Source: Saccharofermentans sp. (GTDB lineage Bacteria; Bacillota; Clostridia; Saccharofermentanales; Saccharofermentanaceae). Taken from it: 64,000 nt of DNA. The position numbers were made by a program, and so were the translations under genes. How positions within the stretch are numbered: position 1 is the stretch's first letter; each line of letters opens with the position of its first letter. Below are positions 1 through 64,000 of this stretch, in pieces. Under the pieces are notes generated by a model. It searched no databases. It was not told where the DNA came from and was given only the letters and a program-made list of their open reading frames with translations. The DNA is taken from the NCBI GenBank assembly GCA_024684815.1, contig JAIKWL010000018.1:29233-93232 (forward strand), written 5' to 3'.

Positions 1-695
1 TCCCTGTCCATCTTATTTTCGCTTAACATCCAGTGTGCATAGGGAATACAAAGGCATTGTATCAGCTGATCTTCAAAGGAAGGCACCCTGACCTGATGAG
101 ACCGGTATTCCGTTACAGCCGAGGAGTTCCAGTAAGACTCCTCTTCGAAAAGTCTCCTGTCGTGTACCCCTTTATGAAGATCGATCATGGTTATGCCACT
201 GATCGTGCGGTCACCAAAATCGCTCTTATCCGCCGATAAGGCAGCATCCCTTATAAGCTCCGCAGCTTTGTCGTAATCTTTTGAATGAACCGTAATATCG
301 TAACTGTTAAGAAAACGCGGTACATCGGGAACAAAAGCGATCCTCATCGCGGCATTGCCCGTAAACATCACTTCTATCCCGTTATCTTTAAGTAATCCTA
401 TCTGCTTATTAAGCCACGGTGTGACTGAAGTGTTCTTCACCTGTTCATATCTGTGTATGCCCCGGATCCTCGCTGTCATATCAGCAGGAAAGAAATCCCA
501 GCCCTTTTGGAATCCGAGGATTCCCAGCATCAGCATATAGATATAATTTCCCGAATCGATATCAAGATCTTTGGTAAGATATTCCGCCGTATCTTTCGAC
601 AGGTCATTGGCAAAAGCTTCAAACAGGGCTGTATCTGTCCCTGTGAACATGGATCTGATAAGATCTGATTCAAGCTCATTTAATCTCGTGGTCAT
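1..695 (-). CDS. nucleotidyltransferase-fold protein, partial (C-terminus outside window)
   Basis: An open frame read on the minus strand starts at ATG 695 and runs off the left edge, so only about 231 N-terminal residues are visible. The start overlaps the end of the upstream gene by 20 nt, so the two are probably translationally coupled. A stretch near residue 100 (LLKDNGIEVMFTGNAAMRIAF, shortened here to its key part GNAAMRIAF) followed by SYDITV resembles the nucleotide-binding strand and metal-ligand region of the NTP_transf_5 (PF14907) family seen next door. Only one Asp remains where the neighbour has an Asp-Ala-Asp pair, so catalysis is doubtful. Family assignment is inference from this weak motif and from the adjacent paralogue. 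Confidence 0.6.
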   Translation of the reverse strand, partial: MTTRLNELESDLIRSMFTGTDTALFEAFANDLSKDTAEYLTKDLDIDSGNYIYMLMLGILGFQKGWDFFPADMTARIRGIHRYEQVKNTSVTPWLNKQIGLLKDNGIEVMFTGNAAMRIAFVPDVPRFLNSYDITVHSKDYDKAAELIRDAALSADKSDFGDRTISGITMIDLHKGVHDRRLFEEESYWNSSAVTEYRSHQVRVPSFEDQLIQCLCIPYAHWMLSENKMDR

Positions 696-1875
696 ACTCT
701 TTGATCATGCTCTCAAGGCCAAGGCGTTCCATCTCGGATCTGTACCCTTCCACCTTGGAATTCGGATCGGCTAAGGACACATCCACAAATCTCTTAACAT
801 GCTTCCTGTCAGTAAATAACCTGTATATGGGTCTCCATATCCAGAAAACGGGAAGAAGGAAAGGAGCTTTATCGAGCACCGGGAAGATCTTTTTCATGCT
901 TCCGAGCGGAAGGAATATCCTTCTTAAGACATATCCTGTCTTCTTACCGAAAGAGATCTTTTTCTCTCCCTCCTGTTCCTTAAACATGTTAAAAGTATAT
1001 TTCCGGTTCTCACTGGTCTCGTCGGAAACAACAAGACTCATGTCCAGCAATCTTTCGGATCCTTCGGAGAGATCTTTTCCTCCGAACCATTCATCCAGAG
1101 CTGAACATACGGCTTCATAAAACTTTTCAAGACGTACTTCTTTAAGGCACTTATCCAGATAAGCTTTATCGATAGAATCCTCATTCCTCAAAATACAGAT
1201 ATCTATAATGTTTCTTATACTGACCGTTCCGCTGATATAGTGCTTTGCCAAATGCATCAAAGAATAGAACAGGTGCTCTGTTATATTCATATCAACACGG
1301 CATCCGGAAGTCCTGTTCTTCATGACATTGTCCCTGAATCCGTTAAAGAAAGATACCATGCCGTATCTGGGATCGGTGATCGACTTATGAAGCTCGACAT
1401 TGAGTTTATCTTTTTTGTCCCAGACAAATTCATGATAAGTCTCTTCTATAAACTCGAATCCGAGTTGTTCCATGACAGGCTTAATAAGGTCATATTGACC
1501 GCGCTCTATATATATGTCCGCGTCACCCATCTGCCTGAATTCAGTCCTGGGATAGAGATACTTGATATAACTCCCTTTAAGCGGAAGATAGACTATATTT
1601 TTGTCTTCAAAACTTTTGAATATCTTATTGATCCAACTGGTCTGGCATCGGTCGGTATTTATCCCGCGCAAAGCTTCAACCTGGAACATGCGCATATACT
1701 CTGCGGGAACTGCGATATTGTTATCCTTGATCGCCTGATATACAACATTCACGATACGCTGACGGTAACAGGCAACATATATATAATTCCAGTCCAGCCC
1801 TTCGTCCGGAACATATTGTTCGGACAAAAGACCTGCTTTTATCAGCTTAAGAATTGCCAGCCTGTTCTTGTTCAT
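676..1875 (-). CDS. nucleotidyltransferase family protein (NTP_transf_5-like)
   Basis: This protein of about 399 residues has an LPLKGSYIKYLYP segment followed by an Asp-x-Asp pair (QMGDADIYI, Asp118 and Asp120 from the chosen start). That arrangement is the Lys-Gly strand plus metal-binding aspartates of NTP_transf_5 (PF14907) nucleotidyltransferases. Members often sit in polysaccharide or peptide-modification loci; the substrate is unknown. The frame is open for 29 more codons upstream (to 1962), but the ATG at 1875 gives the usual N-terminus of this family; neither start has a strong ribosome binding site. It lies about 140 nt downstream of the GH3 gene in the same direction and overlaps the next, truncated paralogue by 20 nt. 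Confidence 0.72.
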   Translation of the reverse strand: MNKNRLAILKLIKAGLLSEQYVPDEGLDWNYIYVACYRQRIVNVVYQAIKDNNIAVPAEYMRMFQVEALRGINTDRCQTSWINKIFKSFEDKNIVYLPLKGSYIKYLYPRTEFRQMGDADIYIERGQYDLIKPVMEQLGFEFIEETYHEFVWDKKDKLNVELHKSITDPRYGMVSFFNGFRDNVMKNRTSGCRVDMNITEHLFYSLMHLAKHYISGTVSIRNIIDICILRNEDSIDKAYLDKCLKEVRLEKFYEAVCSALDEWFGGKDLSEGSERLLDMSLVVSDETSENRKYTFNMFKEQEGEKKISFGKKTGYVLRRIFLPLGSMKKIFPVLDKAPFLLPVFWIWRPIYRLFTDRKHVKRFVDVSLADPNSKVEGYRSEMERLGLESMIKEYDHEIK

Positions 1876-2015
1876 ATTGTTCTCTGCCGTTACCTCATAA
1901 TATGCACCGGGCATGCTGCAGTCTTTAAACAGATGCACGTGCTTCATAAAACCCGCACGCATTATAACATGGCTTAAGCCCTGTTGAGTAATCGGTCATG
2001 CTGTTTTCCGGCAAC

Positions 2016-4316
2016 TTATCCGGCAATATACTCTCTTGCTGCTTTTTTGAAATTCTTCAGACCGTCAGTTTCCTTATACACTTCAAAGAGCTTTTTATAC
2101 GGTGTATATCTCACGGCAGAGATAAATTCCATGATATCCAGGTCTTTTTCTTCACAGTCTCTTTTGAGTGCATCGAAAAGCGCCTTTTCGCCTGCTATCC
2201 TTCCGCATGTCCATGAAGGTCCGCATTTCAGTTCTTCTGAACCGTCATCGATAACAAAGCTTCCTGCAGGGATCAGGTCCTCTGCTCCTTTTATGCTTAA
2301 GAAAAGATCATATCTTCCTTCTTCGATCAGGAACTTATCATATTCCTCATCAAAGTACTTTAGTTCCTCCTGATCAAACCGGATGCTGACTTCCAAAGAT
2401 CTTCCGGCCTTTACCGAAGGCTTGGCAAATCCTGCGAGTGATATATTTGCTCTTGGCATCACGGGCTTTGTCTTCGAGACATATAACTGTACGACAGCTT
2501 TTCCGTCAAACTTACCTGAATTTATAAGATCGAACCTGACGCTTATCTGTCCTGCCCGCTTATTCGCCCTGATATTCTTTATGCTGAATCTTGTGTAGGA
2601 AAGTCCGTATCCGAATGGATAGAGAGGCTTTATCCCCCGCTTTATATAACCCCTGTAACCGGTATATATGCCCTCACCATATATGCATGTATAGCTGTCG
2701 GGATAGCAAAGATAAGCCGGAGTATCCCTGTAAGACACCGGGAATGTGCAGGGAAGCGCACCTGAAGGATTGACCCTTCCCGTAAGAATGTCTGCCATAG
2801 CTTTTCCACCCATCATGCCGGGATAGAATACGCAGAATATCGAATCTGCAATGTTTTCCAAACCTTCCAGTTCAACGGGACCCGGAACATTAAGTATCAG
2901 GCATATCCGTCCTTTGCCCCTCTCTTTGGAGAGTTTTCTTATAAATGACACTGTCTTTCTGTTCATCTTTAAGTCCGGTCTGTCCGAGCCTTCACAGGAT
3001 CCGACATTCTCGATGATCACTGCGGTCGCACCTTTGCGGAATGCTTCATAGTCATTTGTCAGGACATGGTCCGCGCCGAGAATATCCTTAAGCTCTGATG
3101 AAAGGACTGTCGTCCGGTCCGTAAAGACCTGAGCGCTTCCGGTGCCGTAATCTCTGAACCGTTCAGGGAACTTATCAAAAAATACGGCTTTTGAAGTCTT
3201 CTTAAGAGGGAGCGAACCGTTATTCTTAAGCATGACGATCCCTTCTTTTGCCGCCTTATATGCGGCTTTATCCCCGGCCTTTTTATATTTTGCTGAAGTA
3301 AGACCATCAGGAGTCTTTACGTCTTTGAATCTTATGATCAGTTCAAGGACCCTTAAAGCAGCTTCATCAAGATCTTCAATGGATAATCTTCCGTCTTCTG
3401 CTGCCTTTACGATATCGGAAGGATCCCAGGGACCCGGCATAAAGAGATCCTGCCCGCTTGCGGCAGAATCACCTGTCCTGCCCGTGCAGGCGCCCCAATC
3501 GGTTACCGTAACGCCTTTAAAACCCCATTCCCTGCGAAGGACGTCTTTTAACAGCCAGGGATCTGAACAGCACGGGACACCGTTGATCGAAGGATAAGAT
3601 GTCATAAGTGTTGAAGTGACTTTGCTGCACGCTTCAAATGCCGGAAAATATAATTCTCTTAACGCACGCATCCTGATAAGTTCATTTATCAGGCCTCTGT
3701 TTATCTCAAGGTTGTTGCATGCAAAATGCTTAACGTCAGAAGCAACACCGGTGCTCTCGACTCCCCTGCACATCTCGGGCGCAAGTTTCTTAGCAAGGAA
3801 AGGATCTTCCGAGTATGCTTCAAAGAAACGTCCGTTAAGAGGCTCTCTTAACAGGTTCACGTTTGGAGTCCCGAGGAGCACTCCTACCTTATAGACCAGC
3901 GCCTCCATTCCGAGTGCTTTTCCGGTCTCAAAGACAGTTTCCGGATCCCATGAGGATGCAAGAAGGATTCCGGGAGGGTAACATCCGGGAGCTTCATCGA
4001 TCCCGCCGCGGTATTCCGTAAGACGTTCGTCAATAGCATCCCTTAATTCCTTCCCGCGTTTTGTAAGCTTATCCGTGTCATAGAAAAAACGGATCACATT
4101 ATCTCGCTCTGTTGCATTGTAATCTCCCGAAATATCAGTAAACAGGTGACCTAGCAGGTGCTCAAAGTTGATGCCTGTACCGCCGTCCTGCATGTTGAGT
4201 TCGGGAATATAACCTGCAGAGGTATCAAACCCTCCGATCGAAAATGGCGTCGTACCGCAAAGAAGTCTTGCCTTGTCGGCAACAGTCATTTTGTTTAAGA
4301 ATTTAATAAGGTTCAT
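2016..4316 (-). CDS. glycoside hydrolase family 3 beta-glycosidase
   Basis: This 766-residue protein has the GH3 architecture: an N-terminal TIM-barrel domain with the catalytic nucleophile in GVTVTDWGA (Asp273), a preceding conserved DVKHFACNN motif (Lys196, His197) and an NLLREPLNGRFFEAYSEDP-type substrate loop near 154-172. A second alpha/beta domain follows (about 370-560), then a fibronectin-III-like domain (about 600-700, beginning near YPFGYGLSYTRF). No signal peptide is present, so it probably acts in the cytoplasm on imported oligosaccharides as a beta-glucosidase or beta-xylosidase. It starts 22 nt after the macro-domain gene ends, so the two are probably cotranscribed. Exact sugar specificity cannot be read from sequence. 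Confidence 0.93.
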   Translation of the reverse strand: MNLIKFLNKMTVADKARLLCGTTPFSIGGFDTSAGYIPELNMQDGGTGINFEHLLGHLFTDISGDYNATERDNVIRFFYDTDKLTKRGKELRDAIDERLTEYRGGIDEAPGCYPPGILLASSWDPETVFETGKALGMEALVYKVGVLLGTPNVNLLREPLNGRFFEAYSEDPFLAKKLAPEMCRGVESTGVASDVKHFACNNLEINRGLINELIRMRALRELYFPAFEACSKVTSTLMTSYPSINGVPCCSDPWLLKDVLRREWGFKGVTVTDWGACTGRTGDSAASGQDLFMPGPWDPSDIVKAAEDGRLSIEDLDEAALRVLELIIRFKDVKTPDGLTSAKYKKAGDKAAYKAAKEGIVMLKNNGSLPLKKTSKAVFFDKFPERFRDYGTGSAQVFTDRTTVLSSELKDILGADHVLTNDYEAFRKGATAVIIENVGSCEGSDRPDLKMNRKTVSFIRKLSKERGKGRICLILNVPGPVELEGLENIADSIFCVFYPGMMGGKAMADILTGRVNPSGALPCTFPVSYRDTPAYLCYPDSYTCIYGEGIYTGYRGYIKRGIKPLYPFGYGLSYTRFSIKNIRANKRAGQISVRFDLINSGKFDGKAVVQLYVSKTKPVMPRANISLAGFAKPSVKAGRSLEVSIRFDQEELKYFDEEYDKFLIEEGRYDLFLSIKGAEDLIPAGSFVIDDGSEELKCGPSWTCGRIAGEKALFDALKRDCEEKDLDIMEFISAVRYTPYKKLFEVYKETDGLKNFKKAAREYIAG

Positions 4317-4338
4317 AGCTTTATCCGATACAAGGTAA

Positions 4339-4863
4339 TCAGCCTTGTGTAAGTTCAGCTAATATCTTCTCACCTGTGTTCATGATCTTATCATCTAACA
4401 CACAAAAGATGATATCTATCTCATAATCCGTCTCGGAGCTGATAAAATCCCTGCATGCCGAGATTGCTCTTTCCCATGCCTGCTCAAGCGGATATCCGTA
4501 TATGCCTGCGGAAATCAAAGGGAAGCCTATCGAATGAAGGTCATTTTCCTTTGCAAGTTCAAGTGAACTTTGGTAGGCGCTGTAAAGAAGTCCGGCTTCG
4601 TTTTCCCTGCCGCCGTGCCATACAGGTCCGACTGCGTGGATCACATTTTTTGCGGGAAGATTAAAACCCGGCGTTATCACTGCAGAACCGGTGTTGCAGT
4701 GTCCGATCTTCATGCAGGCGGCAGTCATTTTCGCTATTCCGGCGCCCCGGAATATATAGCCGCAAACTCCGCCGCCCATCATGAGAGCTGAATTGGCTGC
4801 ATTAACGACTGCATCAGCAGCAAGTTCGGTGATACTTAACTTGCGGATCTTAATGTCACTCAC
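4339..4863 (-). CDS. macro domain protein (ADP-ribose/O-acetyl-ADP-ribose binding)
   Basis: This is a single-domain macro protein of about 174 residues. It has DAVVNAANSALMMGGG near the N-terminus, the glycine-rich phosphate loop ISAGIYGYP near residue 125, and the overall length of YmdB-type O-acetyl-ADP-ribose deacetylases. GTG at 4863 is preferred over TTG at 4869 because it lies 9 nt from an AAGGAG ribosome binding site. One oddity: the usual GGVDGAIHRAAG loop reads GGVCGYIFRGAG, with Cys for the conserved Asp and Phe for His, so it may bind ADP-ribose without hydrolysing it or use different chemistry. It precedes the GH3 gene by 22 nt. Confidence 0.88.
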   Translation of the reverse strand: MSDIKIRKLSITELAADAVVNAANSALMMGGGVCGYIFRGAGIAKMTAACMKIGHCNTGSAVITPGFNLPAKNVIHAVGPVWHGGRENEAGLLYSAYQSSLELAKENDLHSIGFPLISAGIYGYPLEQAWERAISACRDFISSETDYEIDIIFCVLDDKIMNTGEKILAELTQG

Positions 4864-4911
4864 AGTCAAATGCTCCTTTCAAGGATGCCGCTGATCCCCG
4901 GCGGTCAGATC

Positions 4912-6099
4912 CTATGCCCAGATATATTCGTATTCGATCCAATAACTTATCTCATCATCATCAGAGTAATATGTCTCCCTGATCATATGCCCGTCTTTAT
5001 CGTATTCGAAAGCAGTATGGGATGTTATCTCCCCTTCTTCGCCGTATTCCTTGTGGTCGGTTATTTTCCCGTTAGTATCGTATTCGTTTATCTCACCGGA
5101 TATCATGTTGTCTTCGGCATCGTACCTGATATCCTTTATCACCTGATCTTCCGGATCAGATTCAAACTCCTGTTTGTAAAGGATCTCGCCTTCTTCGGGG
5201 TCGTAATATGTCGCATTCAGTTTAGTACCGCCGGAACTCTTTACGGCCTCTTCCTTGAACGTGATATTTCCGTCAGCATCATAACCTGTGCTGACCGCTC
5301 TTTCTCCTGTGGCACCATAATCGTATTCGATCTTCTTTTCGACTGTTCCGTTATCTCTAAATACAGTCTGTTTTGTCATATTGCCCTGAGCGTCATATTC
5401 ATATTCAGTCCGGCTGCTTATGCTGCCGTCAGCAAGATATTCGACATGCTTGATGAGATTATCCTGATCATCAAACTTGTTCTCATCCCGGCTTACAAGA
5501 TTGCCCTCACCGTCAAAGGCAGTGGTCCTTACAAGATCACCTATGCCCTCGCTTTCATATTCATACCATCCCAGGATATTGCCGTCCTCATCAAAGAACG
5601 TGTCTTTTTCTGTCATTCCGGTCTCATCGAATTCATATTCATCCCAGGCAAAGACTTCATCGTAATTCCTGTAGACAGTCCTTTTCATGATAAGACCGTG
5701 AGAATCATATTCATCCACCGTGCTCGATATCACGTCACCGTCTTCATCATATCCGTATTCTTTGATCCTGCATCCGTAACGGTCATATATATATTCAAAC
5801 CCGGCGGTAACATCTCCGTCATCATCGTATTCAGTCCGTCTCAGGATCAGGCCCTGATCATCATATTCCTCTTCTGCCGTGACATAAAAGGATTCCTCAT
5901 CGTAATACTTCGTTTCTGTCACATGCTTAAGTCTGCTTGTAATTTCCTCTTCTGTCGTGGCTGTCACTTCCCCTTCATTCTTCTCAACGGGCAATGATTC
6001 TCTTGCCGTTGAAGAGATCTTGACAGGCAGCTGACATCCCAATAACTGACAGGATATTCCGAATACTAATACAACTGATAAAACTCCTTTTGCCTTCAT
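4912..6099 (-). CDS. repeat lipoprotein rich in Tyr-Asp/Asp-Gly units
   Basis: This 395-residue protein has a hydrophobic signal segment ending in a lipobox (QLLGC, Cys22), so it is likely an exported lipoprotein. The rest is built from about 15 short imperfect repeats of roughly 20-23 residues with a pattern like YDxDGxIxxxxEYEYDxxG. They resemble RHS/YD-type or toxin-antitoxin 'YwqK-like' beta repeats. The protein is very acidic (many Asp and Glu). Function is not recognised; such repeats usually form extended beta structures for binding. A likely -10 (TATAAT) lies at 6160-6165 on the minus strand. It stands alone, 48 nt upstream of the macro-domain gene. Confidence 0.75.
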   Translation of the reverse strand: MKAKGVLSVVLVFGISCQLLGCQLPVKISSTARESLPVEKNEGEVTATTEEEITSRLKHVTETKYYDEESFYVTAEEEYDDQGLILRRTEYDDDGDVTAGFEYIYDRYGCRIKEYGYDEDGDVISSTVDEYDSHGLIMKRTVYRNYDEVFAWDEYEFDETGMTEKDTFFDEDGNILGWYEYESEGIGDLVRTTAFDGEGNLVSRDENKFDDQDNLIKHVEYLADGSISSRTEYEYDAQGNMTKQTVFRDNGTVEKKIEYDYGATGERAVSTGYDADGNITFKEEAVKSSGGTKLNATYYDPEEGEILYKQEFESDPEDQVIKDIRYDAEDNMISGEINEYDTNGKITDHKEYGEEGEITSHTAFEYDKDGHMIRETYYSDDDEISYWIEYEYIWA

Positions 6100-6114
6100 A
6101 CCTGATAACCCCGC

Positions 6115-6134
6115 TTATGGAACATGTACCATAA
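6115..6134. promoter_or_regulatory. imperfect 20-bp inverted repeat upstream of the repeat lipoprotein
   Basis: TTATGGaACATGTaCCATAA is symmetrical except at two positions and lies between the -10 (TATAAT, minus strand, 6160-6165) and the start of the lipoprotein gene at 6099. It could be an operator or a 5'-UTR hairpin. No regulator can be named. Confidence 0.3.
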
Positions 6135-6190
6135 CAAAAAATGCAACTCGACGCCGCATATTATACCCGATTTTCAGACAATAATCATAT

Positions 6191-6222
6191 AAAAGAGCTG
6201 TCCCGGTAAAGAAACAGCTCCC
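6191..6222 (-). terminator. intrinsic terminator of the fab operon
   Basis: On the minus strand GGGAGCTGTTT and ACAGCTC form a 7-bp stem (6195-6201 pairs with 6214-6220) followed directly by TTTTAT. It lies about 25 nt after the fabZ stop codon, as expected for a rho-independent terminator. Confidence 0.75.
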
Positions 6223-6245
6223 GTAATATCTTTTGTCAAATAAGA

Positions 6246-6680
6246 TTACTGAAGGATGGCAAACTTCAATGTGGCCTGGACAGCAACTTTGCCGTTAACC
6301 GTTGCTGTAGCTTCACCAAGGCCTACAGGACCTTTTACTGCAGTGATCCTTGTCTCAAGTCGTACAGTATCTCCGGGAACAACGGCTGCCTTGAACTTGC
6401 ACTTATCGATTCCCGCAAACACTGCGATCTTGCCCTTGAAATCTTCTCTGGAAAGGATCGCAACAGCGCCTGCCTGTGCAAGAGCTTCAACTGTGATAAC
6501 ACCGGGAACTATCGGCATCTCAGGGAAGTGACCTCTGAAGAAATACTCGTCATAGGTAAAGTTTTTATAAGCGATACAATATTCACCCGGAACGTAATCC
6601 TCAACCTTGTCGATGAGAAGGAAAGGATGTCTGTGGGGAATGATCTTCATGATCTCCGTTGTGGTAAGCGCATTTGCCAT
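6246..6680 (-). CDS. fabZ: 3-hydroxyacyl-ACP dehydratase FabZ
   Basis: This 144-residue hot-dog-fold dehydratase removes water from 3-hydroxyacyl-ACP in fatty acid elongation. It has the HRHPFLLID start motif, the catalytic His51 in RGHFPEMPIVPG and the catalytic Glu65 in VEALAQAGA. Length is normal for FabZ. A GGAGG ribosome binding site precedes the ATG. It is the last gene of the minus-strand fab operon, 13 nt after fabF, and is followed by a terminator. Confidence 0.96.
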   Translation of the reverse strand: MANALTTTEIMKIIPHRHPFLLIDKVEDYVPGEYCIAYKNFTYDEYFFRGHFPEMPIVPGVITVEALAQAGAVAILSREDFKGKIAVFAGIDKCKFKAAVVPGDTVRLETRITAVKGPVGLGEATATVNGKVAVQATLKFAILQ

Positions 6681-6693
6681 TTATGGATCCTCC

Positions 6694-7926
6694 TTATTCT
6701 TCAAACTTCCTGACTATCATTGAAGCATTGTGTCCGCCGAATCCCAGGTTGTTTGTCATAGCATAAACTATATCGCGATTTTTAGGTTCGATAAAGGTGT
6801 AATCGAGATCCATCTCGCCCTCGGTCTCTTTTGAGCCTGCCGTAACATGAACAAAACCGTCCTGAATGGATTTTACGCATGTGATGAGTTCAACACCGCC
6901 GGCACCTCCGAGAACGTGACCTATCATGGACTTCGTCGAGTTGATCGCAATATTCATGATATCTTCCTTGAAAGCATATTTCATTGCCCGTGTCTCGAAA
7001 AGATCGTTGTGATGGGTTGAAGTTCCATGAGCATTTATATAGTCGACGTCAGAAGGCATGATGCCTGCTTCCTTCATCGCAATGATCATTGCTTCTCCTG
7101 CTCCGCTTCCGTCTTCTGCGGGTGATGTGATGTGATACGCATCGCATGTTGCTCCGTATCCGACTATCTCGGCAAGTATCTTAGCGCCCCTTGCCTTAGC
7201 GTGTTCATATTCTTCTATGACAAGCACGCCGGAACCTTCACCGATAACAAATCCGTCCCTGTCCTTATCGAACGGTCTGGAAGCTGTCTCCGGATCCTCG
7301 TTTGTGGATAAAGCGGTTAGAGCCGCAAAACCCTGGACGCCTGTCTTACATACTGCAGCTTCGCATCCACCTGTTATCATGACATCTGCATCGCCGTACT
7401 TAACAGCCTTGAAAGCATCACCTATGGAGTGAAGTCCTGTTGCGCAAGCCGTAACCACACATGTGTTGATACCTTTCATTCCGTACATGATCGCGATATT
7501 GGCCGAAGCCATGTTGGCGATCATCATGGGGATGTACATGGGAGCTATCTTTCCGCTCTTCTCATATCTTACCTGCTCTCTTTCATGAGCCTGCATGGAA
7601 CCGATACCCGAGCTTACGATTACGCCTACTCTGTAAGGATCTTCCTTCTCCATGTCAAGACCGGACTGCTCTATCGCTTCCTTTGCGGCTGCGACAGCGA
7701 AATGAGCGAATGGTTCCATACGCTTCATCGTCTTGAAATCCATATAGTTCTGAGGATCAAAATCCTTTACTTCGCAAGCAAGCTTTACCTTGGAATTGCT
7801 TGCATCGAATTTTGTGATCGGCGCTGTGGCTGCCTTTCCTTTCTTAAGACCTTCCCAAAAAGTCTCAACGCTGTTACCCAGCGGGGTGATCGCACCCATG
7901 CCGGTTACTACGACTCTGTTTGCCAT
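6694..7926 (-). CDS. fabF: beta-ketoacyl-ACP synthase II FabF
   Basis: This 410-residue elongating condensing enzyme carries the complete Cys-His-His triad: Cys161 in VTACATG, His300 in NAHGTSTHHND and His337 in STKSMIGHVLGGAGG. It condenses malonyl-ACP with acyl-ACP. The C-terminal NNLGFGGHNAS motif is intact. It sits between fabG and fabZ in the operon. Compare the fused ketosynthase protein at 15.8-18.1 kb, whose first half keeps this triad and whose second half has lost it. Confidence 0.96.
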   Translation of the reverse strand: MANRVVVTGMGAITPLGNSVETFWEGLKKGKAATAPITKFDASNSKVKLACEVKDFDPQNYMDFKTMKRMEPFAHFAVAAAKEAIEQSGLDMEKEDPYRVGVIVSSGIGSMQAHEREQVRYEKSGKIAPMYIPMMIANMASANIAIMYGMKGINTCVVTACATGLHSIGDAFKAVKYGDADVMITGGCEAAVCKTGVQGFAALTALSTNEDPETASRPFDKDRDGFVIGEGSGVLVIEEYEHAKARGAKILAEIVGYGATCDAYHITSPAEDGSGAGEAMIIAMKEAGIMPSDVDYINAHGTSTHHNDLFETRAMKYAFKEDIMNIAINSTKSMIGHVLGGAGGVELITCVKSIQDGFVHVTAGSKETEGEMDLDYTFIEPKNRDIVYAMTNNLGFGGHNASMIVRKFEE

Positions 7927-7977
7927 TTATTCTGTTTCTCCGTAAATCTTATTTTCGAGATGCAATTAAGCATCAGA

Positions 7978-8724
7978 TCACATGTGCATTCCGCCGTCAA
8001 CGCTCAATACCTGTCCCGTGATGTAAGAAGCATCATCAGAGCAGAGGAAGTTGACTGCATTGGCGATATCTTCGGGCTGACCGTAACGCTTGAGAGGGAT
8101 CATTTCAAAGATCGCCTCCTTCTGCTTGTCTGAGAGGACAGCTGTCATGGGTGTCTCAACATATCCGGGAGCGATTGCATTGAATGTGATGTTCCTTGAA
8201 GCGAACTCTCTTGCGCATGACTTGGTAATACCGATGATTCCGGCCTTTGAAGCGGAATAGTTGACCTGGCCTGCCTGGCCCTCGATGCCGACGATAGAGG
8301 AAATGCTTACGACTCTTCCCTCTCTCTTCTTCATCATGATCGGTGCTGTATGCTTGATGAAGTTGAATGTACCCTTGAGGTTAACTGCGATAACTGAATC
8401 GAAATTCTCCTCTGTCATCTTGATGAGCAGTCCGTCTCTTGTGATACCTGCGTTATTTACGAGGATGTAGATCCCTCCGAAGTCCTCGTTGATCTGAGCT
8501 ACTGTCTCGCCGACTTTCTCAAAATCTGCAACGTTGCACTGATAAGCCTTGGCATCAACGCCCAGAGCTTTTACTTCTTCTTCAGCTTCCCTGCTGTTTT
8601 CCAAAGGGCAGGCATCAACGATAGCGATGTTATATCCGCTCTTTGCAAGCCTGATGGCGATAGCCTTGCCGATACCTCTTGAAGCGCCTGTAACTATAGC
8701 AGTCTTTCCTGTATTTTCTGACAT
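7978..8724 (-). CDS. fabG: 3-oxoacyl-ACP reductase FabG
   Basis: This 248-residue short-chain dehydrogenase reduces 3-ketoacyl-ACP with NADPH. It shows the cofactor loop TGASRGIG (12-19), NNAG (90-93) and the catalytic Ser142/143, Tyr156 and Lys160 in YSASK. The C-terminal ITGQVLSVDGGM motif is typical. An AGGAGG ribosome binding site precedes its ATG. It follows fabD by 14 nt. A second FabG paralogue lies at 15.0-15.8 kb in a different operon. Confidence 0.95.
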   Translation of the reverse strand: MSENTGKTAIVTGASRGIGKAIAIRLAKSGYNIAIVDACPLENSREAEEEVKALGVDAKAYQCNVADFEKVGETVAQINEDFGGIYILVNNAGITRDGLLIKMTEENFDSVIAVNLKGTFNFIKHTAPIMMKKREGRVVSISSIVGIEGQAGQVNYSASKAGIIGITKSCAREFASRNITFNAIAPGYVETPMTAVLSDKQKEAIFEMIPLKRYGQPEDIANAVNFLCSDDASYITGQVLSVDGGMHM

Positions 8725-8738
8725 TTTCCTACCTCCTG

Positions 8739-9659
8739 TTATTCAGCTGTTTTCTCTAATAGTTTTTCTATATCTTCAGGTGTTGATACACCGATAACCT
8801 TTATGGACGGAACCGTCTTTCTGACAAATCCTGCGATCGTCCTTCCGGGACCAACTTCGATTATCGTATCGACACCCATCTTCTCCAATTCATAGAGCGT
8901 CTGTTCCCACTTTACGGGATTGGACACCTGGGCTTCAAGAAGTTCTTTTATCTCTGCTTTGTCGCTTACGGGAGACGCTGTAACGTTCGGGATATAAGGG
9001 ATCTTAAGATCCTTCAGTTCGACATTTGCAAGTTCTTTTGCAAGTTCCTCGCCTGCTGTTTTCAGAAGAGGTGAATGGAAAGGTCCTGAAACATTTAATT
9101 CGACAACCTTCTTTGCGCCTGCTTCCTCGAGCCTCGGCATAGCCTCATGAACCGCTTCCTTTTTACCGGTGATAACGATCTGTCCGGGACAGTTGAAGTT
9201 AGCGAGCCAGCAGCCGTCGATCTTATCCGTAACACTTTCGATAGTCTCAGCATCAAGTCCCACAATGGCTGCCATCGTGCCTTCACCTGCAGGAACGGCA
9301 TTGGACATGAGTCTTCCTCTTAATCTTGTAAGTCTTACCGCATCTTCAAAGCTGAGCGCGCCTGCCACATAAAGACTGCAGTATTCACCGAGCGAAAGCC
9401 CTGCAGTAACGTCCGGCCTGATGCCTGCAAGGAGCAGAGCATCCGTAATAATGCAGCATGCCGTAACCAGAGCCGGCTGTGTATATTCCGTAATGTTGAT
9501 GTCTTCATTGGGCTCGAAAAGGAGCTTGTTCATATCCACTCCTGAAGCCTTTGCCGCTTCGGAGATCATGTCGGCATAGTGTTCGCCCGACTTGACGAAT
9601 CCTTCTGCCATTCCTACCTGCTGTACGCCCTGACCCGGATAACAAAATGCTATTTTCAT
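8739..9659 (-). CDS. fabD: malonyl-CoA:ACP transacylase FabD
   Basis: This 306-residue enzyme loads malonate from CoA onto ACP. It has PGQG near the N-terminus, the nucleophile Ser89 in GLSLGEY (most members have GHSLGE, here Leu replaces His), the arginine in RLRGRLM (Arg114) and the catalytic His195 in SGPFHSPLL. It overlaps the fabK stop codon by 1 nt, so translation is coupled. Confidence 0.94.
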   Translation of the reverse strand: MKIAFCYPGQGVQQVGMAEGFVKSGEHYADMISEAAKASGVDMNKLLFEPNEDINITEYTQPALVTACCIITDALLLAGIRPDVTAGLSLGEYCSLYVAGALSFEDAVRLTRLRGRLMSNAVPAGEGTMAAIVGLDAETIESVTDKIDGCWLANFNCPGQIVITGKKEAVHEAMPRLEEAGAKKVVELNVSGPFHSPLLKTAGEELAKELANVELKDLKIPYIPNVTASPVSDKAEIKELLEAQVSNPVKWEQTLYELEKMGVDTIIEVGPGRTIAGFVRKTVPSIKVIGVSTPEDIEKLLEKTAE

Positions 9660-10591
9660 TATGCTTCGAGTTTCCTTCCTAAAAGTTTATCTGCCTGCTC
9701 GAACATCGATTCTATGATGACCTTTGCAGGTCTTACTTCCTTGACTAGGCCTGCGATCTGGCCTGCCATGAATGTACCTTCCCTGATGTCGCCTTCCACT
9801 ACAGCCTTGCGGAGACTTCCAACTGTAAGTCCCTCAAGCTCTTCAAAGGTAACGCCGCTCTGCTCCATCTCAAGATACTTGTTGGAAAGGGCGTTTCTTA
9901 TCTGTCTTACAGGGTGGCCGTAAGATCTTCCGGTTACTCTTGTCGAGTTATCCTTTGCCTTAATGACCATATCCTTGTAGTTCTGGTGGACATTTACTTC
10001 ATCGCATGCGCAGAATACAGTTCCGCACTGGACGCCTTCGGCACCGAGCATGAAAGCAGCTGCAACGCCTCTGCCGTCTGCGATACCGCCTGCAGCAATA
10101 ACCGGAATGGATACAGCATCAACGACCTGGGGAACCAGTGTCATTGTCGTGGCTTCACCGATATGTCCGCCGGACTCCGTACCCTCTGCGATAACCGCGT
10201 CTGCACCGCACTGCTCCATTCTCTTTGCAAGAGCAACACCTGCTGTGACGGGAACGACGATGATGCCTGCCTCTTTCCACATATCCATGTACTTTTCCGG
10301 AGAGCCTGCGCCTGTCGTTACGACCTTAACCTTCTCTTCTGCGATTACCTTTGCGATCTCGGGAGCTCTGGGATTCATGAGCATGAGGTTTACGCCGAAC
10401 GGCTTGTCTGTTGCTTCCCTGCACTTCTTGATCTGGTCACGGAGCCAGTTCTCGTCAGCGCCGCCGACGCCGATGATGCCGAGACCGCCTGCCTCTGAAA
10501 CTGCTGCAGCGATGTGCCAGTCAGCAACCCAGGCCATACCGCCCTGGAAAATAGGATATTTAATTCCAATCAAATCTGTGATCCTGGTCAT
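9659..10591 (-). CDS. fabK: enoyl-ACP reductase II FabK (FMN-dependent)
   Basis: This 310-residue protein of the nitronate monooxygenase/FabK TIM-barrel family begins with PIFQGGMAWVAD and carries the FMN-site motifs EGTESGGHIGE and the VAAFMLGAEGVQCGT segment. FabK is the flavin-dependent enoyl-ACP reductase that replaces FabI in many Firmicutes. Its position between fabH and fabD matches the streptococcal and clostridial order and supports FabK rather than a nitronate monooxygenase. A strong AAGGAG site precedes its ATG. Confidence 0.93.
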   Translation of the reverse strand: MTRITDLIGIKYPIFQGGMAWVADWHIAAAVSEAGGLGIIGVGGADENWLRDQIKKCREATDKPFGVNLMLMNPRAPEIAKVIAEEKVKVVTTGAGSPEKYMDMWKEAGIIVVPVTAGVALAKRMEQCGADAVIAEGTESGGHIGEATTMTLVPQVVDAVSIPVIAAGGIADGRGVAAAFMLGAEGVQCGTVFCACDEVNVHQNYKDMVIKAKDNSTRVTGRSYGHPVRQIRNALSNKYLEMEQSGVTFEELEGLTVGSLRKAVVEGDIREGTFMAGQIAGLVKEVRPAKVIIESMFEQADKLLGRKLEA

Positions 10592-10622
10592 AATCTTATA
10601 TCTCCTTTTTCACTGATTAACT

Positions 10623-11600
10623 TTAGTAAACAATATAGTTAGCATCCCATGTGAGGCCTGCGCCAAAACTTGCGAGCACGAGCTTCATTCCGGGCTTGAG
10701 CCTTCCGTCCTGCTTCATTTCGGTAAGGAGCATCGGAATGCTCGCAGATGAAACATTGCCGTAATTCATGATGTTCATTGGGAACTTAGCTCTGTCGATC
10801 CCGAGCTTTTTAGCAGTAGCTTCGATGATGCGCGCATTTGCCTGGTGGAGGATAAAGTAATCCACGTCATTCTCGAGATCAAAGCTGTACTTCTCAGCAA
10901 GATCCTTGATTATCTGAGGAACTTCCGATACTGCAAACTTAAATACTTCTCTTCCCTGCATGTAGAAAGCAGTTGCTGTCTTGAAGCCTTCTTCCTCCCA
11001 CCTGTCGGGCTGTCTTGCAGCCTCGCATCTGAGGCAGTCGCTTCTATATCCTGAAGATCTCATGATGAACTCGTTACGCTTGATGTCCTCAGCCTTAAGA
11101 ACCGCAGCACCTGCACCGTCGCCAAAGAGGATACATGTTCCTCTGTCCTCATAGTTCGCAAAATTCGAATTGCACTCGGTACCGATTACAAGAGCAGTCT
11201 TGGAGTTGCCTGACTCGATAAAGCCCTGAACAGTATTGAATGCAACGATGAAACCGGGACATGCGCATACAACATCAAAGCATCCGCAATTCTCGGTTAC
11301 GCCCAGTTCTCTCTGAACAATACAGGACAGAGCAGGTATAACACTGTCTGATGTAGTAGAAGCCGTTACGATGAGGTCGATGTCCTTAGGATCTATCCCC
11401 GCATCCTCTACGGCTTTCTTTGCAGCCTCAACAGCCATCGTAGACGGCTTCTCTGTAATATGGTCTGCAATATGTCTTTCCTTGATACCGGTACGCTCTG
11501 TGATCCACTCGTCGCTCGTATCCAGAAATTTTGCAAAGTCGTCATTGGTTACGACCTTCTTCGGTATATACGATCCGAGACCTATGATTCTTCCTGTCAT
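10623..11600 (-). CDS. fabH: beta-ketoacyl-ACP synthase III FabH
   Basis: This 325-residue initiating condensing enzyme joins acetyl-CoA (or a branched starter) to malonyl-ACP. The catalytic residues are visible: Cys114 in CACPGF, His251 in HQANARI and Asn281 in NYGNVSSASIP. It is the first gene of the fab operon. The promoter and a FabT-like operator lie directly upstream. Unlike the streptococcal operon there is no fabT in front of it and no acpP behind it. Confidence 0.95.
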   Translation of the reverse strand: MTGRIIGLGSYIPKKVVTNDDFAKFLDTSDEWITERTGIKERHIADHITEKPSTMAVEAAKKAVEDAGIDPKDIDLIVTASTTSDSVIPALSCIVQRELGVTENCGCFDVVCACPGFIVAFNTVQGFIESGNSKTALVIGTECNSNFANYEDRGTCILFGDGAGAAVLKAEDIKRNEFIMRSSGYRSDCLRCEAARQPDRWEEEGFKTATAFYMQGREVFKFAVSEVPQIIKDLAEKYSFDLENDVDYFILHQANARIIEATAKKLGIDRAKFPMNIMNYGNVSSASIPMLLTEMKQDGRLKPGMKLVLASFGAGLTWDANYIVY

Positions 11601-11660
11601 TACTAAAACCTCTTTATTCTATCCCTTTGGGAAGCCCGGATCATGAATATGCCGGCTCCC

Positions 11661-11687
11661 CAAACTAAATAGTTTGATTGTCAAAGT
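11661..11687. promoter_or_regulatory. FabT-like operator (two overlapping inverted repeats)
   Basis: AGTTTGATTGTCAAAGT (11671-11687) closely matches the published FabT box (inverted TTTGA/TCAAA halves around a 3-nt centre). A second perfect inverted repeat, CAAACTaaatAGTTTG (11661-11676), overlaps it. The first repeat begins within the -10 of the fab promoter, so a bound MarR-family repressor would block initiation. No MarR gene is present in the window, so the regulator would act from elsewhere. The match is seen; the regulation is inferred. Confidence 0.7.
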
Positions 11688-11713
11688 ATTCCACAGGTAC
11701 AGTTTTTTGTCAA
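11685..11713 (-). promoter_or_regulatory. promoter of the fab operon
   Basis: On the minus strand a perfect -35 TTGACA (11708-11713) is separated by 17 nt from the -10 AATACT (11685-11690, four of six matches). Transcription would start about 80 nt before the fabH ATG, inside the overlapping inverted repeats of the FabT-like operator. Confidence 0.7.
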
Positions 11714-11806
11714 GTGTAAAGCTCCCCCGTGATACCCCGCACATGAGGTATTATTAAGGCAAACAGGCATATTCAATTCATAAGCGGGATGGATGTGCAT
11801 GCTTAG

Positions 11807-12142
11807 CAACCCGAAAACAAACAGCCGGCAATATATGCTTGTTCAAAGAAAAACGCACCCCTTTTGGATAAGCTAATAAAAGATCTGTATTGCACCGATG
11901 CAGATGAGATCAATTACAAAGAGTTATCCGACAGAGTCAGACAGTTTAAGGAAACTGAGGAAGGAGTTAATGATATGTGCGATATATTAGATGAAATGAG
12001 AAATGAAGCTGTTGAAAAAGACAGAATAGAGAATGCTAAAAAAATGATTAATGATGGCTCGTTATCACTCGAGAAGATTGCAGAGTTTTCCGGCCTCTCA
12101 ATCGAAAAAGTCAGAGAGCTTGCCGGTAATAAGTCAGCATAA
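11807..12142 (+). pseudogene. C-terminal remnant of an Rpn/PD-(D/E)XK nuclease family transposase-like gene
   Basis: The frame from TTG 11864 gives 92 residues. Its segments CTDADEINYKELSDRVRQFK, ETEEGV and LSLEKIAEFSGLSIEKVREL match from memory the C-terminal tail of the Rpn (recombination-promoting nuclease, PDDEXK) family common in Clostridia. The N-terminal nuclease domain of about 200-250 residues is missing: the frame is only open back to 11807 and the sequence before 11864 is not recognisable. It is probably a degraded fragment of a dispersed family. No good ribosome binding site precedes the TTG. Confidence 0.6.
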
Positions 12143-12170
12143 TCTATTTACAGTGTGTTTATCAGTCATT

Positions 12171-12204
12171 AATTAGGGTTGCGGAAATTTCCGCAACCCT
12201 AATT
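12171..12204. terminator. perfect 34-bp palindrome, probable bidirectional terminator
   Basis: AATTAGGGTTGCGGAAA is followed at once by its exact reverse complement (17+17 bp). It lies between two converging frames, 28 nt after the nuclease remnant and 25 nt beyond the stop codon of the LRR protein on the other strand. There is no long T run on either side, so termination strength is uncertain. Confidence 0.6.
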
Positions 12205-12228
12205 GCTGCTTCAATAAAGCAAGAAATC

Positions 12229-13902
12229 TTATGGATTCGTGCAGTAGCCTTTAGCATCGAAATTGTAGTTCTTGCCGTCGATCTTCCAGGTGCCGTTCTT
12301 TGCATACCATCCGGCTGTATCCTGATAGTACCAGCCCTTAGAATTCTTCTTCCAACTTGCTCTTGCAGTATAAGTCCATGTGCCGTTTGTATTGAGCCAG
12401 TAACCGTTCCGGTATTCCTCTGCTGCCATATATCCATCAGGTTTGAAGAAATACCATTTGTTATCGATCTTAAGCCACCGATTCTTAGGATACCAACCGT
12501 TGGCATCCTGAAAATAAGTGCCCTTGGTATCAGACTTCCATGAAGCCCTGTACTTATATGTCCATGCGCCGCTCTTATCAAGATAGTATCCGTTAACATA
12601 TTCCTCTGATGCCATAGCGCCATTGGACTTGAAGTAGTAATCCACACCACCTATCTTCTGCCATCCGGTCCTCATCTTTCCGTTGACGTCAAAGTAATAC
12701 CATCCACCGGATATCTGCTGCCAGCCTGTTGCCATCTCACCCGTTGATCTCAAATAGAACCAGGCGCCGCCTTCTTTAATCCAACCGGTCTGAACAAACC
12801 CGTTGGCATCAGAGTAATACCAGTTGCTGCCGACCTTGAACCAGCCTGTTGCAATGGTTGCATCATCTTTCAAGTATATCCAGTTATTGCTTATTTTGTT
12901 CCAGCCGTATGCAGTAATAAGCGTTACTGAACGGTCGATTATAAAACCATTGTCGCTGCTGGAAGAAAAATCTTGTCCATAATGAATAGCTGAATCAGGC
13001 AAACCGGTTAATTTTCTAGGATATACACCGGTCGTAAATGCTTCCAGCAAATACTGGTTATCCCCAATAAATAGATATTTAAGGGAGTTGTTGAAACACC
13101 TCAGTTGTTTCAATGCGGAATTCTTTCTGAGATCAAGACCTGAGAGCTGGTTGTTGTAGCATAATAACTCTCTCAGCACAGTATTCCGGCTCAGATCAAG
13201 ACTTTTAAGCTGATTCTTCTCACACGATAAAAAAGTCAGAGCGGTATTCCTGCTTAGATCAAGTTCCTGAAGTTTGTTATCATTACAATTCAAATACGTT
13301 AAACCGGTATTTTTACTCACATCAAGGCTGGTCAGCTGGTTGTAATGGCAGTCAATATGTGTCAGAACCGTATTTCTTCTCAGATCGAGGCTTGACACTT
13401 TCAGATCCGCGCAATCCAATTCTTTCAAATATATATTCCTGCTCACATCAAGACTGGTAATCAGGTTATATGAACAAACCAGTTCCGTCAGTGCTGTGTT
13501 CATTCTTACATCGAGGCTTGTCAGCTTATTGGAGTGGCATCTGAGCTCTTTCAGTTCGGTATTCTTACTCAAATCAAGGCTTGTGATCTTATTGTTGAAA
13601 CAATAGAGGTATTCAAGGGAAGTAAAATATTCAATACCTTTCATATCTGTAATGGAACAGAATACAACATAAATAGATTTGACTTTGCTGATCTCCGAAT
13701 CACTTAAGAAACCGTTGCCGTCTTTATCACATTCTTTAGATACATAACTTCTGAAATTCTCATCCGGGAAATTAGTCTCATTGATCTCAATTCCCGAAGC
13801 GGCATTGACCGTAACAGTTGCCTCGGGAAGACTAAAGAACACAAATATAGCTAATGCCGCAGCAAGAACAGATACAAGGATCTTAAGACTTTTTGCTTCC
13901 AT
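12229..13902 (-). CDS. secreted leucine-rich-repeat protein with cell-wall-binding repeats
   Basis: This 557-residue exported protein starts at ATG 13902 (GGAG 6 nt before it; the frame is open to TTG 13914). A signal segment of about 35 residues is followed by a short domain ending in an EF-hand-like loop (DKDGNGFLSDSEI, about 59-71). Next come about nine LRR units of 21-23 residues with the pattern LxxLxCxxNxLxSLDLSxNT, then about seven wall-binding repeats (TGWxxxGxxWYYxxxxG). The end module (GYWLNTNGTWTY...DAKGYCTNP) also occurs, diverged, in three of the proteins at 58-64 kb. It is likely a non-covalently anchored surface protein for adhesion or binding. A -10 TATAAT lies at 13920-13925. 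Confidence 0.88.
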   Translation of the reverse strand: MEAKSLKILVSVLAAALAIFVFFSLPEATVTVNAASGIEINETNFPDENFRSYVSKECDKDGNGFLSDSEISKVKSIYVVFCSITDMKGIEYFTSLEYLYCFNNKITSLDLSKNTELKELRCHSNKLTSLDVRMNTALTELVCSYNLITSLDVSRNIYLKELDCADLKVSSLDLRRNTVLTHIDCHYNQLTSLDVSKNTGLTYLNCNDNKLQELDLSRNTALTFLSCEKNQLKSLDLSRNTVLRELLCYNNQLSGLDLRKNSALKQLRCFNNSLKYLFIGDNQYLLEAFTTGVYPRKLTGLPDSAIHYGQDFSSSSDNGFIIDRSVTLITAYGWNKISNNWIYLKDDATIATGWFKVGSNWYYSDANGFVQTGWIKEGGAWFYLRSTGEMATGWQQISGGWYYFDVNGKMRTGWQKIGGVDYYFKSNGAMASEEYVNGYYLDKSGAWTYKYRASWKSDTKGTYFQDANGWYPKNRWLKIDNKWYFFKPDGYMAAEEYRNGYWLNTNGTWTYTARASWKKNSKGWYYQDTAGWYAKNGTWKIDGKNYNFDAKGYCTNP

Positions 13903-14049
13903 CAACCTCTCCAACTTTCATTATAAAATATAGAATTACCTGTTTGCAGATTATCGCATCTTTTTATCTTGTTGTGAACAAAACTTCTGCAACACAAAAG
14001 GTGTACCCGGTAATACGAAGTAATCCCATATGTCGCTGAAGCATAAATG

Positions 14050-14082
14050 ACCGGCTCAGGCAAATATCCACCTAAGCCGGCC
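14050..14082 (-). terminator. hairpin after the truncated wall-binding fragment
   Basis: On the minus strand GGCCGGCTTAGG pairs with CCTGAGCCGGTC (one wobble) around a 10-nt loop, 22 nt after the stop codon of the fragment at 14105. It is probably the former terminator of the broken gene. The T tract is weak (TTTAT). The rest of 13903-14104 holds the promoter side of the LRR gene and nothing else recognised. Confidence 0.4.
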
Positions 14083-14104
14083 ATAGTCAAATTAAATAGT
14101 TTTC

Positions 14105-14265
14105 TTACGGATTCGTGCAGTAGCCTTTAGCATCGAAATTGTAGTTCTTGCCGTCGATCTTCCAGGTGCCCTTCTTTGCATACCATCCGGCCGTATCCTG
14201 ATTGTACCAGCCCTTGGAATTCTTCTTCCACGAAGATCTCGGTTTGTATGTCCATGCACCAAAAA
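14105..14265 (-). pseudogene. C-terminal fragment of a cell-wall-binding repeat gene
   Basis: The last about 50 codons (AWTYKPRSSWKKNSKGWY through DAKGYCTNP) are nearly identical, also in DNA, to the end of the LRR protein gene at 12229-12390. The homology stops near 14265. Further upstream the same frame runs through the operon terminator at 14272-14299 into the end of the flavodoxin gene, so the 68-codon frame ending here is not a real gene. The rest of the parent gene is missing; recombination or insertion of the adjacent operon probably removed it. Confidence 0.75.
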
Positions 14266-14271
14266 TTAATA

Positions 14272-14299
14272 CAAAAGCCGCAGGCCGCGGCTTTTTTTG
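14272..14299 (-). terminator. intrinsic terminator of the fused-ketosynthase operon
   Basis: On the minus strand AAAGCCGC and GCGGCTTT form a GC-rich stem with a 5-nt loop, followed by TTTTG. The hairpin begins just after the stop codon of the flavodoxin-type reductase. On the plus strand it is followed by a seven-T run, so it could also work in the other direction. Confidence 0.75.
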
Positions 14300-14300
14300 A

Positions 14301-15035
14301 CTAATTTTCAAATCTGCTCGCAGCCCATCCGCCTTCGTTTAAATGGGAACTTGTAAGGTTAGCAAATCCCTCGGGTGAAAGGAGCGGGATCTGGAGTTTC
14401 CTTATGGTCTCAGGATCAAGCTTAAAATCGTTTGCACAATATTCAGCGCCGGCCTTCTTAAGATCATCGAGATATACCCTGATCTGTCTTTTTGCTTTGC
14501 CGGTCATGAATACTTCACCCATGGGACAGAGAATGCATGTATATCTGTCCCTGCCGCCGCAGATCAAGTCATACTGTGCGAGAAGTGCAGGATATACCGG
14601 TTCTAATTCGACATATCCGCAGGAACTTATGACTACGAATTTCTTGTTGAAGATAGAAGGATCCCTCATCTTGTTGAATGTCTGCCTGTCATCAGACCTC
14701 GTGCCCATGTAGGGCTCTGCAAGAGAAAGGCATCTGTCGGTGACTGCCTTAAGCTGAGAAGGCATGCCGTAGAAATATAGCGGGAAACTCTCGATGATGA
14801 TGTCGGCTTCCTTTACAGCATTTAAGATCTCCGGCATATCGTCTTTGATCGCGCATGTTCCGTCAGGAGATGCCCAGCAGGCAAAGCAGCCTCTGCAGGG
14901 CTTTATATCTTTGGCATAGATATCGATCTGCTTTACTTCCGTGCCTTCGGGAAAGCCTGATACAAAAGCTTTTGTTACGTTTAGAGTATTGCTTTTTTCG
15001 AGCTTCGGACTGCCGTTAAGAATAAGTACTTTCAT
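14301..15035 (-). CDS. flavodoxin-fold NAD(P)H-dependent FMN reductase-like protein
   Basis: This 244-residue protein begins with the flavin phosphate-binding strand and loop MKVLILNGSPKLEKSNT and has the Cys-containing segment KPCRGCFACW followed by GTCAIKDDM, typical of flavodoxin-like reductases/iron-sulfur flavoproteins (PF03358/PF02525 type). FPLYFYGMPSQLKAVTDR is the conserved flavin-contact region. It probably reduces a quinone, enone or a carrier-bound intermediate using FMN. Its ATG overlaps the stop of the upstream FabG by 1 nt, and it is the last gene of the six-gene operon. The C-terminal 70 residues are not recognised. Confidence 0.85.
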   Translation of the reverse strand: MKVLILNGSPKLEKSNTLNVTKAFVSGFPEGTEVKQIDIYAKDIKPCRGCFACWASPDGTCAIKDDMPEILNAVKEADIIIESFPLYFYGMPSQLKAVTDRCLSLAEPYMGTRSDDRQTFNKMRDPSIFNKKFVVISSCGYVELEPVYPALLAQYDLICGGRDRYTCILCPMGEVFMTGKAKRQIRVYLDDLKKAGAEYCANDFKLDPETIRKLQIPLLSPEGFANLTSSHLNEGGWAASRFEN

Positions 15036-15769
15036 TAAAGACTTAATCCTCCGTCAAGAACGATTACCTGCCCGGTCATGTATGAGAAACCGTCAGATAA
15101 AAGGCTTGCGACACAGTTTGCGACTTCTTCAGCAGAACCGAAGCGCTTCATGGGAACAGCGTCCAGATACTTCTCGGCAAGGTCACCCGGAATGGACTTG
15201 ATCATGTCGGTACCGACAAAGCCCGGAGCTACAGCATTTACCTGTATGCCGTAAGGTGCAAGTTCCTTTGCCATAGTCTGAGTCATGGAATTGACCGCGC
15301 CCTTCGTCGCGCTGTAAACAGTCTGACCGGGAACTGCAAGGATGGAACTTACGGATGAGACGTTGATGATCTTGCCGCTCTTCTGCGAGCACATCTTAAG
15401 ACTTGCCGCCTGTGCGCAGTTGATATAACCCTTGATATTGATGGCAAGGCTCTTTTCGAGAGAATCAGGTCTTATCATGAGAAGATAGGCATCATCAACA
15501 ACGCCGGCATTGTTGATCAGGACGTCGATGGTCTCAAAACTCTTTTTGATATCCTTGAACATCGCTTTGACCTGAGCTATATCGGAAGTGTCGGCCTTGA
15601 AGATCTCGCAGCGCACACCTGATGCCGTGATCTGCTCCTGTGTCTCCTTAGCCGCCTCATCGTTGCTTGCGTAGTTAAGCGCTATGTCATAGCCTTCGTT
15701 TGCAAGCTTCAAAGAGATGGCCTTGCCTATTCCTCTTGAACCGCCTGTAACAACTGCTGTCTTGCCCAT
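15035..15769 (-). CDS. FabG-type 3-oxoacyl-ACP reductase (second copy)
   Basis: This 244-residue short-chain dehydrogenase has TGGSRGIG (8-15), NNAG (86-89), Ser138/139, Tyr152 and Lys156 (YSATK) and a C-terminal MTGQVIVLDGG. It differs throughout from the operonic fabG at 8.0-8.7 kb and sits between the fused ketosynthase and the flavodoxin reductase. It probably reduces the 3-keto product of the fused ketosynthase on the dedicated ACP. A GGAAGG site precedes the ATG, and its stop codon overlaps the next gene by 1 nt. Confidence 0.92.
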   Translation of the reverse strand: MGKTAVVTGGSRGIGKAISLKLANEGYDIALNYASNDEAAKETQEQITASGVRCEIFKADTSDIAQVKAMFKDIKKSFETIDVLINNAGVVDDAYLLMIRPDSLEKSLAINIKGYINCAQAASLKMCSQKSGKIINVSSVSSILAVPGQTVYSATKGAVNSMTQTMAKELAPYGIQVNAVAPGFVGTDMIKSIPGDLAEKYLDAVPMKRFGSAEEVANCVASLLSDGFSYMTGQVIVLDGGLSL

Positions 15770-15790
15770 AATTACCTTCCCTGATCTAAG

Positions 15791-18055
15791 TTATGCTTTT
15801 GTCAGAAGTATCGCAGAGAAAAGTGCACTCGTGCCGAATGATACAGCAATACCGTTCTCACATCTTCCCTCATGGATATCCTGTGCAAGTTTTGCGAACT
15901 GCAGCGATGAAGAAGCTGCTCTGGCTTCACCGAATTCTTTCTTTATGAGTTTGACCTCGATATCATCTCCGAAGATCTTTTTGTAGATATTCATCTCAAA
16001 GTCATCAGTCTCTTTGATACCGTTGCCGAAGCCGTAAATACAGGATATATCTTCAGGCTTCATTCCGGCTTCTTCCAGAACATTATTGAGCACCTTTGTA
16101 AGCGCTGCTTCAGACAATCTTGAATTGTCAGTTCTGTCGCCTGATGTATCCCTTGCCGAAGAGAATCCGGCAATCTTCGCATACCGCTTTGCACCGCGCT
16201 CTGCAGCACTTGAATCCTTCTCGATCACACAGGTGACTGAACCTTCACCGAGGACAGCCCTGCCTTCGCCTGTCAGTCCTGAATCTCGGTATATCTCCTC
16301 ATCAATATCGGTGCATTCGTCAGTTCCCGATGCGAGCATCATGCTCTCATAACCGAACAGGATGGCGCCTGCGGCAGCACATACGCTCTGAAGGCCCGAC
16401 TGGAAACCGTTAGCTATGGTTACGTTATAGCCCTTGATACCGGTTGCAATGCTAAGGTATCCTCCCGCAGCGTTATAGACTGTATTCGGGAAAGCAAAAG
16501 CAGAACCCTTGTCGATTCCGTCTCTGATGATGCCCTTCTGAAAATTGGCGATCTCGGTCATAGGGCCGTCATTCGTTCCTATGCAGATACCGATTATGTT
16601 CTCGTTTTCTTCAGAAACGGTAATTCCAGCATCCTCTAATGCCCTGACACCGCTCAGGAGCTGGAGCTGCGAGAGCCTGTCGAGCTTTCTCAAAAATGCG
16701 GACTTAATACCGTAAGACTTGAAAACATCTGATTCGAGTTTTGTAGTATATGTGTTTGTATTCTCATCGTATTCACCGTTTACGATACCGATACCGGTGA
16801 CATAGAGATCCTGTTTGGGACAAAGAAGATTAAGTTTGTTTGGATCTCTTGCAAATACGATGCTTGCGTTGTTGCCTCCGAACGCGAACGAATTCGACAT
16901 CGCATAATTGACGTCTCTTTCACGCGGTTTGTTGGCAATAAAATCAATGTCTCCGGATTTTTCTTCCAGGATCTTAAGATCCTCGTCCGAATAACCCGTA
17001 GTGGGAGGAAGCTTGCCTTCAGCAAGTGCTTTGACTGTCAGCACTGCCTCAATGGCACCTGCCGCACCTAAACAGTGACCGGTCATGGATTTTGTGGAAC
17101 TTACGGACACATGATCGTTGCCTTCGAACATCGTCTTCAAAGACAGGAATTCTGATTCATCGTTCTTTGCCGTACCGGTGCCGTGCGCATTGACATAATC
17201 GATGTCCGAGAAATCAAGACCCGAGTTCTTGATCGCGCGTCTGATAACACTCATCTGGCCTTCGCCGTCAGGTCTCGGTGCAGTGATGTGATATGCATCC
17301 GAACTTACGCCGGAACCTAATACATCACAGTATATTTTCGCGCCGCGCTTTACAGCGTGCTCGTAGCTCTCGACTACAAGGACGCCCGCGCCTTCGCCTA
17401 ACGTAATACCGTCACTGTGGTTGAACGGGGAGCAGTCAGAGGGCGCAAGTGCCCTCAAAGCATGGAATCCCGAATAAGCAAGTGACGAGAAAGAGTCGCA
17501 TCCGCCCGCAAGGAAGATCTCACCCCTTCCGCCCCTGATCATGTCGATCGCGAGCGCAAGGCTGAGCGTTCCTGCTGCACATGCATTAACGATATTTGCC
17601 GTTATTCCTCCGGCATTATAGAAATCAGCGACATTGCCTGCAATAACAGTAGCAGGCATTGACTTTAGATCTTCGAGGTTGCCCTCTCTTCCGCTGCACT
17701 TTTCTTTATAATATTTTTCGACACAGGCAGCTCCCGCGATACAGCTTCCGAGAATAACACCGATATTGGCTGCTTCCTCGGAATCCATATCGATCCCGGC
17801 ATCAGCCAGTGCTTCTCCGGCTGCTTTTATTCCGAGCGCAGTGGTCCTGTCATATCTTCCGTCTGCAAGCTGCTCATTGGTAAGACCGACTTCAGCGCCC
17901 TTATGGGAATAGCAATCTGAAGTATCAAAACTCTCAACATCTTTGATACCTGACTTGCCGCTAAGCGCTGCTTCAAAACATTCTTCAGTATTGTTTCCGA
18001 TTGCGCTCACGATGCCAAGGCCCGTGATAACGCAACGTCTTTCATTCATCAGCAT
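15791..18055 (-). CDS. fused ketosynthase and ketosynthase-like (chain-length-factor-like) protein
   Basis: This 754-residue protein contains two ketosynthase folds in tandem. The first (about 1-408) is a complete FabF-like enzyme with Cys159 in NACAAG, His291 in NAHGTGTAKND and His327 in STKSMTGHCLGAAG. The second (about 415-754) is a shorter KS fold in which all three positions differ: Phe551 for Cys (GFQSG), Phe676 for the first His (YGFGNG) and Glu710 for the second (KKEFGE). This is the pattern of KS-alpha plus chain length factor in type II polyketide and aryl-polyene systems, where two proteins form a heterodimer; here they are joined. The start overlaps nothing: ATG 18055 follows the ACP stop by 2 nt with GAGGG before it. 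Confidence 0.9.
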   Translation of the reverse strand: MLMNERRCVITGLGIVSAIGNNTEECFEAALSGKSGIKDVESFDTSDCYSHKGAEVGLTNEQLADGRYDRTTALGIKAAGEALADAGIDMDSEEAANIGVILGSCIAGAACVEKYYKEKCSGREGNLEDLKSMPATVIAGNVADFYNAGGITANIVNACAAGTLSLALAIDMIRGGRGEIFLAGGCDSFSSLAYSGFHALRALAPSDCSPFNHSDGITLGEGAGVLVVESYEHAVKRGAKIYCDVLGSGVSSDAYHITAPRPDGEGQMSVIRRAIKNSGLDFSDIDYVNAHGTGTAKNDESEFLSLKTMFEGNDHVSVSSTKSMTGHCLGAAGAIEAVLTVKALAEGKLPPTTGYSDEDLKILEEKSGDIDFIANKPRERDVNYAMSNSFAFGGNNASIVFARDPNKLNLLCPKQDLYVTGIGIVNGEYDENTNTYTTKLESDVFKSYGIKSAFLRKLDRLSQLQLLSGVRALEDAGITVSEENENIIGICIGTNDGPMTEIANFQKGIIRDGIDKGSAFAFPNTVYNAAGGYLSIATGIKGYNVTIANGFQSGLQSVCAAAGAILFGYESMMLASGTDECTDIDEEIYRDSGLTGEGRAVLGEGSVTCVIEKDSSAAERGAKRYAKIAGFSSARDTSGDRTDNSRLSEAALTKVLNNVLEEAGMKPEDISCIYGFGNGIKETDDFEMNIYKKIFGDDIEVKLIKKEFGEARAASSSLQFAKLAQDIHEGRCENGIAVSFGTSALFSAILLTKA

Positions 18056-18057
18056 TA

Positions 18058-18315
18058 TCAGCCCTCTATATGTGATTCAACAAATGCTGTGAGTGTCTCG
18101 ATGGAACGGAAATCCTCTTTTGTGGCGCCTGCGCCGGAAATGTCAACTCCGAAGAGATTCTCGATACCTACGATGATCTCAATGGAATCGATGGAATCAA
18201 GTCCGATATCCTCACCGAAAAGCTCTGAATCGTATTCGAGCTCATCTTCCGGGATCCTGAGTCTTTCTACAAGCATTCCCTTGATCTTCTCGGCAATCTC
18301 ATTATTCATTTCCAA
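18058..18315 (-). CDS. acyl carrier protein
   Basis: This 85-residue acidic helical protein has the phosphopantetheine attachment motif GLDSIDSIE, with Ser41 as the attachment site. Length is normal for an ACP. AGGAGG precedes the ATG. It sits 2 nt before the fused ketosynthase gene, so it is most likely the dedicated carrier of that system. No other ACP is present in the window, and the fab operon at 6-11 kb has none. No phosphopantetheinyl transferase gene is present here. Confidence 0.94.
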   Translation of the reverse strand: MEMNNEIAEKIKGMLVERLRIPEDELEYDSELFGEDIGLDSIDSIEIIVGIENLFGVDISGAGATKEDFRSIETLTAFVESHIEG

Positions 18316-18360
18316 AATTCCTCCTAATTTATAATAAAAGGTAAATTCACACGAATAACC

Positions 18361-18993
18361 TTACACTATGTTGCTCTGTTTTTCCAATGAAACGGAATAA
18401 AAGTGCAAAATCACGTTGAACTTCTTGAGCTGCTTTAAGTACATCCTGCATTTCATCCCCCATGAGGAAACATAGAGGATATCGCCTTCTATGTCAGTTA
18501 CCGTGACCCAGTGATATCCGCACATAGTCTGATGTCCGTTGGGCAGTTCGACCGCAACATTATTGAACGGAGCCGTTATGAGCATGACCACCGGATCGCC
18601 GCCCTCCAGATATTTGGGGATCTTCTCCCACCATCTGAACCTGAAGGGTCTGACCTTAACAGATAAGCCTTCCTTAACGCCGAGCTTTTTTATGCCCCTT
18701 CGAAATCTCCCGGCGCTGACACCGAAGCTTCCCAGGAACTCTTTGCCGAAGAGTTTTCTTGGATCTCTGTTCTTTCCGACGGTGATGGGTCTTATATAGT
18801 CCTTGGCTTCGAAAAATCTCTTGAAGTATTCTTCCCTGGTCATGCCCTTCTCACCCTTAAGGCGCATTACGGCATCCAGACCGGCTATTATTCCGCATCC
18901 GCTGTTAAGGAGCATCGGATCAGGAAGCCACATCTGGCTTCCTCCGAATGATTCCTCACCGTTCTTATCAACTATCTTAGGTGGCAAACTCAT
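18361..18993 (-). CDS. papain-like (peptidase C39-like) cysteine protein of unknown role
   Basis: This 210-residue protein has no signal peptide. A Cys in LLNSGCGIIAGLDA (Cys33) near the N-terminus is followed about 130 residues later by GYHWVTVTDI (His161) and a strand ending YVSSWG. This spacing fits a papain-like fold of the C39 or BtrH type, with the Cys-His pair intact. I do not recognise a characterised member. Its start overlaps the asparaginase stop by 4 nt (ATGA) and it precedes the ACP by 45 nt, so it is an operon member. In butirosin synthesis BtrH, a papain-like protein, moves an acyl chain off an ACP; a similar acyl-transfer or release role here is inference. An amidase or peptidase is the alternative. 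Confidence 0.6.
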   Translation of the reverse strand: MSLPPKIVDKNGEESFGGSQMWLPDPMLLNSGCGIIAGLDAVMRLKGEKGMTREEYFKRFFEAKDYIRPITVGKNRDPRKLFGKEFLGSFGVSAGRFRRGIKKLGVKEGLSVKVRPFRFRWWEKIPKYLEGGDPVVMLITAPFNNVAVELPNGHQTMCGYHWVTVTDIEGDILYVSSWGMKCRMYLKQLKKFNVILHFYSVSLEKQSNIV

Positions 18994-19829
18994 CTTAAAA
19001 GCACCTCCGCCCAGGCTCCCTCAACCGGCATTCCCGTTAATTCAACTGCCCCTGCTTCCCTTAGCCTTCTGCGGCTTTCGTAGACACCGACACCGGAAGG
19101 TACGGGAGCCATATAGCATTTTATTCCTTCCGAAGTCCACTTTCTGACCAGTGGCTCAAGTTCTGAAGATGCCGTTCCTGAATGATTGCAGCAGATAAGC
19201 ACCCTGTCAAAACCTCTATCGGGGATCACCGCACCCGGCACCGAAGGGATGATCAATATGTTATGGAGCACGCCGGTAAAGAAATCCTTATGATCTTTTG
19301 CTTCGGGCATCTGCCCGTCTTTATATTCGTCATATAATCCGCTGATATCGGGTGATACGATAAGATGCGCTTTGTAAAGCTGCCGATCCCCTTTTCTGTT
19401 CCTGAACACTACACCGGACCTGCCTTCTTCAAGAGATCTGACCGCAAAAGCCAGGTTCCCTTCTGCTTCTTCGGGATCAACATCAGGAGATCTCATCGAA
19501 CCCGTGATAACAAACGGGATCTTAAGAACCGGCAGCACCCTTGCGGCAAGCTGCGCAAAAAAAGCACAAGTGTCAGTCCCGTGAGTTATAAGTATTCCGT
19601 CGTATTCCGAAGCATTTGCCTCGTCAATGATCCTTCTTAATGATTCACGGTAGATAAAAGGTGTCGCATCTTCGGAAGAATAAGTCTTGAAATCAGGGAA
19701 AACGAATTCGTGCGAAGGATATTTTTCGAGCAGAAAGTCACGCGCAAATGAAGTCTTTCCGAGCTTTATTGTTCCGGAGTCGTTTGCTGACGAGATCGTC
19801 CCTCCGAGCATCGCGCCTAATATCCTCAT
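18990..19829 (-). CDS. asparaginase-family protein (type I-like)
   Basis: This 279-residue protein has the N-terminal catalytic-Thr motif LGGTISS (Thr11) and the second motif THGTDTCAFFA near residue 87, then ITGSMRSPD. It lacks a signal peptide, so it would be cytoplasmic. ATG 19829 is chosen because it follows GGAAAGG; the frame is open 39 codons further up with no site. The length is somewhat short compared with about 330 residues for bacterial L-asparaginases. It is the first gene of the operon leading to the fused ketosynthase. It may simply hydrolyse asparagine, or may act on an amide product of the pathway (inference). Confidence 0.85.
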   Translation of the reverse strand: MRILGAMLGGTISSANDSGTIKLGKTSFARDFLLEKYPSHEFVFPDFKTYSSEDATPFIYRESLRRIIDEANASEYDGILITHGTDTCAFFAQLAARVLPVLKIPFVITGSMRSPDVDPEEAEGNLAFAVRSLEEGRSGVVFRNRKGDRQLYKAHLIVSPDISGLYDEYKDGQMPEAKDHKDFFTGVLHNILIIPSVPGAVIPDRGFDRVLICCNHSGTASSELEPLVRKWTSEGIKCYMAPVPSGVGVYESRRRLREAGAVELTGMPVEGAWAEVLLR

Positions 19830-19855
19830 TTCCCTTTCCTTCCAAAGCACATTTA

Positions 19856-19870
19856 GAGTAAAATTTACTC
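19856..19870. promoter_or_regulatory. 15-bp palindrome between divergent genes
   Basis: GAGTAAAATTTACTC is a perfect inverted repeat about a single central base. It lies in the 67-nt gap between the asparaginase-led operon (minus) and xthA (plus). TATAAT at 19877-19882 can serve as a -10 for xthA. The palindrome may be an operator for either direction; no regulator is known. Confidence 0.35.
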
Positions 19871-19896
19871 GATAATTATAATTCACGGGGGTCTGT

Positions 19897-20661
19897 ATGA
19901 GAATAGCAAGCTGGAACGTAAACGGAATAAGGGCAGTTGCAACCAAGGGGTTTGCCGAAAGCCTTGAGAAGATAGGCGCTGATGTTATTGGAATTCAGGA
20001 GATAAAAGCCTTAAAGGAACAGTTGGGACCCGAGATCACTGACATTCCCGGATATAAAAGCTGGTTCTATTCCGCAGAGCGTAAGGGTTATTCCGGTACA
20101 GCCCTTTATTCGAAGATCGAACCTCTGAAAGTCGACTTCGGCTTCGGAGTTGAGGAATTCGACCACGAGGGAAGGGTCATCAAGGCAGACTTCGGTGACT
20201 TTGTGCTGTTCAACATTTATTTCCCTAACGGCGGAAGAGGCGATGACTTCGTTAAGTTCAAGCTCAGGTTCTACGACTGCTTCCTCGATCAGGTCGATGA
20301 ACTTAAGGCAAAGGGCAAAGAGGTCATCTGCTGCGGCGACGTAAACACAGCTCATAAAGAGATCGACCTGTCCAATCCAAAAGCGAACTCAAAGATCTCG
20401 GGATTTTTACCCGAGGAAAGAGCATATATGGATAAGTTTATCGAAAGAGGACTTACGGACACTTTCAGGATGCTCCATCCTGAAGATAAGGAATGCTATA
20501 CCTGGTGGTCTTATAAGACTGCCGCAAGAGAGCGTAATGTGGGCTGGAGGATCGATTATTTCTTTACGACATCAGGACTCAATTCCCGCGTAAAGGAATC
20601 AAACATGATGACAGACATTATGGGTTCAGATCACTGCCCTATTTATGTTGATCTGGATTAA
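19897..20661 (+). CDS. xthA: exodeoxyribonuclease III
   Basis: This 254-residue AP endonuclease/exonuclease III cuts DNA at abasic sites in base excision repair. It has the ASWNVNGIRA start, the metal-binding Glu35 in IQEIKA, GDVNTAHKEIDL, WRIDYFF and the C-terminal SDHCPIYVDL with the catalytic His. Length is normal. It is transcribed away from the asparaginase operon, and its last 23 nt overlap the end of the convergent EAL-domain gene. Confidence 0.96.
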   Translation: MRIASWNVNGIRAVATKGFAESLEKIGADVIGIQEIKALKEQLGPEITDIPGYKSWFYSAERKGYSGTALYSKIEPLKVDFGFGVEEFDHEGRVIKADFGDFVLFNIYFPNGGRGDDFVKFKLRFYDCFLDQVDELKAKGKEVICCGDVNTAHKEIDLSNPKANSKISGFLPEERAYMDKFIERGLTDTFRMLHPEDKECYTWWSYKTAARERNVGWRIDYFFTTSGLNSRVKESNMMTDIMGSDHCPIYVDLD

Positions 20662-23600
20662 ACTGGTCGTCGATCAGCATCTTTCCGTTGAGATTAAGGA
20701 ACAATGAGGACGTCGTAATATTCATATCCATCTTGCCAGAATACTTGGGATCTTCGAGAGTCGTTACAACGCTTCCTTCAATACGGCAGTTGGATACCCT
20801 GACTTTAACGGTCGAATCAACTCCTCTGTAGATGCCTGTCTGACCGCCTTCAATGTCGACTTTGACAGCCACATAATCAAGACAGATATTGGAAGGTGCT
20901 GCTGTTCCGGAACCCATAACGGTAATGTCATGAGCTCTTGCCTTTGCAGTAAGGGCAGCACTGTATATGCTTAATTGCAGATTATCACTCTTCTTGGAAC
21001 CGATATGGACTACGTCATTTCCGAAGAAATCCATGCTGACCGAGGAATGCTCGATCATGATATCGCACTTGCCGGTAAATGAACCGATTCCTATAGCCGA
21101 CAGAGCACCGCTCTTGATATCAAGCGCACAATTGCTTATCAGAGGCTCGATATCGCCGTATAAAGAACCGACACCCACACACTGCTGTCCCATAAGGCTA
21201 AGTCTGTATGCGCCTCTTCTTATACTCAAATGTCCTCCGAGGCCGCTTCCGATGGCAACGCCTTTGGTCGCACTTATGGTTATCTCAATAAGCCCGTCCT
21301 GATCGAAAACAATATCCCCGTGGTACGAATCCATATCGTTGCCTATACCGAATGAATCAACATCCGTAACGAATATGGAAAGCCTTCCTTCGCCTTCGAA
21401 CATCAGATTTGATGTCGAAGCAAGTCTGATTCCGCCGTCAATCAATTTGTTCTCGCCGCTGAGCGCAATAACAACATCACAATCTTTTCCGATATCAATG
21501 GCTGCAGGGAATTTCTCGCCGGTAAATGAACAGTTCTCGAGAAGGATCCGGCCCTTATAACCGTCCTCTATGTCAAGTCTGATCCTTGCCTCATCGCCCG
21601 GAACTCCGGAAATAACAATGTCTCTGTGAGTTACCTGTCCTGAAGTAACGCGGATGGTGTTGATACCTTCTTTGGCAAGATGCGAAAGAGATATCCTTGC
21701 TTCCCTTCCTGCGATATATTCTTTTTTTGCACCGTCCATATTCCACTTTTTGCTGTGGATCTGGATCTCCGATTTGATCATGGGATCGATATCCTTCAGG
21801 ATCACCTCGGACGGTCTTGCCGTGTAATAACCCTGGATAAGGTCTATTCCGAGCCTTATAACTGTGGCGATCTCTTCGGCAGTCTCTATTCCTTCTGCAA
21901 GCGCCATAATGTTGTTATCGTGTGAGAACTCGATAATGTCCTTAACAAAGTGCTGCTTTTGAGGTGAATCCTGAATGTTGGCCAGAAGCGCTCTGTCGAT
22001 CTTTACATAATTCGGCATATACCTTAGTAGGTTGCTGACATTTGAATATCCGGTTCCGTAGTCATCTACCGCTGTCTCGACTCCAAGCTTCTGGAATTCC
22101 TTCTTCATCTCAAGGAGCACATCGTCATCGATCTCCGACTGTTCAGTAAATTCGACGACGAGCTTCTCAGATGATATTTTCGTCATATCATAGATCTTCT
22201 TGAAATCCTTTATGTTCAGAAGCTGACCAGGGATGGAATTGACAAATATCTTGGTCCCGGGCTTAAAGGCTTCATCATTTTCTTTAATGAATTTCAGGAC
22301 ATTGCTGAAAGTCGCATACTCGACGTCGTAAAGCCTTCCGAACAGTTCGGCATACTTTATGACAAGCAGCGGCTGGATTATAGGAGATGTCTCAGTCCTC
22401 ATTAATGCCTCATAGGCAAAGATCTCACCTGTGTGAGCATCGACGATCGGCTGGAAGTGATAATTGATCCTGTTATCATCCAATATGTTATTAACGATCC
22501 TGGCTTCCTTGATCTGATCGTCGTTTAATCCGTCAGCATCAAGCTTTTGCAGGCTTGTCTTCTGTCCGTTCTTTCTCGACAATGCAACATTTACGAGATT
22601 CTCATAATCTTCACGGTCCCTGGGCTCACCTTCAGCCATCCCGTAGTAAACTTCGATCTTTCTTATGTTGCCTGATAGCGTGTTATTGTATTCTTCGAGC
22701 CTTCTGTTGATCTCTTTTATCCTCTTGTCCAGAACCTGAAGAGTATCGGCATTCCTGATGACCTCTAATGCTACCATCTCACCGTTGCCCATGCAGTAAA
22801 CTCGGCCTTTGGTGAACACATCACACATCAGACGGCCGACCGCGATTATCGCATTATCTCCTGCGATCCTTCCGTCCTCATTATTGATCCTTGAAAGATT
22901 CTTTATGTCGACCGCAAGAGCTCCCACCTTTTCGCCTCCGACAAGAGGATCCATCCTGACGATATCTTCAGCCTGTCTTAAGAAACCGTTATAGTTATAG
23001 ATACCTGTGAGAGGATCTCTGATAAGACTTGCTTCAAGCTGTTTATTGATGCTCAGAAGTTCATCATATCTTCTGAAGTTCTCCAGTCCTCTCATTATGC
23101 TGTGAAGCCAGAAACGGTAGGATCTCTTATAAGATCCGGGTTTGGTAAATGAGAGAACGGCATATCCGAAGGTCGAATCCTCGAAATGCAGCGGAGTAAA
23201 GAAAAACGCCTCCGGCTTATCCCTTTCCGCTTCAAGTCTTGGTATAAGTATGTTCCTGTCAAAGAAAACATCGGAACTCATTCTGTCACAGTTAAGGTGT
23301 TCGGGACGGCATGCAATAACATGCATCATCTTTTTGGAGAAGTATCTGTCCGTCTCAGTCAGTTTTTCAACAGAAAGCCTTGAATCCTCTATGCTTCCGG
23401 ACATCTTCTTGGCCATCTGCTGCCAGTTGTCATTAAGACAGAGACTGAAGCTCTCAAATTCCCTTATCTGGAAAACATAAGAGAATACTGTCCTGCAAAG
23501 TCCGTCAAAATCGTTCTGGATGACAAGATCCTCATCGAGATGGTTAAACGATGAAAAGACACTGTTGTGTGATGTATCGGTCGGCCATACCTTGCGGTAT

Positions 23601-24490
23601 TTCATGTCGATCTCGTTAATGCTCTTGGTACAGCCGCAAGAACTCCCCTGGAAGAAATCGCCAAGGACCTCAAACGGGCTTATATCCTCGCCATTCATCA
23701 ATTCGATAAGATTTTCGATGGTATGTGCTCCCATAGCCTTGGCGGGAAGCTTTATGGAAGTGATCGGCTCAGGTGAGTATCTGCCTTCCTCCATCGAATC
23801 GTAACCAATGACCGCAATATCCTGCGGAATCCTGACTCCGCCTTCGGAAAGTGCCGTGGCAAGACCTATCGCCATGCAGTCATTTGCGCATGCTATCGCC
23901 TGGGGAAGTCTTCCGCCCTTCTTTATAAGACGGTCCCCGAGATTCTCTCCGCTCGTATACCAGAAATCACCGTAGAACACTCTTTCCTTGCCGACAGGAA
24001 GATTATGCTCGGACATGGCATCGATAAAACCCTGAAGTCTCTGGCGTGAATATTTATGCCAGGCCTTGCCTGTGAGATATGCGATATCTGTAAACCCGTG
24101 ATCCTCTATAAGATGCGTGACGAGCTTTTTTGCATTCTCATAATGGTTCGGGAAAATGGACGGAAAATACCTGCTGTCCTTATCAACAAATATTACCGGG
24201 CACTTGCAGCGGTCATGTATGATCTCCTCTATGCTGTCCGCTAGTCCGGGCGACTGAAGTGTATCTCCCATAACGGCGATCGCATCAAACTTTTCATAAG
24301 GAACAAGCGAAAAGACTGATGTCTCGCCTATCTCTCTTACCCTGCTGTTTTGATATTTAAGATAGCTTGCGAAAACAACGACATCCATGTCGTTTTCAAA
24401 AGCCCTGCCGGTAAAACCCTCAACAAACTGAGACTGATAATATTCATCAGCCTGTCCCATAAGCAAAGCTATTCTTTTACGTCCAGCCAT
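20639..24490 (-). CDS. LacI-type sensor / GGDEF-EAL protein with C-terminal beta-repeat domain
   Basis: This 1283-residue protein appears cytoplasmic: no signal peptide or membrane segment is seen. Residues about 8-285 form a periplasmic-binding-protein-like sensor domain of LacI/GalR type without a DNA-binding helix-turn-helix, ending with SSCGC. A linker of about 180 residues follows. A GGDEF fold (about 490-645) has a degenerate active loop (GNGEM), so it should not make c-di-GMP. The EAL domain (about 665-910) keeps YEALMR (Glu about 694), VEFTEQ, DDYGTG, KIDR, AEGIE and QGYY, so phosphodiesterase activity is plausible. Residues about 950-1283 are Gly/Ser-rich beta repeats resembling a right-handed beta-helix or carbohydrate-binding fold. 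It may link a sugar signal to c-di-GMP breakdown (inference). ATG 24490 has AAGGGG before it. Confidence 0.9.
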   Translation of the reverse strand: MAGRKRIALLMGQADEYYQSQFVEGFTGRAFENDMDVVVFASYLKYQNSRVREIGETSVFSLVPYEKFDAIAVMGDTLQSPGLADSIEEIIHDRCKCPVIFVDKDSRYFPSIFPNHYENAKKLVTHLIEDHGFTDIAYLTGKAWHKYSRQRLQGFIDAMSEHNLPVGKERVFYGDFWYTSGENLGDRLIKKGGRLPQAIACANDCMAIGLATALSEGGVRIPQDIAVIGYDSMEEGRYSPEPITSIKLPAKAMGAHTIENLIELMNGEDISPFEVLGDFFQGSSCGCTKSINEIDMKYRKVWPTDTSHNSVFSSFNHLDEDLVIQNDFDGLCRTVFSYVFQIREFESFSLCLNDNWQQMAKKMSGSIEDSRLSVEKLTETDRYFSKKMMHVIACRPEHLNCDRMSSDVFFDRNILIPRLEAERDKPEAFFFTPLHFEDSTFGYAVLSFTKPGSYKRSYRFWLHSIMRGLENFRRYDELLSINKQLEASLIRDPLTGIYNYNGFLRQAEDIVRMDPLVGGEKVGALAVDIKNLSRINNEDGRIAGDNAIIAVGRLMCDVFTKGRVYCMGNGEMVALEVIRNADTLQVLDKRIKEINRRLEEYNNTLSGNIRKIEVYYGMAEGEPRDREDYENLVNVALSRKNGQKTSLQKLDADGLNDDQIKEARIVNNILDDNRINYHFQPIVDAHTGEIFAYEALMRTETSPIIQPLLVIKYAELFGRLYDVEYATFSNVLKFIKENDEAFKPGTKIFVNSIPGQLLNIKDFKKIYDMTKISSEKLVVEFTEQSEIDDDVLLEMKKEFQKLGVETAVDDYGTGYSNVSNLLRYMPNYVKIDRALLANIQDSPQKQHFVKDIIEFSHDNNIMALAEGIETAEEIATVIRLGIDLIQGYYTARPSEVILKDIDPMIKSEIQIHSKKWNMDGAKKEYIAGREARISLSHLAKEGINTIRVTSGQVTHRDIVISGVPGDEARIRLDIEDGYKGRILLENCSFTGEKFPAAIDIGKDCDVVIALSGENKLIDGGIRLASTSNLMFEGEGRLSIFVTDVDSFGIGNDMDSYHGDIVFDQDGLIEITISATKGVAIGSGLGGHLSIRRGAYRLSLMGQQCVGVGSLYGDIEPLISNCALDIKSGALSAIGIGSFTGKCDIMIEHSSVSMDFFGNDVVHIGSKKSDNLQLSIYSAALTAKARAHDITVMGSGTAAPSNICLDYVAVKVDIEGGQTGIYRGVDSTVKVRVSNCRIEGSVVTTLEDPKYSGKMDMNITTSSLFLNLNGKMLIDDQFNPDQHK

Positions 24491-24548
24491 CAAAAGCCCC
24501 TTACCGTTAACCGATGCTCAATACATCTATAGCGGTCTATATATCTGT

Positions 24549-25565
24549 TTAAGCAAGCACTCTGTCAACCGGAGAATAACCGGTTGTCTTTTTGAATTTA
24601 ATGTTACTCTCAAAACTCTCCAGACAATCTGAAGGATCGATGCGCTCGAAGTTCCGTGCGCCTAATGCATCTCTCTTGATCTTTACAGATGCGATCGTCA
24701 CTTCCTCGTCATTTCCGGTCGCGGGATTCAGGATCTTATCAACCGCATGGATGATGACCTGCTGTACGGGAAGGAGAGCAAATGTGTCCCTTGCAACTCT
24801 GAGCATCGTGCTGGATACATAATCCTGGACAAGCTCATAGTATGCAGACTTGGAGAATTCCTTCATGACGATCTCGCCGCTGGCCTTCATATCCGGATAC
24901 TCGGTCGGGATAATGTCACCCGACTTGACCTGGAATTCGATCTCGAGCATCTTGGGATCGTCAGTTCCGACCTCAAAACCGCTTCCGTATTCAAGAAGAT
25001 CGTCAAAAGGATCTACTTCTTCGATTACCTTGAAATATGAATCTATATCGCCGGCAAGAACGCTCTGTGCAAAAGGCTGAAGTTCCTTTAACCCGCCGGA
25101 TACGGCACCGTTTGCGACTGCCTCCCAGTCGATATAGCCGTCAGACTGCTTATGAACAGACTTGAGAGCCTCGATCCCTGCTGCGAACTCTTCGATCTTA
25201 GCCTTGGACTGGGCGATGAGCTCTTCATTGACTGCTGCTTTTGCAGGAGCTGGTGCAGCTGCTGCCTTTGTTCCCTTGGGAGCCTTAGCTGCCTTTGTAT
25301 CTGCGGCAGCGCCCTTGCCTGCAGCCTTCTTGCCCTTGGCATCATCCTTCTTGCCTGTCAGAGCACCGACAACATTCTTAACATTAGTATTCTTGGTGTA
25401 GTAGATTCCCGTTCCCGGAATGCCGACAGTGGTCCTTGCCTGACCCTTCAGATTGACTGACTGTCTGAATCCGCTCTTTCCGAACGATACACTCGGTCCG
25501 GATTTGCTTAAATTGAGCTTCAAGCCCTTGCCCAAAGAGATAGATTTGCGGAAATTAAGTCCCAT
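24549..25565 (-). CDS. DUF4236 domain protein with Ala/Lys-rich linker
   Basis: This 338-residue protein begins with MGLNFRKSISLGKGLKLNLSKSGPS and GIPGTGIYYTK, the hallmark of the DUF4236 N-terminal domain. An Ala/Lys-rich, probably disordered linker (about 72-113) follows, then a folded region of about 215 residues without a recognised family. No signal peptide is present. Function is unknown. It stands alone, in the same direction as the EAL-domain gene downstream (55-nt gap). Confidence 0.75.
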   Translation of the reverse strand: MGLNFRKSISLGKGLKLNLSKSGPSVSFGKSGFRQSVNLKGQARTTVGIPGTGIYYTKNTNVKNVVGALTGKKDDAKGKKAAGKGAAADTKAAKAPKGTKAAAAPAPAKAAVNEELIAQSKAKIEEFAAGIEALKSVHKQSDGYIDWEAVANGAVSGGLKELQPFAQSVLAGDIDSYFKVIEEVDPFDDLLEYGSGFEVGTDDPKMLEIEFQVKSGDIIPTEYPDMKASGEIVMKEFSKSAYYELVQDYVSSTMLRVARDTFALLPVQQVIIHAVDKILNPATGNDEEVTIASVKIKRDALGARNFERIDPSDCLESFESNIKFKKTTGYSPVDRVLA

Positions 25566-25693
25566 ATGTCATGCCTCCGGTGGAAAAATATTAAAGTTAT
25601 TTTATCACATTAGAAATATAAATTCTTTACCGGATGCGAAACCGTAAATCGAATTTGAGACTCCTGTTTTTCTATCGGAAAGCAGTTAATTTT

Positions 25694-25741
25694 AATGTTC
25701 GACTGATTGTCCGACTTTTTACCCTCAAAAAGTCGAACATT
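25694..25741. repeat. two competing inverted repeats between the SmsB-type gene and the DUF4236 gene
   Basis: AATGTTCGACT (25694-25704) is the exact reverse complement of AGTCGAACATT (25731-25741). CGACTTTTT (25712-25720) is the exact reverse complement of AAAAAGTCG (25727-25735). The two stems share the arm around 25731-25735, so they exclude each other. The site lies about 80 nt downstream of the SmsB stop on the minus strand and about 130 nt upstream of the DUF4236 start. The rest of 25566-25821 shows no gene. Confidence 0.6.
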
Positions 25742-25821
25742 GAGTCGATCCTCAGGGACGGGCACATGCGTCTGCCGGCAATTCACCGCAGCCGAAAACT
25801 CTTCGCGCAGTCAGGAAATAC

Positions 25822-26739
25822 TTACCTTAAGAAGCCTTCGATGATCTTCTGCTCGGCGTCCTGCTCGTTAAGACCTAAAGTCATGAGCTTGGTGATCTGT
25901 TCGCCTGCGATCTTTCCGATGGCAGCCTCGTGGATCAGTGAAGCATCGACACAGGTAGCCTTAAGCTTAGGTGTAGCAACGATAACGCCCTTGTCCATGA
26001 TGATGGAATCGCACTCGGCATGACCTTTGCACATTGCATTTCCTGAAATGTCGATGATGACATCCTGCTCGGATTCGCCCTTGGCGACACCGCGGCTTAC
26101 GATGTCACAGACGGAACCGTCGCCGTTGAGAGCCACCGTGATCTCAGCCTTTGCAGTCTGGTCGAAGTTTGTAAGGATCTTGTCGTGCATGATGAGTGTC
26201 GCATCAGGTCCGATCTCAGCCTTTGTGATCCTGCAAGTATCGTTGATTCCGGCAATTTGGGAAGTGTCCATATCCATCGTGGCACCCTCTTCGAGATAGA
26301 CGACAGTAGTGGGATTCATGAATCTCTTGCCCGTGCCGGTACCCTCGCCGTAATGCTTTTCGATGTATTTGACCTTTGAATTCTTTCCGATATGGAAGGT
26401 ATGGATTCCGTCATGCTGGCTGTCATGACCGCCGCAGTTGCTGATTCCGCACCCGGCAATGATGGTGACGTCGCAGTCCTCACCTACGAAGAAATCGTTA
26501 TATACGCACTCTTTGTGACCCGACATGGAAATGATTACCGGGATGTGGCAGGATTCGTTCTTTGTACCGTCCTTGAAATAAACATTGATTCCGTCGCCGG
26601 ATTCCCTGGATTCGATCTGGATATTGGCGGTCGAGTTCCTTGCTTCACTCTTGCCGTTGGATCTGATATTGAACGCGCCTACAGGAAGGCTGTCCAGTTC
26701 CGCAACTTCTTTTAGCATCCTCTTCTCAAGATCATCCAT
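25822..26739 (-). CDS. SufB/SufD-like iron-sulfur scaffold protein (SmsB type)
   Basis: This protein of about 305 residues has the SufB/SufD beta-helix core (runs of short beta repeats about 90-250) and the C-terminal motif ATCVDASLIHEAAIGKI with the conserved His-Glu and a Cys in the position used in SufB. CKGHAECD near 240 is also conserved. It is far shorter than SufB (about 470-490). ATG 26739 is chosen because the family begins there; it overlaps the ATPase gene by 8 nt. With the ATPase it forms a two-gene system like the minimal SUF (SmsCB), which builds [4Fe-4S] clusters. No SufS, SufU or SufD genes are nearby. Confidence 0.88.
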   Translation of the reverse strand: MDDLEKRMLKEVAELDSLPVGAFNIRSNGKSEARNSTANIQIESRESGDGINVYFKDGTKNESCHIPVIISMSGHKECVYNDFFVGEDCDVTIIAGCGISNCGGHDSQHDGIHTFHIGKNSKVKYIEKHYGEGTGTGKRFMNPTTVVYLEEGATMDMDTSQIAGINDTCRITKAEIGPDATLIMHDKILTNFDQTAKAEITVALNGDGSVCDIVSRGVAKGESEQDVIIDISGNAMCKGHAECDSIIMDKGVIVATPKLKATCVDASLIHEAAIGKIAGEQITKLMTLGLNEQDAEQKIIEGFLR

Positions 26740-27460
26740 TGCAGACACCTTCTTTCTGAGAGTATGCACAGCCGCAGCCGTAACGTCCCATGTTGAGCTC
26801 ACTCATGACCTTGACCGATTCGTCGTACCTGTCGACCGAGCCGTCCTTCAGATAGATTATCTTGTCAGCGATCTCCAGGATCCTTTCCTGATGACTGATG
26901 ATCATGATATTGCCGTTAGTAACTCTTCTTAAATTCTCGAAAACCTTGATAAGGCTCTGGAAGCTCCACAGATCGATACCTGCTTCAGGCTCGTCGAAAA
27001 GGCTGAGCTTACCGCCTCTTGCGGCAGCCATTGCGATCTCGATCCTCTTCATCTCGCCGCCTGACAGAGTATCGTTGACTTCTCTGTTCAGATAATCCTT
27101 AGCACAGAGCCCTACTGCCGACAGGTATTTGCAGTCCTTTGTTACATCGGCACCTTCACCGGCGGCAATGCTCAAAAGATCCTTTACCTTTAAGCCCTTG
27201 AACCTTACGGGCTGCTGGAAAGCGAAGCTGATACCCAAATTGGCGCGCTCGTTGACAGCGAGATCCGTGATGTCCTGACCGTCAAAGATGACCTTGCCGG
27301 ATGTGGGCTTAATGATGCCCATTATGATCTTAAGAAGCGTGGATTTGCCGCTTCCGTTAGGCCCTGTGATGGCAACGAACTTATCGTCTATCTTAAGATT
27401 TATATCTTTAAGTATGTCCTTATCATCAGCATGAAAGCTGATGTTCTGAAGTTCAAGCAT
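26732..27460 (-). CDS. SufC-like ATPase (SmsC type)
   Basis: This 242-residue ABC-type ATPase has Walker A GPNGSGKST, a DTLSGGEMKR signature, Walker B LFDEPEAGID and the switch His in ISHQE. SufC-family ATPases power cluster assembly on their SufB-like partner. The gene precedes the scaffold gene and overlaps it by 8 nt. A 22-bp palindrome and a TATAAT lie upstream. The C-terminal Cys-containing tail (GRYGCGCAYSQKEGVCNG) has three cysteines, which is unusual for SufC and may bind metal. Confidence 0.92.
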   Translation of the reverse strand: MLELQNISFHADDKDILKDINLKIDDKFVAITGPNGSGKSTLLKIIMGIIKPTSGKVIFDGQDITDLAVNERANLGISFAFQQPVRFKGLKVKDLLSIAAGEGADVTKDCKYLSAVGLCAKDYLNREVNDTLSGGEMKRIEIAMAAARGGKLSLFDEPEAGIDLWSFQSLIKVFENLRRVTNGNIMIISHQERILEIADKIIYLKDGSVDRYDESVKVMSELNMGRYGCGCAYSQKEGVCNG

Positions 27461-27526
27461 ATTGATTCTCTCCTCTTTATTAAAACCAACTTACTTTAAA
27501 TGGTTTGACGATAATTATCAATAGTT

Positions 27527-27548
27527 ATTTTCGGCATATGCCGAAAAT
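27527..27548. promoter_or_regulatory. perfect 22-bp palindrome upstream of the iron-sulfur pair
   Basis: ATTTTCGGCATATGCCGAAAAT is fully symmetrical. It lies just downstream of the minus-strand -10 at 27564-27569, over the expected transcription start. That is a typical repressor position, for example for an iron- or cluster-sensing regulator such as an Rrf2-type protein (inference). Confidence 0.55.
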
Positions 27549-27563
27549 GTTCATGCGCTGTTT

Positions 27564-27569
27564 ATTATA
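27564..27569 (-). promoter_or_regulatory. -10 box of the iron-sulfur pair
   Basis: TATAAT on the minus strand, about 105 nt before the ATPase ATG. No good -35 is seen 16-18 nt upstream, which suggests activator or weak promoter use. Confidence 0.45.
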
Positions 27570-27664
27570 CTTTTTGCGAATGGTAACCATACCCAGATCG
27601 TTATTCAACATGATGAGCAGGGGTGTTACAATATCTAAATTATAATTAAGGAGTATTCTGGTGT

Positions 27665-29515
27665 ATGTGCGGAATAGTCGGTTACACAGGTAAGAAAAAG
27701 GCAGCTCCTATCCTTTTGGACGGTCTTGCAAAGCTCGAGTACAGAGGCTATGACTCAGCCGGTCTCGCGATAAGGGATGGTGAATCCAACCCGGTAGTCG
27801 TTAAGGCCAAGGGCAGACTTAAAGTCCTTTCCGAGAAGACCGACGGCGGCGCAGCACTCAAGGGCACATGCGGTATCGGTCATACCAGATGGGCAACCCA
27901 CGGTGAACCCACCGAGAACAATGCCCACCCCCACATCGTAGATGACTACAACGTAGTCGGAGTCCATAACGGTATCATCGAGAACTATCAGGAATTAAGA
28001 GACAAGATGATCCGCAAAGGATATAAGTTCTATTCAGAGACCGATACCGAAGTCGCTATTAAGACTATCGATTACTACTACAAAAAATATACCCACGATC
28101 CGATCGAAGCTCTCGCCAAGACAATGGTCCGTGTAAGAGGTTCTTATGCACTCGCAGTAATGTTCAAGGATCATCCCGGCAAGATCTTCGTGGCCCGCAA
28201 GGATTCCCCGATGATAATCGGATACGATAAGGATGCCTCATATGTCGCATCTGACGTTCCCGCAATCCTTAAATATACAAGGACCGTTTATTACATCGAT
28301 GATCTTGAGATGGCTTGTCTTGAAGCAGGCAACGTCACATTCTATAACCTGGACGGTGACACGATCGAGAAGACCCCCTCCGAGATCGACTGGGATGCGG
28401 CTTCAGCCGAGAAGGGCGGCTTCGAACACTTCATGATGAAGGAGATCCACGAACAGCCCAAGGCAGTTCAGGATACTTTGAACTCCGTCATCGTTCCGGA
28501 CGGAGATTCCCTGAAGATCGATCTTAGTTCCTCGAATCTTACTGATGATGATCTCAAGAGTTTTGAGCAGATCTATATCGTGGCATGCGGTTCGGCATAC
28601 CATGTCGGATGCTGCACACAGTATATTATCGAATCGTTAGCGGACATCCCCGTCAGATGCGAGCTTGCGTCAGAATTCCGTTACAGAAAGATTCCGCTTA
28701 ACCAGAAAGCGCTCTGTATCATCATCAGCCAGTCCGGCGAAACTGCGGATTCTCTCGCAGCTTTAAGGGATGCAAAGGAGAAGGGCATAAAGACACTGGC
28801 CATAGTAAATGTCGTAGGATCTTCCATTGCCCGTGAGGCAGATTATGTCCTCTATACCCTTGCTGGACCCGAGATCTCCGTCGCAACCACCAAGGCATAC
28901 TCGGCGCAGCTCGCCATCTGCTATGTTCTTGCGATAAAGCTCGCACTTGCAAAAGGCACTATCAGCGAAGATGAGGCAAAGGATCTTACTTCGGAAGTAA
29001 TGTCTATCCCTGCCAAGATCAATAAAGTCCTTGAGGACAAAGAGCGTCTCCAGTGGTTTGCAGCTAAGCTTGCCGCCCAGAAGGATATCTTCTTCATCGG
29101 ACGCGGCATCGATTATGCCATCACACTTGAAGGAAGCCTCAAGATGAAGGAGATCTCTTACATCCACAGTGAGGCTTATGCTGCAGGAGAACTTAAACAC
29201 GGTACGATAAGCCTCGTTGAGGAAGGCACTTTTGTGATCGGCGTTCTTACACAGAGCGGCCTTTATGAGAAGACCCTCTCCAATCTCGTTGAGACAAAGG
29301 CGCGCGGAGCTTATCTCATGGCTCTCACCTCCTTCGGCAATTACGCGATCGAAGATTCAGCCGACTTCGTGGTATATGTTCCCAGGATAAATGAGCTCTT
29401 CGCAGCTTCACTGGCTGTCGTCCCTCTCCAGCTCATGGGTTATTATGTATCCTGTGCAAGAGGTCTGGATGTCGATAAGCCGCGTAATCTCGCGAAAAGC
29501 GTTACGGTCGAATAA
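27665..29515 (+). CDS. glmS: glutamine--fructose-6-phosphate aminotransferase
   Basis: This 616-residue enzyme makes glucosamine-6-phosphate for peptidoglycan and other amino sugars. It has the N-terminal Ntn glutaminase domain (catalytic Cys2 in MCGIVGYTG, RGYDSAG, GHTRWATHG, HNGIIEN) and two SIS sugar-isomerase domains (SQSGETADSLAAL near 362, then YAAGELKHG). It ends in the typical AKSVTVE. AAGGAG lies 12 nt before the ATG. No glmS ribozyme core was found upstream in 27461-27664. Confidence 0.97.
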   Translation: MCGIVGYTGKKKAAPILLDGLAKLEYRGYDSAGLAIRDGESNPVVVKAKGRLKVLSEKTDGGAALKGTCGIGHTRWATHGEPTENNAHPHIVDDYNVVGVHNGIIENYQELRDKMIRKGYKFYSETDTEVAIKTIDYYYKKYTHDPIEALAKTMVRVRGSYALAVMFKDHPGKIFVARKDSPMIIGYDKDASYVASDVPAILKYTRTVYYIDDLEMACLEAGNVTFYNLDGDTIEKTPSEIDWDAASAEKGGFEHFMMKEIHEQPKAVQDTLNSVIVPDGDSLKIDLSSSNLTDDDLKSFEQIYIVACGSAYHVGCCTQYIIESLADIPVRCELASEFRYRKIPLNQKALCIIISQSGETADSLAALRDAKEKGIKTLAIVNVVGSSIAREADYVLYTLAGPEISVATTKAYSAQLAICYVLAIKLALAKGTISEDEAKDLTSEVMSIPAKINKVLEDKERLQWFAAKLAAQKDIFFIGRGIDYAITLEGSLKMKEISYIHSEAYAAGELKHGTISLVEEGTFVIGVLTQSGLYEKTLSNLVETKARGAYLMALTSFGNYAIEDSADFVVYVPRINELFAASLAVVPLQLMGYYVSCARGLDVDKPRNLAKSVTVE

Positions 29516-29628
29516 TCGTTTCTTTCATCAAAGCCTGACGTATCTTATGACATGATCACCGGTCATGCTATAGTCCTGTTTTGCGGACAGTTATCCTGTC
29601 AAGTCTTTAATACATGAATCCGCACGTC

Positions 29629-29634
29629 TATAAT
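29629..29634 (+). promoter_or_regulatory. -10 box suggesting a leaderless transcript
   Basis: TATAAT ends 6 nt before ATG 29641, the tenth codon of the longest frame, and no ribosome binding site is seen before either ATG. Transcription from this box would start at or next to that ATG. The -35 match is weak (TTTAAT). Confidence 0.35.
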
Positions 29635-29640
29635 ATTGAT

Positions 29641-31290
29641 ATGAGTAAAAGAAAACCCTACATCTTTATGACACAGGATAAGCTGATAGATTTATGCAGA
29701 TATGATATCGGCTGGATCGAGACTGTCGGCGGAAGTGACATCGATGCTTATCCCGAATCAGGTTTTGAGGTTCAGTGCGAGAGTGAGTATCCGATGCTCT
29801 TATCTGATCTTAAAGCCGCACTGACACACTTTGAGGAAGAGAAGACTTCCTTTAATGATTTTGTATTTGACTGGTGGTGCCCGGTAACCACATATTTTTA
29901 TGCGGATCTTTGTCTTGACGAACTCCTGGGACCCGACAGCGATATGATCTATGATCTTCCATATCCTCCGATCCCTGAGACAGAAGACGAAGTGTTTATC
30001 ACCGTCATGGTCAAGATAGCCGCCGTAACCGACACCATTGAGGACGGCAGGTTTCCTGAGGGCACGGCTTCGGAAGTCCTTAATATTCCCGAGCTTCTTG
30101 CCATTATCGATAATTATGAAGATAACAAAGATCTTCCTTATGAAGAGCGCACTTATACCAGAGAACAGATGCTTGCTTTCCTTAATCACTGGGATAACAG
30201 TCTGCTTCTGACGGATGCGCCGGAGAAGATAATAGAACAGTTCGTGAGATTTACGGACATTTTATGCGAAGAGCATGTTTTCGAAGCGCTAAAGATAAAA
30301 GCATTCGCCTGCAACGGCGGCAATTCCGCCTTTGCCTGTGATTACAATGAAGCAGTAAGGCTTCTGGTGATCCTTCTTAAGGAATTCGGATTCGGCTATG
30401 CCGCCAATGCCCTTGCCTTCATTTATTACGATGGCAAGATCACAGGAAGACCCGATTATGACAAGGCCTTTGCCTATTTTTCCATAGCATCGAATTACAA
30501 CATATCCGAAGCAAAGCTCATGTTTGCGGATATGCTCCTTCTGGGACAGTCAGGCAATCCCGATCCTATTCTTGCATGCAATATCTTCCTTCAGGTCTAT
30601 CACGACTGCAGGATCAGATTCGAGGCGGGCGATTATAATACGGATCTTCCCGAGAGCGCATTAAGAGTTGCAAGGACACTCTCGATCTTCCCTGATCAGA
30701 AGGTCAAGAGGCTCAAGGTCCTTCTTGAAGCCGCATATTCCGCATTCGTACGCTATCAGACCAATAAGCTGCATACTGATCTTGAGTTCACCAAGCAAGT
30801 CCAGGCTGATATCGATAAAGTCATCAACGAGTTTGATGACACTGTTCCCGTTAAGCTCAATACCGGCTGGCAGGATCTAGGAAGTGACGAGATCGCTGAT
30901 GTCTTCGATGACTTCACCGGACCGCCGTTTCCGGCTTACTACACGGTTAATGTCAAAAAGCTCAAGAACGGCAATTACAAGTTCAGCTTAAGGCGCCATT
31001 CGATATTCCCGGGCGCGCCTGCCCCGTTGTCTTTATCGGTCCAGCCGTGGCTTCTTTCCGCCGGTCTTTGCGACAGGCTCGATTTTACGATCCCCGGCGA
31101 ATATGGTAATGATGCTGTAGAGTATCTTGCAAACTCCAAAGAGACCGGAACCTTTGACAAGCTTGTAGTCAAGAACACTTCTGACAGGTCTTCTTCATTA
31201 TTCTCATTTATAAGGAGCGGCAAAGTCGTTCTCGGTTTCCAGGCCAAAAAGATCTTCTTTAACAAGCCTTCCGGAAAGACAATAGGATAA
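29641..31290 (+). CDS. Sel1-like repeat protein of unknown function
   Basis: This acidic protein of about 549 residues has no signal peptide. Around residues 235-300 there are Sel1-like helical repeat units (for example YAANALAFIYYDGK and AFAYFSIASNYNISEAKLMFADML). The flanking regions are rich in Trp, Tyr, Asp and Glu and are not recognised. It could start at ATG 29614, but that codon also lacks a ribosome binding site. It stands alone 125 nt after glmS. The C-terminal 110 residues form a predicted beta-rich segment. Function is unknown; Sel1 repeats usually mediate protein contacts. Confidence 0.7.
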   Translation: MSKRKPYIFMTQDKLIDLCRYDIGWIETVGGSDIDAYPESGFEVQCESEYPMLLSDLKAALTHFEEEKTSFNDFVFDWWCPVTTYFYADLCLDELLGPDSDMIYDLPYPPIPETEDEVFITVMVKIAAVTDTIEDGRFPEGTASEVLNIPELLAIIDNYEDNKDLPYEERTYTREQMLAFLNHWDNSLLLTDAPEKIIEQFVRFTDILCEEHVFEALKIKAFACNGGNSAFACDYNEAVRLLVILLKEFGFGYAANALAFIYYDGKITGRPDYDKAFAYFSIASNYNISEAKLMFADMLLLGQSGNPDPILACNIFLQVYHDCRIRFEAGDYNTDLPESALRVARTLSIFPDQKVKRLKVLLEAAYSAFVRYQTNKLHTDLEFTKQVQADIDKVINEFDDTVPVKLNTGWQDLGSDEIADVFDDFTGPPFPAYYTVNVKKLKNGNYKFSLRRHSIFPGAPAPLSLSVQPWLLSAGLCDRLDFTIPGEYGNDAVEYLANSKETGTFDKLVVKNTSDRSSSLFSFIRSGKVVLGFQAKKIFFNKPSGKTIG

Positions 31291-31361
31291 AACGAACTGG
31301 AATATCCTCAGCGAAGGTATATAATTGCACTTGTCCGCTATTTCAGGACATGGGGTAACAG

Positions 31362-32159
31362 GTGGTAATCAAGACTGATCACATCAGGATAAGATCTTTT
31401 ATTGCTGCGGCAATCGTGCCGGGCCTGTTGTTTTGCGCATGTAATTCACAGCCTGAAGGATCATCCGTCTCCGGATCAGAAAGCGAGATCTCATCCGCGT
31501 CTGACACTTCCGTCACCTCTGACACTGCTGAAGAAACATCTGTAACGACTGAGACTTCCACAACAACGGCAACTTCCGTGACCACTGCCGAAGAGACATC
31601 TGCTCCATCAAACGGAGAAACTTCTTCAGGTGAACCGCTCATAACGGATATCGGCTATGGTTCCTACGGTTTTATGATGGGAAACTTGAGGCTTCATTCA
31701 CAAAATGATATCTCCATGCTGATACAGCCGGAAGATGCTACGGTTTATGACTTCGGTGTCAGGGAATGTTCATGGATAGATGCATTCTATATAGAGGAAT
31801 CATTTGACATGAATGTCTTTGATTCATCCTACCGTTTCCTTGGTTTTTATAATGATGATACATCGATCAATTTCGATCCCGGCTCGAAGATCGGCACATG
31901 GAATACTCCAAAAGGTTCGGAGCTTGAGCTTTACACGACAGAGATCACCATTATCTCGCACAACCTTGAGATAAAGATCCTCCCGGAACACCCCTCTGTA
32001 GGGGATTTTTACAAAGTGTCAATATGCGGCAGAGGATATTATGTATCCGAAGAGCAGCTTCAGATGGCGGATTTCTTCCTAAGTTATCTTGCAGAAGATC
32101 CGGGTGTCGATCCTTTGGAGGGACTCGTAAGATCCGTCAATCACACATATTATTTCTGA
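31362..32159 (+). CDS. lipoprotein with Ser/Thr-rich linker
   Basis: This 265-residue protein starts at GTG 31362 and has a signal segment with a probable lipobox ending FCAC (Cys at about 27). A long Ser/Thr/Glu-rich linker (about 30-85) leads to a C-terminal domain of about 180 residues with no recognised family. It is likely attached to the membrane outer face with the domain held across the wall. Its last 10 nt overlap the end of the convergent glycosyltransferase gene. Confidence 0.7.
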   Translation: MVIKTDHIRIRSFIAAAIVPGLLFCACNSQPEGSSVSGSESEISSASDTSVTSDTAEETSVTTETSTTTATSVTTAEETSAPSNGETSSGEPLITDIGYGSYGFMMGNLRLHSQNDISMLIQPEDATVYDFGVRECSWIDAFYIEESFDMNVFDSSYRFLGFYNDDTSINFDPGSKIGTWNTPKGSELELYTTEITIISHNLEIKILPEHPSVGDFYKVSICGRGYYVSEEQLQMADFFLSYLAEDPGVDPLEGLVRSVNHTYYF

Positions 32160-33232
32160 TATTCTTTCAGACACTTCTGATACGCATCAAGAGCATCCTG
32201 AGCAACAGCCTTCCATGAGAAGTTCGCTTCGATATAAGGGATTGCATTGGAGGATTTTGTACTTAAAGTATCCTTTTCATCAATTACTCTCTTAATGCTT
32301 TCAGCGATACTCCCGGCATTGTTCTCGGCCATCCAGCCGCAGTCATTATCAGTAATCTTTTCGCCGAGATTCGTGCCCCGCGTAACGAGGCATGGCAGAC
32401 CGTAACTTAAGGCTTCGAGTATACCGCCCGGCATGCCTTCATGGCGGGATGTCTGGACAAATACATCGGCATTCAGAAGCTCGTTTTCCTTAGCCTCACC
32501 GGTTATCTCGTGATGAAGTGTGACAACATCACCGACGCCGAAGGATTCGATAAGTCGTTCTAGATTTGCATATCTTCCGACGCAGTCAGGACCGTAGATA
32601 TCAAGAGTGACCTTGTTCGCCTTCATGATGTCAAGATCTTTGCTTACTGCCTCAAGGAGAAGATCAAGTCCTTTGACGTGTGCATCAAGACGCCCTATAA
32701 ACAGTAATTTAAGACCTTCTTTACTGAATGAGGTCTTTCTTTTCGAGGGCATAGTCACACCGTTGGTAGCGATGAACTTTTTCCGTCCGAAATCGGTCGT
32801 GTCATATTCCTCTTTGGACAGGCACTGAAGAGCAAGGGCTTTATTCGTAAACCTGTTGAAAAGCAGGATATTTGCAGCTTTCTTCTTAAGTGCCTTGCTC
32901 TGCTGTGCTTCTTTCCTTAATTCACCGTGAGGGATAATGATATAAGGTATCTTTTTGCTCTCGAGCTGTTTTCCGATCGAGAGGAATTCCTTCCTGTAGC
33001 ACTCCTGAAATATAACAAGATCAGGATGATCGAATGGCTCGGGCATCCTGTCTATATCAAACGATTCGGCATGCGGGATCTGGTTTATGGGAGCCTTTAT
33101 ATCCCTGTCCCTGACATTATACAGGGCAACTTTATGGCCGAGCTGCTCCTGGATCTGAAGATACTGCGGCACGACCACGCAAACACCGCTGAAAGGATCA
33201 TTTGTGATTGAAGCTATATGCAATATGATCAT
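32150..33232 (-). CDS. glycosyltransferase family 4 (group 1)
   Basis: This 360-residue GT-B enzyme has an N-terminal acceptor domain (IILHIASITNDPFSGVCVV) and a C-terminal nucleotide-sugar domain with LLFIGRLDAHVKGLDLLLEA and the conserved EGMPGGILEALSYGLPCLVT, as in GT4 retaining transferases. ATG 33232 is preferred because it directly follows the end of the upstream gene (1-nt gap). It is the last gene of the minus-strand surface-glycan locus. Sugar donor and acceptor are unknown. Confidence 0.9.
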   Translation of the reverse strand: MIILHIASITNDPFSGVCVVVPQYLQIQEQLGHKVALYNVRDRDIKAPINQIPHAESFDIDRMPEPFDHPDLVIFQECYRKEFLSIGKQLESKKIPYIIIPHGELRKEAQQSKALKKKAANILLFNRFTNKALALQCLSKEEYDTTDFGRKKFIATNGVTMPSKRKTSFSKEGLKLLFIGRLDAHVKGLDLLLEAVSKDLDIMKANKVTLDIYGPDCVGRYANLERLIESFGVGDVVTLHHEITGEAKENELLNADVFVQTSRHEGMPGGILEALSYGLPCLVTRGTNLGEKITDNDCGWMAENNAGSIAESIKRVIDEKDTLSTKSSNAIPYIEANFSWKAVAQDALDAYQKCLKEYQK

Positions 33233-33233
33233 C

Positions 33234-34058
33234 TTATTTCTTCCCGTGAAGCATCTTCTTGAATATCCATCCGCGCAGCCGTCCGGGAACCAGGGCAACT
33301 ATGAACTGGACCATTATGGAAACGGCGTAATCGGACCAAGAGATATAACCTGTGGCATAGACCATCTTTCTTCCGGTCCTGTATTTCTTAAAGTATGCCC
33401 AACCGCCTCTTCTGTCAAACATCGCCTTCCCGATCCTGGCAAACACCAGAGAGTCATCCACATTGCTGCACTTCACGCCGTTTTTCATCATGCGGACCCA
33501 GAGATATGTGTCTTCCATCAGAGGGCATGACTGATAGTTGCCGGCATCGAGAACGGCCTTTTTCTTGTACATGACGGTCATGTGATTAAAGCCGTCTCTT
33601 CTCTTCTGATATTTCTTTATCGCCTCATCAGTCAGGGGAACAGTCCTTTTTGCGACTATGGTATCGGGCGTATCTTCGAATTCGTCAATGTGGCTTCCTG
33701 TTATGTCTAGATCAGGATCATTCTTAAACTCTTCGAGCTGTTTCTCGAACCTGTCTTCTCTTGCGATATCGTCTGTATCCATCCGCGCGATAAGATCGTT
33801 CGAACATTCAGGAACGCCTGCCTGAAGAGCAAGTCCCAGTCCGCGGTTCTCCTTTAAAGGAACGCGCTTTATAAGGCCGGGATATTCCTTCTCATACTTT
33901 TCGAGGACAGCATACAATTCATCAGTGAGCGGTCCGTCTTCAACGACCACCCACTCATCAGCCTTTACGGTCTGCCTTAAGAGACTTTGAAAGCACTCCT
34001 CGACATATCCGGGCTTCTCTTTTATATAGAGCGACATCAATACGCTTAAACCGGCCAT
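33234..34058 (-). CDS. glycosyltransferase family 2
   Basis: This 274-residue GT-A enzyme starts at ATG 34058 (GAGGA before it; the frame is open to 34100). It has LSVLMSLYIKEKPGYVEECF at the N-terminus, WVVVEDGPLTDE and the metal-binding ARMDTDDIA, which is the DxD site. The C-terminal part is hydrophobic or amphipathic and may contact the membrane. It resembles galactosyltransferases of capsule loci. It is an operon member. Confidence 0.9.
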   Translation of the reverse strand: MAGLSVLMSLYIKEKPGYVEECFQSLLRQTVKADEWVVVEDGPLTDELYAVLEKYEKEYPGLIKRVPLKENRGLGLALQAGVPECSNDLIARMDTDDIAREDRFEKQLEEFKNDPDLDITGSHIDEFEDTPDTIVAKRTVPLTDEAIKKYQKRRDGFNHMTVMYKKKAVLDAGNYQSCPLMEDTYLWVRMMKNGVKCSNVDDSLVFARIGKAMFDRRGGWAYFKKYRTGRKMVYATGYISWSDYAVSIMVQFIVALVPGRLRGWIFKKMLHGKK

Positions 34059-34108
34059 CTGTTCCTCTTCACAGGTAATGATCTGCGATAATTCTATCAT
34101 TATTGTCT

Positions 34109-35065
34109 TCAGTCATCAGCAAACACCTTATTTATGAATGCCTCGTCATATTCAAGCACTGAATATCTCGGGAACCATTCCATCCTGAGTTTTGCGAACA
34201 AAAGCAACGGATGCTTCATAAAGAACTTCTTCATCACCTTGCGGTCTCCCGAATAACGTTCTTCGAAAGCCTGCTTCAGTAATTTATTAAGCTTGTCATC
34301 CGGCTTGAAAGAAGCCTCTATCAATCTGTTCGCGGCATTCCTGTCACTTTGCATCCTTGATTCCCATTTACTGCTGCCTGCAGTGGAAACTCCTGTTCCG
34401 TAGCCGTACATAGCTACACAAGATGGACAGTAACTGATCCTTACCCCGTCGTAAGCCATAAGTCTGTATGAAAGATCCTCACAGTATATTACCTGTCCTT
34501 CGATCTTTCTGAGATATCGGATAAATACATCTCTTTCGATCAGGGTCGACACTCCGTGGATATAATCATCAAGGATAAGATAATTGCGCTTTATCCTGTT
34601 TTGATCATAACCTGAATCAGTGTAACAACCGGTCAATTGAGGGGGTGCGGATTTTCTTATAGGCGAGATCATCTCTTTTCCGGAATCGAAAAAGAGTATA
34701 TCCCCGAATGACAGTGATGCTTTGTTTTTCTCAGCGTTATCGAACAGTTTCTTAAGAGATGAAGGGCCCGAAAGATAATCTCCGGGGCTTATGAGTTTTA
34801 CATATTTTCCGGAACTTTTTTCCACCCCGCTGATAACGTTGATGACTGTTCCGTGGTTTTCACTGTTTAATACAAGTTTATAATCAGCAAAGGATCCTGA
34901 TCCGAAAAAAGATTTCAGTTCTTCTTCATGGTTGGTTTTCGAGCCGTCATCAGCAACAACGATCTCATAACTTATGCCTTCCTGCAGCATAACGGATCTG
35001 AGCGTTCTCTTAAGCTCTGCAAGATCGGCATTATATGTCAGTACGACAACTGAGATATCAACCAT
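34109..35065 (-). CDS. glycosyltransferase family 2
   Basis: This 318-residue GT-A protein begins MVDISVVVLTYNADLAELKRTL and has IVVADDGSKTNHEEEL and a KLISPGDYL segment in place of the usual DADD. The divergent DxD (SPGDYL) is worth noting; activity is still likely from the N-terminal core. GGAG precedes the ATG. It lies 3 nt after the CDP-glycerol-type transferase gene. Confidence 0.87.
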   Translation of the reverse strand: MVDISVVVLTYNADLAELKRTLRSVMLQEGISYEIVVADDGSKTNHEEELKSFFGSGSFADYKLVLNSENHGTVINVISGVEKSSGKYVKLISPGDYLSGPSSLKKLFDNAEKNKASLSFGDILFFDSGKEMISPIRKSAPPQLTGCYTDSGYDQNRIKRNYLILDDYIHGVSTLIERDVFIRYLRKIEGQVIYCEDLSYRLMAYDGVRISYCPSCVAMYGYGTGVSTAGSSKWESRMQSDRNAANRLIEASFKPDDKLNKLLKQAFEERYSGDRKVMKKFFMKHPLLLFAKLRMEWFPRYSVLEYDEAFINKVFADD

Positions 35066-35068
35066 GCT

Positions 35069-36277
35069 TCACTCCTTCTTGTGTTCAAGAGAATTATTGT
35101 ATATCTGTTCGACGATCGCTTCCGACGAATGAACATACTTCATAAAATGTTTGTTCAGGATCCGGCCTCGTTCTTTCTCAAGCGGATCATCACCGTTCAA
35201 AAGCCTGTTGATCGTATCCGAGAGTTCGTTCCAATCCCTTGCCTGATAAAGCCCGGGAAGGATCTTTTTAAATGACGGAGTGTATTCGCATTCAAAAGGA
35301 CAGTAAATGACCGGTTTTCCCGTCATAAAAAACATCGGGATCACCGAAGATATATCGGAGATAAGAATATCCGTCTCATTAAATGTATCGAGAATACTTG
35401 GATTCTTATCTGTCTTAATGCCGTTTGCATTCCAGTCAGAAAGGATCTTATCCTTTTCTTCTTCGGTGATGATCCCCTTCTTTATAAAGTTGTCCCACAT
35501 AAGAGGATGAGGCCTTACGGTAAGTGAACCGGCATTGCTGTCAAACTCTCCCATCTGCTTGTAGTAGTCAAGGAAGTGACTGCCGCCCACTACAGAATCC
35601 GTACTCCATCTCGGTGCCCAAAGGACTCTTTTATATCTGCACTCTTTATCAAGAGACAAACCCTTTTCGTATGAAGTGTATCCGACGCTGTAAAATCTCT
35701 TATGTGTACCCTTTGAATACTTTGCATTCAGCATGTCCGCAACTGATTCGTCTTCATGGAATCCGAGATAAACATCTTTGAAAAAATCATTGGGGTATTC
35801 ATCGTTATCTTCAAATTCATGAGTCGCATAAGTAATGTAGCAAAGCCTCGTATGACGTACGATCTCCCAGCTTTTCAGGTGTGAAGGATAGTATTCGCTG
35901 AACGGTCTCTGGACAAAGACATAATCAAAATCATCAAGGACAAGATCACACCATTGCCCGTCTTTTATCGCTTCGATCCTGTTGCCGTTGATACATTCAT
36001 TTACAAAGTAACCGGAAATATTATCTTCAAAGCTTTTATTCCTGATATTGTAAGGCGGCATGATGATCAGCCACGGATCGAATCTCCCGTCTTCACACAT
36101 CAGTTTGTAGATCGGCTGCTGGACATGCCATATCTCAGGCATCTGGACAATGAATCCGACTTTAATCACATCGTGGACCGGTCTTGATTCAAACCCGCGG
36201 ATAAGGCGCAGGGCATTTCTAGTATCCGCCCCGCGCTTTATTGTCTTAAGTCCTTTGATCAAAGCCGAATCCGCCAT
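35069..36277 (-). CDS. CDP-glycerol glycerophosphotransferase-like protein
   Basis: This 402-residue protein has the C-terminal signature of the CDP-glycerol glycerophosphotransferase family (PF04464): VRPHPLMW, TFNETDILISDISSVIPMFFMTGKPVIYCPFE (key residues Asp-Ile-Ser-Ser then Gly-Lys-Pro-Val). Such enzymes add glycerol- or ribitol-phosphate in teichoic acids and capsules. Its start overlaps the end of the flippase gene by 1 nt (TAATG). It suggests the glycan carries polyol phosphate (inference). Confidence 0.83.
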   Translation of the reverse strand: MADSALIKGLKTIKRGADTRNALRLIRGFESRPVHDVIKVGFIVQMPEIWHVQQPIYKLMCEDGRFDPWLIIMPPYNIRNKSFEDNISGYFVNECINGNRIEAIKDGQWCDLVLDDFDYVFVQRPFSEYYPSHLKSWEIVRHTRLCYITYATHEFEDNDEYPNDFFKDVYLGFHEDESVADMLNAKYSKGTHKRFYSVGYTSYEKGLSLDKECRYKRVLWAPRWSTDSVVGGSHFLDYYKQMGEFDSNAGSLTVRPHPLMWDNFIKKGIITEEEKDKILSDWNANGIKTDKNPSILDTFNETDILISDISSVIPMFFMTGKPVIYCPFECEYTPSFKKILPGLYQARDWNELSDTINRLLNGDDPLEKERGRILNKHFMKYVHSSEAIVEQIYNNSLEHKKE

Positions 36278-37716
36278 TATTTCTTACCCTTGATGTTCTT
36301 ATACATATTTATGAAGTAGCTGCGCTTTATGATAATTATACCGAGAACTATAACCGCGATAACTATCCTGAGCCACAGTATGCCGTAGAGCAGAGCTCCG
36401 GCTGCAGCTATCAGGCAGAACAGCAGGAACAGCAGCACAAGGATCTTGTAGTTGTACATATCGTCTTTCCTGTCTTTTTCTTTCAGGATCTTTCTCATTG
36501 CAAGATAGTTGCAGAAAGCAAACAGCACATAACTTATGAACGTCGTGTATCCTGCAGCGACAATACCGAACCTGGGGATAAGGAAAAAATTCAGAACGAT
36601 ATTGACGATCGCGGAACCGATCGAAGCCCACACGAGCTCTTTCTTCCTCTCATAGAAAAATTCGACGTTGATGAACAGCTGGGAATAGAACAGCAACAGA
36701 AGGCTTGCTGCAACAGGAAGAACAACGGGAGCAGCCGTCGCATACTTCTGACCCCAGATAAGTATAAGTTCCGGTGCAAACCATATAACACCCAGAAGGA
36801 GGATGCCCATGAGAATGGCAATTGCGACAGAGACTTTTCTGTTATCTTCGCTCTTACCGGCTTTAAGCTGACCGTAGAACCACGGAACGTACGAGTTGTT
36901 TATGGCATTGAGCACAAAAGTAAGTATCATTGCGAAGTTGTACGCTATGCCGTATTCTCCGGCAGCATCCTTGCCTAACATGTGCTCTATCATGATCCTG
37001 TCACTCATATTGAAGATCGTCTGCGACAGATAGTAAGCGATAAGCGGGATATTGAATGCAAGTGCATATTCCCAGTAGGTCTTATTGAACAGCTTTTTGC
37101 CGCGGATATTGTTCAGTATAAAAAAGCCCGTTCCTGCAATGATGGTAAAGATGGCAAATCCGACTATCCTTCCGTATCCTTTCTCCTCGCGGTTAAGGAC
37201 GATGATAAGTGCCAGGACAGGTGAAATAAGAGAGTTCAGGAGCGATGCGGCAACGACGGCTTTATATTTGAATTCGAATCTCTGCTTGCCCGACCACAAT
37301 GACCATGCAAAATCCGTAAAGATGTTCGCTATCATTATCAGCATTATTCCTGTCGGCAGATCGAAAACAATATTGAACGTATTCCGGAACGGTATATAGA
37401 TCACAAGGAAAAGCAAAGTCAGGAATATGGATATACCCTGAACGGAGGATATATATTCATCCCTGTTCTTCTCGAACTTTACCATCGCAGTCTGGAAGGA
37501 ACCGGCATAGAGATTCAGTGTCAGGAAGATAGTTAAGATACCCATCCATGTGCTGTAGATAGTAACTTCACCAAACTGTTCCTTGGTAAGGAGATGGGCG
37601 AAGATCGGCGACATTATAAGTGATAAGCACTTGTTGATAATGCTGCAGACTGTATATGCAGCTGAAGCTTTTAATGTCGGCGACATATTCTGCCATTTTT
37701 GTCTGATCGGGACCAT
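36277..37716 (-). CDS. oligosaccharide flippase (Wzx/MATE-like)
   Basis: This 479-residue membrane protein with about 14 hydrophobic segments begins with AAYTVCSIINKCLSLIMSPIFAHLLTKEQFG, the hallmark start of polysaccharide flippases (PF01943/PF13440). It would move lipid-linked repeat units across the membrane before polymerisation. It overlaps the genes on both sides by 1 nt, inside the glycan operon. Confidence 0.92.
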   Translation of the reverse strand: MVPIRQKWQNMSPTLKASAAYTVCSIINKCLSLIMSPIFAHLLTKEQFGEVTIYSTWMGILTIFLTLNLYAGSFQTAMVKFEKNRDEYISSVQGISIFLTLLFLVIYIPFRNTFNIVFDLPTGIMLIMIANIFTDFAWSLWSGKQRFEFKYKAVVAASLLNSLISPVLALIIVLNREEKGYGRIVGFAIFTIIAGTGFFILNNIRGKKLFNKTYWEYALAFNIPLIAYYLSQTIFNMSDRIMIEHMLGKDAAGEYGIAYNFAMILTFVLNAINNSYVPWFYGQLKAGKSEDNRKVSVAIAILMGILLLGVIWFAPELILIWGQKYATAAPVVLPVAASLLLLFYSQLFINVEFFYERKKELVWASIGSAIVNIVLNFFLIPRFGIVAAGYTTFISYVLFAFCNYLAMRKILKEKDRKDDMYNYKILVLLFLLFCLIAAAGALLYGILWLRIVIAVIVLGIIIIKRSYFINMYKNIKGKK

Positions 37717-38633
37717 TACCTGCTCCGTATATATTCTACGAATTCATCGTAGTCTCTGATGTAATCTTCCGGATCGTAGTAGTCCGAAGCTGCAACACAA
37801 AGAACGGAATCTTTCTGAAGCCACAGCATCTCCCTCCATGTCGGCTGATCGATGACAACGCCGATCGACGGGTCGTAGAGTTCTATCTCTTCTCTTCCGT
37901 TGTTATTCTCAAGTATCAGCTGAATGCGTCCGTACGGACAGAAAAGAAGCTGCTTGAGTTCCTTATGAGCATGGAATCCCCTTCTCGTTCCCTCAGGAAC
38001 TTTGGAGATGTAATAGATACGCCTGATATCAAATTCCACATCATGATTTCCTTCAAAGAAAGACAACTCACCTGCGCCGACTGTCGGGATCGTCTTGATA
38101 TGGATCACCTTGCATCCGGCGACAGAATCCTTCTCGTTGATATCATCGTCTTTGAGAACGGAATACCACTTAAGGTCAGCTATACCCTCATATCTTGCAA
38201 GGACCTTTGCCGGGATATCCAAAGCTTCATGGAAATTGTGCTTATCGTAGAAACGCACAGCCCTGGTGTTCTTCCGGCTTACGCACCAGTAAACACAATC
38301 AAGGCCCAATTCATCAAAAGCCTTCTTTAAGATGGCTTCCATGCCGAACCACGAATAGCCTCTTCCCATCGCTTTCGACCTTACGGTGATGGCAAATTCG
38401 GCGCTGCCGTCCTCAATGTCACGCAGGGTGACAGTTCCCATATATTCATCTTCGTCTGAAGCGATAGCGAGGTTGACATTCTTTTTATCTTCATTGCTCC
38501 TTAAGATAAATGCTTCGGCATCACTTAAGGTCTTCGATGCGAAATCAGTCCTGAGCTGTCCTGTCACATCAGCATCGTGCATCCACTCAAGCATCAGCGG
38601 GGCATCTTTAAGTTCCAATTGTCTCAGATGCAT
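37716..38633 (-). CDS. fused GNAT acetyltransferase and FdtA/QdtA-type sugar ketoisomerase
   Basis: This 305-residue protein has two parts. Residues about 1-145 are a GNAT N-acetyltransferase with the AMGRGYSWFGMEA acetyl-CoA loop and RAVRFYDKHNF. Residues about 170-305 are a cupin of the FdtA/QdtA/WxcM type: RRIYYISKVPEGTRRGFHAHKELKQ, where the His pair is typical, and IDQPTWREM. That family converts dTDP-4-keto-6-deoxyglucose to its 3-keto isomer. With the aminotransferase upstream it would make and acylate a dTDP-3-amino-3,6-dideoxyhexose such as Fuc3NAc or Qui3NAc (inference). Known WxcM fusions use a left-handed-helix acyltransferase, not GNAT. Confidence 0.85.
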   Translation of the reverse strand: MHLRQLELKDAPLMLEWMHDADVTGQLRTDFASKTLSDAEAFILRSNEDKKNVNLAIASDEDEYMGTVTLRDIEDGSAEFAITVRSKAMGRGYSWFGMEAILKKAFDELGLDCVYWCVSRKNTRAVRFYDKHNFHEALDIPAKVLARYEGIADLKWYSVLKDDDINEKDSVAGCKVIHIKTIPTVGAGELSFFEGNHDVEFDIRRIYYISKVPEGTRRGFHAHKELKQLLFCPYGRIQLILENNNGREEIELYDPSIGVVIDQPTWREMLWLQKDSVLCVAASDYYDPEDYIRDYDEFVEYIRSR

Positions 38634-38645
38634 TCTCTAATCTCC

Positions 38646-39740
38646 TTAGAAGCTGTTAACAGCATCGATAACATATCTGATCTGTTCATCGGTCATGCCA
38701 TAGTATAACGGCAGACTGAGCTCGGTCCTGCTTATCTCCTCGGCTACGGGAAGAAGCCCTTCTCCTATACCGAGATCTTTATAACACTCCTGAAGATGGA
38801 TCGGGATCGGATAGTGTTTATTCGTTCCGATCTCAAGATCTTTAAGGTGCTTTTCAAGCTTGTCTCTTTCATCACATCTGACTGCATAGATGTGCCATAC
38901 GGGAAGGCAGTCTTCGTTTACAAAAGGTGTGATGACCTTTTCATTCCTGATGCCTTCCGTATATGCTCTTGCGATCCTTCTCCTGTCTTCATTCACCTTA
39001 TCGAGAACAGGGAGCTTTGCCGACAGGAATGCAGCCTGAAGTTCATCAAGCCTGCTGTTGTTGCCCTTGTAGATGTGATGATATTTATAATCCGAACCGT
39101 AGTTCCCCAATGCCCTGACCATATCAGCCATTTCCTTGTTATTCGTAATAACGGCTCCGGCATCACCCAATGCACCGAGATTCTTTCCGGGATAGAAACT
39201 GAATCCGGCCAGATCACCGAATGTTCCGACTTTCCTTCCCTTATATGTTGCCCCGTGAGCCTGCGCACAGTCCTCTATCACAAAGAGACCATTAGATCTT
39301 GCGATCTCCATAACAGGATCCATATCACATGCCTGACCGTAGAGATGAACGGGAATTATTGCTTTTGTTAAAGGGGTTATCTTCTCTTCGATCCCGGACG
39401 GATCGATATTGAAAGTTCTTATATCGGGCTCGACAAAGACAGGCTTTGCTCCGACATATGTGACTGCAAGTGCGGTCGCGATGTATGTGTTGGACGGAAC
39501 GATGACCTCATCACCTTCGCCTATACCCAATGCCTTAAGGGATAACATCAGTGCATCAAGGCCGTTACCCACGCCTATTGCGTACTTAACTCCGCAATAA
39601 TCAGCGAAAGCCTTCTCGAAGGCCTCATCTTCCTCCCCTTCGATATACCATGACCTCTTATAGACGCGTTCAAATGCGCCTCTTAAGTCCTGATCAAGCT
39701 CTTTCTCGAGCGGAATAAAAGAAACAAAAGGAATCTTCAT
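38646..39740 (-). CDS. DegT/DnrJ/EryC1 sugar aminotransferase (FdtB/QdtB-like)
   Basis: This 364-residue PLP enzyme has the pyridoxal Asp157 in [11 protein letters not shown] and the PLP lysine Lys186 in [26 protein letters not shown]-type motifs are those of FdtB/QdtB aminotransferases that act at C3 of dTDP-3-keto sugars. It lies directly upstream of the ketoisomerase fusion, which would make its substrate. The RmlA and RmlB genes needed for dTDP-4-keto-6-deoxyglucose are not in the window. Confidence 0.92.
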
Positions 39741-39790
39741 ATCATCAAATCCGTCTTCTTATTATTTTGCCTATTATACCACGAGCCTGT

Positions 39791-40660
39791 TTACGGGAAC
39801 TGATAATCCCCGAACGACACATAATACGGTTTGTGCGCTACCCTCTGATCTTCGGGAGGCAATTTCATGTAATCGCCGTATATCGCCGTAAGCGCTTCAT
39901 CGTAACCGTTCTGGAGCTGAACCTCGGTATCTTCGAACTTCATCGTGACCGTGGGAAATGAATGGTCATATCTTATCAGCGAGCCTGTTATGTCGGACGG
40001 AACCAGCGTATCATAGCAGATGATGTAATCATTTCCGGGATGTGTAACGAGTTTTAAATACTCTTCGTACAGTTTTTTCGACTTATCCGGATCCTTATGA
40101 TGGAAGTCGTACATCAGGCGCTTAACAAGACTTGAAATAAAAGATACAAGACCCTGATCCTTAATGAGCCTGGACTTGAACTTGTAGTATATGTATCTGC
40201 GCTTTATCTTAAGAGCTTTTTTAATGATCTCTTCTGTGTTGTCATCGGCATAATCGAAAAGGAAGATATCGAAGTTTATCGGTCTTCCGTATCCTTCACC
40301 GCTCTTTTCGAAATCATTGTTCCAGGATTCTGAAATGAACACCGTGTCCTTATAGTAAAGCTTCGGGAATATCTTATCCTGCCACTCGTAATCCCCGTCA
40401 GGGCTCCCCAGGAAGAGATTTCCCGTATCCTGAGTCTCGAAAACCTTCTTGAGCTTGTCATATTCCGTGCGCATCATTCCGATATCTATATCGTCATCCC
40501 ACGGAATAAAACCCTGATGCCTTACTGCACCTATTGCCGTACCGAAACACACAAAATATTCAATGCCGTTATCCTTGCAGATCCTGTCGAACTGACGCAT
40601 CATGTCAGTGAGGATAAACTGTATCTTCTCAAGCATATCCGGTGTATAAGTCTCGCTCAT
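39791..40660 (-). CDS. LicD family phosphotransferase (third of three)
   Basis: This 289-residue LicD protein has FVCFGTAIGAVRHQGFIPWDDDIDIGM near residue 36, which is the nucleotidyltransferase-fold active site with three Asp residues. LicD proteins transfer phosphocholine or similar groups to surface glycans. It is closely related to the LicD gene at 41581-42471 and more distantly to the one between. GGGAG precedes the ATG. Confidence 0.92.
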   Translation of the reverse strand: MSETYTPDMLEKIQFILTDMMRQFDRICKDNGIEYFVCFGTAIGAVRHQGFIPWDDDIDIGMMRTEYDKLKKVFETQDTGNLFLGSPDGDYEWQDKIFPKLYYKDTVFISESWNNDFEKSGEGYGRPINFDIFLFDYADDNTEEIIKKALKIKRRYIYYKFKSRLIKDQGLVSFISSLVKRLMYDFHHKDPDKSKKLYEEYLKLVTHPGNDYIICYDTLVPSDITGSLIRYDHSFPTVTMKFEDTEVQLQNGYDEALTAIYGDYMKLPPEDQRVAHKPYYVSFGDYQFP

Positions 40661-40677
40661 CTTCCATTCTCCCCTGA

Positions 40678-41559
40678 TCAGAACTCAACCTTATAAGCAA
40701 CATGGCTCTCGCGCTTCTCCGGCGGCGGGACCCACATATAATCGCCAAACATATTTGTAAGCACCTCATCGTATGCTTCGGGGATCGGGAATTCATATCC
40801 GTTGAATTCAGCCATAATGGTCTTTGTGAGTTTTTCTTCAGGATAATTCTCATGAGTATATCCTGCGGAAGGAATACCGACCCAGCCTGTATGACGTTTC
40901 TTATTTCCGAGCTTCTCACACATCTTCAGGTAGAATCTCATCCCGCCGACATGAGAGAAAAATCTTCCGAGTCTTCTTCGAAGCTTCCAGTATTCGGCAA
41001 CGTCTTCAAGTTCTTTAGCCTTCTGCTCAATAACAGGAGACGGATATTTATAATCAACGCATACGCTTGCCGCTCTGTATACAAAATTGTAAATACGGCA
41101 ATGAAGTTTTCTTAGCAGCTTATTCGCCGGAACGTTCTCTATTATGAACACATCAACAAAGAGCATATCGAAAGCATCGATCCCGGCATAAGGGATCTCG
41201 ACATATTTAGTCCCCTTCCTGAAGATCTTGATCGACTTGACCACATAGCGCTCATCACAAAGAGGCTCGGCCACAATGTATTTGTCCGGGAATTCCTCGC
41301 GGAATCTTGCTACGAGTTTTTCCGCTTCGCTCCGGAGCATCATGAGATCGATATCATCATCCCACGGAATGAATCCCTTGTGTCTTACCGCTCCGAGGAA
41401 TGTACCGCCGTAGAGCATGTATTTGATATCGTATTTTTCACAGACATACTTGATATCGAGTAAGATCTTAAACAGTTCATCCTGCATTCTCTTCAGGGTG
41501 TCATCGTCAAGAATATATTCCGGAAAACTAGCCGAATAGAGTTTTTTACCTTTGGCCAA
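40678..41559 (-). CDS. LicD family phosphotransferase (second of three)
   Basis: This 293-residue LicD protein has YMLYGGTFLGAVRHKGFIPWDDDIDLMM near residue 46. It begins at TTG 41559 with AGGAGG about 11 nt before it. It is more diverged from its two neighbours, so the three copies probably act on different positions or carry different groups. No licA, licB or licC gene (choline kinase, uptake, cytidylyltransferase) is present in the window. Confidence 0.92.
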   Translation of the reverse strand: MAKGKKLYSASFPEYILDDDTLKRMQDELFKILLDIKYVCEKYDIKYMLYGGTFLGAVRHKGFIPWDDDIDLMMLRSEAEKLVARFREEFPDKYIVAEPLCDERYVVKSIKIFRKGTKYVEIPYAGIDAFDMLFVDVFIIENVPANKLLRKLHCRIYNFVYRAASVCVDYKYPSPVIEQKAKELEDVAEYWKLRRRLGRFFSHVGGMRFYLKMCEKLGNKKRHTGWVGIPSAGYTHENYPEEKLTKTIMAEFNGYEFPIPEAYDEVLTNMFGDYMWVPPPEKRESHVAYKVEF

Positions 41560-41580
41560 AGACTTGAAAACCTCCTGCTG

Positions 41581-42471
41581 TCAATCGCTCAATGAATCCG
41601 GGAATTTGTAATTGCCGAATTCGACACGGTATGTCTGATGAACATCTTTCCTCTCTTCCGGAGGCGGGCTCATATAATCGCCGTAGAGCTTTGTAAGAGC
41701 CGCATCGTAATCTCTCTGCATCTTGACTTCGAATCCTTCGAACGTACCTGTCACAGTCGGAAAGACCTGATCGTATCTGATAAGAGAAGCTCTGATATCC
41801 GGTGCTTCAAGATCATCGAAATTAATGATGTAATCACTCTTAGGATGATCCGTGAGTTTTACGTATTTGGCAAATTCCTTCTTCGATGCATCAGGATCCG
41901 AATGATGGAAATCATACATGAGCCTCTTTATGATGCTGAATACAAATGCACCCGGTCCACGGTCCGTTATCACCTTGGATTTAAACTTGTAGTACATGTA
42001 ATTGCGCTTGAGCTTTAATGCCTTCTTTATCGTCTTCTCGATATATTCGGGATCATTATCCGTATAGTCGAAAAGAAATATGTCGATATTGACCGATCTT
42101 CCGAATTTGTCACCGCATAGCTCAAAACTGTCTTCCCAGTACTTCAGTTCGATTATCGTGTCTTTGCAGTAAAGCCTCGGATATACCTTCTCCTGCCATT
42201 CATAGTCACCGTCAGGACAGCCCAGGAACAGATCACCTGTATCCTGCTCTTCAAAGACTTTCTTTAGCTTCTCGAATTCGGAGCGCATCATGCCTACATC
42301 CGCATCATCATCCCAGGGAATAAAACCCTGATGCCTTACGGCACCCAATTCCGTACCGTAGCAGACAAAATAATCAATATCGTTATCTCTGCAGATCTTA
42401 TCGAACTGCTCAAGCATCCGGGTAAGAACATACTGCAGTTTCTTATGTGAATCCGATGAAATACTTCCCAT
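41581..42471 (-). CDS. LicD family phosphotransferase (first of three)
   Basis: This 296-residue LicD protein has FVCYGTELGAVRHQGFIPWDDDADVGMM near residue 36. It is the first gene of this part of the glycan operon, after a promoter with an extended -10 at 42524-42532. It is the closest relative of the third copy, which points to duplication inside the operon. Confidence 0.92.
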   Translation of the reverse strand: MGSISSDSHKKLQYVLTRMLEQFDKICRDNDIDYFVCYGTELGAVRHQGFIPWDDDADVGMMRSEFEKLKKVFEEQDTGDLFLGCPDGDYEWQEKVYPRLYCKDTIIELKYWEDSFELCGDKFGRSVNIDIFLFDYTDNDPEYIEKTIKKALKLKRNYMYYKFKSKVITDRGPGAFVFSIIKRLMYDFHHSDPDASKKEFAKYVKLTDHPKSDYIINFDDLEAPDIRASLIRYDQVFPTVTGTFEGFEVKMQRDYDAALTKLYGDYMSPPPEERKDVHQTYRVEFGNYKFPDSLSD

Positions 42472-42523
42472 ATAACCACTCCAGGCAAATTAAACAGCGG
42501 TTTTCCCGCCATCACAATTGCAG

Positions 42524-42532
42524 ATTATAACA
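42524..42532 (-). promoter_or_regulatory. extended -10 promoter of the LicD/glycan operon
   Basis: TGTTATAAT on the minus strand is a TGn-extended -10. The start would be about 45 nt before the first LicD ATG. The -35 is weak. It is back to back with the ribU promoter on the plus strand. Confidence 0.5.
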
Positions 42533-42607
42533 CATATAATAAATCTAATAACATCGCGTATTAAGGCAGATCATAAGCAAGCTTTAATAAACCTGACTTA
42601 AAAGCCC

Positions 42608-42635
42608 TTTACAAACGGACATCTGATTGTATAAT
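42608..42635 (+). promoter_or_regulatory. promoter of the FMN riboswitch/ribU transcript
   Basis: TTTACA (42608-42613), a 16-nt spacer and TATAAT (42630-42635). Transcription would start near 42642, at the beginning of the riboswitch. Confidence 0.65.
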
Positions 42636-42639
42636 TGAG

Positions 42640-42772
42640 TCGTCCAAGGCGGAGTGTGATTCTCCGACCGGCGGTGAACGTTAGACGCGTAAGCCCGCAA
42701 GCCTCATAAATTCTTAAGGTGAGGTTGACCCGGTGAGATTCCGGTGGCCGACGGTAAAGTCCGGAAGAAAGG
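42640..42772 (+). ncRNA. FMN riboswitch (RFN element)
   Basis: The conserved FMN aptamer blocks occur in order: AAGGCGGAGTG near 42646, CCGACCGGCGGTGAACG near 42664, AAGCCCGCAAGCC near 42691, GACCCGGTGAGATTCCGGTGGCCGACGG (key parts CCGGTGAGATTCCGG and GCCGACGG) near 42727 and AAAGTCCGG near 42756. It binds FMN. The next gene is a riboflavin transporter, the usual partner. The AAGGAAG ribosome binding site of ribU follows the closing helix, so control may be at translation; no separate terminator hairpin was identified. Confidence 0.95.
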
Positions 42773-42785
42773 AAGTGTATTTTCT

Positions 42786-43457
42786 ATGTCTGTAAGTCAA
42801 ACAACCGTAAAAGCGGGTTCTCAAGCTGCGCGCAAGATCATGATCCGCCGTATTTGCTCATGCGGTATCCTTTCCGCACTGGCAGCTATCCTCATGTATC
42901 TTGAGATCAAGCCGTCCCTGCTGTTGCTGCCGTTCCCGGATTTCCTTGCATTCGATTTTTCCGAGATTCCGGTACTCATCGGAACCTTTGCTTTAGGGCC
43001 TGTGTGGGGTGTCGTTATTGAACTCATCAAGAATCTCCTTCACCTTCCCGCCACGGGAACTATGGGTGTCGGTGAGCTCTCTAATTTCCTTACGGGTTCC
43101 ATCTTCGTTTTGACAGCCGGTCTTATCTACCGCAAAATCCGCACAAAGAAGGGTACCGCAGTTTCTATGGCTGTTGCAACGGTGGTCCTCGCTGCCGCAT
43201 CAGTCCCCGTAAACGCTTTCATCAATCTGCCCTTCTACGCAACTGCAATGGGATTTACTCTTGATAAGGTCATCGGCATGAGCAATGCGGTCAATCCGCT
43301 TGTTAAAGACCAGATCTCACTTCTCCTTGCAGTATTTGTTCCTTTCAATCTGCTCAAGGGAATTGTGGTCGGACTCGTTACGTTCTTTGTTTACAAGCCC
43401 ATCTCAAAGCTGATCAACAAGACTTACGATCAGACTCACGCAAAAGCAAAGAAGTAA
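42786..43457 (+). CDS. ribU: riboflavin ECF transporter S component RibU
   Basis: This 223-residue membrane protein with about six hydrophobic segments carries the RibU-like FPDFLAFDFSEIPVLIGTFALGPVWGVVIELIKN region (key part DFSEIPVLIG). It binds riboflavin and works with the shared ECF energising module. ATG 42786 is chosen because the longer frame (from 42744) starts inside the riboswitch. It lies on the plus strand between two parts of a minus-strand glycan locus and is flanked by a terminator at its end. Confidence 0.94.
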   Translation: MSVSQTTVKAGSQAARKIMIRRICSCGILSALAAILMYLEIKPSLLLLPFPDFLAFDFSEIPVLIGTFALGPVWGVVIELIKNLLHLPATGTMGVGELSNFLTGSIFVLTAGLIYRKIRTKKGTAVSMAVATVVLAAASVPVNAFINLPFYATAMGFTLDKVIGMSNAVNPLVKDQISLLLAVFVPFNLLKGIVVGLVTFFVYKPISKLINKTYDQTHAKAKK

Positions 43458-43483
43458 ACCTGATTCAAAATGCAGGTGTAAGA

Positions 43484-43533
43484 AAGAGGTTATCTCTTAA
43501 GTGAACCAATCACTTTTGAGACAACCTCTTTTA
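43484..43533. terminator. bidirectional intrinsic terminator
   Basis: AAGAGGTT and AACCTCTT close a long imperfect hairpin with further pairing of CTC/GAG and AAGTG/CACTT. It is followed by TTTT on the plus strand (end of ribU) and TCTTTCT on the minus strand (end of the esterase gene). Confidence 0.75.
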
Positions 43534-43566
43534 AAGTTATAACATTTAGCAGCAGGAAGGGGTGTT

Positions 43567-44454
43567 TTATCTTCTCCCCACCGCATTTTCGGCGATCATT
43601 TCTATCGCCTTGACGGACTGGGGCCATTCGGGATGCGCTATAGGGAAAACATGATGCATCTTGAGTTCGCCGTCATTCTTTGCTTCGTAATACATGGCAT
43701 CAGGGAGCTTGTCTTTGAATTCACGGTCCTGATCACAAAGGAAATCATCTTCTCCTGTTACGATCGCGACCCTTAATCCCGTATCGCGCTCGGCAACAAG
43801 ATTAAGATCGTATGCATAGTTCGGAAGACGCTGCATATCCTTCTTTGTTCCCTGAAGATTTTCAAAATATATACCGGGGAAACCTTTTATCGGATTTCTT
43901 ATACCGGGGCAGATAAGTCCTGCCGATTCCACGTTGCCTTTGAGTTTTTCGAAGACCCACAGACCGTGTGAGATATGTCGGCTCCTTGCGGCTACTGCAA
44001 CAATGTACGCAAGATATCCTCCTGCGGAATCACCGACTGTATGGAATTTCTTAAAACCGTATTTGATATAAACGAAATTCATCGCCTTGAATATCTCGTC
44101 GATTATCTGAGATAACGTTGCATCAGGCATAAGCGTGTAATCGACATTTACGACAGGGATCCCTGCCTTGATCGCAAGGTGCATGCCGAAGTTCTGATCG
44201 AGTTTTTTGAATCCGTAGACGAAAGCACCGCCGTGGATCAGGATAAAGCATTCCTTCGCGCCGTAGCAGCCGAAAGGTGTATATATGTCGAGCTTAAGAG
44301 GGTTATCTCCATCCTTGTAGATGATATCCATCTCCGTTTTACAGTCAGCAGGAAAAACCTCTTCTTCAAGTCTGGGAGCATCACTTATATTGCAGTTTTT
44401 GATGAAAAGTTGTCTGTTCTTTTCTGCTCTGTAACGGATAAAGGAATTGAACAT
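43567..44454 (-). CDS. alpha/beta hydrolase (HSL/esterase family)
   Basis: This 295-residue hydrolase has the oxyanion motif HGGAFVYG (74-81), the nucleophile Ser143 in GDSAGGY and a late His in HPEWP. This is the pattern of alpha/beta hydrolase fold-3 esterases. It lies 21 nt after the Wzy-type gene, so it may remove or add acyl groups on the glycan (inference). GGGGG precedes the ATG. Confidence 0.88.
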   Translation of the reverse strand: MFNSFIRYRAEKNRQLFIKNCNISDAPRLEEEVFPADCKTEMDIIYKDGDNPLKLDIYTPFGCYGAKECFILIHGGAFVYGFKKLDQNFGMHLAIKAGIPVVNVDYTLMPDATLSQIIDEIFKAMNFVYIKYGFKKFHTVGDSAGGYLAYIVAVAARSRHISHGLWVFEKLKGNVESAGLICPGIRNPIKGFPGIYFENLQGTKKDMQRLPNYAYDLNLVAERDTGLRVAIVTGEDDFLCDQDREFKDKLPDAMYYEAKNDGELKMHHVFPIAHPEWPQSVKAIEMIAENAVGRR

Positions 44455-44475
44455 GGAAAGCCCCCTTTCCCCATG

Positions 44476-45882
44476 CTATTTCTTTTTGAAAGAAACAGGT
44501 TTTGTTCTCTGTGCCAGAAGACCTGCGACAGGCCAGAAATATACTGCGACATTCATAACGCTGCTGCTTAAGAGAGCCTGGCCGGCATAAGCTGCAAATG
44601 CTCCGAGGAGGAGCCAGATAATACAGCGCTTAACATCGTCCTTTTCACTAAAGACAGCTTTTACTGCGCTTACTGCCGAATAGATGAGCATTGCAAGATA
44701 ATTTATCAGAGCGAAAACACCCTGTGTTGCAAGTGTGTGAAGATATTCATTGTGACCCTTATCCTGAACATAATCACCGGGCTGCCAGCCGGGCTGTTCC
44801 CTGAAAGCCTCAGCAAGATTATCAAGACCAATGCCCGTGACCCAGTGGTTGGGAACACTCGAAAGAGCAGCTTTCCAGATCCTGCCTCTTCCGTTGCCGA
44901 AGCCGTCATCACCGACCTTGCCGACAGTATCTTCCGTGATCCTGTTGACTCTGCTGGTGATGTATGTCGTGAATAAAAGAGCGATGATTATTATCACGAT
45001 ATATCCGGCGATCAGGATAATGAAATCGGTCGTGATCTGCTTTAATGATTTCTTATCCATATTGCTCTTTCGCATTACGATAAGAGATACGATGTAAGTA
45101 AAGATCATTGCTGCCGTTCCGATCCAGGCAAGACGCGCCTGTGAAGCGATCATGGTATAGAACATGAGAAGCGACAGTGCCAGCATTGCCCACTTGAAGA
45201 CCTTGGATCTGCCAAGCTTCGAACTGAAGATGAAAAGACCGGACGTAACAGCTGTAAGAAGACATGAGAGCGTGCCGTAAAAGTTCGTATTCTGGAGCAG
45301 TCCGTAAGGTGTCGTGTTGGAAACACGGTTGGAAGCGAAAAGACAGTAACAGATATCGATGCGGAAAGTCTGAAGGAATGCGACCACACCCTGAATCAGC
45401 GCAACGATGACGTAGGCTGTAAGAAGCTTTTTCCTGAGCTTGGGATCGGATATCATGGAGCCTGCAAAATAGAGGCAGAAATAGCAAAGGAATATCTCAG
45501 GTCTTTCGCAGTAAAATCTTGATCCTCCCGCAAATACTCCGGGATTAACGGAGAAGATACAAGAAAGCATCATGAACAGAAAAAGCGTGAAGAAAAATAT
45601 ATCCGCAGCATAAAGCTTGAACTTTCCGTTTACGATCCTTGATACGATATTCAGGATGACAGCAAGTGCAAGGATCCCTCCGAACAGACCGACAATGTAA
45701 GGCTGGAAGTATGACGGATAAAGACGCATATTGGGGATCTTAACTTTCGCTTTAATTAAGACTTCCGTAATGATCTCTGCCACCGGCAGGAATAAGAGCA
45801 ATGCCATGGAAATATAGCAGAACACCTTATCAGAAGAGAGTTTTGCTAATACGGGCACTTTTGTCTGGGCTGAATCTGTCAT
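44476..45882 (-). CDS. O-antigen ligase/polymerase family membrane protein (Wzy_C)
   Basis: This 468-residue protein has about 11-12 membrane segments and a large outer loop near residues 320-400. That loop contains GRGRIWKAALSSVPNHWVTGIGLDNL and KGHNEYLHTLATQGV, the signature of the Wzy_C/O-antigen ligase family (PF04932). It probably polymerises or ligates the surface glycan. It is the most upstream gene of the minus-strand locus. Confidence 0.92.
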   Translation of the reverse strand: MTDSAQTKVPVLAKLSSDKVFCYISMALLLFLPVAEIITEVLIKAKVKIPNMRLYPSYFQPYIVGLFGGILALAVILNIVSRIVNGKFKLYAADIFFFTLFLFMMLSCIFSVNPGVFAGGSRFYCERPEIFLCYFCLYFAGSMISDPKLRKKLLTAYVIVALIQGVVAFLQTFRIDICYCLFASNRVSNTTPYGLLQNTNFYGTLSCLLTAVTSGLFIFSSKLGRSKVFKWAMLALSLLMFYTMIASQARLAWIGTAAMIFTYIVSLIVMRKSNMDKKSLKQITTDFIILIAGYIVIIIIALLFTTYITSRVNRITEDTVGKVGDDGFGNGRGRIWKAALSSVPNHWVTGIGLDNLAEAFREQPGWQPGDYVQDKGHNEYLHTLATQGVFALINYLAMLIYSAVSAVKAVFSEKDDVKRCIIWLLLGAFAAYAGQALLSSSVMNVAVYFWPVAGLLAQRTKPVSFKKK

Positions 45883-46015
45883 TTTCGGTGTTATCCCCTT
45901 TTGTTCAAAAGCGTTTTATTTTCTGGCTTATTATATGTTATTTGACTGTCTGTGATAACCCTTATTGTATCTATGTTATATAATTGACACAGAATATTAT
46001 TATGGAGGGTAATGT

Positions 46016-46915
46016 ATGTCATCCCAAATGCCCCGCGAGAAGCTTTCATCTCTCGTAGCTTCTTTTATGAGTTATTCTGCAGGACATCTTCCTGACGATG
46101 TTAAGCTCCGTCTTGCGCAGATGAGCGAAGTCGAGAATGAAGGTTTTGCGCCTGAGATCTACAACGTAATGAAAAAAAATATGGAACTTGCCGATTCCCT
46201 GAAGAGGCCTTCATGTCAGGATACCGGTATTCCGCAGTTCTTTGCACGTGTCGGTACAAAGTGGCCTTATATGGACATCATTGAGGATGCGCTTGTCGAT
46301 GCTGTCAGGGAGGCTACCGCAAAAGCGCCGTTAAGACCTAATGCTGTTGAGGTCTTCGATGAGAAGAATACCGGAAACAATATAGGAACTCACAGCCCGT
46401 GGATCGACTGGGAGATCGTTAAGGACAGCGACTGTCTGGAACTCTATTTCTATATGGCAGGCGGCGGATGCTCACTGCCCGGTTTTTCGAAGGTCCTCAT
46501 GCCTCTTGAAGGATACGAAGGAATAGCAAAAGCTGTTTTCGAGCAGATGACTTCTTATGGCGTAAATGCCTGCCCTCCCTGCCTCGTAGGGATCGGAATC
46601 GCAGGTTCTTCTGAAGTGGCAGCCAAGCTCTCCAAGAAAGCTCTGTTAAGACAGGTCGGATCACATAATCCCAACCCCAAGGCTGCAGAAATGGAAAAGC
46701 TCATTGAAGACGGTCTCAACTCGATCGGTTTGGGACCCGGCGGATTCGGCGGCAAACTCTCTGTCATGGGAGTCAATATCGAGCAGGCTTCAAGACATCC
46801 GGCAACACTGGCCATGGGACTTTCCACCGCATGCTGGGCACACAGAAGAGCAGGTATCAGGATCAACTCTGATTTCACCTACGACTTCTTCACACACAAG
46901 GGGGTAGTCTTATGA
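46016..46915 (+). CDS. fumarate hydratase / L(+)-tartrate dehydratase alpha subunit
   Basis: This 299-residue class I iron-sulfur hydro-lyase subunit has cluster-region cysteines in RPSCQDTGIPQ, GGGCSLPG and CPPCLVGIGI. It interconverts fumarate and malate or dehydrates tartrate; the two families cannot be separated safely here. GGAGGG precedes the ATG and TATAAT lies at 45979-45984. It overlaps the beta subunit gene by 4 nt (ATGA). Confidence 0.92.
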   Translation: MSSQMPREKLSSLVASFMSYSAGHLPDDVKLRLAQMSEVENEGFAPEIYNVMKKNMELADSLKRPSCQDTGIPQFFARVGTKWPYMDIIEDALVDAVREATAKAPLRPNAVEVFDEKNTGNNIGTHSPWIDWEIVKDSDCLELYFYMAGGGCSLPGFSKVLMPLEGYEGIAKAVFEQMTSYGVNACPPCLVGIGIAGSSEVAAKLSKKALLRQVGSHNPNPKAAEMEKLIEDGLNSIGLGPGGFGGKLSVMGVNIEQASRHPATLAMGLSTACWAHRRAGIRINSDFTYDFFTHKGVVL

Positions 46916-47535
46916 GCAAATTCGAATTTACAACACCAGTATCTGATGAAGATATCAGGAAGGTTCACATAGGTGACGTTATCTATCTGACAGGCGATAT
47001 CGTTACCGGCAGAGACGACGTTCATCACAGAGTGGTCATCTCAGGCAAAGAGCCGCCCGTAGATCTTAAGGGCAAGGCTGTATTCCACGCAGGTCCCATC
47101 ATGAAGAAGATCTCTTCTGAAGGAGAACCTGACAAATACAAAGTCATCAGCGTCGGACCAACTACATCAATGCGTATGGAAAAAGCCCAGGCGGAATTCC
47201 TCGAAAAGACCGGTGTTAAGATCATCATCGGCAAGGGCGGCATGGGTCCCAAGACAACAAAGGGATGCGTTGATAACTGCGCCATACACACTATCTTTCC
47301 GGGCGGATGCGCCGTAGTAGCCGCAGAAGAGGTCATAGACGTCGAGGGCGTGGAATGGCTTGATCTGGGAATGCCCGAAGCGATGTGGAAGCTCAAGGCT
47401 GAACGCTTCGGACCCCTGATCGTCTCCATCGATTCATACGGAAACAATCTGATCGAGAATAACAAAAAAGAATTCAACGCAAAAAGAGAGAAAGCTCTGG
47501 AAGACCTTAAGGGCAAGCTCTCTTTTATGGAATAA
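46912..47535 (+). CDS. fumarate hydratase / L(+)-tartrate dehydratase beta subunit
   Basis: This 207-residue subunit has DVIYLTGDIVTGRDDVHHR, YKVISVGPTTSMRM and IIGKGGMGPKTTKG, the conserved beta-subunit sequence. It completes the active site of the alpha subunit. Overlap by 4 nt means coupled translation and a 1:1 complex. Confidence 0.93.
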   Translation: MSKFEFTTPVSDEDIRKVHIGDVIYLTGDIVTGRDDVHHRVVISGKEPPVDLKGKAVFHAGPIMKKISSEGEPDKYKVISVGPTTSMRMEKAQAEFLEKTGVKIIIGKGGMGPKTTKGCVDNCAIHTIFPGGCAVVAAEEVIDVEGVEWLDLGMPEAMWKLKAERFGPLIVSIDSYGNNLIENNKKEFNAKREKALEDLKGKLSFME

Positions 47536-47538
47536 ATA

Positions 47539-48252
47539 ATGGGATCTGATAAGCCGGTAAATCAGGATTATCCCGACTTAAAAGCACTTTCAAAAGAAGG
47601 TGTTAAGCTTTTGATCTTCGATCTGGACGGAACGCTCCTGGATTCAATGAGCGTATGGAATGACGTCGATGTCGAATTTCTTGGCCGTTACGGATATGAA
47701 GTCACACCCGAATATACCGATATGGTAAAGCGTGCCTCGATCGAAGATGCAGCAAGATACACTCAGACCAAATACCGTATCCCGCTTACTTGGCAGGAGA
47801 TCGTTTCTACATGGGAATCAATGGTCTACGAGTTTTACAGATCTGAAGTAAAACTGAAAGAAGGTACAAAGGAATATCTGGAGGAAGCAAAGAGACTCGG
47901 ATTTTCATTAGCCGTGACGACTGCCCTGTCGCGCAAAAACGCTGCTGCCGCTTTAATGAGCACAGGCATAAGGGATATGTTTGACTGCGTAATAACATTA
48001 GAGGATCTGGGCGGAAAGATAAACAAGAGTTCTCCGGATATATTTCTCCGCGTGACAGATTATGTATCAGCAACGGGAAATCCTGTAACCCCTGATAAGG
48101 CACTGGTCTTTGACGACGTTCTCCAGAGTCTGGAAGGCGCAAGATCAGGCGGATTTCTTACATGTGCAGTATATGACGACATCGGCTGCGGAGGTCCCGG
48201 TAAATGGGACAGCTTCGCAGCCGGATGTGATTATTCTGTTCTGAAATTCTGA
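47539..48252 (+). CDS. HAD family hydrolase (phosphatase/phosphoglucomutase-like)
   Basis: This 237-residue HAD protein has IFDLDGTLLDS (Asp28 nucleophile, Asp30), an alpha-helical cap, TTALSRKN (motif II Thr) and the late VFDDVLQSLEGA. It starts 3 nt after the beta subunit stop with no separate ribosome binding site, so it is translationally coupled. The substrate is unknown; members often dephosphorylate small sugar phosphates. A damage-repair role next to the dehydratase is conjecture. Confidence 0.9.
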   Translation: MGSDKPVNQDYPDLKALSKEGVKLLIFDLDGTLLDSMSVWNDVDVEFLGRYGYEVTPEYTDMVKRASIEDAARYTQTKYRIPLTWQEIVSTWESMVYEFYRSEVKLKEGTKEYLEEAKRLGFSLAVTTALSRKNAAAALMSTGIRDMFDCVITLEDLGGKINKSSPDIFLRVTDYVSATGNPVTPDKALVFDDVLQSLEGARSGGFLTCAVYDDIGCGGPGKWDSFAAGCDYSVLKF

Positions 48253-48331
48253 ACTTATTATTCCTTACACTTATTCTCCTGCGGGGGCAGTCATCTCAGA
48301 ACTTCATAAGTATGTATAAGAGGATTCGGGC

Positions 48332-49423
48332 TTATTCCTTACCCTCTTCCTTCTTCTCTACTTTAGTTTCCTCTTTATTTGCTTCAGCAGACTTTGCCTC
48401 CTCTGCTTTAGCTTTTGCTTCCTTCTCAGCAAGAGCCTTTGCTCTTCTTGCTCTTCTCTTCTTGCGTGCAGAGAAGACAATGATGAGGACTACTGCTGTA
48501 ACTATTCCAAGGAATATGATCCCGGGGATGCATGCGATGATACCGAGCAGGAGATCCTGGAAGAACTCTACAGTGTTCTCCCACATATCCTTGAACTGAT
48601 CCATGACTTTCTCTCCGTATGTTACAACGTGAGCTTCCTCGACTTCCTTTTCTTCAAGAACTTCCTGAAGTGTGAGAGTAAGTGTTGCAAACTGGACCTG
48701 ATTCTCGAGGACTCTTATCCTGGATTCTGAGCTCTCGATCTCATATCTGACATCAGTGATCCTGTTCTGTAAGATGATGATCGTATCAAGGTCTTCTGCC
48801 TTATCAAGGAGCTCCAAGAGCTGCTGGTATTCTACTCTCAAAGATTCGAGTCTTGCCTTTGTATCGACATATTCAAGAGTAACGTCTGTTGTGCCTTCAT
48901 TTGAAGATGTTACAGTGCAGCTGTCTCCGACCATATCGATAAGGGAATCGAGTTTGTCGGCCGGTACTCTTACCGTATAAGTTCCTGTGCGCAGATCTCT
49001 GTTATTGCCTGTTCCGCGCATTGAAGAATATTCGATATAACCTCCGAGAGCCTTTACCTGGCTGTCGAGATTTGAAGCGACCGCATTGAAGTTTGTCGTT
49101 TCCGCAGTTATGGATACTGTCCTTATGAGCAGTCTTCCCTGGGAAGGATCAATATTGACGTCGTTCGATAATTCAGGGCTTCCGGGTGTTGATACTACAT
49201 TTTCAATGTATTCGCCTTCTTCAAATGCGGCTTCATCACTCATTTCACGAATGCCACTTGAGCTGAATCCTTTTGCAGATTCCGAACCCGAATATGTGGC
49301 ACCGCTGTTAAAGGATTGCACGTTATCAAAATACTCATTTTTAGTTCCCGTAGATGAACAACCTGCGATCAAGGATATTGCAACAACACCTGCAATCATT
49401 GTGATCAAAAATCTCTTCTTCAT
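48332..49423 (-). CDS. DUF4349 lipoprotein
   Basis: This 363-residue protein starts at ATG 49423 and has a signal segment with lipobox LIAGC (Cys about 22). A DUF4349 domain (about 90-280, RLLIRTVSITAETTNF, a central predicted coiled coil SLRVEYQQLLELLDKAEDLD) follows. A membrane segment near 300-325 (IIACIPGIIFLGIVTAVVLIIV) and a Lys/Ala/Glu-rich cytoplasmic tail end the protein. It is an envelope protein of unknown function. It is divergent from the FkbM-type gene. Confidence 0.88.
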   Translation of the reverse strand: MKKRFLITMIAGVVAISLIAGCSSTGTKNEYFDNVQSFNSGATYSGSESAKGFSSSGIREMSDEAAFEEGEYIENVVSTPGSPELSNDVNIDPSQGRLLIRTVSITAETTNFNAVASNLDSQVKALGGYIEYSSMRGTGNNRDLRTGTYTVRVPADKLDSLIDMVGDSCTVTSSNEGTTDVTLEYVDTKARLESLRVEYQQLLELLDKAEDLDTIIILQNRITDVRYEIESSESRIRVLENQVQFATLTLTLQEVLEEKEVEEAHVVTYGEKVMDQFKDMWENTVEFFQDLLLGIIACIPGIIFLGIVTAVVLIIVFSARKKRRARRAKALAEKEAKAKAEEAKSAEANKEETKVEKKEEGKE

Positions 49424-49505
49424 AAATATACCTCCGTATGAACTGAACATCTGTCTGCTCAGTTACTATTATTACAGCTATTCTTTCCGAAATGTTGCAT
49501 CAACC

Positions 49506-49534
49506 TCGAAAAATTTTTTCCGTAAATATATACT
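49506..49534 (+). promoter_or_regulatory. promoter placing the transcription start at the ATG of the FkbM gene
   Basis: TCGAAA (49506-49511), a 17-nt spacer and TATACT (49529-49534). The start would fall at 49541-49542, where ATG 49542 begins, and no ribosome binding site is present. This suggests a leaderless mRNA. Confidence 0.45.
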
Positions 49535-49541
49535 TATCCCT

Positions 49542-50633
49542 ATGAACATCTCGAAAACAGCTCTTGACCTCTGGGAATATCTTGCAAAGGAACGCCGCCC
49601 CGTTGCGCTCTACGGTACCGGTGACGGTGCCGATAAGATCATCTCCGTTCTTGAAAGATACGGCTTAAAAGATCTGATCATCGCAGTTTTCGCAAGTGAC
49701 GGTTTTGTCAGGGACAGATCTTTCAGAGGATTTAAAGTGCTGTCTTATGACGAGTGCTGCAAAAGATTTGCAGATCAGGATTTTACGGTCCTCGTATGTT
49801 TCGGTTCGTCCCGGTCTGAAGTCCTTTCCTTTGTAGATAAGATAGCTTCAGAACGCGAACTGTTTGTGCCTGATGTTCCCGTTTACGGCAGCAATCTTTT
49901 TGACCGCGCTTTCTATGAATCAAATAAATCTCTTATAGAAGAGGTCTGTTCACTTCTTGCAGATGATGCATCAAAAAACTGCTATATCAATTACATTAAC
50001 TACAAACTGACCGGTGATATCTCATATCTTAAAAACTGCGAATCAGATCCTGACAGTGAATTCAGTTTGCTGGATAATATTTCATCCGGCTGCTTCATAG
50101 ATCTCGGAGCATACTACGGTGACACGGCAAAGCGCTATCTCGAACGTTTCTCCAGCCTGACTTCATGCATAGCCGTAGAACCCGAACGCCATTCATTCTC
50201 AAAGCTCAGAGCTTATGCTGAAGGAGCTGAAGACACCGGATTTGATATCAGATGCATAAATGCTCTTGCAGGAAGAAGAACCGGCATTGAAAAAGTCTCG
50301 GATTCAAGAGGCAGAGGAACAAGGTCTCTTCCTAACAGCAACGTGGAATTAAAGAATACCCGTGAGATCGAAGTCGTGACTGTCGATTCCTTTAATTGTG
50401 ATAATGTAAGCTTTATCAAATTCGATGTTGAGGGATCGGAACTTGATGCGATCGAAGGAGCAAAAGAGACCATCCTTAAGTCCCGCCCCGCCATGAAGAT
50501 CGCATGCTATCACAGGAGCGAGGATGTCTTCACATTGCCTCTGAAAGTTCTGGAGATAAGAAACGACTATAAGGTCTTCATGCGCCACACAAGATGCATT
50601 CCCGGCTGGGACACCGATTTCTACTTCATCTGA
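49542..50633 (+). CDS. FkbM family SAM-dependent methyltransferase-like protein
   Basis: This 363-residue protein has two parts. The N-terminal 110 residues contain RRPVALYGTGDGADKIISVL, a Rossmann-like glycine-rich strand seen in a family fused to FkbM domains. The C-terminal part (about 180-363) has FIDLGAYYGDTAKRYLE, CIAVEPERHSF and FIKFDVEGSELDAIEGA, the SAM and metal contact motifs of FkbM methyltransferases. ATG 49542 is preferred over the long upstream open frame, which crosses the divergent lipoprotein gene. It probably methylates a sugar or surface polymer. Confidence 0.87.
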   Translation: MNISKTALDLWEYLAKERRPVALYGTGDGADKIISVLERYGLKDLIIAVFASDGFVRDRSFRGFKVLSYDECCKRFADQDFTVLVCFGSSRSEVLSFVDKIASERELFVPDVPVYGSNLFDRAFYESNKSLIEEVCSLLADDASKNCYINYINYKLTGDISYLKNCESDPDSEFSLLDNISSGCFIDLGAYYGDTAKRYLERFSSLTSCIAVEPERHSFSKLRAYAEGAEDTGFDIRCINALAGRRTGIEKVSDSRGRGTRSLPNSNVELKNTREIEVVTVDSFNCDNVSFIKFDVEGSELDAIEGAKETILKSRPAMKIACYHRSEDVFTLPLKVLEIRNDYKVFMRHTRCIPGWDTDFYFI

Positions 50634-50643
50634 GGTCAAGGAT

Positions 50644-51189
50644 ATGAAGATACTGATCGTAAGTGATTCACACGGAATAAACGGACCATTAAGAGCAGTG
50701 ATAATAAAAGAAAAGCCTGATATGCTGATCCACCTTGGTGACTCTGAATTTTCACAGTCAGAGATCGCTTCATGGGCAGGATCACCAAAGACTCCCTGTA
50801 TCTTTGTCAGAGGAAACTGCGACATTTCTTCCTATGATCCTTCCTTAGTAAAGAATGAAGCTGTCTTCACGCTTAACGGTCACAGATTCTACTGTGTTCA
50901 CGGCCACAGGCAGCGTGTCAATTACGATCTGCTCATCCTCTCACTCTCAGCACAGGAGAAAGACTGCGACATATGCTTATTCGGTCATACACACGTTCCT
51001 TATGACAGTTTCGGAGATGCTATCTCAGCCTATAACAGGTTTTATGAATCAGGGTTTAATCCGTCCGGACCGAGGATCCTTAATCCCGGATCCATCTCCC
51101 TGCCCCGCGGCGGTTCGAAGCGCGGCTATATGATCATGGATATGGAAGATGACGGCAGGTACGATGTGAAGTACCGTACGGCAGATTAA
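50644..51189 (+). CDS. metallophosphoesterase (YfcE/MJ0936-like)
   Basis: This 181-residue phosphodiesterase has VSDSHG (Asp8, His10), LGDSE (Asp33), RGNCD (Asn58, His84-range VHGHR) and GHTHVP, the complete dinuclear metal site. Typical substrates are cyclic or small phosphodiesters. It starts 10 nt after the FkbM gene stop. Confidence 0.92.
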   Translation: MKILIVSDSHGINGPLRAVIIKEKPDMLIHLGDSEFSQSEIASWAGSPKTPCIFVRGNCDISSYDPSLVKNEAVFTLNGHRFYCVHGHRQRVNYDLLILSLSAQEKDCDICLFGHTHVPYDSFGDAISAYNRFYESGFNPSGPRILNPGSISLPRGGSKRGYMIMDMEDDGRYDVKYRTAD

Positions 51190-51212
51190 GGTCTGCTGAG
51201 TCCTTTAGTATA

Positions 51213-51242
51213 TTGAAGAGTCCCTTTTTATTGTAGTAAAAT
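51213..51242 (+). promoter_or_regulatory. promoter of the first paralogue pair
   Basis: TTGAAG, 18 nt, TAAAAT, 34 nt before the ATG of the first array gene. A TAAAAT box at a similar distance recurs before the third, fifth, sixth and seventh paralogues. Confidence 0.55.
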
Positions 51243-51275
51243 ATATTAGTTTGTTTATAAACGGGGAGGTTCAAT

Positions 51276-52928
51276 ATGAGAAAGTTCTTATTCTCTTTTG
51301 CGTTAATGATCGGAATAGTCATCTCCTTTTACGGCATAGCATCAGCCGATTCTGAGGAGCATTATTTTACAGATAACGGGGATTACTATAAGTGGAGTTT
51401 CAACAGTGATACCGGTATGCTGACCATTGATGCGGTATATGAGCCGGTTGATTCTTTTATTAATAATTCAGAGATTTACAAAGTTGCAGATGACGTGACA
51501 GATATGACCATCAACAGCATACATTATTCATATCAGCAGGGTGACAATTATCACTACTCGTTTTTCCAATATAGAATGGATAATCTGAAAACCATAACTG
51601 TCAATTGCAACTGTACCTCATTGGATCTCGATATGTGTACAAAATCACTTCAAAAGATCACATTCAATAACAATAAGGTGAAGAATACTTATATCGATCT
51701 TCCCCACTGCAATTACGTCGTTGAAATCAGTTATGACAAGAATAACACTTCAGATTACTTCCTCGACTATCACGATTTTTCCGGAAGAGATATAACTATC
51801 CCCGCAAACTACGGGAAAAACTCTCATATATCATACTGTTTCTTCAGATGTTCTGTTGAATCTGTTGCTTTTGCAAGCGGAACAAAGATAATCCCGGCAT
51901 ATGCCTTTGATGAATGTCCTATTCTTTATTCCTTAACGATTCCTTCCGGAGTCACGACTATTGAGGATGGTGCTTTCTGGGGATGCGATTTATCTTCGGT
52001 ATCTTTACCTGCAACCGTAAAGACCATACGTTATAACGCATTTTACGGTTGCCCGCTTGAGACCATCGATTTTGAGGGCACAGGTGAAAAATGGCTTGGA
52101 ACAGTTAAAAAAGTTAACAGTGACGAGTATGGCAATATCGGCGGGACTGTTCTTTATGTTGACAGCGCAACAGTTAACTGCAGTGACTCGACCATAATAA
52201 TCCAAAAGAAAGCTGCAAAAAATAAATATACTTATTCCCAGCATCCTGTCGGATGGTTCCCAAAGGCCTCTCAGTGGTATTACTACTACGAAGACGGAAC
52301 CAAAGCATCAGACGGCTTATTTGAAATAGGAAAATGCGTTTTCTATTTTGACAGCGACGGCATCATGGCTACGGGTTGGGTAAACCTGGACAGCAAGTGG
52401 TATTTCTTTGAAAAGTCAGGCGGAGCTATGCTGAAAGACTGCTGGTATAAGGATAACGGCAATTGGTATTATCTGGGCTCTGACGGAGCGATCCTTACCG
52501 GCTGGAATAAGATCGGCGGCAACTGGTATTACTTCCTTGAATATGGTGCCATGGTCACAGGCTGGAAGAGTATCGACGGCAACTGGTACTATTTCACGGA
52601 ATCGGGATCTTTGGTCACAGGCTGGAAGCAGATTGGAGGTGCCTGGTATTACTTCAGTGAATCAGGTGCTATGGTCAAAGGCTGGAAGCAGATCGGCGGC
52701 ATCTGGTATTACTTCGGTGAATCAGGTGCTATGACCACAGGCTGGAAGAGCATCAACGGCTACTGGTACTACTTCATTGAGTCCGGTGCTATGGCAACCG
52801 GATGGAAAAAGATAGACGGCATCTGGTATTACTTCTACGACAGCGGAATAATGGCTTCAGGCGGCAAAGTCACTATCGACGGCAAAGAATATAACTTTGC
52901 TCCTAACGGCGCCTGGATATCTGGCTGA
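51276..52928 (+). CDS. array paralogue 1: secreted BspA-like LRR protein with wall-binding repeats
   Basis: This 550-residue protein has a signal peptide (cut after ASA, about residue 25). The N-terminal half (to about 325) begins with a YYKWSFNSDTGMLTI strand pair as in BspA-type LRR_5 proteins. LRR_5 units follow (IIPAYAFDECPILYSLTIPSGVTT, AFWGCDLSSVSLPATVKT) ending at a conserved NCSDS segment. The rest is about 11 wall-binding repeats of GWKxIxGxWYYFxESGAMxT; the last six are encoded by nearly exact 60-bp DNA units. No LPXTG sorting signal is present. GGGGAGG precedes the ATG. It is probably cotranscribed with paralogue 2. Confidence 0.88.
   Translation: MRKFLFSFALMIGIVISFYGIASADSEEHYFTDNGDYYKWSFNSDTGMLTIDAVYEPVDSFINNSEIYKVADDVTDMTINSIHYSYQQGDNYHYSFFQYRMDNLKTITVNCNCTSLDLDMCTKSLQKITFNNNKVKNTYIDLPHCNYVVEISYDKNNTSDYFLDYHDFSGRDITIPANYGKNSHISYCFFRCSVESVAFASGTKIIPAYAFDECPILYSLTIPSGVTTIEDGAFWGCDLSSVSLPATVKTIRYNAFYGCPLETIDFEGTGEKWLGTVKKVNSDEYGNIGGTVLYVDSATVNCSDSTIIIQKKAAKNKYTYSQHPVGWFPKASQWYYYYEDGTKASDGLFEIGKCVFYFDSDGIMATGWVNLDSKWYFFEKSGGAMLKDCWYKDNGNWYYLGSDGAILTGWNKIGGNWYYFLEYGAMVTGWKSIDGNWYYFTESGSLVTGWKQIGGAWYYFSESGAMVKGWKQIGGIWYYFGESGAMTTGWKSINGYWYYFIESGAMATGWKKIDGIWYYFYDSGIMASGGKVTIDGKEYNFAPNGAWISG
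52500..52859 (+). repeat. six in-phase 60-bp tandem repeat units
   Basis: Each unit starts with ggctgga and encodes one 20-residue wall-binding repeat. The period is exactly 60 bp from 52500 to 52859 and neighbouring units differ at only a few positions, so they are prone to slippage or unequal crossing-over. Confidence 0.85.
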
Positions 52929-52949
52929 TTATAAGGGAGGATCTCAAGA

Positions 52950-54623
52950 ATGAAAAAGATATTTATCTCATTAATAATGACTATCGGCTTCGTTATCTCT
53001 GCTTTCGGGATCATCTGCGCCGACACGCCCACATATTTAAAAGACGGTAATGATTTCTATCAGTGGAGTTTTGACAGCACGAACGGCGAGTTATCGTTAA
53101 GTCCGGCTTTTGTCGCCCCGGATACGAGAACTACAAGTTTAAGTTCTATAGCTCCGGATGTTACTACATTGACTCTCAACGGTATCCACTTCAGCCACAG
53201 ATCAAGTCTGGGTTATGCGTATAGCGGGGATTCCAATTATCTGAAAGATATAAAAAACATAAATGTTAATTCCACCTGTTCCAGATTAGGAATTCCATCC
53301 GGCTGGGAATCGCTTGAGACCATATCATTTAAAAATAATACCGCTAAGAAAACCGTAATAGAACTCAAGGCCCGTTCAGGCGAATGTGCTCTTCCCAAGA
53401 TAACTTATGACAAAAATAGTACAACAGATTACTATCTTGATTTCTCAAGGAATTGGGGAAGTGATCCGATAACGATTCCTGCAGCCTATGGAAATGACCC
53501 GCACATCACATACAGTTTTTTCGATTCATATAATCTCCGTTCTGTCTCATTTGAGAGCGGTACAAAAACCATCCCCGAATATGCATTTGACAGCTGTGAC
53601 AGACTGTCAAAAGTAACGATCCCTTCCGGTGTTACGACCATCGAATATGGAGCCTTTTATAAGTGTGAAAGCTTAAGTTCAATTTCGATTCCCGCATCCG
53701 TAAAAACCATTCGCTACAACTCGTTTTATAAAACAGGTATCTACCGCATCGACTATGAAGGCACACGTGATCAGTGGGCAGGTCTTGTAAAGACATTGGA
53801 TTCTGACGGAAAAGCAGTCGAAGGCGGTAATGTCCTTTATCTTGACTATGCAACTGTTTATTGCAGTGATGGAAATGTCCTGATCAAAAAGACATATGAA
53901 AACGGTCACAGTGTTTACACTCAGATTTTTACAGGATGGAATCAGAAGGACGGCAAATGGTATTACTATAAAACAAACGGCGATCTTGCGCGCGATGAAA
54001 TGCTTTATATCGATGGTTCCCGTTACGGATTTGACAGTAACGGTGTCATGCGCACGGGCTGGTATAACTCCGGCTCCGATTGGTACTTCTTTAATCTTAA
54101 ATCCGGGAAAAGGATCGAAGAGGATTGGTTAAACGACAACGGTAAATGGTACTACTTTGACTATGCCGGGCGTATGGTTACAGGATCACATACGATAGAC
54201 GGACAGCAGTATGTGTTCACCGATTCCGGCGCTTTATATACCGGCTGGAAACTGGAGAACGATGATTGGCATTACTATACTACAAAAGGAAGAGTTACAG
54301 GATGGTACCAGATCGGCAATAACTGGTATTACTTTGAAACGCAGCATGGCGACATGGTAAAAGGTCATCAGAATATTGGCGGTTATTGGTATCAGTTCAG
54401 GGATTCCGGAGCCATGGTTACAGGATGGTATCAGATCAAGGACAGATGGTATTACTATAATACTAACGGCACCGAGGTATTTAAATGGAAGCAGATCGGC
54501 GGCAAGTGGTATTACTTCAGCGAAAGCACCGGAATCATGCTCAGCGACGGAATATACACTCTCGGGGGTAAACGCTACAAATTCCTAGATAATGGTGTCT
54601 GGGATGAAACCTGGAATGGCTGA
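52950..54623 (+). CDS. array paralogue 2: secreted BspA-like LRR protein with wall-binding repeats
   Basis: This 557-residue protein has a signal peptide (cut after ICA). Its N-terminal half has FYQWSFDSTNGELSL and LRR_5 units (IPEYAFDSCDRLSKVTIPSGVTT, AFYKCESLSSISIPASVKT), then YCSDGN. Its wall-binding repeats (about 9) are more diverged from one another than in paralogue 1. It starts 21 nt after paralogue 1 with AGGGAGG before the ATG and has no promoter of its own. A terminator follows. Confidence 0.88.
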   Translation: MKKIFISLIMTIGFVISAFGIICADTPTYLKDGNDFYQWSFDSTNGELSLSPAFVAPDTRTTSLSSIAPDVTTLTLNGIHFSHRSSLGYAYSGDSNYLKDIKNINVNSTCSRLGIPSGWESLETISFKNNTAKKTVIELKARSGECALPKITYDKNSTTDYYLDFSRNWGSDPITIPAAYGNDPHITYSFFDSYNLRSVSFESGTKTIPEYAFDSCDRLSKVTIPSGVTTIEYGAFYKCESLSSISIPASVKTIRYNSFYKTGIYRIDYEGTRDQWAGLVKTLDSDGKAVEGGNVLYLDYATVYCSDGNVLIKKTYENGHSVYTQIFTGWNQKDGKWYYYKTNGDLARDEMLYIDGSRYGFDSNGVMRTGWYNSGSDWYFFNLKSGKRIEEDWLNDNGKWYYFDYAGRMVTGSHTIDGQQYVFTDSGALYTGWKLENDDWHYYTTKGRVTGWYQIGNNWYYFETQHGDMVKGHQNIGGYWYQFRDSGAMVTGWYQIKDRWYYYNTNGTEVFKWKQIGGKWYYFSESTGIMLSDGIYTLGGKRYKFLDNGVWDETWNG

Positions 54624-54647
54624 ACATCCGGCTGATCATTGTTCATT

Positions 54648-54677
54648 AAAAGGGGCTTTACTGCCCCTTTTATTATT
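54648..54677 (+). terminator. terminator after array paralogue 2
   Basis: AAAAGGGGC and GCCCCTTTT form a strong stem with a 6-nt loop, followed by ATTATTT. Confidence 0.8.
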
Positions 54678-54730
54678 TCCGTGAACAGATCGTAATATGC
54701 CTTCGTCATCAATCGGTAATCTAATACTTA

Positions 54731-54759
54731 TTGATGTATATTATTTCAAATAGTAAAAT
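54731..54759 (+). promoter_or_regulatory. promoter of the second paralogue pair
   Basis: TTGATG, 17 nt, TAAAAT, 33 nt before the ATG of paralogue 3. Confidence 0.55.
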
Positions 54760-54791
54760 CAAATTTGTTGATCATTATTGGGGAGGATTGT

Positions 54792-56444
54792 ATGAATAGA
54801 AAAAGCGTTGTCTCTTTTTTGGTAATGATAAGCTTAGTAATCTCCGTGTTTGGCACGGCTTTTGCCGACAGTTCAAATAATTTCAAAAGCTACGGGGATT
54901 ATTATAAATGGAATTTCACGAGCAGTTCAGGACTTCTGACCATTGAAACACTGTACACTTATGACATAGGTAACGGAACAGATTATTCCTCTGTAGCTTC
55001 AAGCGTGAAATCAATGACGATCAAAAATATTCACTATTCCTATGACGGCAGAGCTCCATATGATTTCTACGGCATCCTCAGCGGCCTGGATAACCTGAAG
55101 ACTATTACGGTCAGTTCCACCTGCAGCGGATTGCATAACCTTGTAAACTGTCCGGCATTGCAAAAAATCACGTTCAACAACAACAAGGCTAAGCATACTG
55201 ATCTGGATTTTTACCGGAGCAAAGCAAAATCCATTCCGGCCATATCCTATGACAATAACAACACTTCAAATTACTTTATCAACTTTAAGGAATACACGGG
55301 CAATTCATCAATAACTGTTCCTGCAGGTTACGGCAGTGATTCTCACATAACATACAGTTTTGCTTCCTCATCTGTAAAATCGGTTTCTTTTGCAAGCGGA
55401 ACGAAGACCATTCCGGAATATGCTTTTGAGAATTGTAAATCTCTTTCATCAGTAACGATCCCTTCAGGTGTCACAACAATCGGAAATGGTGCATTCTGCG
55501 GCTGCGGCAAGTTAACCTCTATCTCGATCCCCGCCTCAGTAACTGCTATCCGCTACGATGCTTTCTGTAACACCGGACTTGCTACTGTCAATTACAGCGG
55601 TTCACGTGACCAGTGGTTCGGATTGGTTAAAATGCTCGGTTCCGACGGCGGAACTGTATCGGGCAGCAGTGTTCTTTATGTAAACGACACAACCATTCAT
55701 TGCAGCGACGGAGACATCATCATCAAGGTAAAAGAAGCAAGTGACCATTACGATTACATCCAGTATCCTGTCGGATGGTATAAAAAAGACAGCAAATGGT
55801 ATTACTACTATCAGGACGGCTCAATGCCCCGCAACTGTATAAAGGAGATAAACGGAACGTCCTTCTGTTTTGACAACAGCGGAGCCATGACGACAGGCTG
55901 GTATCAGAATAACGGTAAGAGGTATTACTTTGATAAATCATGCGGCGCCATGCTGAAAAACTGCTGGAAAAGCGACAGCGGCAGCTGGTTCTATCTGGGC
56001 TCAGACGGAGCAGCTGTTACAGGCTGGAAGACTATAAGTAATACGCGTTATTATTTCAATAAACAAGGCGAAATGGCTGATGACTGGGAACAGATAGACG
56101 GCGTCTGGTATTATTTCAACAAATCAGGCCTTATGCAGACCGGATGGCAGGAGATCAATAATTTCTGGTATTACTTCGAAGGATCCGGAGCCATGGTTAC
56201 CGGCTGGAAGGATCTGGGTATCGCCTGGTACTACTTCAATGAAAAAGGTGTGCTTCAAACAGAATGGCAGAAGATAGGCGATTTCTGGTATTATCTCGGT
56301 ACTAACGGAGCTATGGTAACAGGCTGGCAAAAGATAAACGGTTCCTGGTATTACTTCAACAATTACGGAATGATGGCTACAGGATATGTTACTATCGACG
56401 GCAAGACCTACCACTTCAATGAAAAAGGTGTTTGGATTCCCTGA
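54792..56444 (+). CDS. array paralogue 3: secreted BspA-like LRR protein with wall-binding repeats
   Basis: This 550-residue protein starts at ATG 54792 (GGGAGG before it). The signal peptide is cut after AFA. YYKWNFTSSSGLLTI begins the BspA-like half, with LRR_5 units (IPEYAFENCKSLSSVTIPSGVTT, AFCGCGKLTSISIPASVTA) and HCSDGD. About 10 wall-binding repeats follow. It is the closest in layout to paralogue 1. Paralogue 4 follows after 24 nt in the same transcript. Confidence 0.88.
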   Translation: MNRKSVVSFLVMISLVISVFGTAFADSSNNFKSYGDYYKWNFTSSSGLLTIETLYTYDIGNGTDYSSVASSVKSMTIKNIHYSYDGRAPYDFYGILSGLDNLKTITVSSTCSGLHNLVNCPALQKITFNNNKAKHTDLDFYRSKAKSIPAISYDNNNTSNYFINFKEYTGNSSITVPAGYGSDSHITYSFASSSVKSVSFASGTKTIPEYAFENCKSLSSVTIPSGVTTIGNGAFCGCGKLTSISIPASVTAIRYDAFCNTGLATVNYSGSRDQWFGLVKMLGSDGGTVSGSSVLYVNDTTIHCSDGDIIIKVKEASDHYDYIQYPVGWYKKDSKWYYYYQDGSMPRNCIKEINGTSFCFDNSGAMTTGWYQNNGKRYYFDKSCGAMLKNCWKSDSGSWFYLGSDGAAVTGWKTISNTRYYFNKQGEMADDWEQIDGVWYYFNKSGLMQTGWQEINNFWYYFEGSGAMVTGWKDLGIAWYYFNEKGVLQTEWQKIGDFWYYLGTNGAMVTGWQKINGSWYYFNNYGMMATGYVTIDGKTYHFNEKGVWIP

Positions 56445-56468
56445 TAGATCAAAAGGAGGGTTTATAGA

Positions 56469-58199
56469 ATGAAGAAATTTTCGATAGCGTTGATACTGAC
56501 ACTGGGTATTATCCTTTCCATGTTCAGTGTGGTAAATGCTGATTCATCCAACTACTTCTACAGCGATGGAACGGTTTACCAATGGAGTCTCGACGAAAAC
56601 TCAGGAAAACTGACTATTTCCAAGAAAACCAAGTACTTTTTTACTGCCAACGATTATTCCTCGGTTGCCTCGAAGGTTAAATCAATATATATCGATGGTA
56701 TCCACAAGGGCAACAATTCAACCCAATATACATTTTCTAATTTCCCGAGCGGATTGAATAACGTAACAAATATAACGGTTAATAACAAGTGCTACAAACT
56801 GGGAACACTTAAAAACTGTCCGTCACTTAATAAGATATCTTTCAATAGCAACGATGCTTCTAATACAACGGTGGATCTGACATCATGGCCTTCAGCAACT
56901 CTTCCGGCCATCTCTTATACTAATACAAGCACTTCTTATTATCTCGATTATTCAAGATCTACAAGCAAATCTGCTTTTACTATTCCCGCAAGTTACGGTA
57001 ATAATTCAAAGATCAAATACAGTTTTGAAGGATCACTCTTGAGTGCAGTATCTTTTGAGAACGGAACCAAGACTATTCCTGATTACGCATTCAAAGACTG
57101 TACATCCCTCAGCAAAATTACGATTCCTTCCGGAGTTACAACTATCGGTTATGACGCATTTTACGGATGTGATACGGTAAAATCCGTTAAGATTCCGGCT
57201 TCTGTTACCTCCCTCAGTTTCAATGCTTTCTATAAATCCGGTATCACGGATGTAACTTATGAAGGTACAACCTCTCAATGGTACAAGATAGTAAAGACAT
57301 TTGATGATAACCTTAAACCTATAGACGGCAATATCCTTTATCTTGACAATGCTGTCATTCATTGCTCCGATGGTGATATTAAAATCTCCAAGAATCCTGC
57401 TACTAACCACTATGAGTATAATCAGCACCTCATCGGCTGGCAGCAGGAAAACAGCAAGTGGGTTTACTACGATGAAAATGGCAAAAAAGTAACTAACACT
57501 ACTGTTTATATAAAAGACGGTTATTTCCATTTCGACGACAAGGGCTATATGTTCACCGGATGGCTTAACGAAAACGGGAAATGGTATTTCTTCAATACGA
57601 GCGGAAGGATGCAATTGTCTGACTGGCTTAATGAAAACGGCAAATGGTACTATTTCGACAGTAACGGCGTTATGGCTACAGGCAAAAAGACCGTAAACGG
57701 CAAATCCTATTACTTTAAGAGTTCAGGCGCTATGGCAACCGGCTGGACTGAGATCGGAAAATACTGGTATTACTTTGATTCCAACGGTTCTATGTGTACA
57801 GGCTGGAAAAAAATAGACGGCAAATGGTATTTCCTCTGCGACAAAAAATATGCCCCGTCCTCTGATTATACCGGGTGTATGGCTGTAGGCATTTTGAAGA
57901 TCGATGGATACATTTATTATTTTGCTTCCACAGGAATCATGCAGACAGGCTGGGTCCACATCAATAATGACTGGTATTACTTTGATTCAAAAGGTCACAG
58001 GCAGTCAGGAGGATGGCTCAAGGACGGCAATAACTGGTATTATCTGAATGATGACGGGACCATGTATTGCGGCTGGCTTAAGTACAACAACAACTGGTAT
58101 TATCTCCAGCATTCCGGAGTTATGGCAACATCACAGATAACTATCGAAGGCAGAGGCTATATCTTCCAGTCAGACGGAATATGCATTAATCCGTATTGA
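56469..58199 (+). CDS. array paralogue 4: secreted BspA-like LRR protein with wall-binding repeats
   Basis: This 576-residue protein, the longest in the array, has a signal peptide (cut after VNA). VYQWSLDENSGKLTI opens the first half; LRR_5 units (IPDYAFKDCTSLSKITIPSGVTT, AFYGCDTVKSVKIPASVTS) and HCSDGD follow. Its wall-binding half (about 11 repeats) includes a longer unit with CDKKYAPSSDYTGCMAVG, two Cys residues not found in the other members. AAGGAGG precedes the ATG. Confidence 0.88.
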   Translation: MKKFSIALILTLGIILSMFSVVNADSSNYFYSDGTVYQWSLDENSGKLTISKKTKYFFTANDYSSVASKVKSIYIDGIHKGNNSTQYTFSNFPSGLNNVTNITVNNKCYKLGTLKNCPSLNKISFNSNDASNTTVDLTSWPSATLPAISYTNTSTSYYLDYSRSTSKSAFTIPASYGNNSKIKYSFEGSLLSAVSFENGTKTIPDYAFKDCTSLSKITIPSGVTTIGYDAFYGCDTVKSVKIPASVTSLSFNAFYKSGITDVTYEGTTSQWYKIVKTFDDNLKPIDGNILYLDNAVIHCSDGDIKISKNPATNHYEYNQHLIGWQQENSKWVYYDENGKKVTNTTVYIKDGYFHFDDKGYMFTGWLNENGKWYFFNTSGRMQLSDWLNENGKWYYFDSNGVMATGKKTVNGKSYYFKSSGAMATGWTEIGKYWYYFDSNGSMCTGWKKIDGKWYFLCDKKYAPSSDYTGCMAVGILKIDGYIYYFASTGIMQTGWVHINNDWYYFDSKGHRQSGGWLKDGNNWYYLNDDGTMYCGWLKYNNNWYYLQHSGVMATSQITIEGRGYIFQSDGICINPY

Positions 58200-58227
58200 T
58201 GATTCAGATATTAATATATTTATTACT

Positions 58228-58264
58228 CAAGGGTTGTCTTTTGACAGCCCTTGATCTTTTTCGG
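58228..58264 (+). terminator. terminator after array paralogue 4
   Basis: CAAGGGTTGTC and GACAGCCCTTG pair (one wobble) around TTTT, followed by a TCTTTTT run. Confidence 0.8.
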
Positions 58265-58279
58265 GTTGATACTGATCAA

Positions 58280-58342
58280 AAAAATGGTACTTTTGGGTGA
58301 TATTAATATTTTTATGTGTTGCTAAAATATTCTTGTCTTTCA
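58280..58342 (+). repeat. leader repeat copy A
   Basis: About 63 bp, from AAAAATGGTACTTT through the TAAAAT box (58323-58328) to TTGTCTTTCA, match the region 60084-60145 before paralogue 6 with only a couple of mismatches. A shorter copy of the first 22 bp lies at 61894-61916. It includes the presumed -10 of paralogue 5. Confidence 0.8.
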
Positions 58343-58366
58343 TCAAAATTGAAACGGAGGTTTATT

Positions 58367-60019
58367 ATGAAAGGTAAAGCATTACTTTCATCCCTGGTAA
58401 CGTTAAGCCTGGTGGTTTCCTCATACGGTGTCACCATGGCAGACACAGTCAGCGGAACTTTTTATTCGAGTAGTGACAGCAATTCTTTTAGCTGGACCTA
58501 CGACGGAGGCGGTAATCTCTCTGTCGCCGTGAACTATTTTGCAGGTCAGAATCCGAAAGATTTCGGCTCGGTATCTGCAAAAGTAGAAAAGATGTCCATC
58601 AGCAGCAGTTTTGCAGGCAATACATCGCCATACACTTACTCATATTTTAAGAATGATATGACAAAGCTTGAAACTATCAATGTAAATGACAACTGCAGAT
58701 TGCTCAGTATTAAAAACACTTGTCCGTATCTCGAAAATATAAATATTATCAACAATAATAATGATTATATTTCTATCGATCTGTCCGGAAGAACATCTTC
58801 TATTATTCCTGAGATCAATGTAAACGGCTCGACTGTAAAATATATCAATATTATTCATTCTAAATATGATGGAAGCGAGAAATTAACAGTACCGGCTAGT
58901 TACGGTATCGGTAACGTGTTCGATTACAGTTTCACCGCTTCCAAAATGAAAACTGTTATTTTCGAAGCCGGCACTCAAAAGATCAGAGAGCACGGTTTTG
59001 CTGACTGTGAAAATCTGACAACCGTGGCGATTCCTAAAAGCGTTACCAAGATCGAATACAGCGCATTCAGGAATTGTCCGAAGCTTGAATCCATTACGAT
59101 TCCGGCAACAGTTAAATCCATCGGCATGAATGCTTTCAAAAACTCCGGCATCAAGACCATCGATTACTTAGGCACTCGTGCCCAGTGGTTTGGCCTTGTT
59201 AAAGAATACGACGACAATAAAGAACTCGTAGGCGAGACACTTCACCTTGACGGCGTAGTAGTTCACTGCTCTGACGGTGACGTTATGATCCATTACAATA
59301 AAAATGACGATCCTCAGTATTATCAGTACTATCAGAACTACTATGGCTGGGAAAAAGTAGACGGCAATTGGTATTACTATAAGGCTGACGGTTCTTTAGC
59401 TAAAGGAGCTGCTACGATCGATGGCAATCTCTTTTATTTTGACAATAACGGCGTTATGCAGACAGGCTGGTTCCATATCAGCGGAAATCTCTGGTCCTAT
59501 GCTGATAAAACCGGCGTTGTAAAGCTAAAGGGCTGGTTACAGGACGGCGGTAGCTGGTACTACTTTAATCTCTACTTTATGCAGACAGGCTGGCGTACGA
59601 TCGGCGGTGTTAAATATTACTTCGATAAGACAAGCGGCAAGATGGTAACCGGATGGCAAGAGATCGACGGCAAATGGTATCTGTTCAACTCATCCGGAGC
59701 TATGCAGACAGGCTGGAAGCAGTCAGGAAATACATGGTATTATCTTGATCCTTCAAACGGCGCTATGGTAACAGGATGGAAGGAGATCGACGGAAAGTGG
59801 TATTTCCTCAAGTCTAACGGCGCTATGGCAGCAAGTGAATGGTGCGGCGGTTACTGGCTCAATGCTGACGGTACCTGGACATATCCTTACAAGGCAACCT
59901 GGAGAAAGACAAACAACAAATGGTGGTTCGGTGATGATTCCGGCTGGTATGCAAAGAATGAGACCCTGATAATCGACGGCGTATCTTATAAGTTCGACGC
60001 AAAGGGCTATCTGGTATAA
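58367..60019 (+). CDS. array paralogue 5: secreted BspA-like LRR protein with wall-binding repeats
   Basis: This 550-residue protein starts at ATG 58367 with CGGAGG before it. The signal peptide is cut after TMA. The BspA-like half has SFSWTYDGGGNLSV, LRR_5 units (IREHGFADCENLTTVAIPKSVTK, AFRNCPKLESITIPATVKS) and HCSDGD followed by a PQYYQYYQNYYGW stretch shared with paralogue 6. The wall-binding half ends in the module SEWCGGYWLNADGTWTYPYK...KFDAKGYLV also seen in paralogues 6 and 7 and, diverged, in the protein at 12.2 kb. Confidence 0.88.
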   Translation: MKGKALLSSLVTLSLVVSSYGVTMADTVSGTFYSSSDSNSFSWTYDGGGNLSVAVNYFAGQNPKDFGSVSAKVEKMSISSSFAGNTSPYTYSYFKNDMTKLETINVNDNCRLLSIKNTCPYLENINIINNNNDYISIDLSGRTSSIIPEINVNGSTVKYINIIHSKYDGSEKLTVPASYGIGNVFDYSFTASKMKTVIFEAGTQKIREHGFADCENLTTVAIPKSVTKIEYSAFRNCPKLESITIPATVKSIGMNAFKNSGIKTIDYLGTRAQWFGLVKEYDDNKELVGETLHLDGVVVHCSDGDVMIHYNKNDDPQYYQYYQNYYGWEKVDGNWYYYKADGSLAKGAATIDGNLFYFDNNGVMQTGWFHISGNLWSYADKTGVVKLKGWLQDGGSWYYFNLYFMQTGWRTIGGVKYYFDKTSGKMVTGWQEIDGKWYLFNSSGAMQTGWKQSGNTWYYLDPSNGAMVTGWKEIDGKWYFLKSNGAMAASEWCGGYWLNADGTWTYPYKATWRKTNNKWWFGDDSGWYAKNETLIIDGVSYKFDAKGYLV

Positions 60020-60050
60020 CGTTCATTTGTTAACCGGTTGATATCCATAT

Positions 60051-60082
60051 GAGGGCTGTGCTGATGGCGCAGCCCTTTTTAT
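60051..60082 (+). terminator. terminator after array paralogue 5
   Basis: AGGGCTGTGC and GCGCAGCCCT pair (one wobble) around TGATG, followed by TTTTTAT. Confidence 0.8.
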
Positions 60083-60083
60083 G

Positions 60084-60145
60084 AAAAATGGTACTTTCGG
60101 GTGATATTAATATTTTTCTGTGTTGCTAAAATATTCTTGTCTTTC
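60084..60145 (+). repeat. leader repeat copy B
   Basis: Copy of the region 58280-58342. It holds the TAAAAT box at 60127-60132, 40 nt before the ATG of paralogue 6. Confidence 0.8.
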
Positions 60146-60171
60146 AACTAAAAATCAAAGGGAGGTTTATT

Positions 60172-61827
60172 ATGAAAGGTAAAGTTCTTCTTTCTTCCTT
60201 GGTAACGCTAAGCCTGGTTGTTTCCTCGTATGGCGTCGCCTTTGCAGACTCGGAAAACTGGGGAGAGGTCAGCACACCGGACGGAGTTTTCGGCTGGAAT
60301 TATAACAACGATGGTATTTTGGGAGTCCAAAAATCAATATCTTCCTACCCGAATCCTGCCAGAGATTGGTCTACTTTTTCTTCTGATGTACATACCATGA
60401 ACATCTATGGTGCCAGTCTTTCTCCAAAACCGACATATTCATATTCGGATTTTAAGACCGGAATGTACAAGCTTAAAACGATCAATGTATATGACAACTG
60501 CAAAAAACTGAGCATCAATGATTATTGTCCTTCAATTGAGAGGATTAGTATCAATAACAACTCAGAAAATTTTATTGATATTGATCTCAGCGGCAGAAAA
60601 TCAGCAAAGCTTCCTGAAATCAGCCTCAACAATGTAACGGCTAAATATATTGATATTGACTGCAGTGAATATGCAGGACCTGTGGTCGTCAATATTCCTG
60701 CAAGCTTCGGCAACAATTCAAAGATCATGTATAATTTCCAAAATTCGAATCTTACTACAGTAAATTTTGCTTCCGGAACAAAAACAATTCCCGAAGATGC
60801 ATTCTACGACTGCTCTATGTTATTTAAAGTTGTAATACCTGACGGTGTTACAAGTATCGAATACGGCGCATTCAAAAAATGCCCGAAGCTTGAATCCATT
60901 ACGATCCCGGCTTCAGTTAAATCCATCGGCATGAATGCTTTCAAGAATTCCGGTATCAAGACCATCGATTTCTTAGGAACACGTGCCCAGTGGTATGGCC
61001 TTGTTAAAGAATACGACAGTAGTGAAGAACTCATAGGCGAGACACTTCACCTTGACGGCGTAACAGTTCACTGCTCTGACGGCAACGTTGCCATCCATTA
61101 CAATAAAAATGACGATCCCCAGTATTATCAGTACTATCAGAACTATTTCGGTTGGGAAAAAGAGAATGGCAAATGGTATTACCGTGATACAGATGGGAAA
61201 TTAGCAGTAAATACATTCAGAACGATAGACGGCAACATCTATTGCTTCGATACTGACGGCTCTATGAAGACCGGATGGTGGACATTCTTAGGCGGATGGT
61301 TCTTTGCTGATAAGACAACAGGTGCTACTGTACATGATAACTGGCTTCAGGATAACGGATCCTGGTATTATTTTTACGGTTATATCATGTCCAAAGGCTG
61401 GAAACAGATAAAAGGCACATGGTATTACTTCGATAAGACAAGCGGCAAGATGGTAACCGGATGGAAAGAGATCGATGGCAGCTGGTATCTGTTTAATAAT
61501 TCCGGAGCTATGCTCACAGGCTGGCAAAAGTCAGGAAACACATGGTATTACCTTGATCCTTCAAACGGAGCTATGGCAACAGGATGGAAGGAGATCGACG
61601 GCAAGTGGTATTTCCTCAAGTCTAACGGTGCTATGGCAGCAAGTGAATGGTGCGGCGGTTACTGGCTCAATGCTGACGGAACATGGACATATCCTTACAA
61701 GGCAACCTGGAGAAAGACAAACAACAAATGGTGGTTCGGTGATGATTCAGGCTGGTATGCAAAGAACGAGACCCTGATAATTGACGGCGTATCTTATAAG
61801 TTCGATGCAAAGGGCTATCTGGTATAA
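60172..61827 (+). CDS. array paralogue 6: secreted BspA-like LRR protein with wall-binding repeats
   Basis: This 551-residue protein is very close to paralogue 5: the signal peptides (MKGKxLLSSLVTLSLVVSSYG), the LRR segment around KSIGMNAFKNSGIKTID and the last about 130 codons are almost identical in DNA, while the region between is more diverged. This points to recent duplication or gene conversion. The signal peptide is cut after AFA. GGGAGG precedes the ATG. Confidence 0.88.
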   Translation: MKGKVLLSSLVTLSLVVSSYGVAFADSENWGEVSTPDGVFGWNYNNDGILGVQKSISSYPNPARDWSTFSSDVHTMNIYGASLSPKPTYSYSDFKTGMYKLKTINVYDNCKKLSINDYCPSIERISINNNSENFIDIDLSGRKSAKLPEISLNNVTAKYIDIDCSEYAGPVVVNIPASFGNNSKIMYNFQNSNLTTVNFASGTKTIPEDAFYDCSMLFKVVIPDGVTSIEYGAFKKCPKLESITIPASVKSIGMNAFKNSGIKTIDFLGTRAQWYGLVKEYDSSEELIGETLHLDGVTVHCSDGNVAIHYNKNDDPQYYQYYQNYFGWEKENGKWYYRDTDGKLAVNTFRTIDGNIYCFDTDGSMKTGWWTFLGGWFFADKTTGATVHDNWLQDNGSWYYFYGYIMSKGWKQIKGTWYYFDKTSGKMVTGWKEIDGSWYLFNNSGAMLTGWQKSGNTWYYLDPSNGAMATGWKEIDGKWYFLKSNGAMAASEWCGGYWLNADGTWTYPYKATWRKTNNKWWFGDDSGWYAKNETLIIDGVSYKFDAKGYLV

Positions 61828-61859
61828 CGATCCCGGTATTAACCGATTGATATCCATAC

Positions 61860-61890
61860 GAGGGCTGTGCTGATGGCACAGCCCTTTTTC
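61860..61890 (+). terminator. terminator after array paralogue 6
   Basis: AGGGCTGTGC and GCACAGCCCT form a perfect 10-bp stem around TGATG, followed by TTTTTC. It is a near copy of the terminator after paralogue 5. Confidence 0.82.
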
Positions 61891-61938
61891 ATGAAAAATG
61901 GTGCTTTCGGGTGATAGTTTTCGCCTCCTTTTTCGTAG

Positions 61939-61944
61939 TAAAAT
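61939..61944 (+). promoter_or_regulatory. -10 box before array paralogue 7
   Basis: TAAAAT 33 nt before the ATG, matching the spacing at paralogues 1 and 3. No -35 is evident at 16-18 nt. Confidence 0.45.
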
Positions 61945-61976
61945 CATTTTGATTATTATTATCGGGGAGGTCTGTC

Positions 61977-63638
61977 ATGAAGAAAAAGATACTTGTTTCA
62001 TCTCTGGCGACGATATGCATCGTTGCTTCGTTGTTTGCCAACGCCTTTGCTGAAAACATAAAAGGAGAATTTACTTCAAAAACTAATAATGATCTGTTCT
62101 ATTGGAGTTACTCTGCTACAGATAAGGCTATATTGATCGAAAGAGAAAATACTCTGTCGGGCTCTGATTTGAAAGACTATTCTTCTGTGGCTCCGGATGT
62201 AACAAAAATGGATATTCAATGTACCGATGCAATAGAATATTATAAGTTCTCGGATTTCACGGATAACTTAAATAATCTGAATAAGATCAATGTAAGGGAC
62301 AATTGTACAGAGCTTATTATCAAGAACAGATGTCCTAAACTTGAATATATTTATATGGCCTTAAATGATGCAAGGTCTATCCATGTAGATCTTACAAAAA
62401 GAACCGGTTCCATAATCCCCAAGTTTTATCTTAATGATTGTAAGGCTGATTATGTCTATGTGGATTTCTCGTATTATACCGGAAGCAAAAACATAACAAT
62501 ACCTCAGTGCTACGGTTTTGATCCGCGTATCGATTACACGTTCTTCGGTTCAAGCATCCAGTCTGTATCTTTTGCAGCAGCTACGGAGTTGATTCCTGAA
62601 GATGCATTCAGGAACTGCAATTCTCTGACATCGGTTACCATTCCTTCCACTGTAACAACTATTGAATACAGCGCATTCAAAAACTGCCCCAACCTGACAA
62701 CCATAGATATTCCTGCTTCTGTTAAAACATTGCGTTTTAACGCTTTTAAGAATTCCGGCTTAAAGACGATCAACTACGGCGGAACCAGGGCTAACTGGTA
62801 CGGATTAGTTCAGGAGATCGACAATGACGGTTTGCCTGTTGAAGGCGGCAATGTCCTTAATGTTGATAATGTGGTTGTCCATTGCAGTGACGGTGATCTT
62901 CTTATTAGAAAGATCGAAGACCATTATTACGGTTATATCCAGAACGACTTCGGATGGATCAAAGAGAACGGCAAGTGGCGTTACTATGCTGAAAATGGCG
63001 CCTACTACTACAATTGCATACAACATATCGACGGAAATTACTATGGATTCGATTCTACCGGCGCTATGATCACCGGCTGGAAAAAGGCAGAGGATAATAT
63101 TCATTGGTATTTCTTTGACAGACTGTCAGGTGCCCAGCAATGGAATACCTGGACCAAAGACGGCGGTAACTGGTATTATTTCGATAATAACGGTTATATG
63201 TTACAGAACGGCTGGAGAATGTCAGGGAGCGACTGGTATTACCTCAAATCTGACGGAGTAATGGCCACAGGCTGGCAGCAGATTGGCGGATTATGGTATC
63301 TGTTCAATGATTCCGGCTTAATGCAGAGAGGCTGGAAACAGGTCAGCGGTAAATGGTATTACTTCGATCAAACCAGCGGAGCAATGTTAACAGGCTGGCA
63401 GCAGATCGGCGGCAAATGGTATTTCCTCAAGTCTAACGGTGCCATGGCGGCAAGTGAATGGTGCGGCGGTTACTGGCTCAATGCTGACGGCACCTGGACA
63501 TATAAATACAAGGCAACCTGGAGAAAGACAAACGACAAATGGTGGTTCGGAGATGATTCAGGTTGGTATGCCAAGAATGAGACAATTACTATCGATGGCG
63601 TAAGCTACAAATTCGACAGTAAGGGTTATCTGGTATAA
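61977..63638 (+). CDS. array paralogue 7: secreted BspA-like LRR protein with wall-binding repeats
   Basis: This 553-residue protein has a signal peptide (cut after AFA). LFYWSYSATDKAIL opens the first half, with LRR_5 units (IPEDAFRNCNSLTSVTIPSTVTT, AFKNCPNLTTIDIPASVKT) and HCSDGD. About nine wall-binding repeats follow, ending in the SEWCGGYWLNADGTWTY...KFDSKGYLV module shared with paralogues 5 and 6. GGGGAGG precedes the ATG. It is the last gene of the array. Confidence 0.88.
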   Translation: MKKKILVSSLATICIVASLFANAFAENIKGEFTSKTNNDLFYWSYSATDKAILIERENTLSGSDLKDYSSVAPDVTKMDIQCTDAIEYYKFSDFTDNLNNLNKINVRDNCTELIIKNRCPKLEYIYMALNDARSIHVDLTKRTGSIIPKFYLNDCKADYVYVDFSYYTGSKNITIPQCYGFDPRIDYTFFGSSIQSVSFAAATELIPEDAFRNCNSLTSVTIPSTVTTIEYSAFKNCPNLTTIDIPASVKTLRFNAFKNSGLKTINYGGTRANWYGLVQEIDNDGLPVEGGNVLNVDNVVVHCSDGDLLIRKIEDHYYGYIQNDFGWIKENGKWRYYAENGAYYYNCIQHIDGNYYGFDSTGAMITGWKKAEDNIHWYFFDRLSGAQQWNTWTKDGGNWYYFDNNGYMLQNGWRMSGSDWYYLKSDGVMATGWQQIGGLWYLFNDSGLMQRGWKQVSGKWYYFDQTSGAMLTGWQQIGGKWYFLKSNGAMAASEWCGGYWLNADGTWTYKYKATWRKTNDKWWFGDDSGWYAKNETITIDGVSYKFDSKGYLV

Positions 63639-63659
63639 AAAGTTATAAGTCTAAATTTC

Positions 63660-63695
63660 GGGGCTGTCTCCAAAAAAGGAGATAGCCCCTTTAGT
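63660..63695 (+). terminator. terminator after array paralogue 7
   Basis: GGGGCTGTCTCC and GGAGATAGCCCC pair (one wobble) around six A, followed by TTTAGTTT. Confidence 0.82.
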
Positions 63696-64000
63696 TTGCA
63701 TATTAAACAGTTGTTTCTTTTTGCTCGGATCAATGAAAAACAACTCTTTTTTATTCTGGATTTTTAGTGCTATTTTTTCATCCAGACAAACCGGGATTTG
63801 GCGAGATGTTTTTTCTGCGTTGTTACATGCTTTATTTTGCGCTTTATGCAAGTTGTTTGATTTAGCGTTCTCATGCTTGAAATTTACATAATTTGAACGC
63901 AAAATTGCCAAATCGCGTTCGGTTTTGCGTAAATTTGCAGGAATTTACGTAAATCTGAACGCTTTTTTAAAGATTTGCGTACAATTTACGTTCGCCTGTT
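63696..64000. other. AT-rich intergenic end of window with a repeated motif
   Basis: No convincing gene is seen. At 63865-63900 and 63915-63962 the motif GCGTTC...GAACGC occurs twice as inverted halves. A 22-23-bp direct repeat (GAAATTTACATAATTTGAACGC at 63879-63900, GGAATTTACGTAAATCTGAACGC-type at 63940-63962, shown by its common core TTTACxTAA and TGAACGC) lies within. More AATTTACG blocks follow to the edge. It may be the control region of a gene outside the window, or part of a dispersed repeat. Confidence 0.5.

Follow-up and report, generated by a model that had tools for sequence, protein, structure and literature searches.

A conserved clostridial operon around a fused ketosynthase–chain-length-factor protein: a candidate compact type II acyl synthase with a lineage-dependent gene before the carrier protein

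A six-gene operon of Saccharofermentans sp. probably encodes a dedicated, compact acyl synthase resembling type II polyketide (PKS) and fatty acid (FAS) synthases, in which a cysteine protein (CYS) would release the finished chain in the place of PlsC. The most likely product is a reduced acyl chain, assembled on the operon's own acyl carrier protein (ACP). In the window, i.e. the whole analysed stretch of 64,000 nucleotides, ORF analysis revealed six intact reading frames on the minus strand (14301-19829). These genes form a real operon, since their occurrence in the same order in 16/16 same-genus (Saccharofermentans-like) loci exceeds chance. The gene set and its conservation, the architecture of the fused ketosynthase (KS) and chain-length-factor (CLF) protein, and the difference in the gene preceding the ACP, with its distribution on the tree, are direct observations. 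The features are as follows.

18990..19829, minus strand: ASN, asparaginase-like protein, 279 aa, first gene (Pfam Asparaginase N-domain; T11 and T85-D86 unchanged across 24 rows)
18361..18993, minus strand: CYS, C39/papain-like cysteine protein, 210 aa, proposed releasing acyltransferase (Q20, C33, H161; weak Peptidase_C39_2 in relatives; AF2 fold matches)
18058..18309, minus strand: ACP, 83 aa, Ser39 in GLDSIDS (Pfam PP-binding)
15791..18055, minus strand: KS-CLF didomain, 754 aa, KS 1 to about 410 and CLF about 411-754 (Pfam, alignment, tree, AF2, structure match)
15035..15769, minus strand: FabG-type beta-ketoacyl-ACP reductase, 244 aa (Pfam SDR; FabG model)
14301..15035, minus strand: FLAV, flavodoxin-fold FMN reductase with a four-Cys motif, 244 aa (Pfam FMN-reductase/flavodoxin; Cys motif)
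14273..14295, minus strand: terminator-like hairpin with T-rich tail, just 3' of the last gene (judged by position; number not above shuffles)
19875..19903, minus strand: promoter-like hexamer pair, 10/12 matches, just 5' of the first gene (judged by position; number not above shuffles)

The gene identities proposed in the initial annotation were borne out by Pfam, which assigns asparaginase N-domain, PP-binding, ketoacyl-synthase, SDR and FMN-reductase/flavodoxin families and leaves CYS alone without a match. The gene sizes and junctions given there also stand, with ASN and CYS overlapping by 4 nt, ACP and KS-CLF separated by 2 nt, KS-CLF and FabG by 21 nt, and FabG and FLAV overlapping by 1 nt. 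The single exception is the CYS-ACP gap, which is more likely 51 nt than 45 nt, because the ATG at 18309, common to 16 aligned genus rows, is the more likely ACP start. The terminator that had been placed at the operon end corresponds to the hairpin at 14295-14273, and both this site and the promoter are supported by their position only, as the scans returned counts about equal to those in shuffled sequence (8 terminators versus 5.3; 7 promoters versus 8.1). A neighbouring fab operon at 6246-11600 encodes FabZ, FabF, FabG, FabD, a FabK-like NMO-family protein and FabH, all confirmed by family, and the housekeeping FabD lies approximately 5 kb from the operon.

The central protein of 754 aa contains only two KS-type domains, for which Pfam detects the ketoacyl-synthase N and C domains in two stretches each. 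The KS half carries the catalytic C/H/K/H residues in 20/20 aligned rows, whereas the CLF half is devoid of C/H/H in all 20, its nucleophile column being occupied by F, V, A, N, I or S instead of Cys. Replacement of the CLF nucleophile by Gln was ruled out, as the variable F551 aligns with that column and the invariant Gln follows directly after it. In the tree, KS halves and CLF halves form separate branches (96/87 and 100/99) with FabF apart, an arrangement that does not support a recent KS duplication within one gene. E. coli ApeO was placed, weakly (92/33), among the fused KS halves, so a single origin of the fusion is not demonstrated by this tree. The AF2 model of the protein has a pTM of 0.89, and a complete KS-like fold was predicted for the CLF half. 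The best PDB match (Foldseek rank 1) is the PfaC KS-CLF (6riw; query-based TM 0.81 across 904 columns), the sole match spanning both halves among the 50 listed structural matches. The best PDB sequence match of the fused-protein profile, 9s5h, holds two different KS-type chains. The catalytic residues, the separate branches and the PfaC match thus agree with the fusion that had been proposed, and the core assignment of the protein as a KS-CLF didomain, with a predicted active KS half and inactive CLF half, is well supported by sequence and model.

The same six genes recur in the 16 genus loci, in which the neighbours are conserved around the fused protein. Of 35 genus genomes, 16 have a fused match and supplied these loci, whose edges cut ASN and, partly, FLAV. 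A wider set comprised the best 80 loci of 268 confirmed relatives in a genome collection. These 80 overlap the genus genomes (e.g. L058 and L002, L040 and L004), include two loci from one assembly (L042, L046) and several that are nearly identical (L090, L094, L096, L098, L108), and contig labels of metagenome-assembled genomes may be wrong, L091 being labelled Bacteroides. Within the best 80 of 268, the fused protein occurs in 80, the ACP and FabG in 79 each and FLAV in 74, and KS and CLF lie on one chain in 78 (the ORFs are split in L041 and L102; L081 is cut by the contig). In a phylum search of 398 genomes, with at most two candidates scored per genome, the fused protein was found at E <= 1e-120 in two, its own genome and G252. 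A class search of 391 genomes under the same scoring showed, among the matches listed, both halves spanned only in four own-genus genomes, G640 and G679. Given these limits, the spread across Oscillospirales is read from the best 80 of the 268 relatives.

The gene before the ACP varies. ASN and CYS precede it in 33/80 loci, with the order ASN-CYS-ACP-KSCLF-FabG-FLAV exact in 32/33, while the other 47 loci follow the architecture PlsC-ACP-KSCLF-FabG-DH-(PPTase)-FLAV, exact in 36/47, nine of the 11 deviating loci being truncated by contig ends. These 47 contain a PlsC-type gene (43/47), a FabZ-type dehydratase (DH) gene (44/47), a patatin gene (10/47) and often a phosphopantetheinyl transferase (PPTase) gene; in the genus, a PPTase was found elsewhere in the genome (6/6 genomes). 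In Lachnospira eligens, the ACP is preceded by an alpha/beta hydrolase gene, and the cluster also contains FabZ, FabD and AccD and is followed by PlsX. No dehydratase gene was found in the 33 window-type loci, and the window operon contains none of FabZ, FabD and AccD, which fits the earlier proposal that FabD and perhaps FabZ are borrowed from the fab operon. A low-scoring FabZ-like ORF was noted within 6 kb of one locus, L054. In a quick locus tree with a long outgroup branch, rooted on L. eligens, the CYS loci group as a single clade (SH-aLRT 97), next to two PlsC loci. As the state 'no dehydratase' was set by rule for every CYS locus, its count of one change merely restates the CYS clade. 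The absence of both PlsC and the dehydratase from the same clade indicates that the product may differ altogether, and a change of neighbouring gene does not prove that CYS and PlsC have equal function.

The frequency of lipid genes in the second architecture (PlsC-type and patatin genes, PlsX after the L. eligens cluster) and the resemblance of the PlsC-type protein, below cut-off, to acyl-ACP-phospholipid acyltransferases would also be expected if the operon were a second fatty acid synthase that supplies an atypical lipid of the membrane or envelope. A special fatty or hydroxy acid produced by the KS-CLF would then leave through the housekeeping PlsX/PlsC and be built into phospholipids or other lipids, with CYS as an accessory. 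However, in the window lineage the operon is free of lipid genes and CYS is kept in 33/33 like loci with an invariant Q/C/H set, which makes this explanation rather unlikely.

Release of the chain by the cysteine or the asparaginase-like protein had been suggested, and CYS is now favoured because it holds the position occupied by PlsC or the alpha/beta hydrolase in relatives. By this analogy, CYS most likely replaces PlsC as the releasing acyltransferase. The window CYS has no Pfam match by itself, but 12 of 25 family members weakly match Peptidase_C39_2 at E <= 1 (best 1.2e-4). The structure search with its AF2 model (pLDDT 87.8) indicated a fold like those of C39 peptidases and CtaG, with modest scores: four matches at E <= 0.001 and a TM of about 0.5 were a lyase, a C39-like peptidase and two staphopains, and the CtaG matches had E-values of 6e-3 and above. 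A viral fold library yielded 11 matches at E <= 0.001, mostly phage peptidases and lysozyme/lysin proteins, which give no pointer to CYS function. A search for a solved relative by sequence returned four PDB matches, none of them credible (best E 0.18). Q20, C33 and H161 are present in 34/34 CYS sequences. In papain, the third active-site residue is an Asn located 16 residues after the His. In the CtaG pair H128/D144 (named in PDB titles), it is an Asp at the same spacing, while CYS carries S176 and S177 in 34/34 sequences and no Asn or Asp as third residue. Because Ser stands where papain and CtaG have Asn or Asp, CYS may be a peptidase or inactive. CtaG is described, in the accessible part of the source, as the peptidyl transferase that would pass an acyl group from one carrier protein to another (PMC6772006).

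C39 and papain-like peptidases account for several of the top fold matches. Together with the weak Peptidase_C39_2 similarity and the Ser at the third position, they could be read to mean that CYS acts as a peptidase, or is an inactive one, and serves to mature or guard a pathway protein, with ASN as an amide hydrolase and neither touching the ACP-bound chain. This is improbable, since the slot is elsewhere filled by an acyltransferase or an alpha/beta hydrolase and CYS is nearly confined to the operon, with strong matches in only 4/291 class genomes, all of its own genus. The one further match, in a Clostridia genome (L126), is weak (E 1.5e-7).

The asparaginase catalytic triad is Thr-Asp-Lys. 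Both catalytic Thr motifs are present in ASN, and the stretch expected to hold the triad Lys contains no invariant Lys, although the exact column was not pinned. ASN accompanies CYS throughout the examined loci.

The dedicated ACP, which had been predicted and is confirmed by the PP-binding gene within the operon, shows 80-96% identity across 16 genus rows, with Ser39 invariant. The FLAV motif reads C-x2-C-x2-C-x7-C in the window, and its four Cys columns are kept in 75/75 homologues. With this closely spaced motif and its flavodoxin fold, FLAV fits the pattern of iron-sulfur flavoproteins (Isf). Its match to 7d38 is weak (E 2e-8) and underlies the idea of an ene-reductase; FLAV is likely a reductase of the chain.

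For the substrates, the product, the release chemistry and the roles of ASN and FLAV, we infer the following scheme. The housekeeping FabD would load malonyl units on the operon's own ACP, to be condensed by the N-terminal KS half, with the C-terminal CLF half supplying the other pocket wall and setting chain length. FabG would reduce the beta-keto groups, any dehydration would be carried out by FabZ borrowed from the neighbouring fab operon, and the four-cysteine FLAV would likely reduce the chain. C33 of CYS would then transfer the finished chain from the ACP to an acceptor (an amine, an alcohol or water); ASN may prepare this acceptor or trim the product.

As the initial annotation had anticipated, no described cluster of such make-up was found in the open-licence literature, where most subscription papers are missing. 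We read the operon as a member of the highly reducing type II PKS/FAS-like systems, namely a variant from Bacillota in which KS and CLF are fused. Like the ishigamide Iga11-Iga12 and aryl polyene ApeO-ApeC systems, it combines a KS with a non-catalytic CLF, a dedicated ACP and a FabG-type ketoreductase, and its relatives share the FabZ-type DH. In those systems, however, KS and CLF are two proteins, and the window operon has no DH, aromatic-starter genes or second KS, but cysteine and asparaginase-like proteins instead. The aryl polyene region of E. coli CFT073 contains a lysophospholipid-acyltransferase-family gene comparable to the PlsC-type gene. An aryl polyene cluster was nevertheless rejected as the family, as the CLF half is not half-size (344 aa versus 240 aa in E. 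coli ApeC) and the operon has no second KS (ApeR).

The earlier statement that KS and CLF are separate in known systems holds for type II PKS but not for the PfaC didomain or the fused KS-CLF of other Bacillota; together with the 45-nt gap, this is where a largely correct reading (fusion, own ACP, conserved neighbours) had to be amended. PfaC, part of a multidomain polyunsaturated fatty acid (PUFA) synthase, is reported in the accessible part of the source to hold a KS-CLF didomain (PMC9702510). It likewise has both folds on one chain, but at 18% identity, and the present didomain stands alone, its ACP being a free protein. Stand-alone fused KS-CLF proteins near ACP, FabG and FabZ occur on Priestia megaterium pBM500 and in Bacillota loci (L132, L127-L129). 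The pBM500 protein is only 33% identical, the KS halves lie on a separate branch, and the clusters differ in having a GcvT-like gene before KS-CLF, a malonyltransferase and thioesterase-type genes (names in L127-L129 being our reading of the ORFs). The fold of CYS is shared with CtaG (closthioamide), AziU2-U3 (azinomycin) and C39 peptidases, at a TM of about 0.3-0.5 and about 8-16% identity, with Asp in CtaG where CYS has Ser. The cispentacin pair AmcF-AmcG is described, in the accessible part of the source, as a KS and CLF-like partner acting on a dedicated ACP (PMC10698177), but these are two proteins and the window operon shows no sign of ring formation. A cispentacin- or coronafacic-acid-like system with one or few condensations and cyclisation in place of a long chain, suggested by sub-threshold matches of the KS half and ACP to the models for AmcF and AmcB, is very improbable, as higher scores go to the FabF, FabG and ACP models, the CLF half is predicted to form a complete KS-like fold while AmcG is described in that part of the source as missing parts of it (PMC10698177), and no AmcH-type ligase gene lies within the operon.

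Tentatively, and with somewhat less than even confidence, these operons may represent a widespread acyl synthase class of gut and rumen Clostridia, with a stand-alone KS-CLF, its own ACP, a ketoreductase and an Isf-like reductase, in which the releasing enzyme (PlsC, alpha/beta hydrolase or C39-like CYS) is exchanged between lineages; CYS, with ASN as its partner, would then define a new type of ACP-dependent acyltransferase and lead from the shared core to a distinct final product. Rumen and gut anaerobes, among them L. eligens of the human gut, possess a minimal PKS-like system of type II with fused KS and CLF, whose product, probably a lipid or a small molecule, has no description that we found in the open-licence literature. 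The natural exchange of the pre-ACP gene offers a ready comparison of chain-release chemistry, in which CYS may prove a new acyl-transfer enzyme. The system is testable in strains that, according to their records, are apparently cultured, namely L. eligens ATCC 27750 and Ruminococcaceae bacterium AB4001. The latter has a window-type operon with an 86% identical KS-CLF, the L. eligens cluster is located on a 627-kb plasmid record, and a contig labelled Ruminococcus bromii YE282 is also among the carriers.

The operon is best read as a minimal synthase of reduced acyl chains that brings its own ACP and has ketosynthase and chain-length factor in one chain (KS-CLF). Transcription runs from an asparaginase-like protein (ASN) through a cysteine protein (CYS), the ACP, the double ketosynthase and a FabG-type reductase to a flavodoxin-type reductase (FLAV). 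The likely start codon of the ACP gene is the ATG at 18309.

14301-19829, minus strand: six-gene operon, all genes intact, head to tail
First gene, minus strand: ASN, asparaginase-like protein
Second gene, minus strand: CYS, cysteine protein, 210 aa
Fourth gene, minus strand: KS-CLF, double ketosynthase, 754 aa
Sixth gene, minus strand: FLAV, flavodoxin-type reductase
6246-11600: fab operon (FabH, FabK-like protein, FabD, FabG, FabF, FabZ)

The synthase would use FabD, and perhaps also FabZ, in common with the fab operon, and 6/6 genus genomes searched have a PPTase-family gene elsewhere. Beside the operon end, a short ORF (14105-14311) has its C-terminal end in common with the choline-binding/LRR protein at 12229-13914, of which it is apparently a remnant copy. 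The protein encoded at 20639-24493 (1284 aa) combines a LacI-type periplasmic-binding domain with GGDEF and EAL domains, and many genus loci carry a gene of 1277-1302 aa at the matching position.

In the KS half, C159, H291, K322 and H327 are kept in 20/20 diverse aligned rows, while the CLF half (20 rows) shows F, V, A, N, I or S at the Cys position, F/Y and E/D at the two His positions, and mostly Lys at the Lys position. A 41-row tree kept three sets apart: the 15 KS halves (branch 96/87), the 8 FabF (97/95) and the 15 CLF halves (100/99). ApeO of E. coli fell among the KS halves (92/33 at the nearest join), although the places of ApeC, ApeO and ApeR are unsure because their branches are long. 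The fusion may have arisen once or more than once. The PfaC KS-CLF didomain was the best structural match to the AF2 model of the fused protein (pLDDT 83.2, pTM 0.89), at 18% identity and a TM of 0.81 to the query, and no other among the 50 matches listed spans both halves.

The six genes grouped by the initial annotation recur in identical order in all 16 genus loci fetched (locus edges cut ASN and partly FLAV), a fused KS-CLF match having been found at 17 places in 16 of the 35 genus genomes, its own included. Identity to the window is highest, among the proteins compared, for the ACP (80-96%, 16 rows) and lowest for ASN (45-73%, 24 rows) and CYS (46-82%, 25 rows).

The CLF half was used to scan 84,980 species genomes, which yielded 268 confirmed relatives, and the surroundings of the best 80 of these 268 were analysed by profile searches with the operon proteins and recurrent neighbours. 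Named relatives at 78-85% CLF-half identity carry the labels Saccharofermentans, Ruminococcaceae, Oscillospiraceae, Clostridiales or Clostridia and, where the title tells, come from rumen, gut or faecal sources. Among the best 80 loci, KS-CLF occurs in every one (divided between ORFs in L041 and L102, contig-cut in L081), ACP and FabG each in 79, and FLAV in 74. Two mutually exclusive architectures divide them, 33 vs 47. The first, ASN-CYS-ACP-KSCLF-FabG-FLAV, is exact in 32/33, the remaining locus having a split KS-CLF; the second, PlsC-ACP-KSCLF-FabG-DH-(PPTase)-FLAV, is exact in 36/47. Of the 11 inexact loci, nine are truncated by contig ends, one (L102) is the locus with split KS-CLF, and one (L088, 15.6 kb) is without FLAV. 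These 47 loci contain PlsC in 43 cases, DH in 44, FLAV in 41, PPTase in 27 and patatin in 10; examples of the PlsC, DH, PPTase and patatin genes bear the Pfam names Acyltransferase, FabA-like, ACPS and Patatin. Conservation of the neighbours around the fused protein, which the initial annotation named as a check, holds for the core across the best 80 loci, with the complete set of six in 33 of them.

The Lachnospira eligens ATCC 27750 cluster, on a 627-kb plasmid record (KS-CLF 46.5% identity), begins with an alpha/beta hydrolase, ACP, KS-CLF, FabG, FabZ, a malonyltransferase and AccD, followed by a 302-aa ORF, unlisted and read by us as AccA, a flavodoxin-family protein and PlsX. Taken together with the two architectures, it shows an unchanging core preceded by a variable gene ahead of the ACP. 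A less likely, rival reading of the operon is a lipid-directed second FAS. In L108, a transposase DDE match (PF01609, 6819-7364) directly follows the PlsC-type operon and patatin gene, and the fused proteins of L108, L090, L094, L096 and L098 are nearly identical despite other organism labels, which may point to transfer, or to a single species filed under more than one name.

Window CYS, searched alone, gave no Pfam match; 12/25 relatives match Peptidase_C39_2 at E <= 1. Q20, C33, H161, S176, S177 and W178 are invariant in 34/34 CYS, with Ser at the position where papain has its third active-site residue, Asn/Asp, and where CtaG, according to PDB titles, has Asp. The CYS model (pLDDT 87.8) gave modest-score matches to 'P210 CD lyase', a C39-like peptidase, staphopains, the PCAT1 protease domain, AziU2-U3 and CtaG. 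A peptidase role is a less likely rival for CYS. CtaG is described in PMC6772006 as the peptidyl transferase that would pass an acyl group between carrier proteins. CYS is likely a releasing acyltransferase, a candidacy suggested by its place in the slot held by PlsC.

Strong CYS matches were confined to four own-genus genomes among 291 class genomes, with one weak match elsewhere; a 577-aa ORF in L126, a Clostridia genome, weakly matches CYS (E 1.5e-7). In a quick tree of the 80 fused proteins, with L. eligens as root, all CYS loci group in a single clade (SH-aLRT 97), adjoined by two PlsC loci, L066 and then the R. bromii-labelled L060. The three release types require two changes on it, the minimum for three types, as would fit a single event that removed PlsC and the dehydratase and brought in ASN and CYS. 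Since the CYS clade is without a dedicated dehydratase, the window-type product may retain hydroxyl groups or depend on FabZ.

In ASN both Thr motifs are conserved across 24 rows, and its N-terminal part matches L-asparaginases (best E 9e-17); no Lys is invariant in the stretch of the alignment where one would be expected. FLAV has four aligned cysteines in 75/75 homologues, a pattern that resembles iron-sulfur flavoproteins. Among PDB sequences FLAV matches 7d38 best (E 2e-8), a code appearing once in the text of a flavone ene-reductase paper (PMC7862272), and FLAV is therefore possibly an ene-reductase.

In our reading, the operon is predicted to work like a highly reducing type II PKS. Those systems have separate KS and CLF and a dedicated dehydratase, whereas the window operon has one fused chain and no such dehydratase. 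Aryl polyene cluster and PUFA synthase were both rejected as its identity, and a cispentacin-like short system is the least likely of the three rival readings. No published report of such a cluster turned up when an open-licence library was searched. More distant, stand-alone fused KS-CLF proteins occur in other Bacillota (L127, L128, L129, L132), among them Priestia megaterium pBM500. Genes annotated as GcvT-like, malonyltransferase and thioesterase-type adjoin the pBM500 protein, and we read the ORFs of L127-L129 likewise. All four loci are a different cluster kind, with a GcvT-like protein directly before KS-CLF, and L127 and L128 have two flavodoxin-type ORFs with, by eye, a similar Cys motif.

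Elsewhere in the window, seven tandem ORFs of 550-576 aa each lie on the plus strand at 51276-63638. The three scanned are choline-binding-repeat and BspA-type leucine-rich-repeat proteins, so the series may be an expanded surface-protein array.
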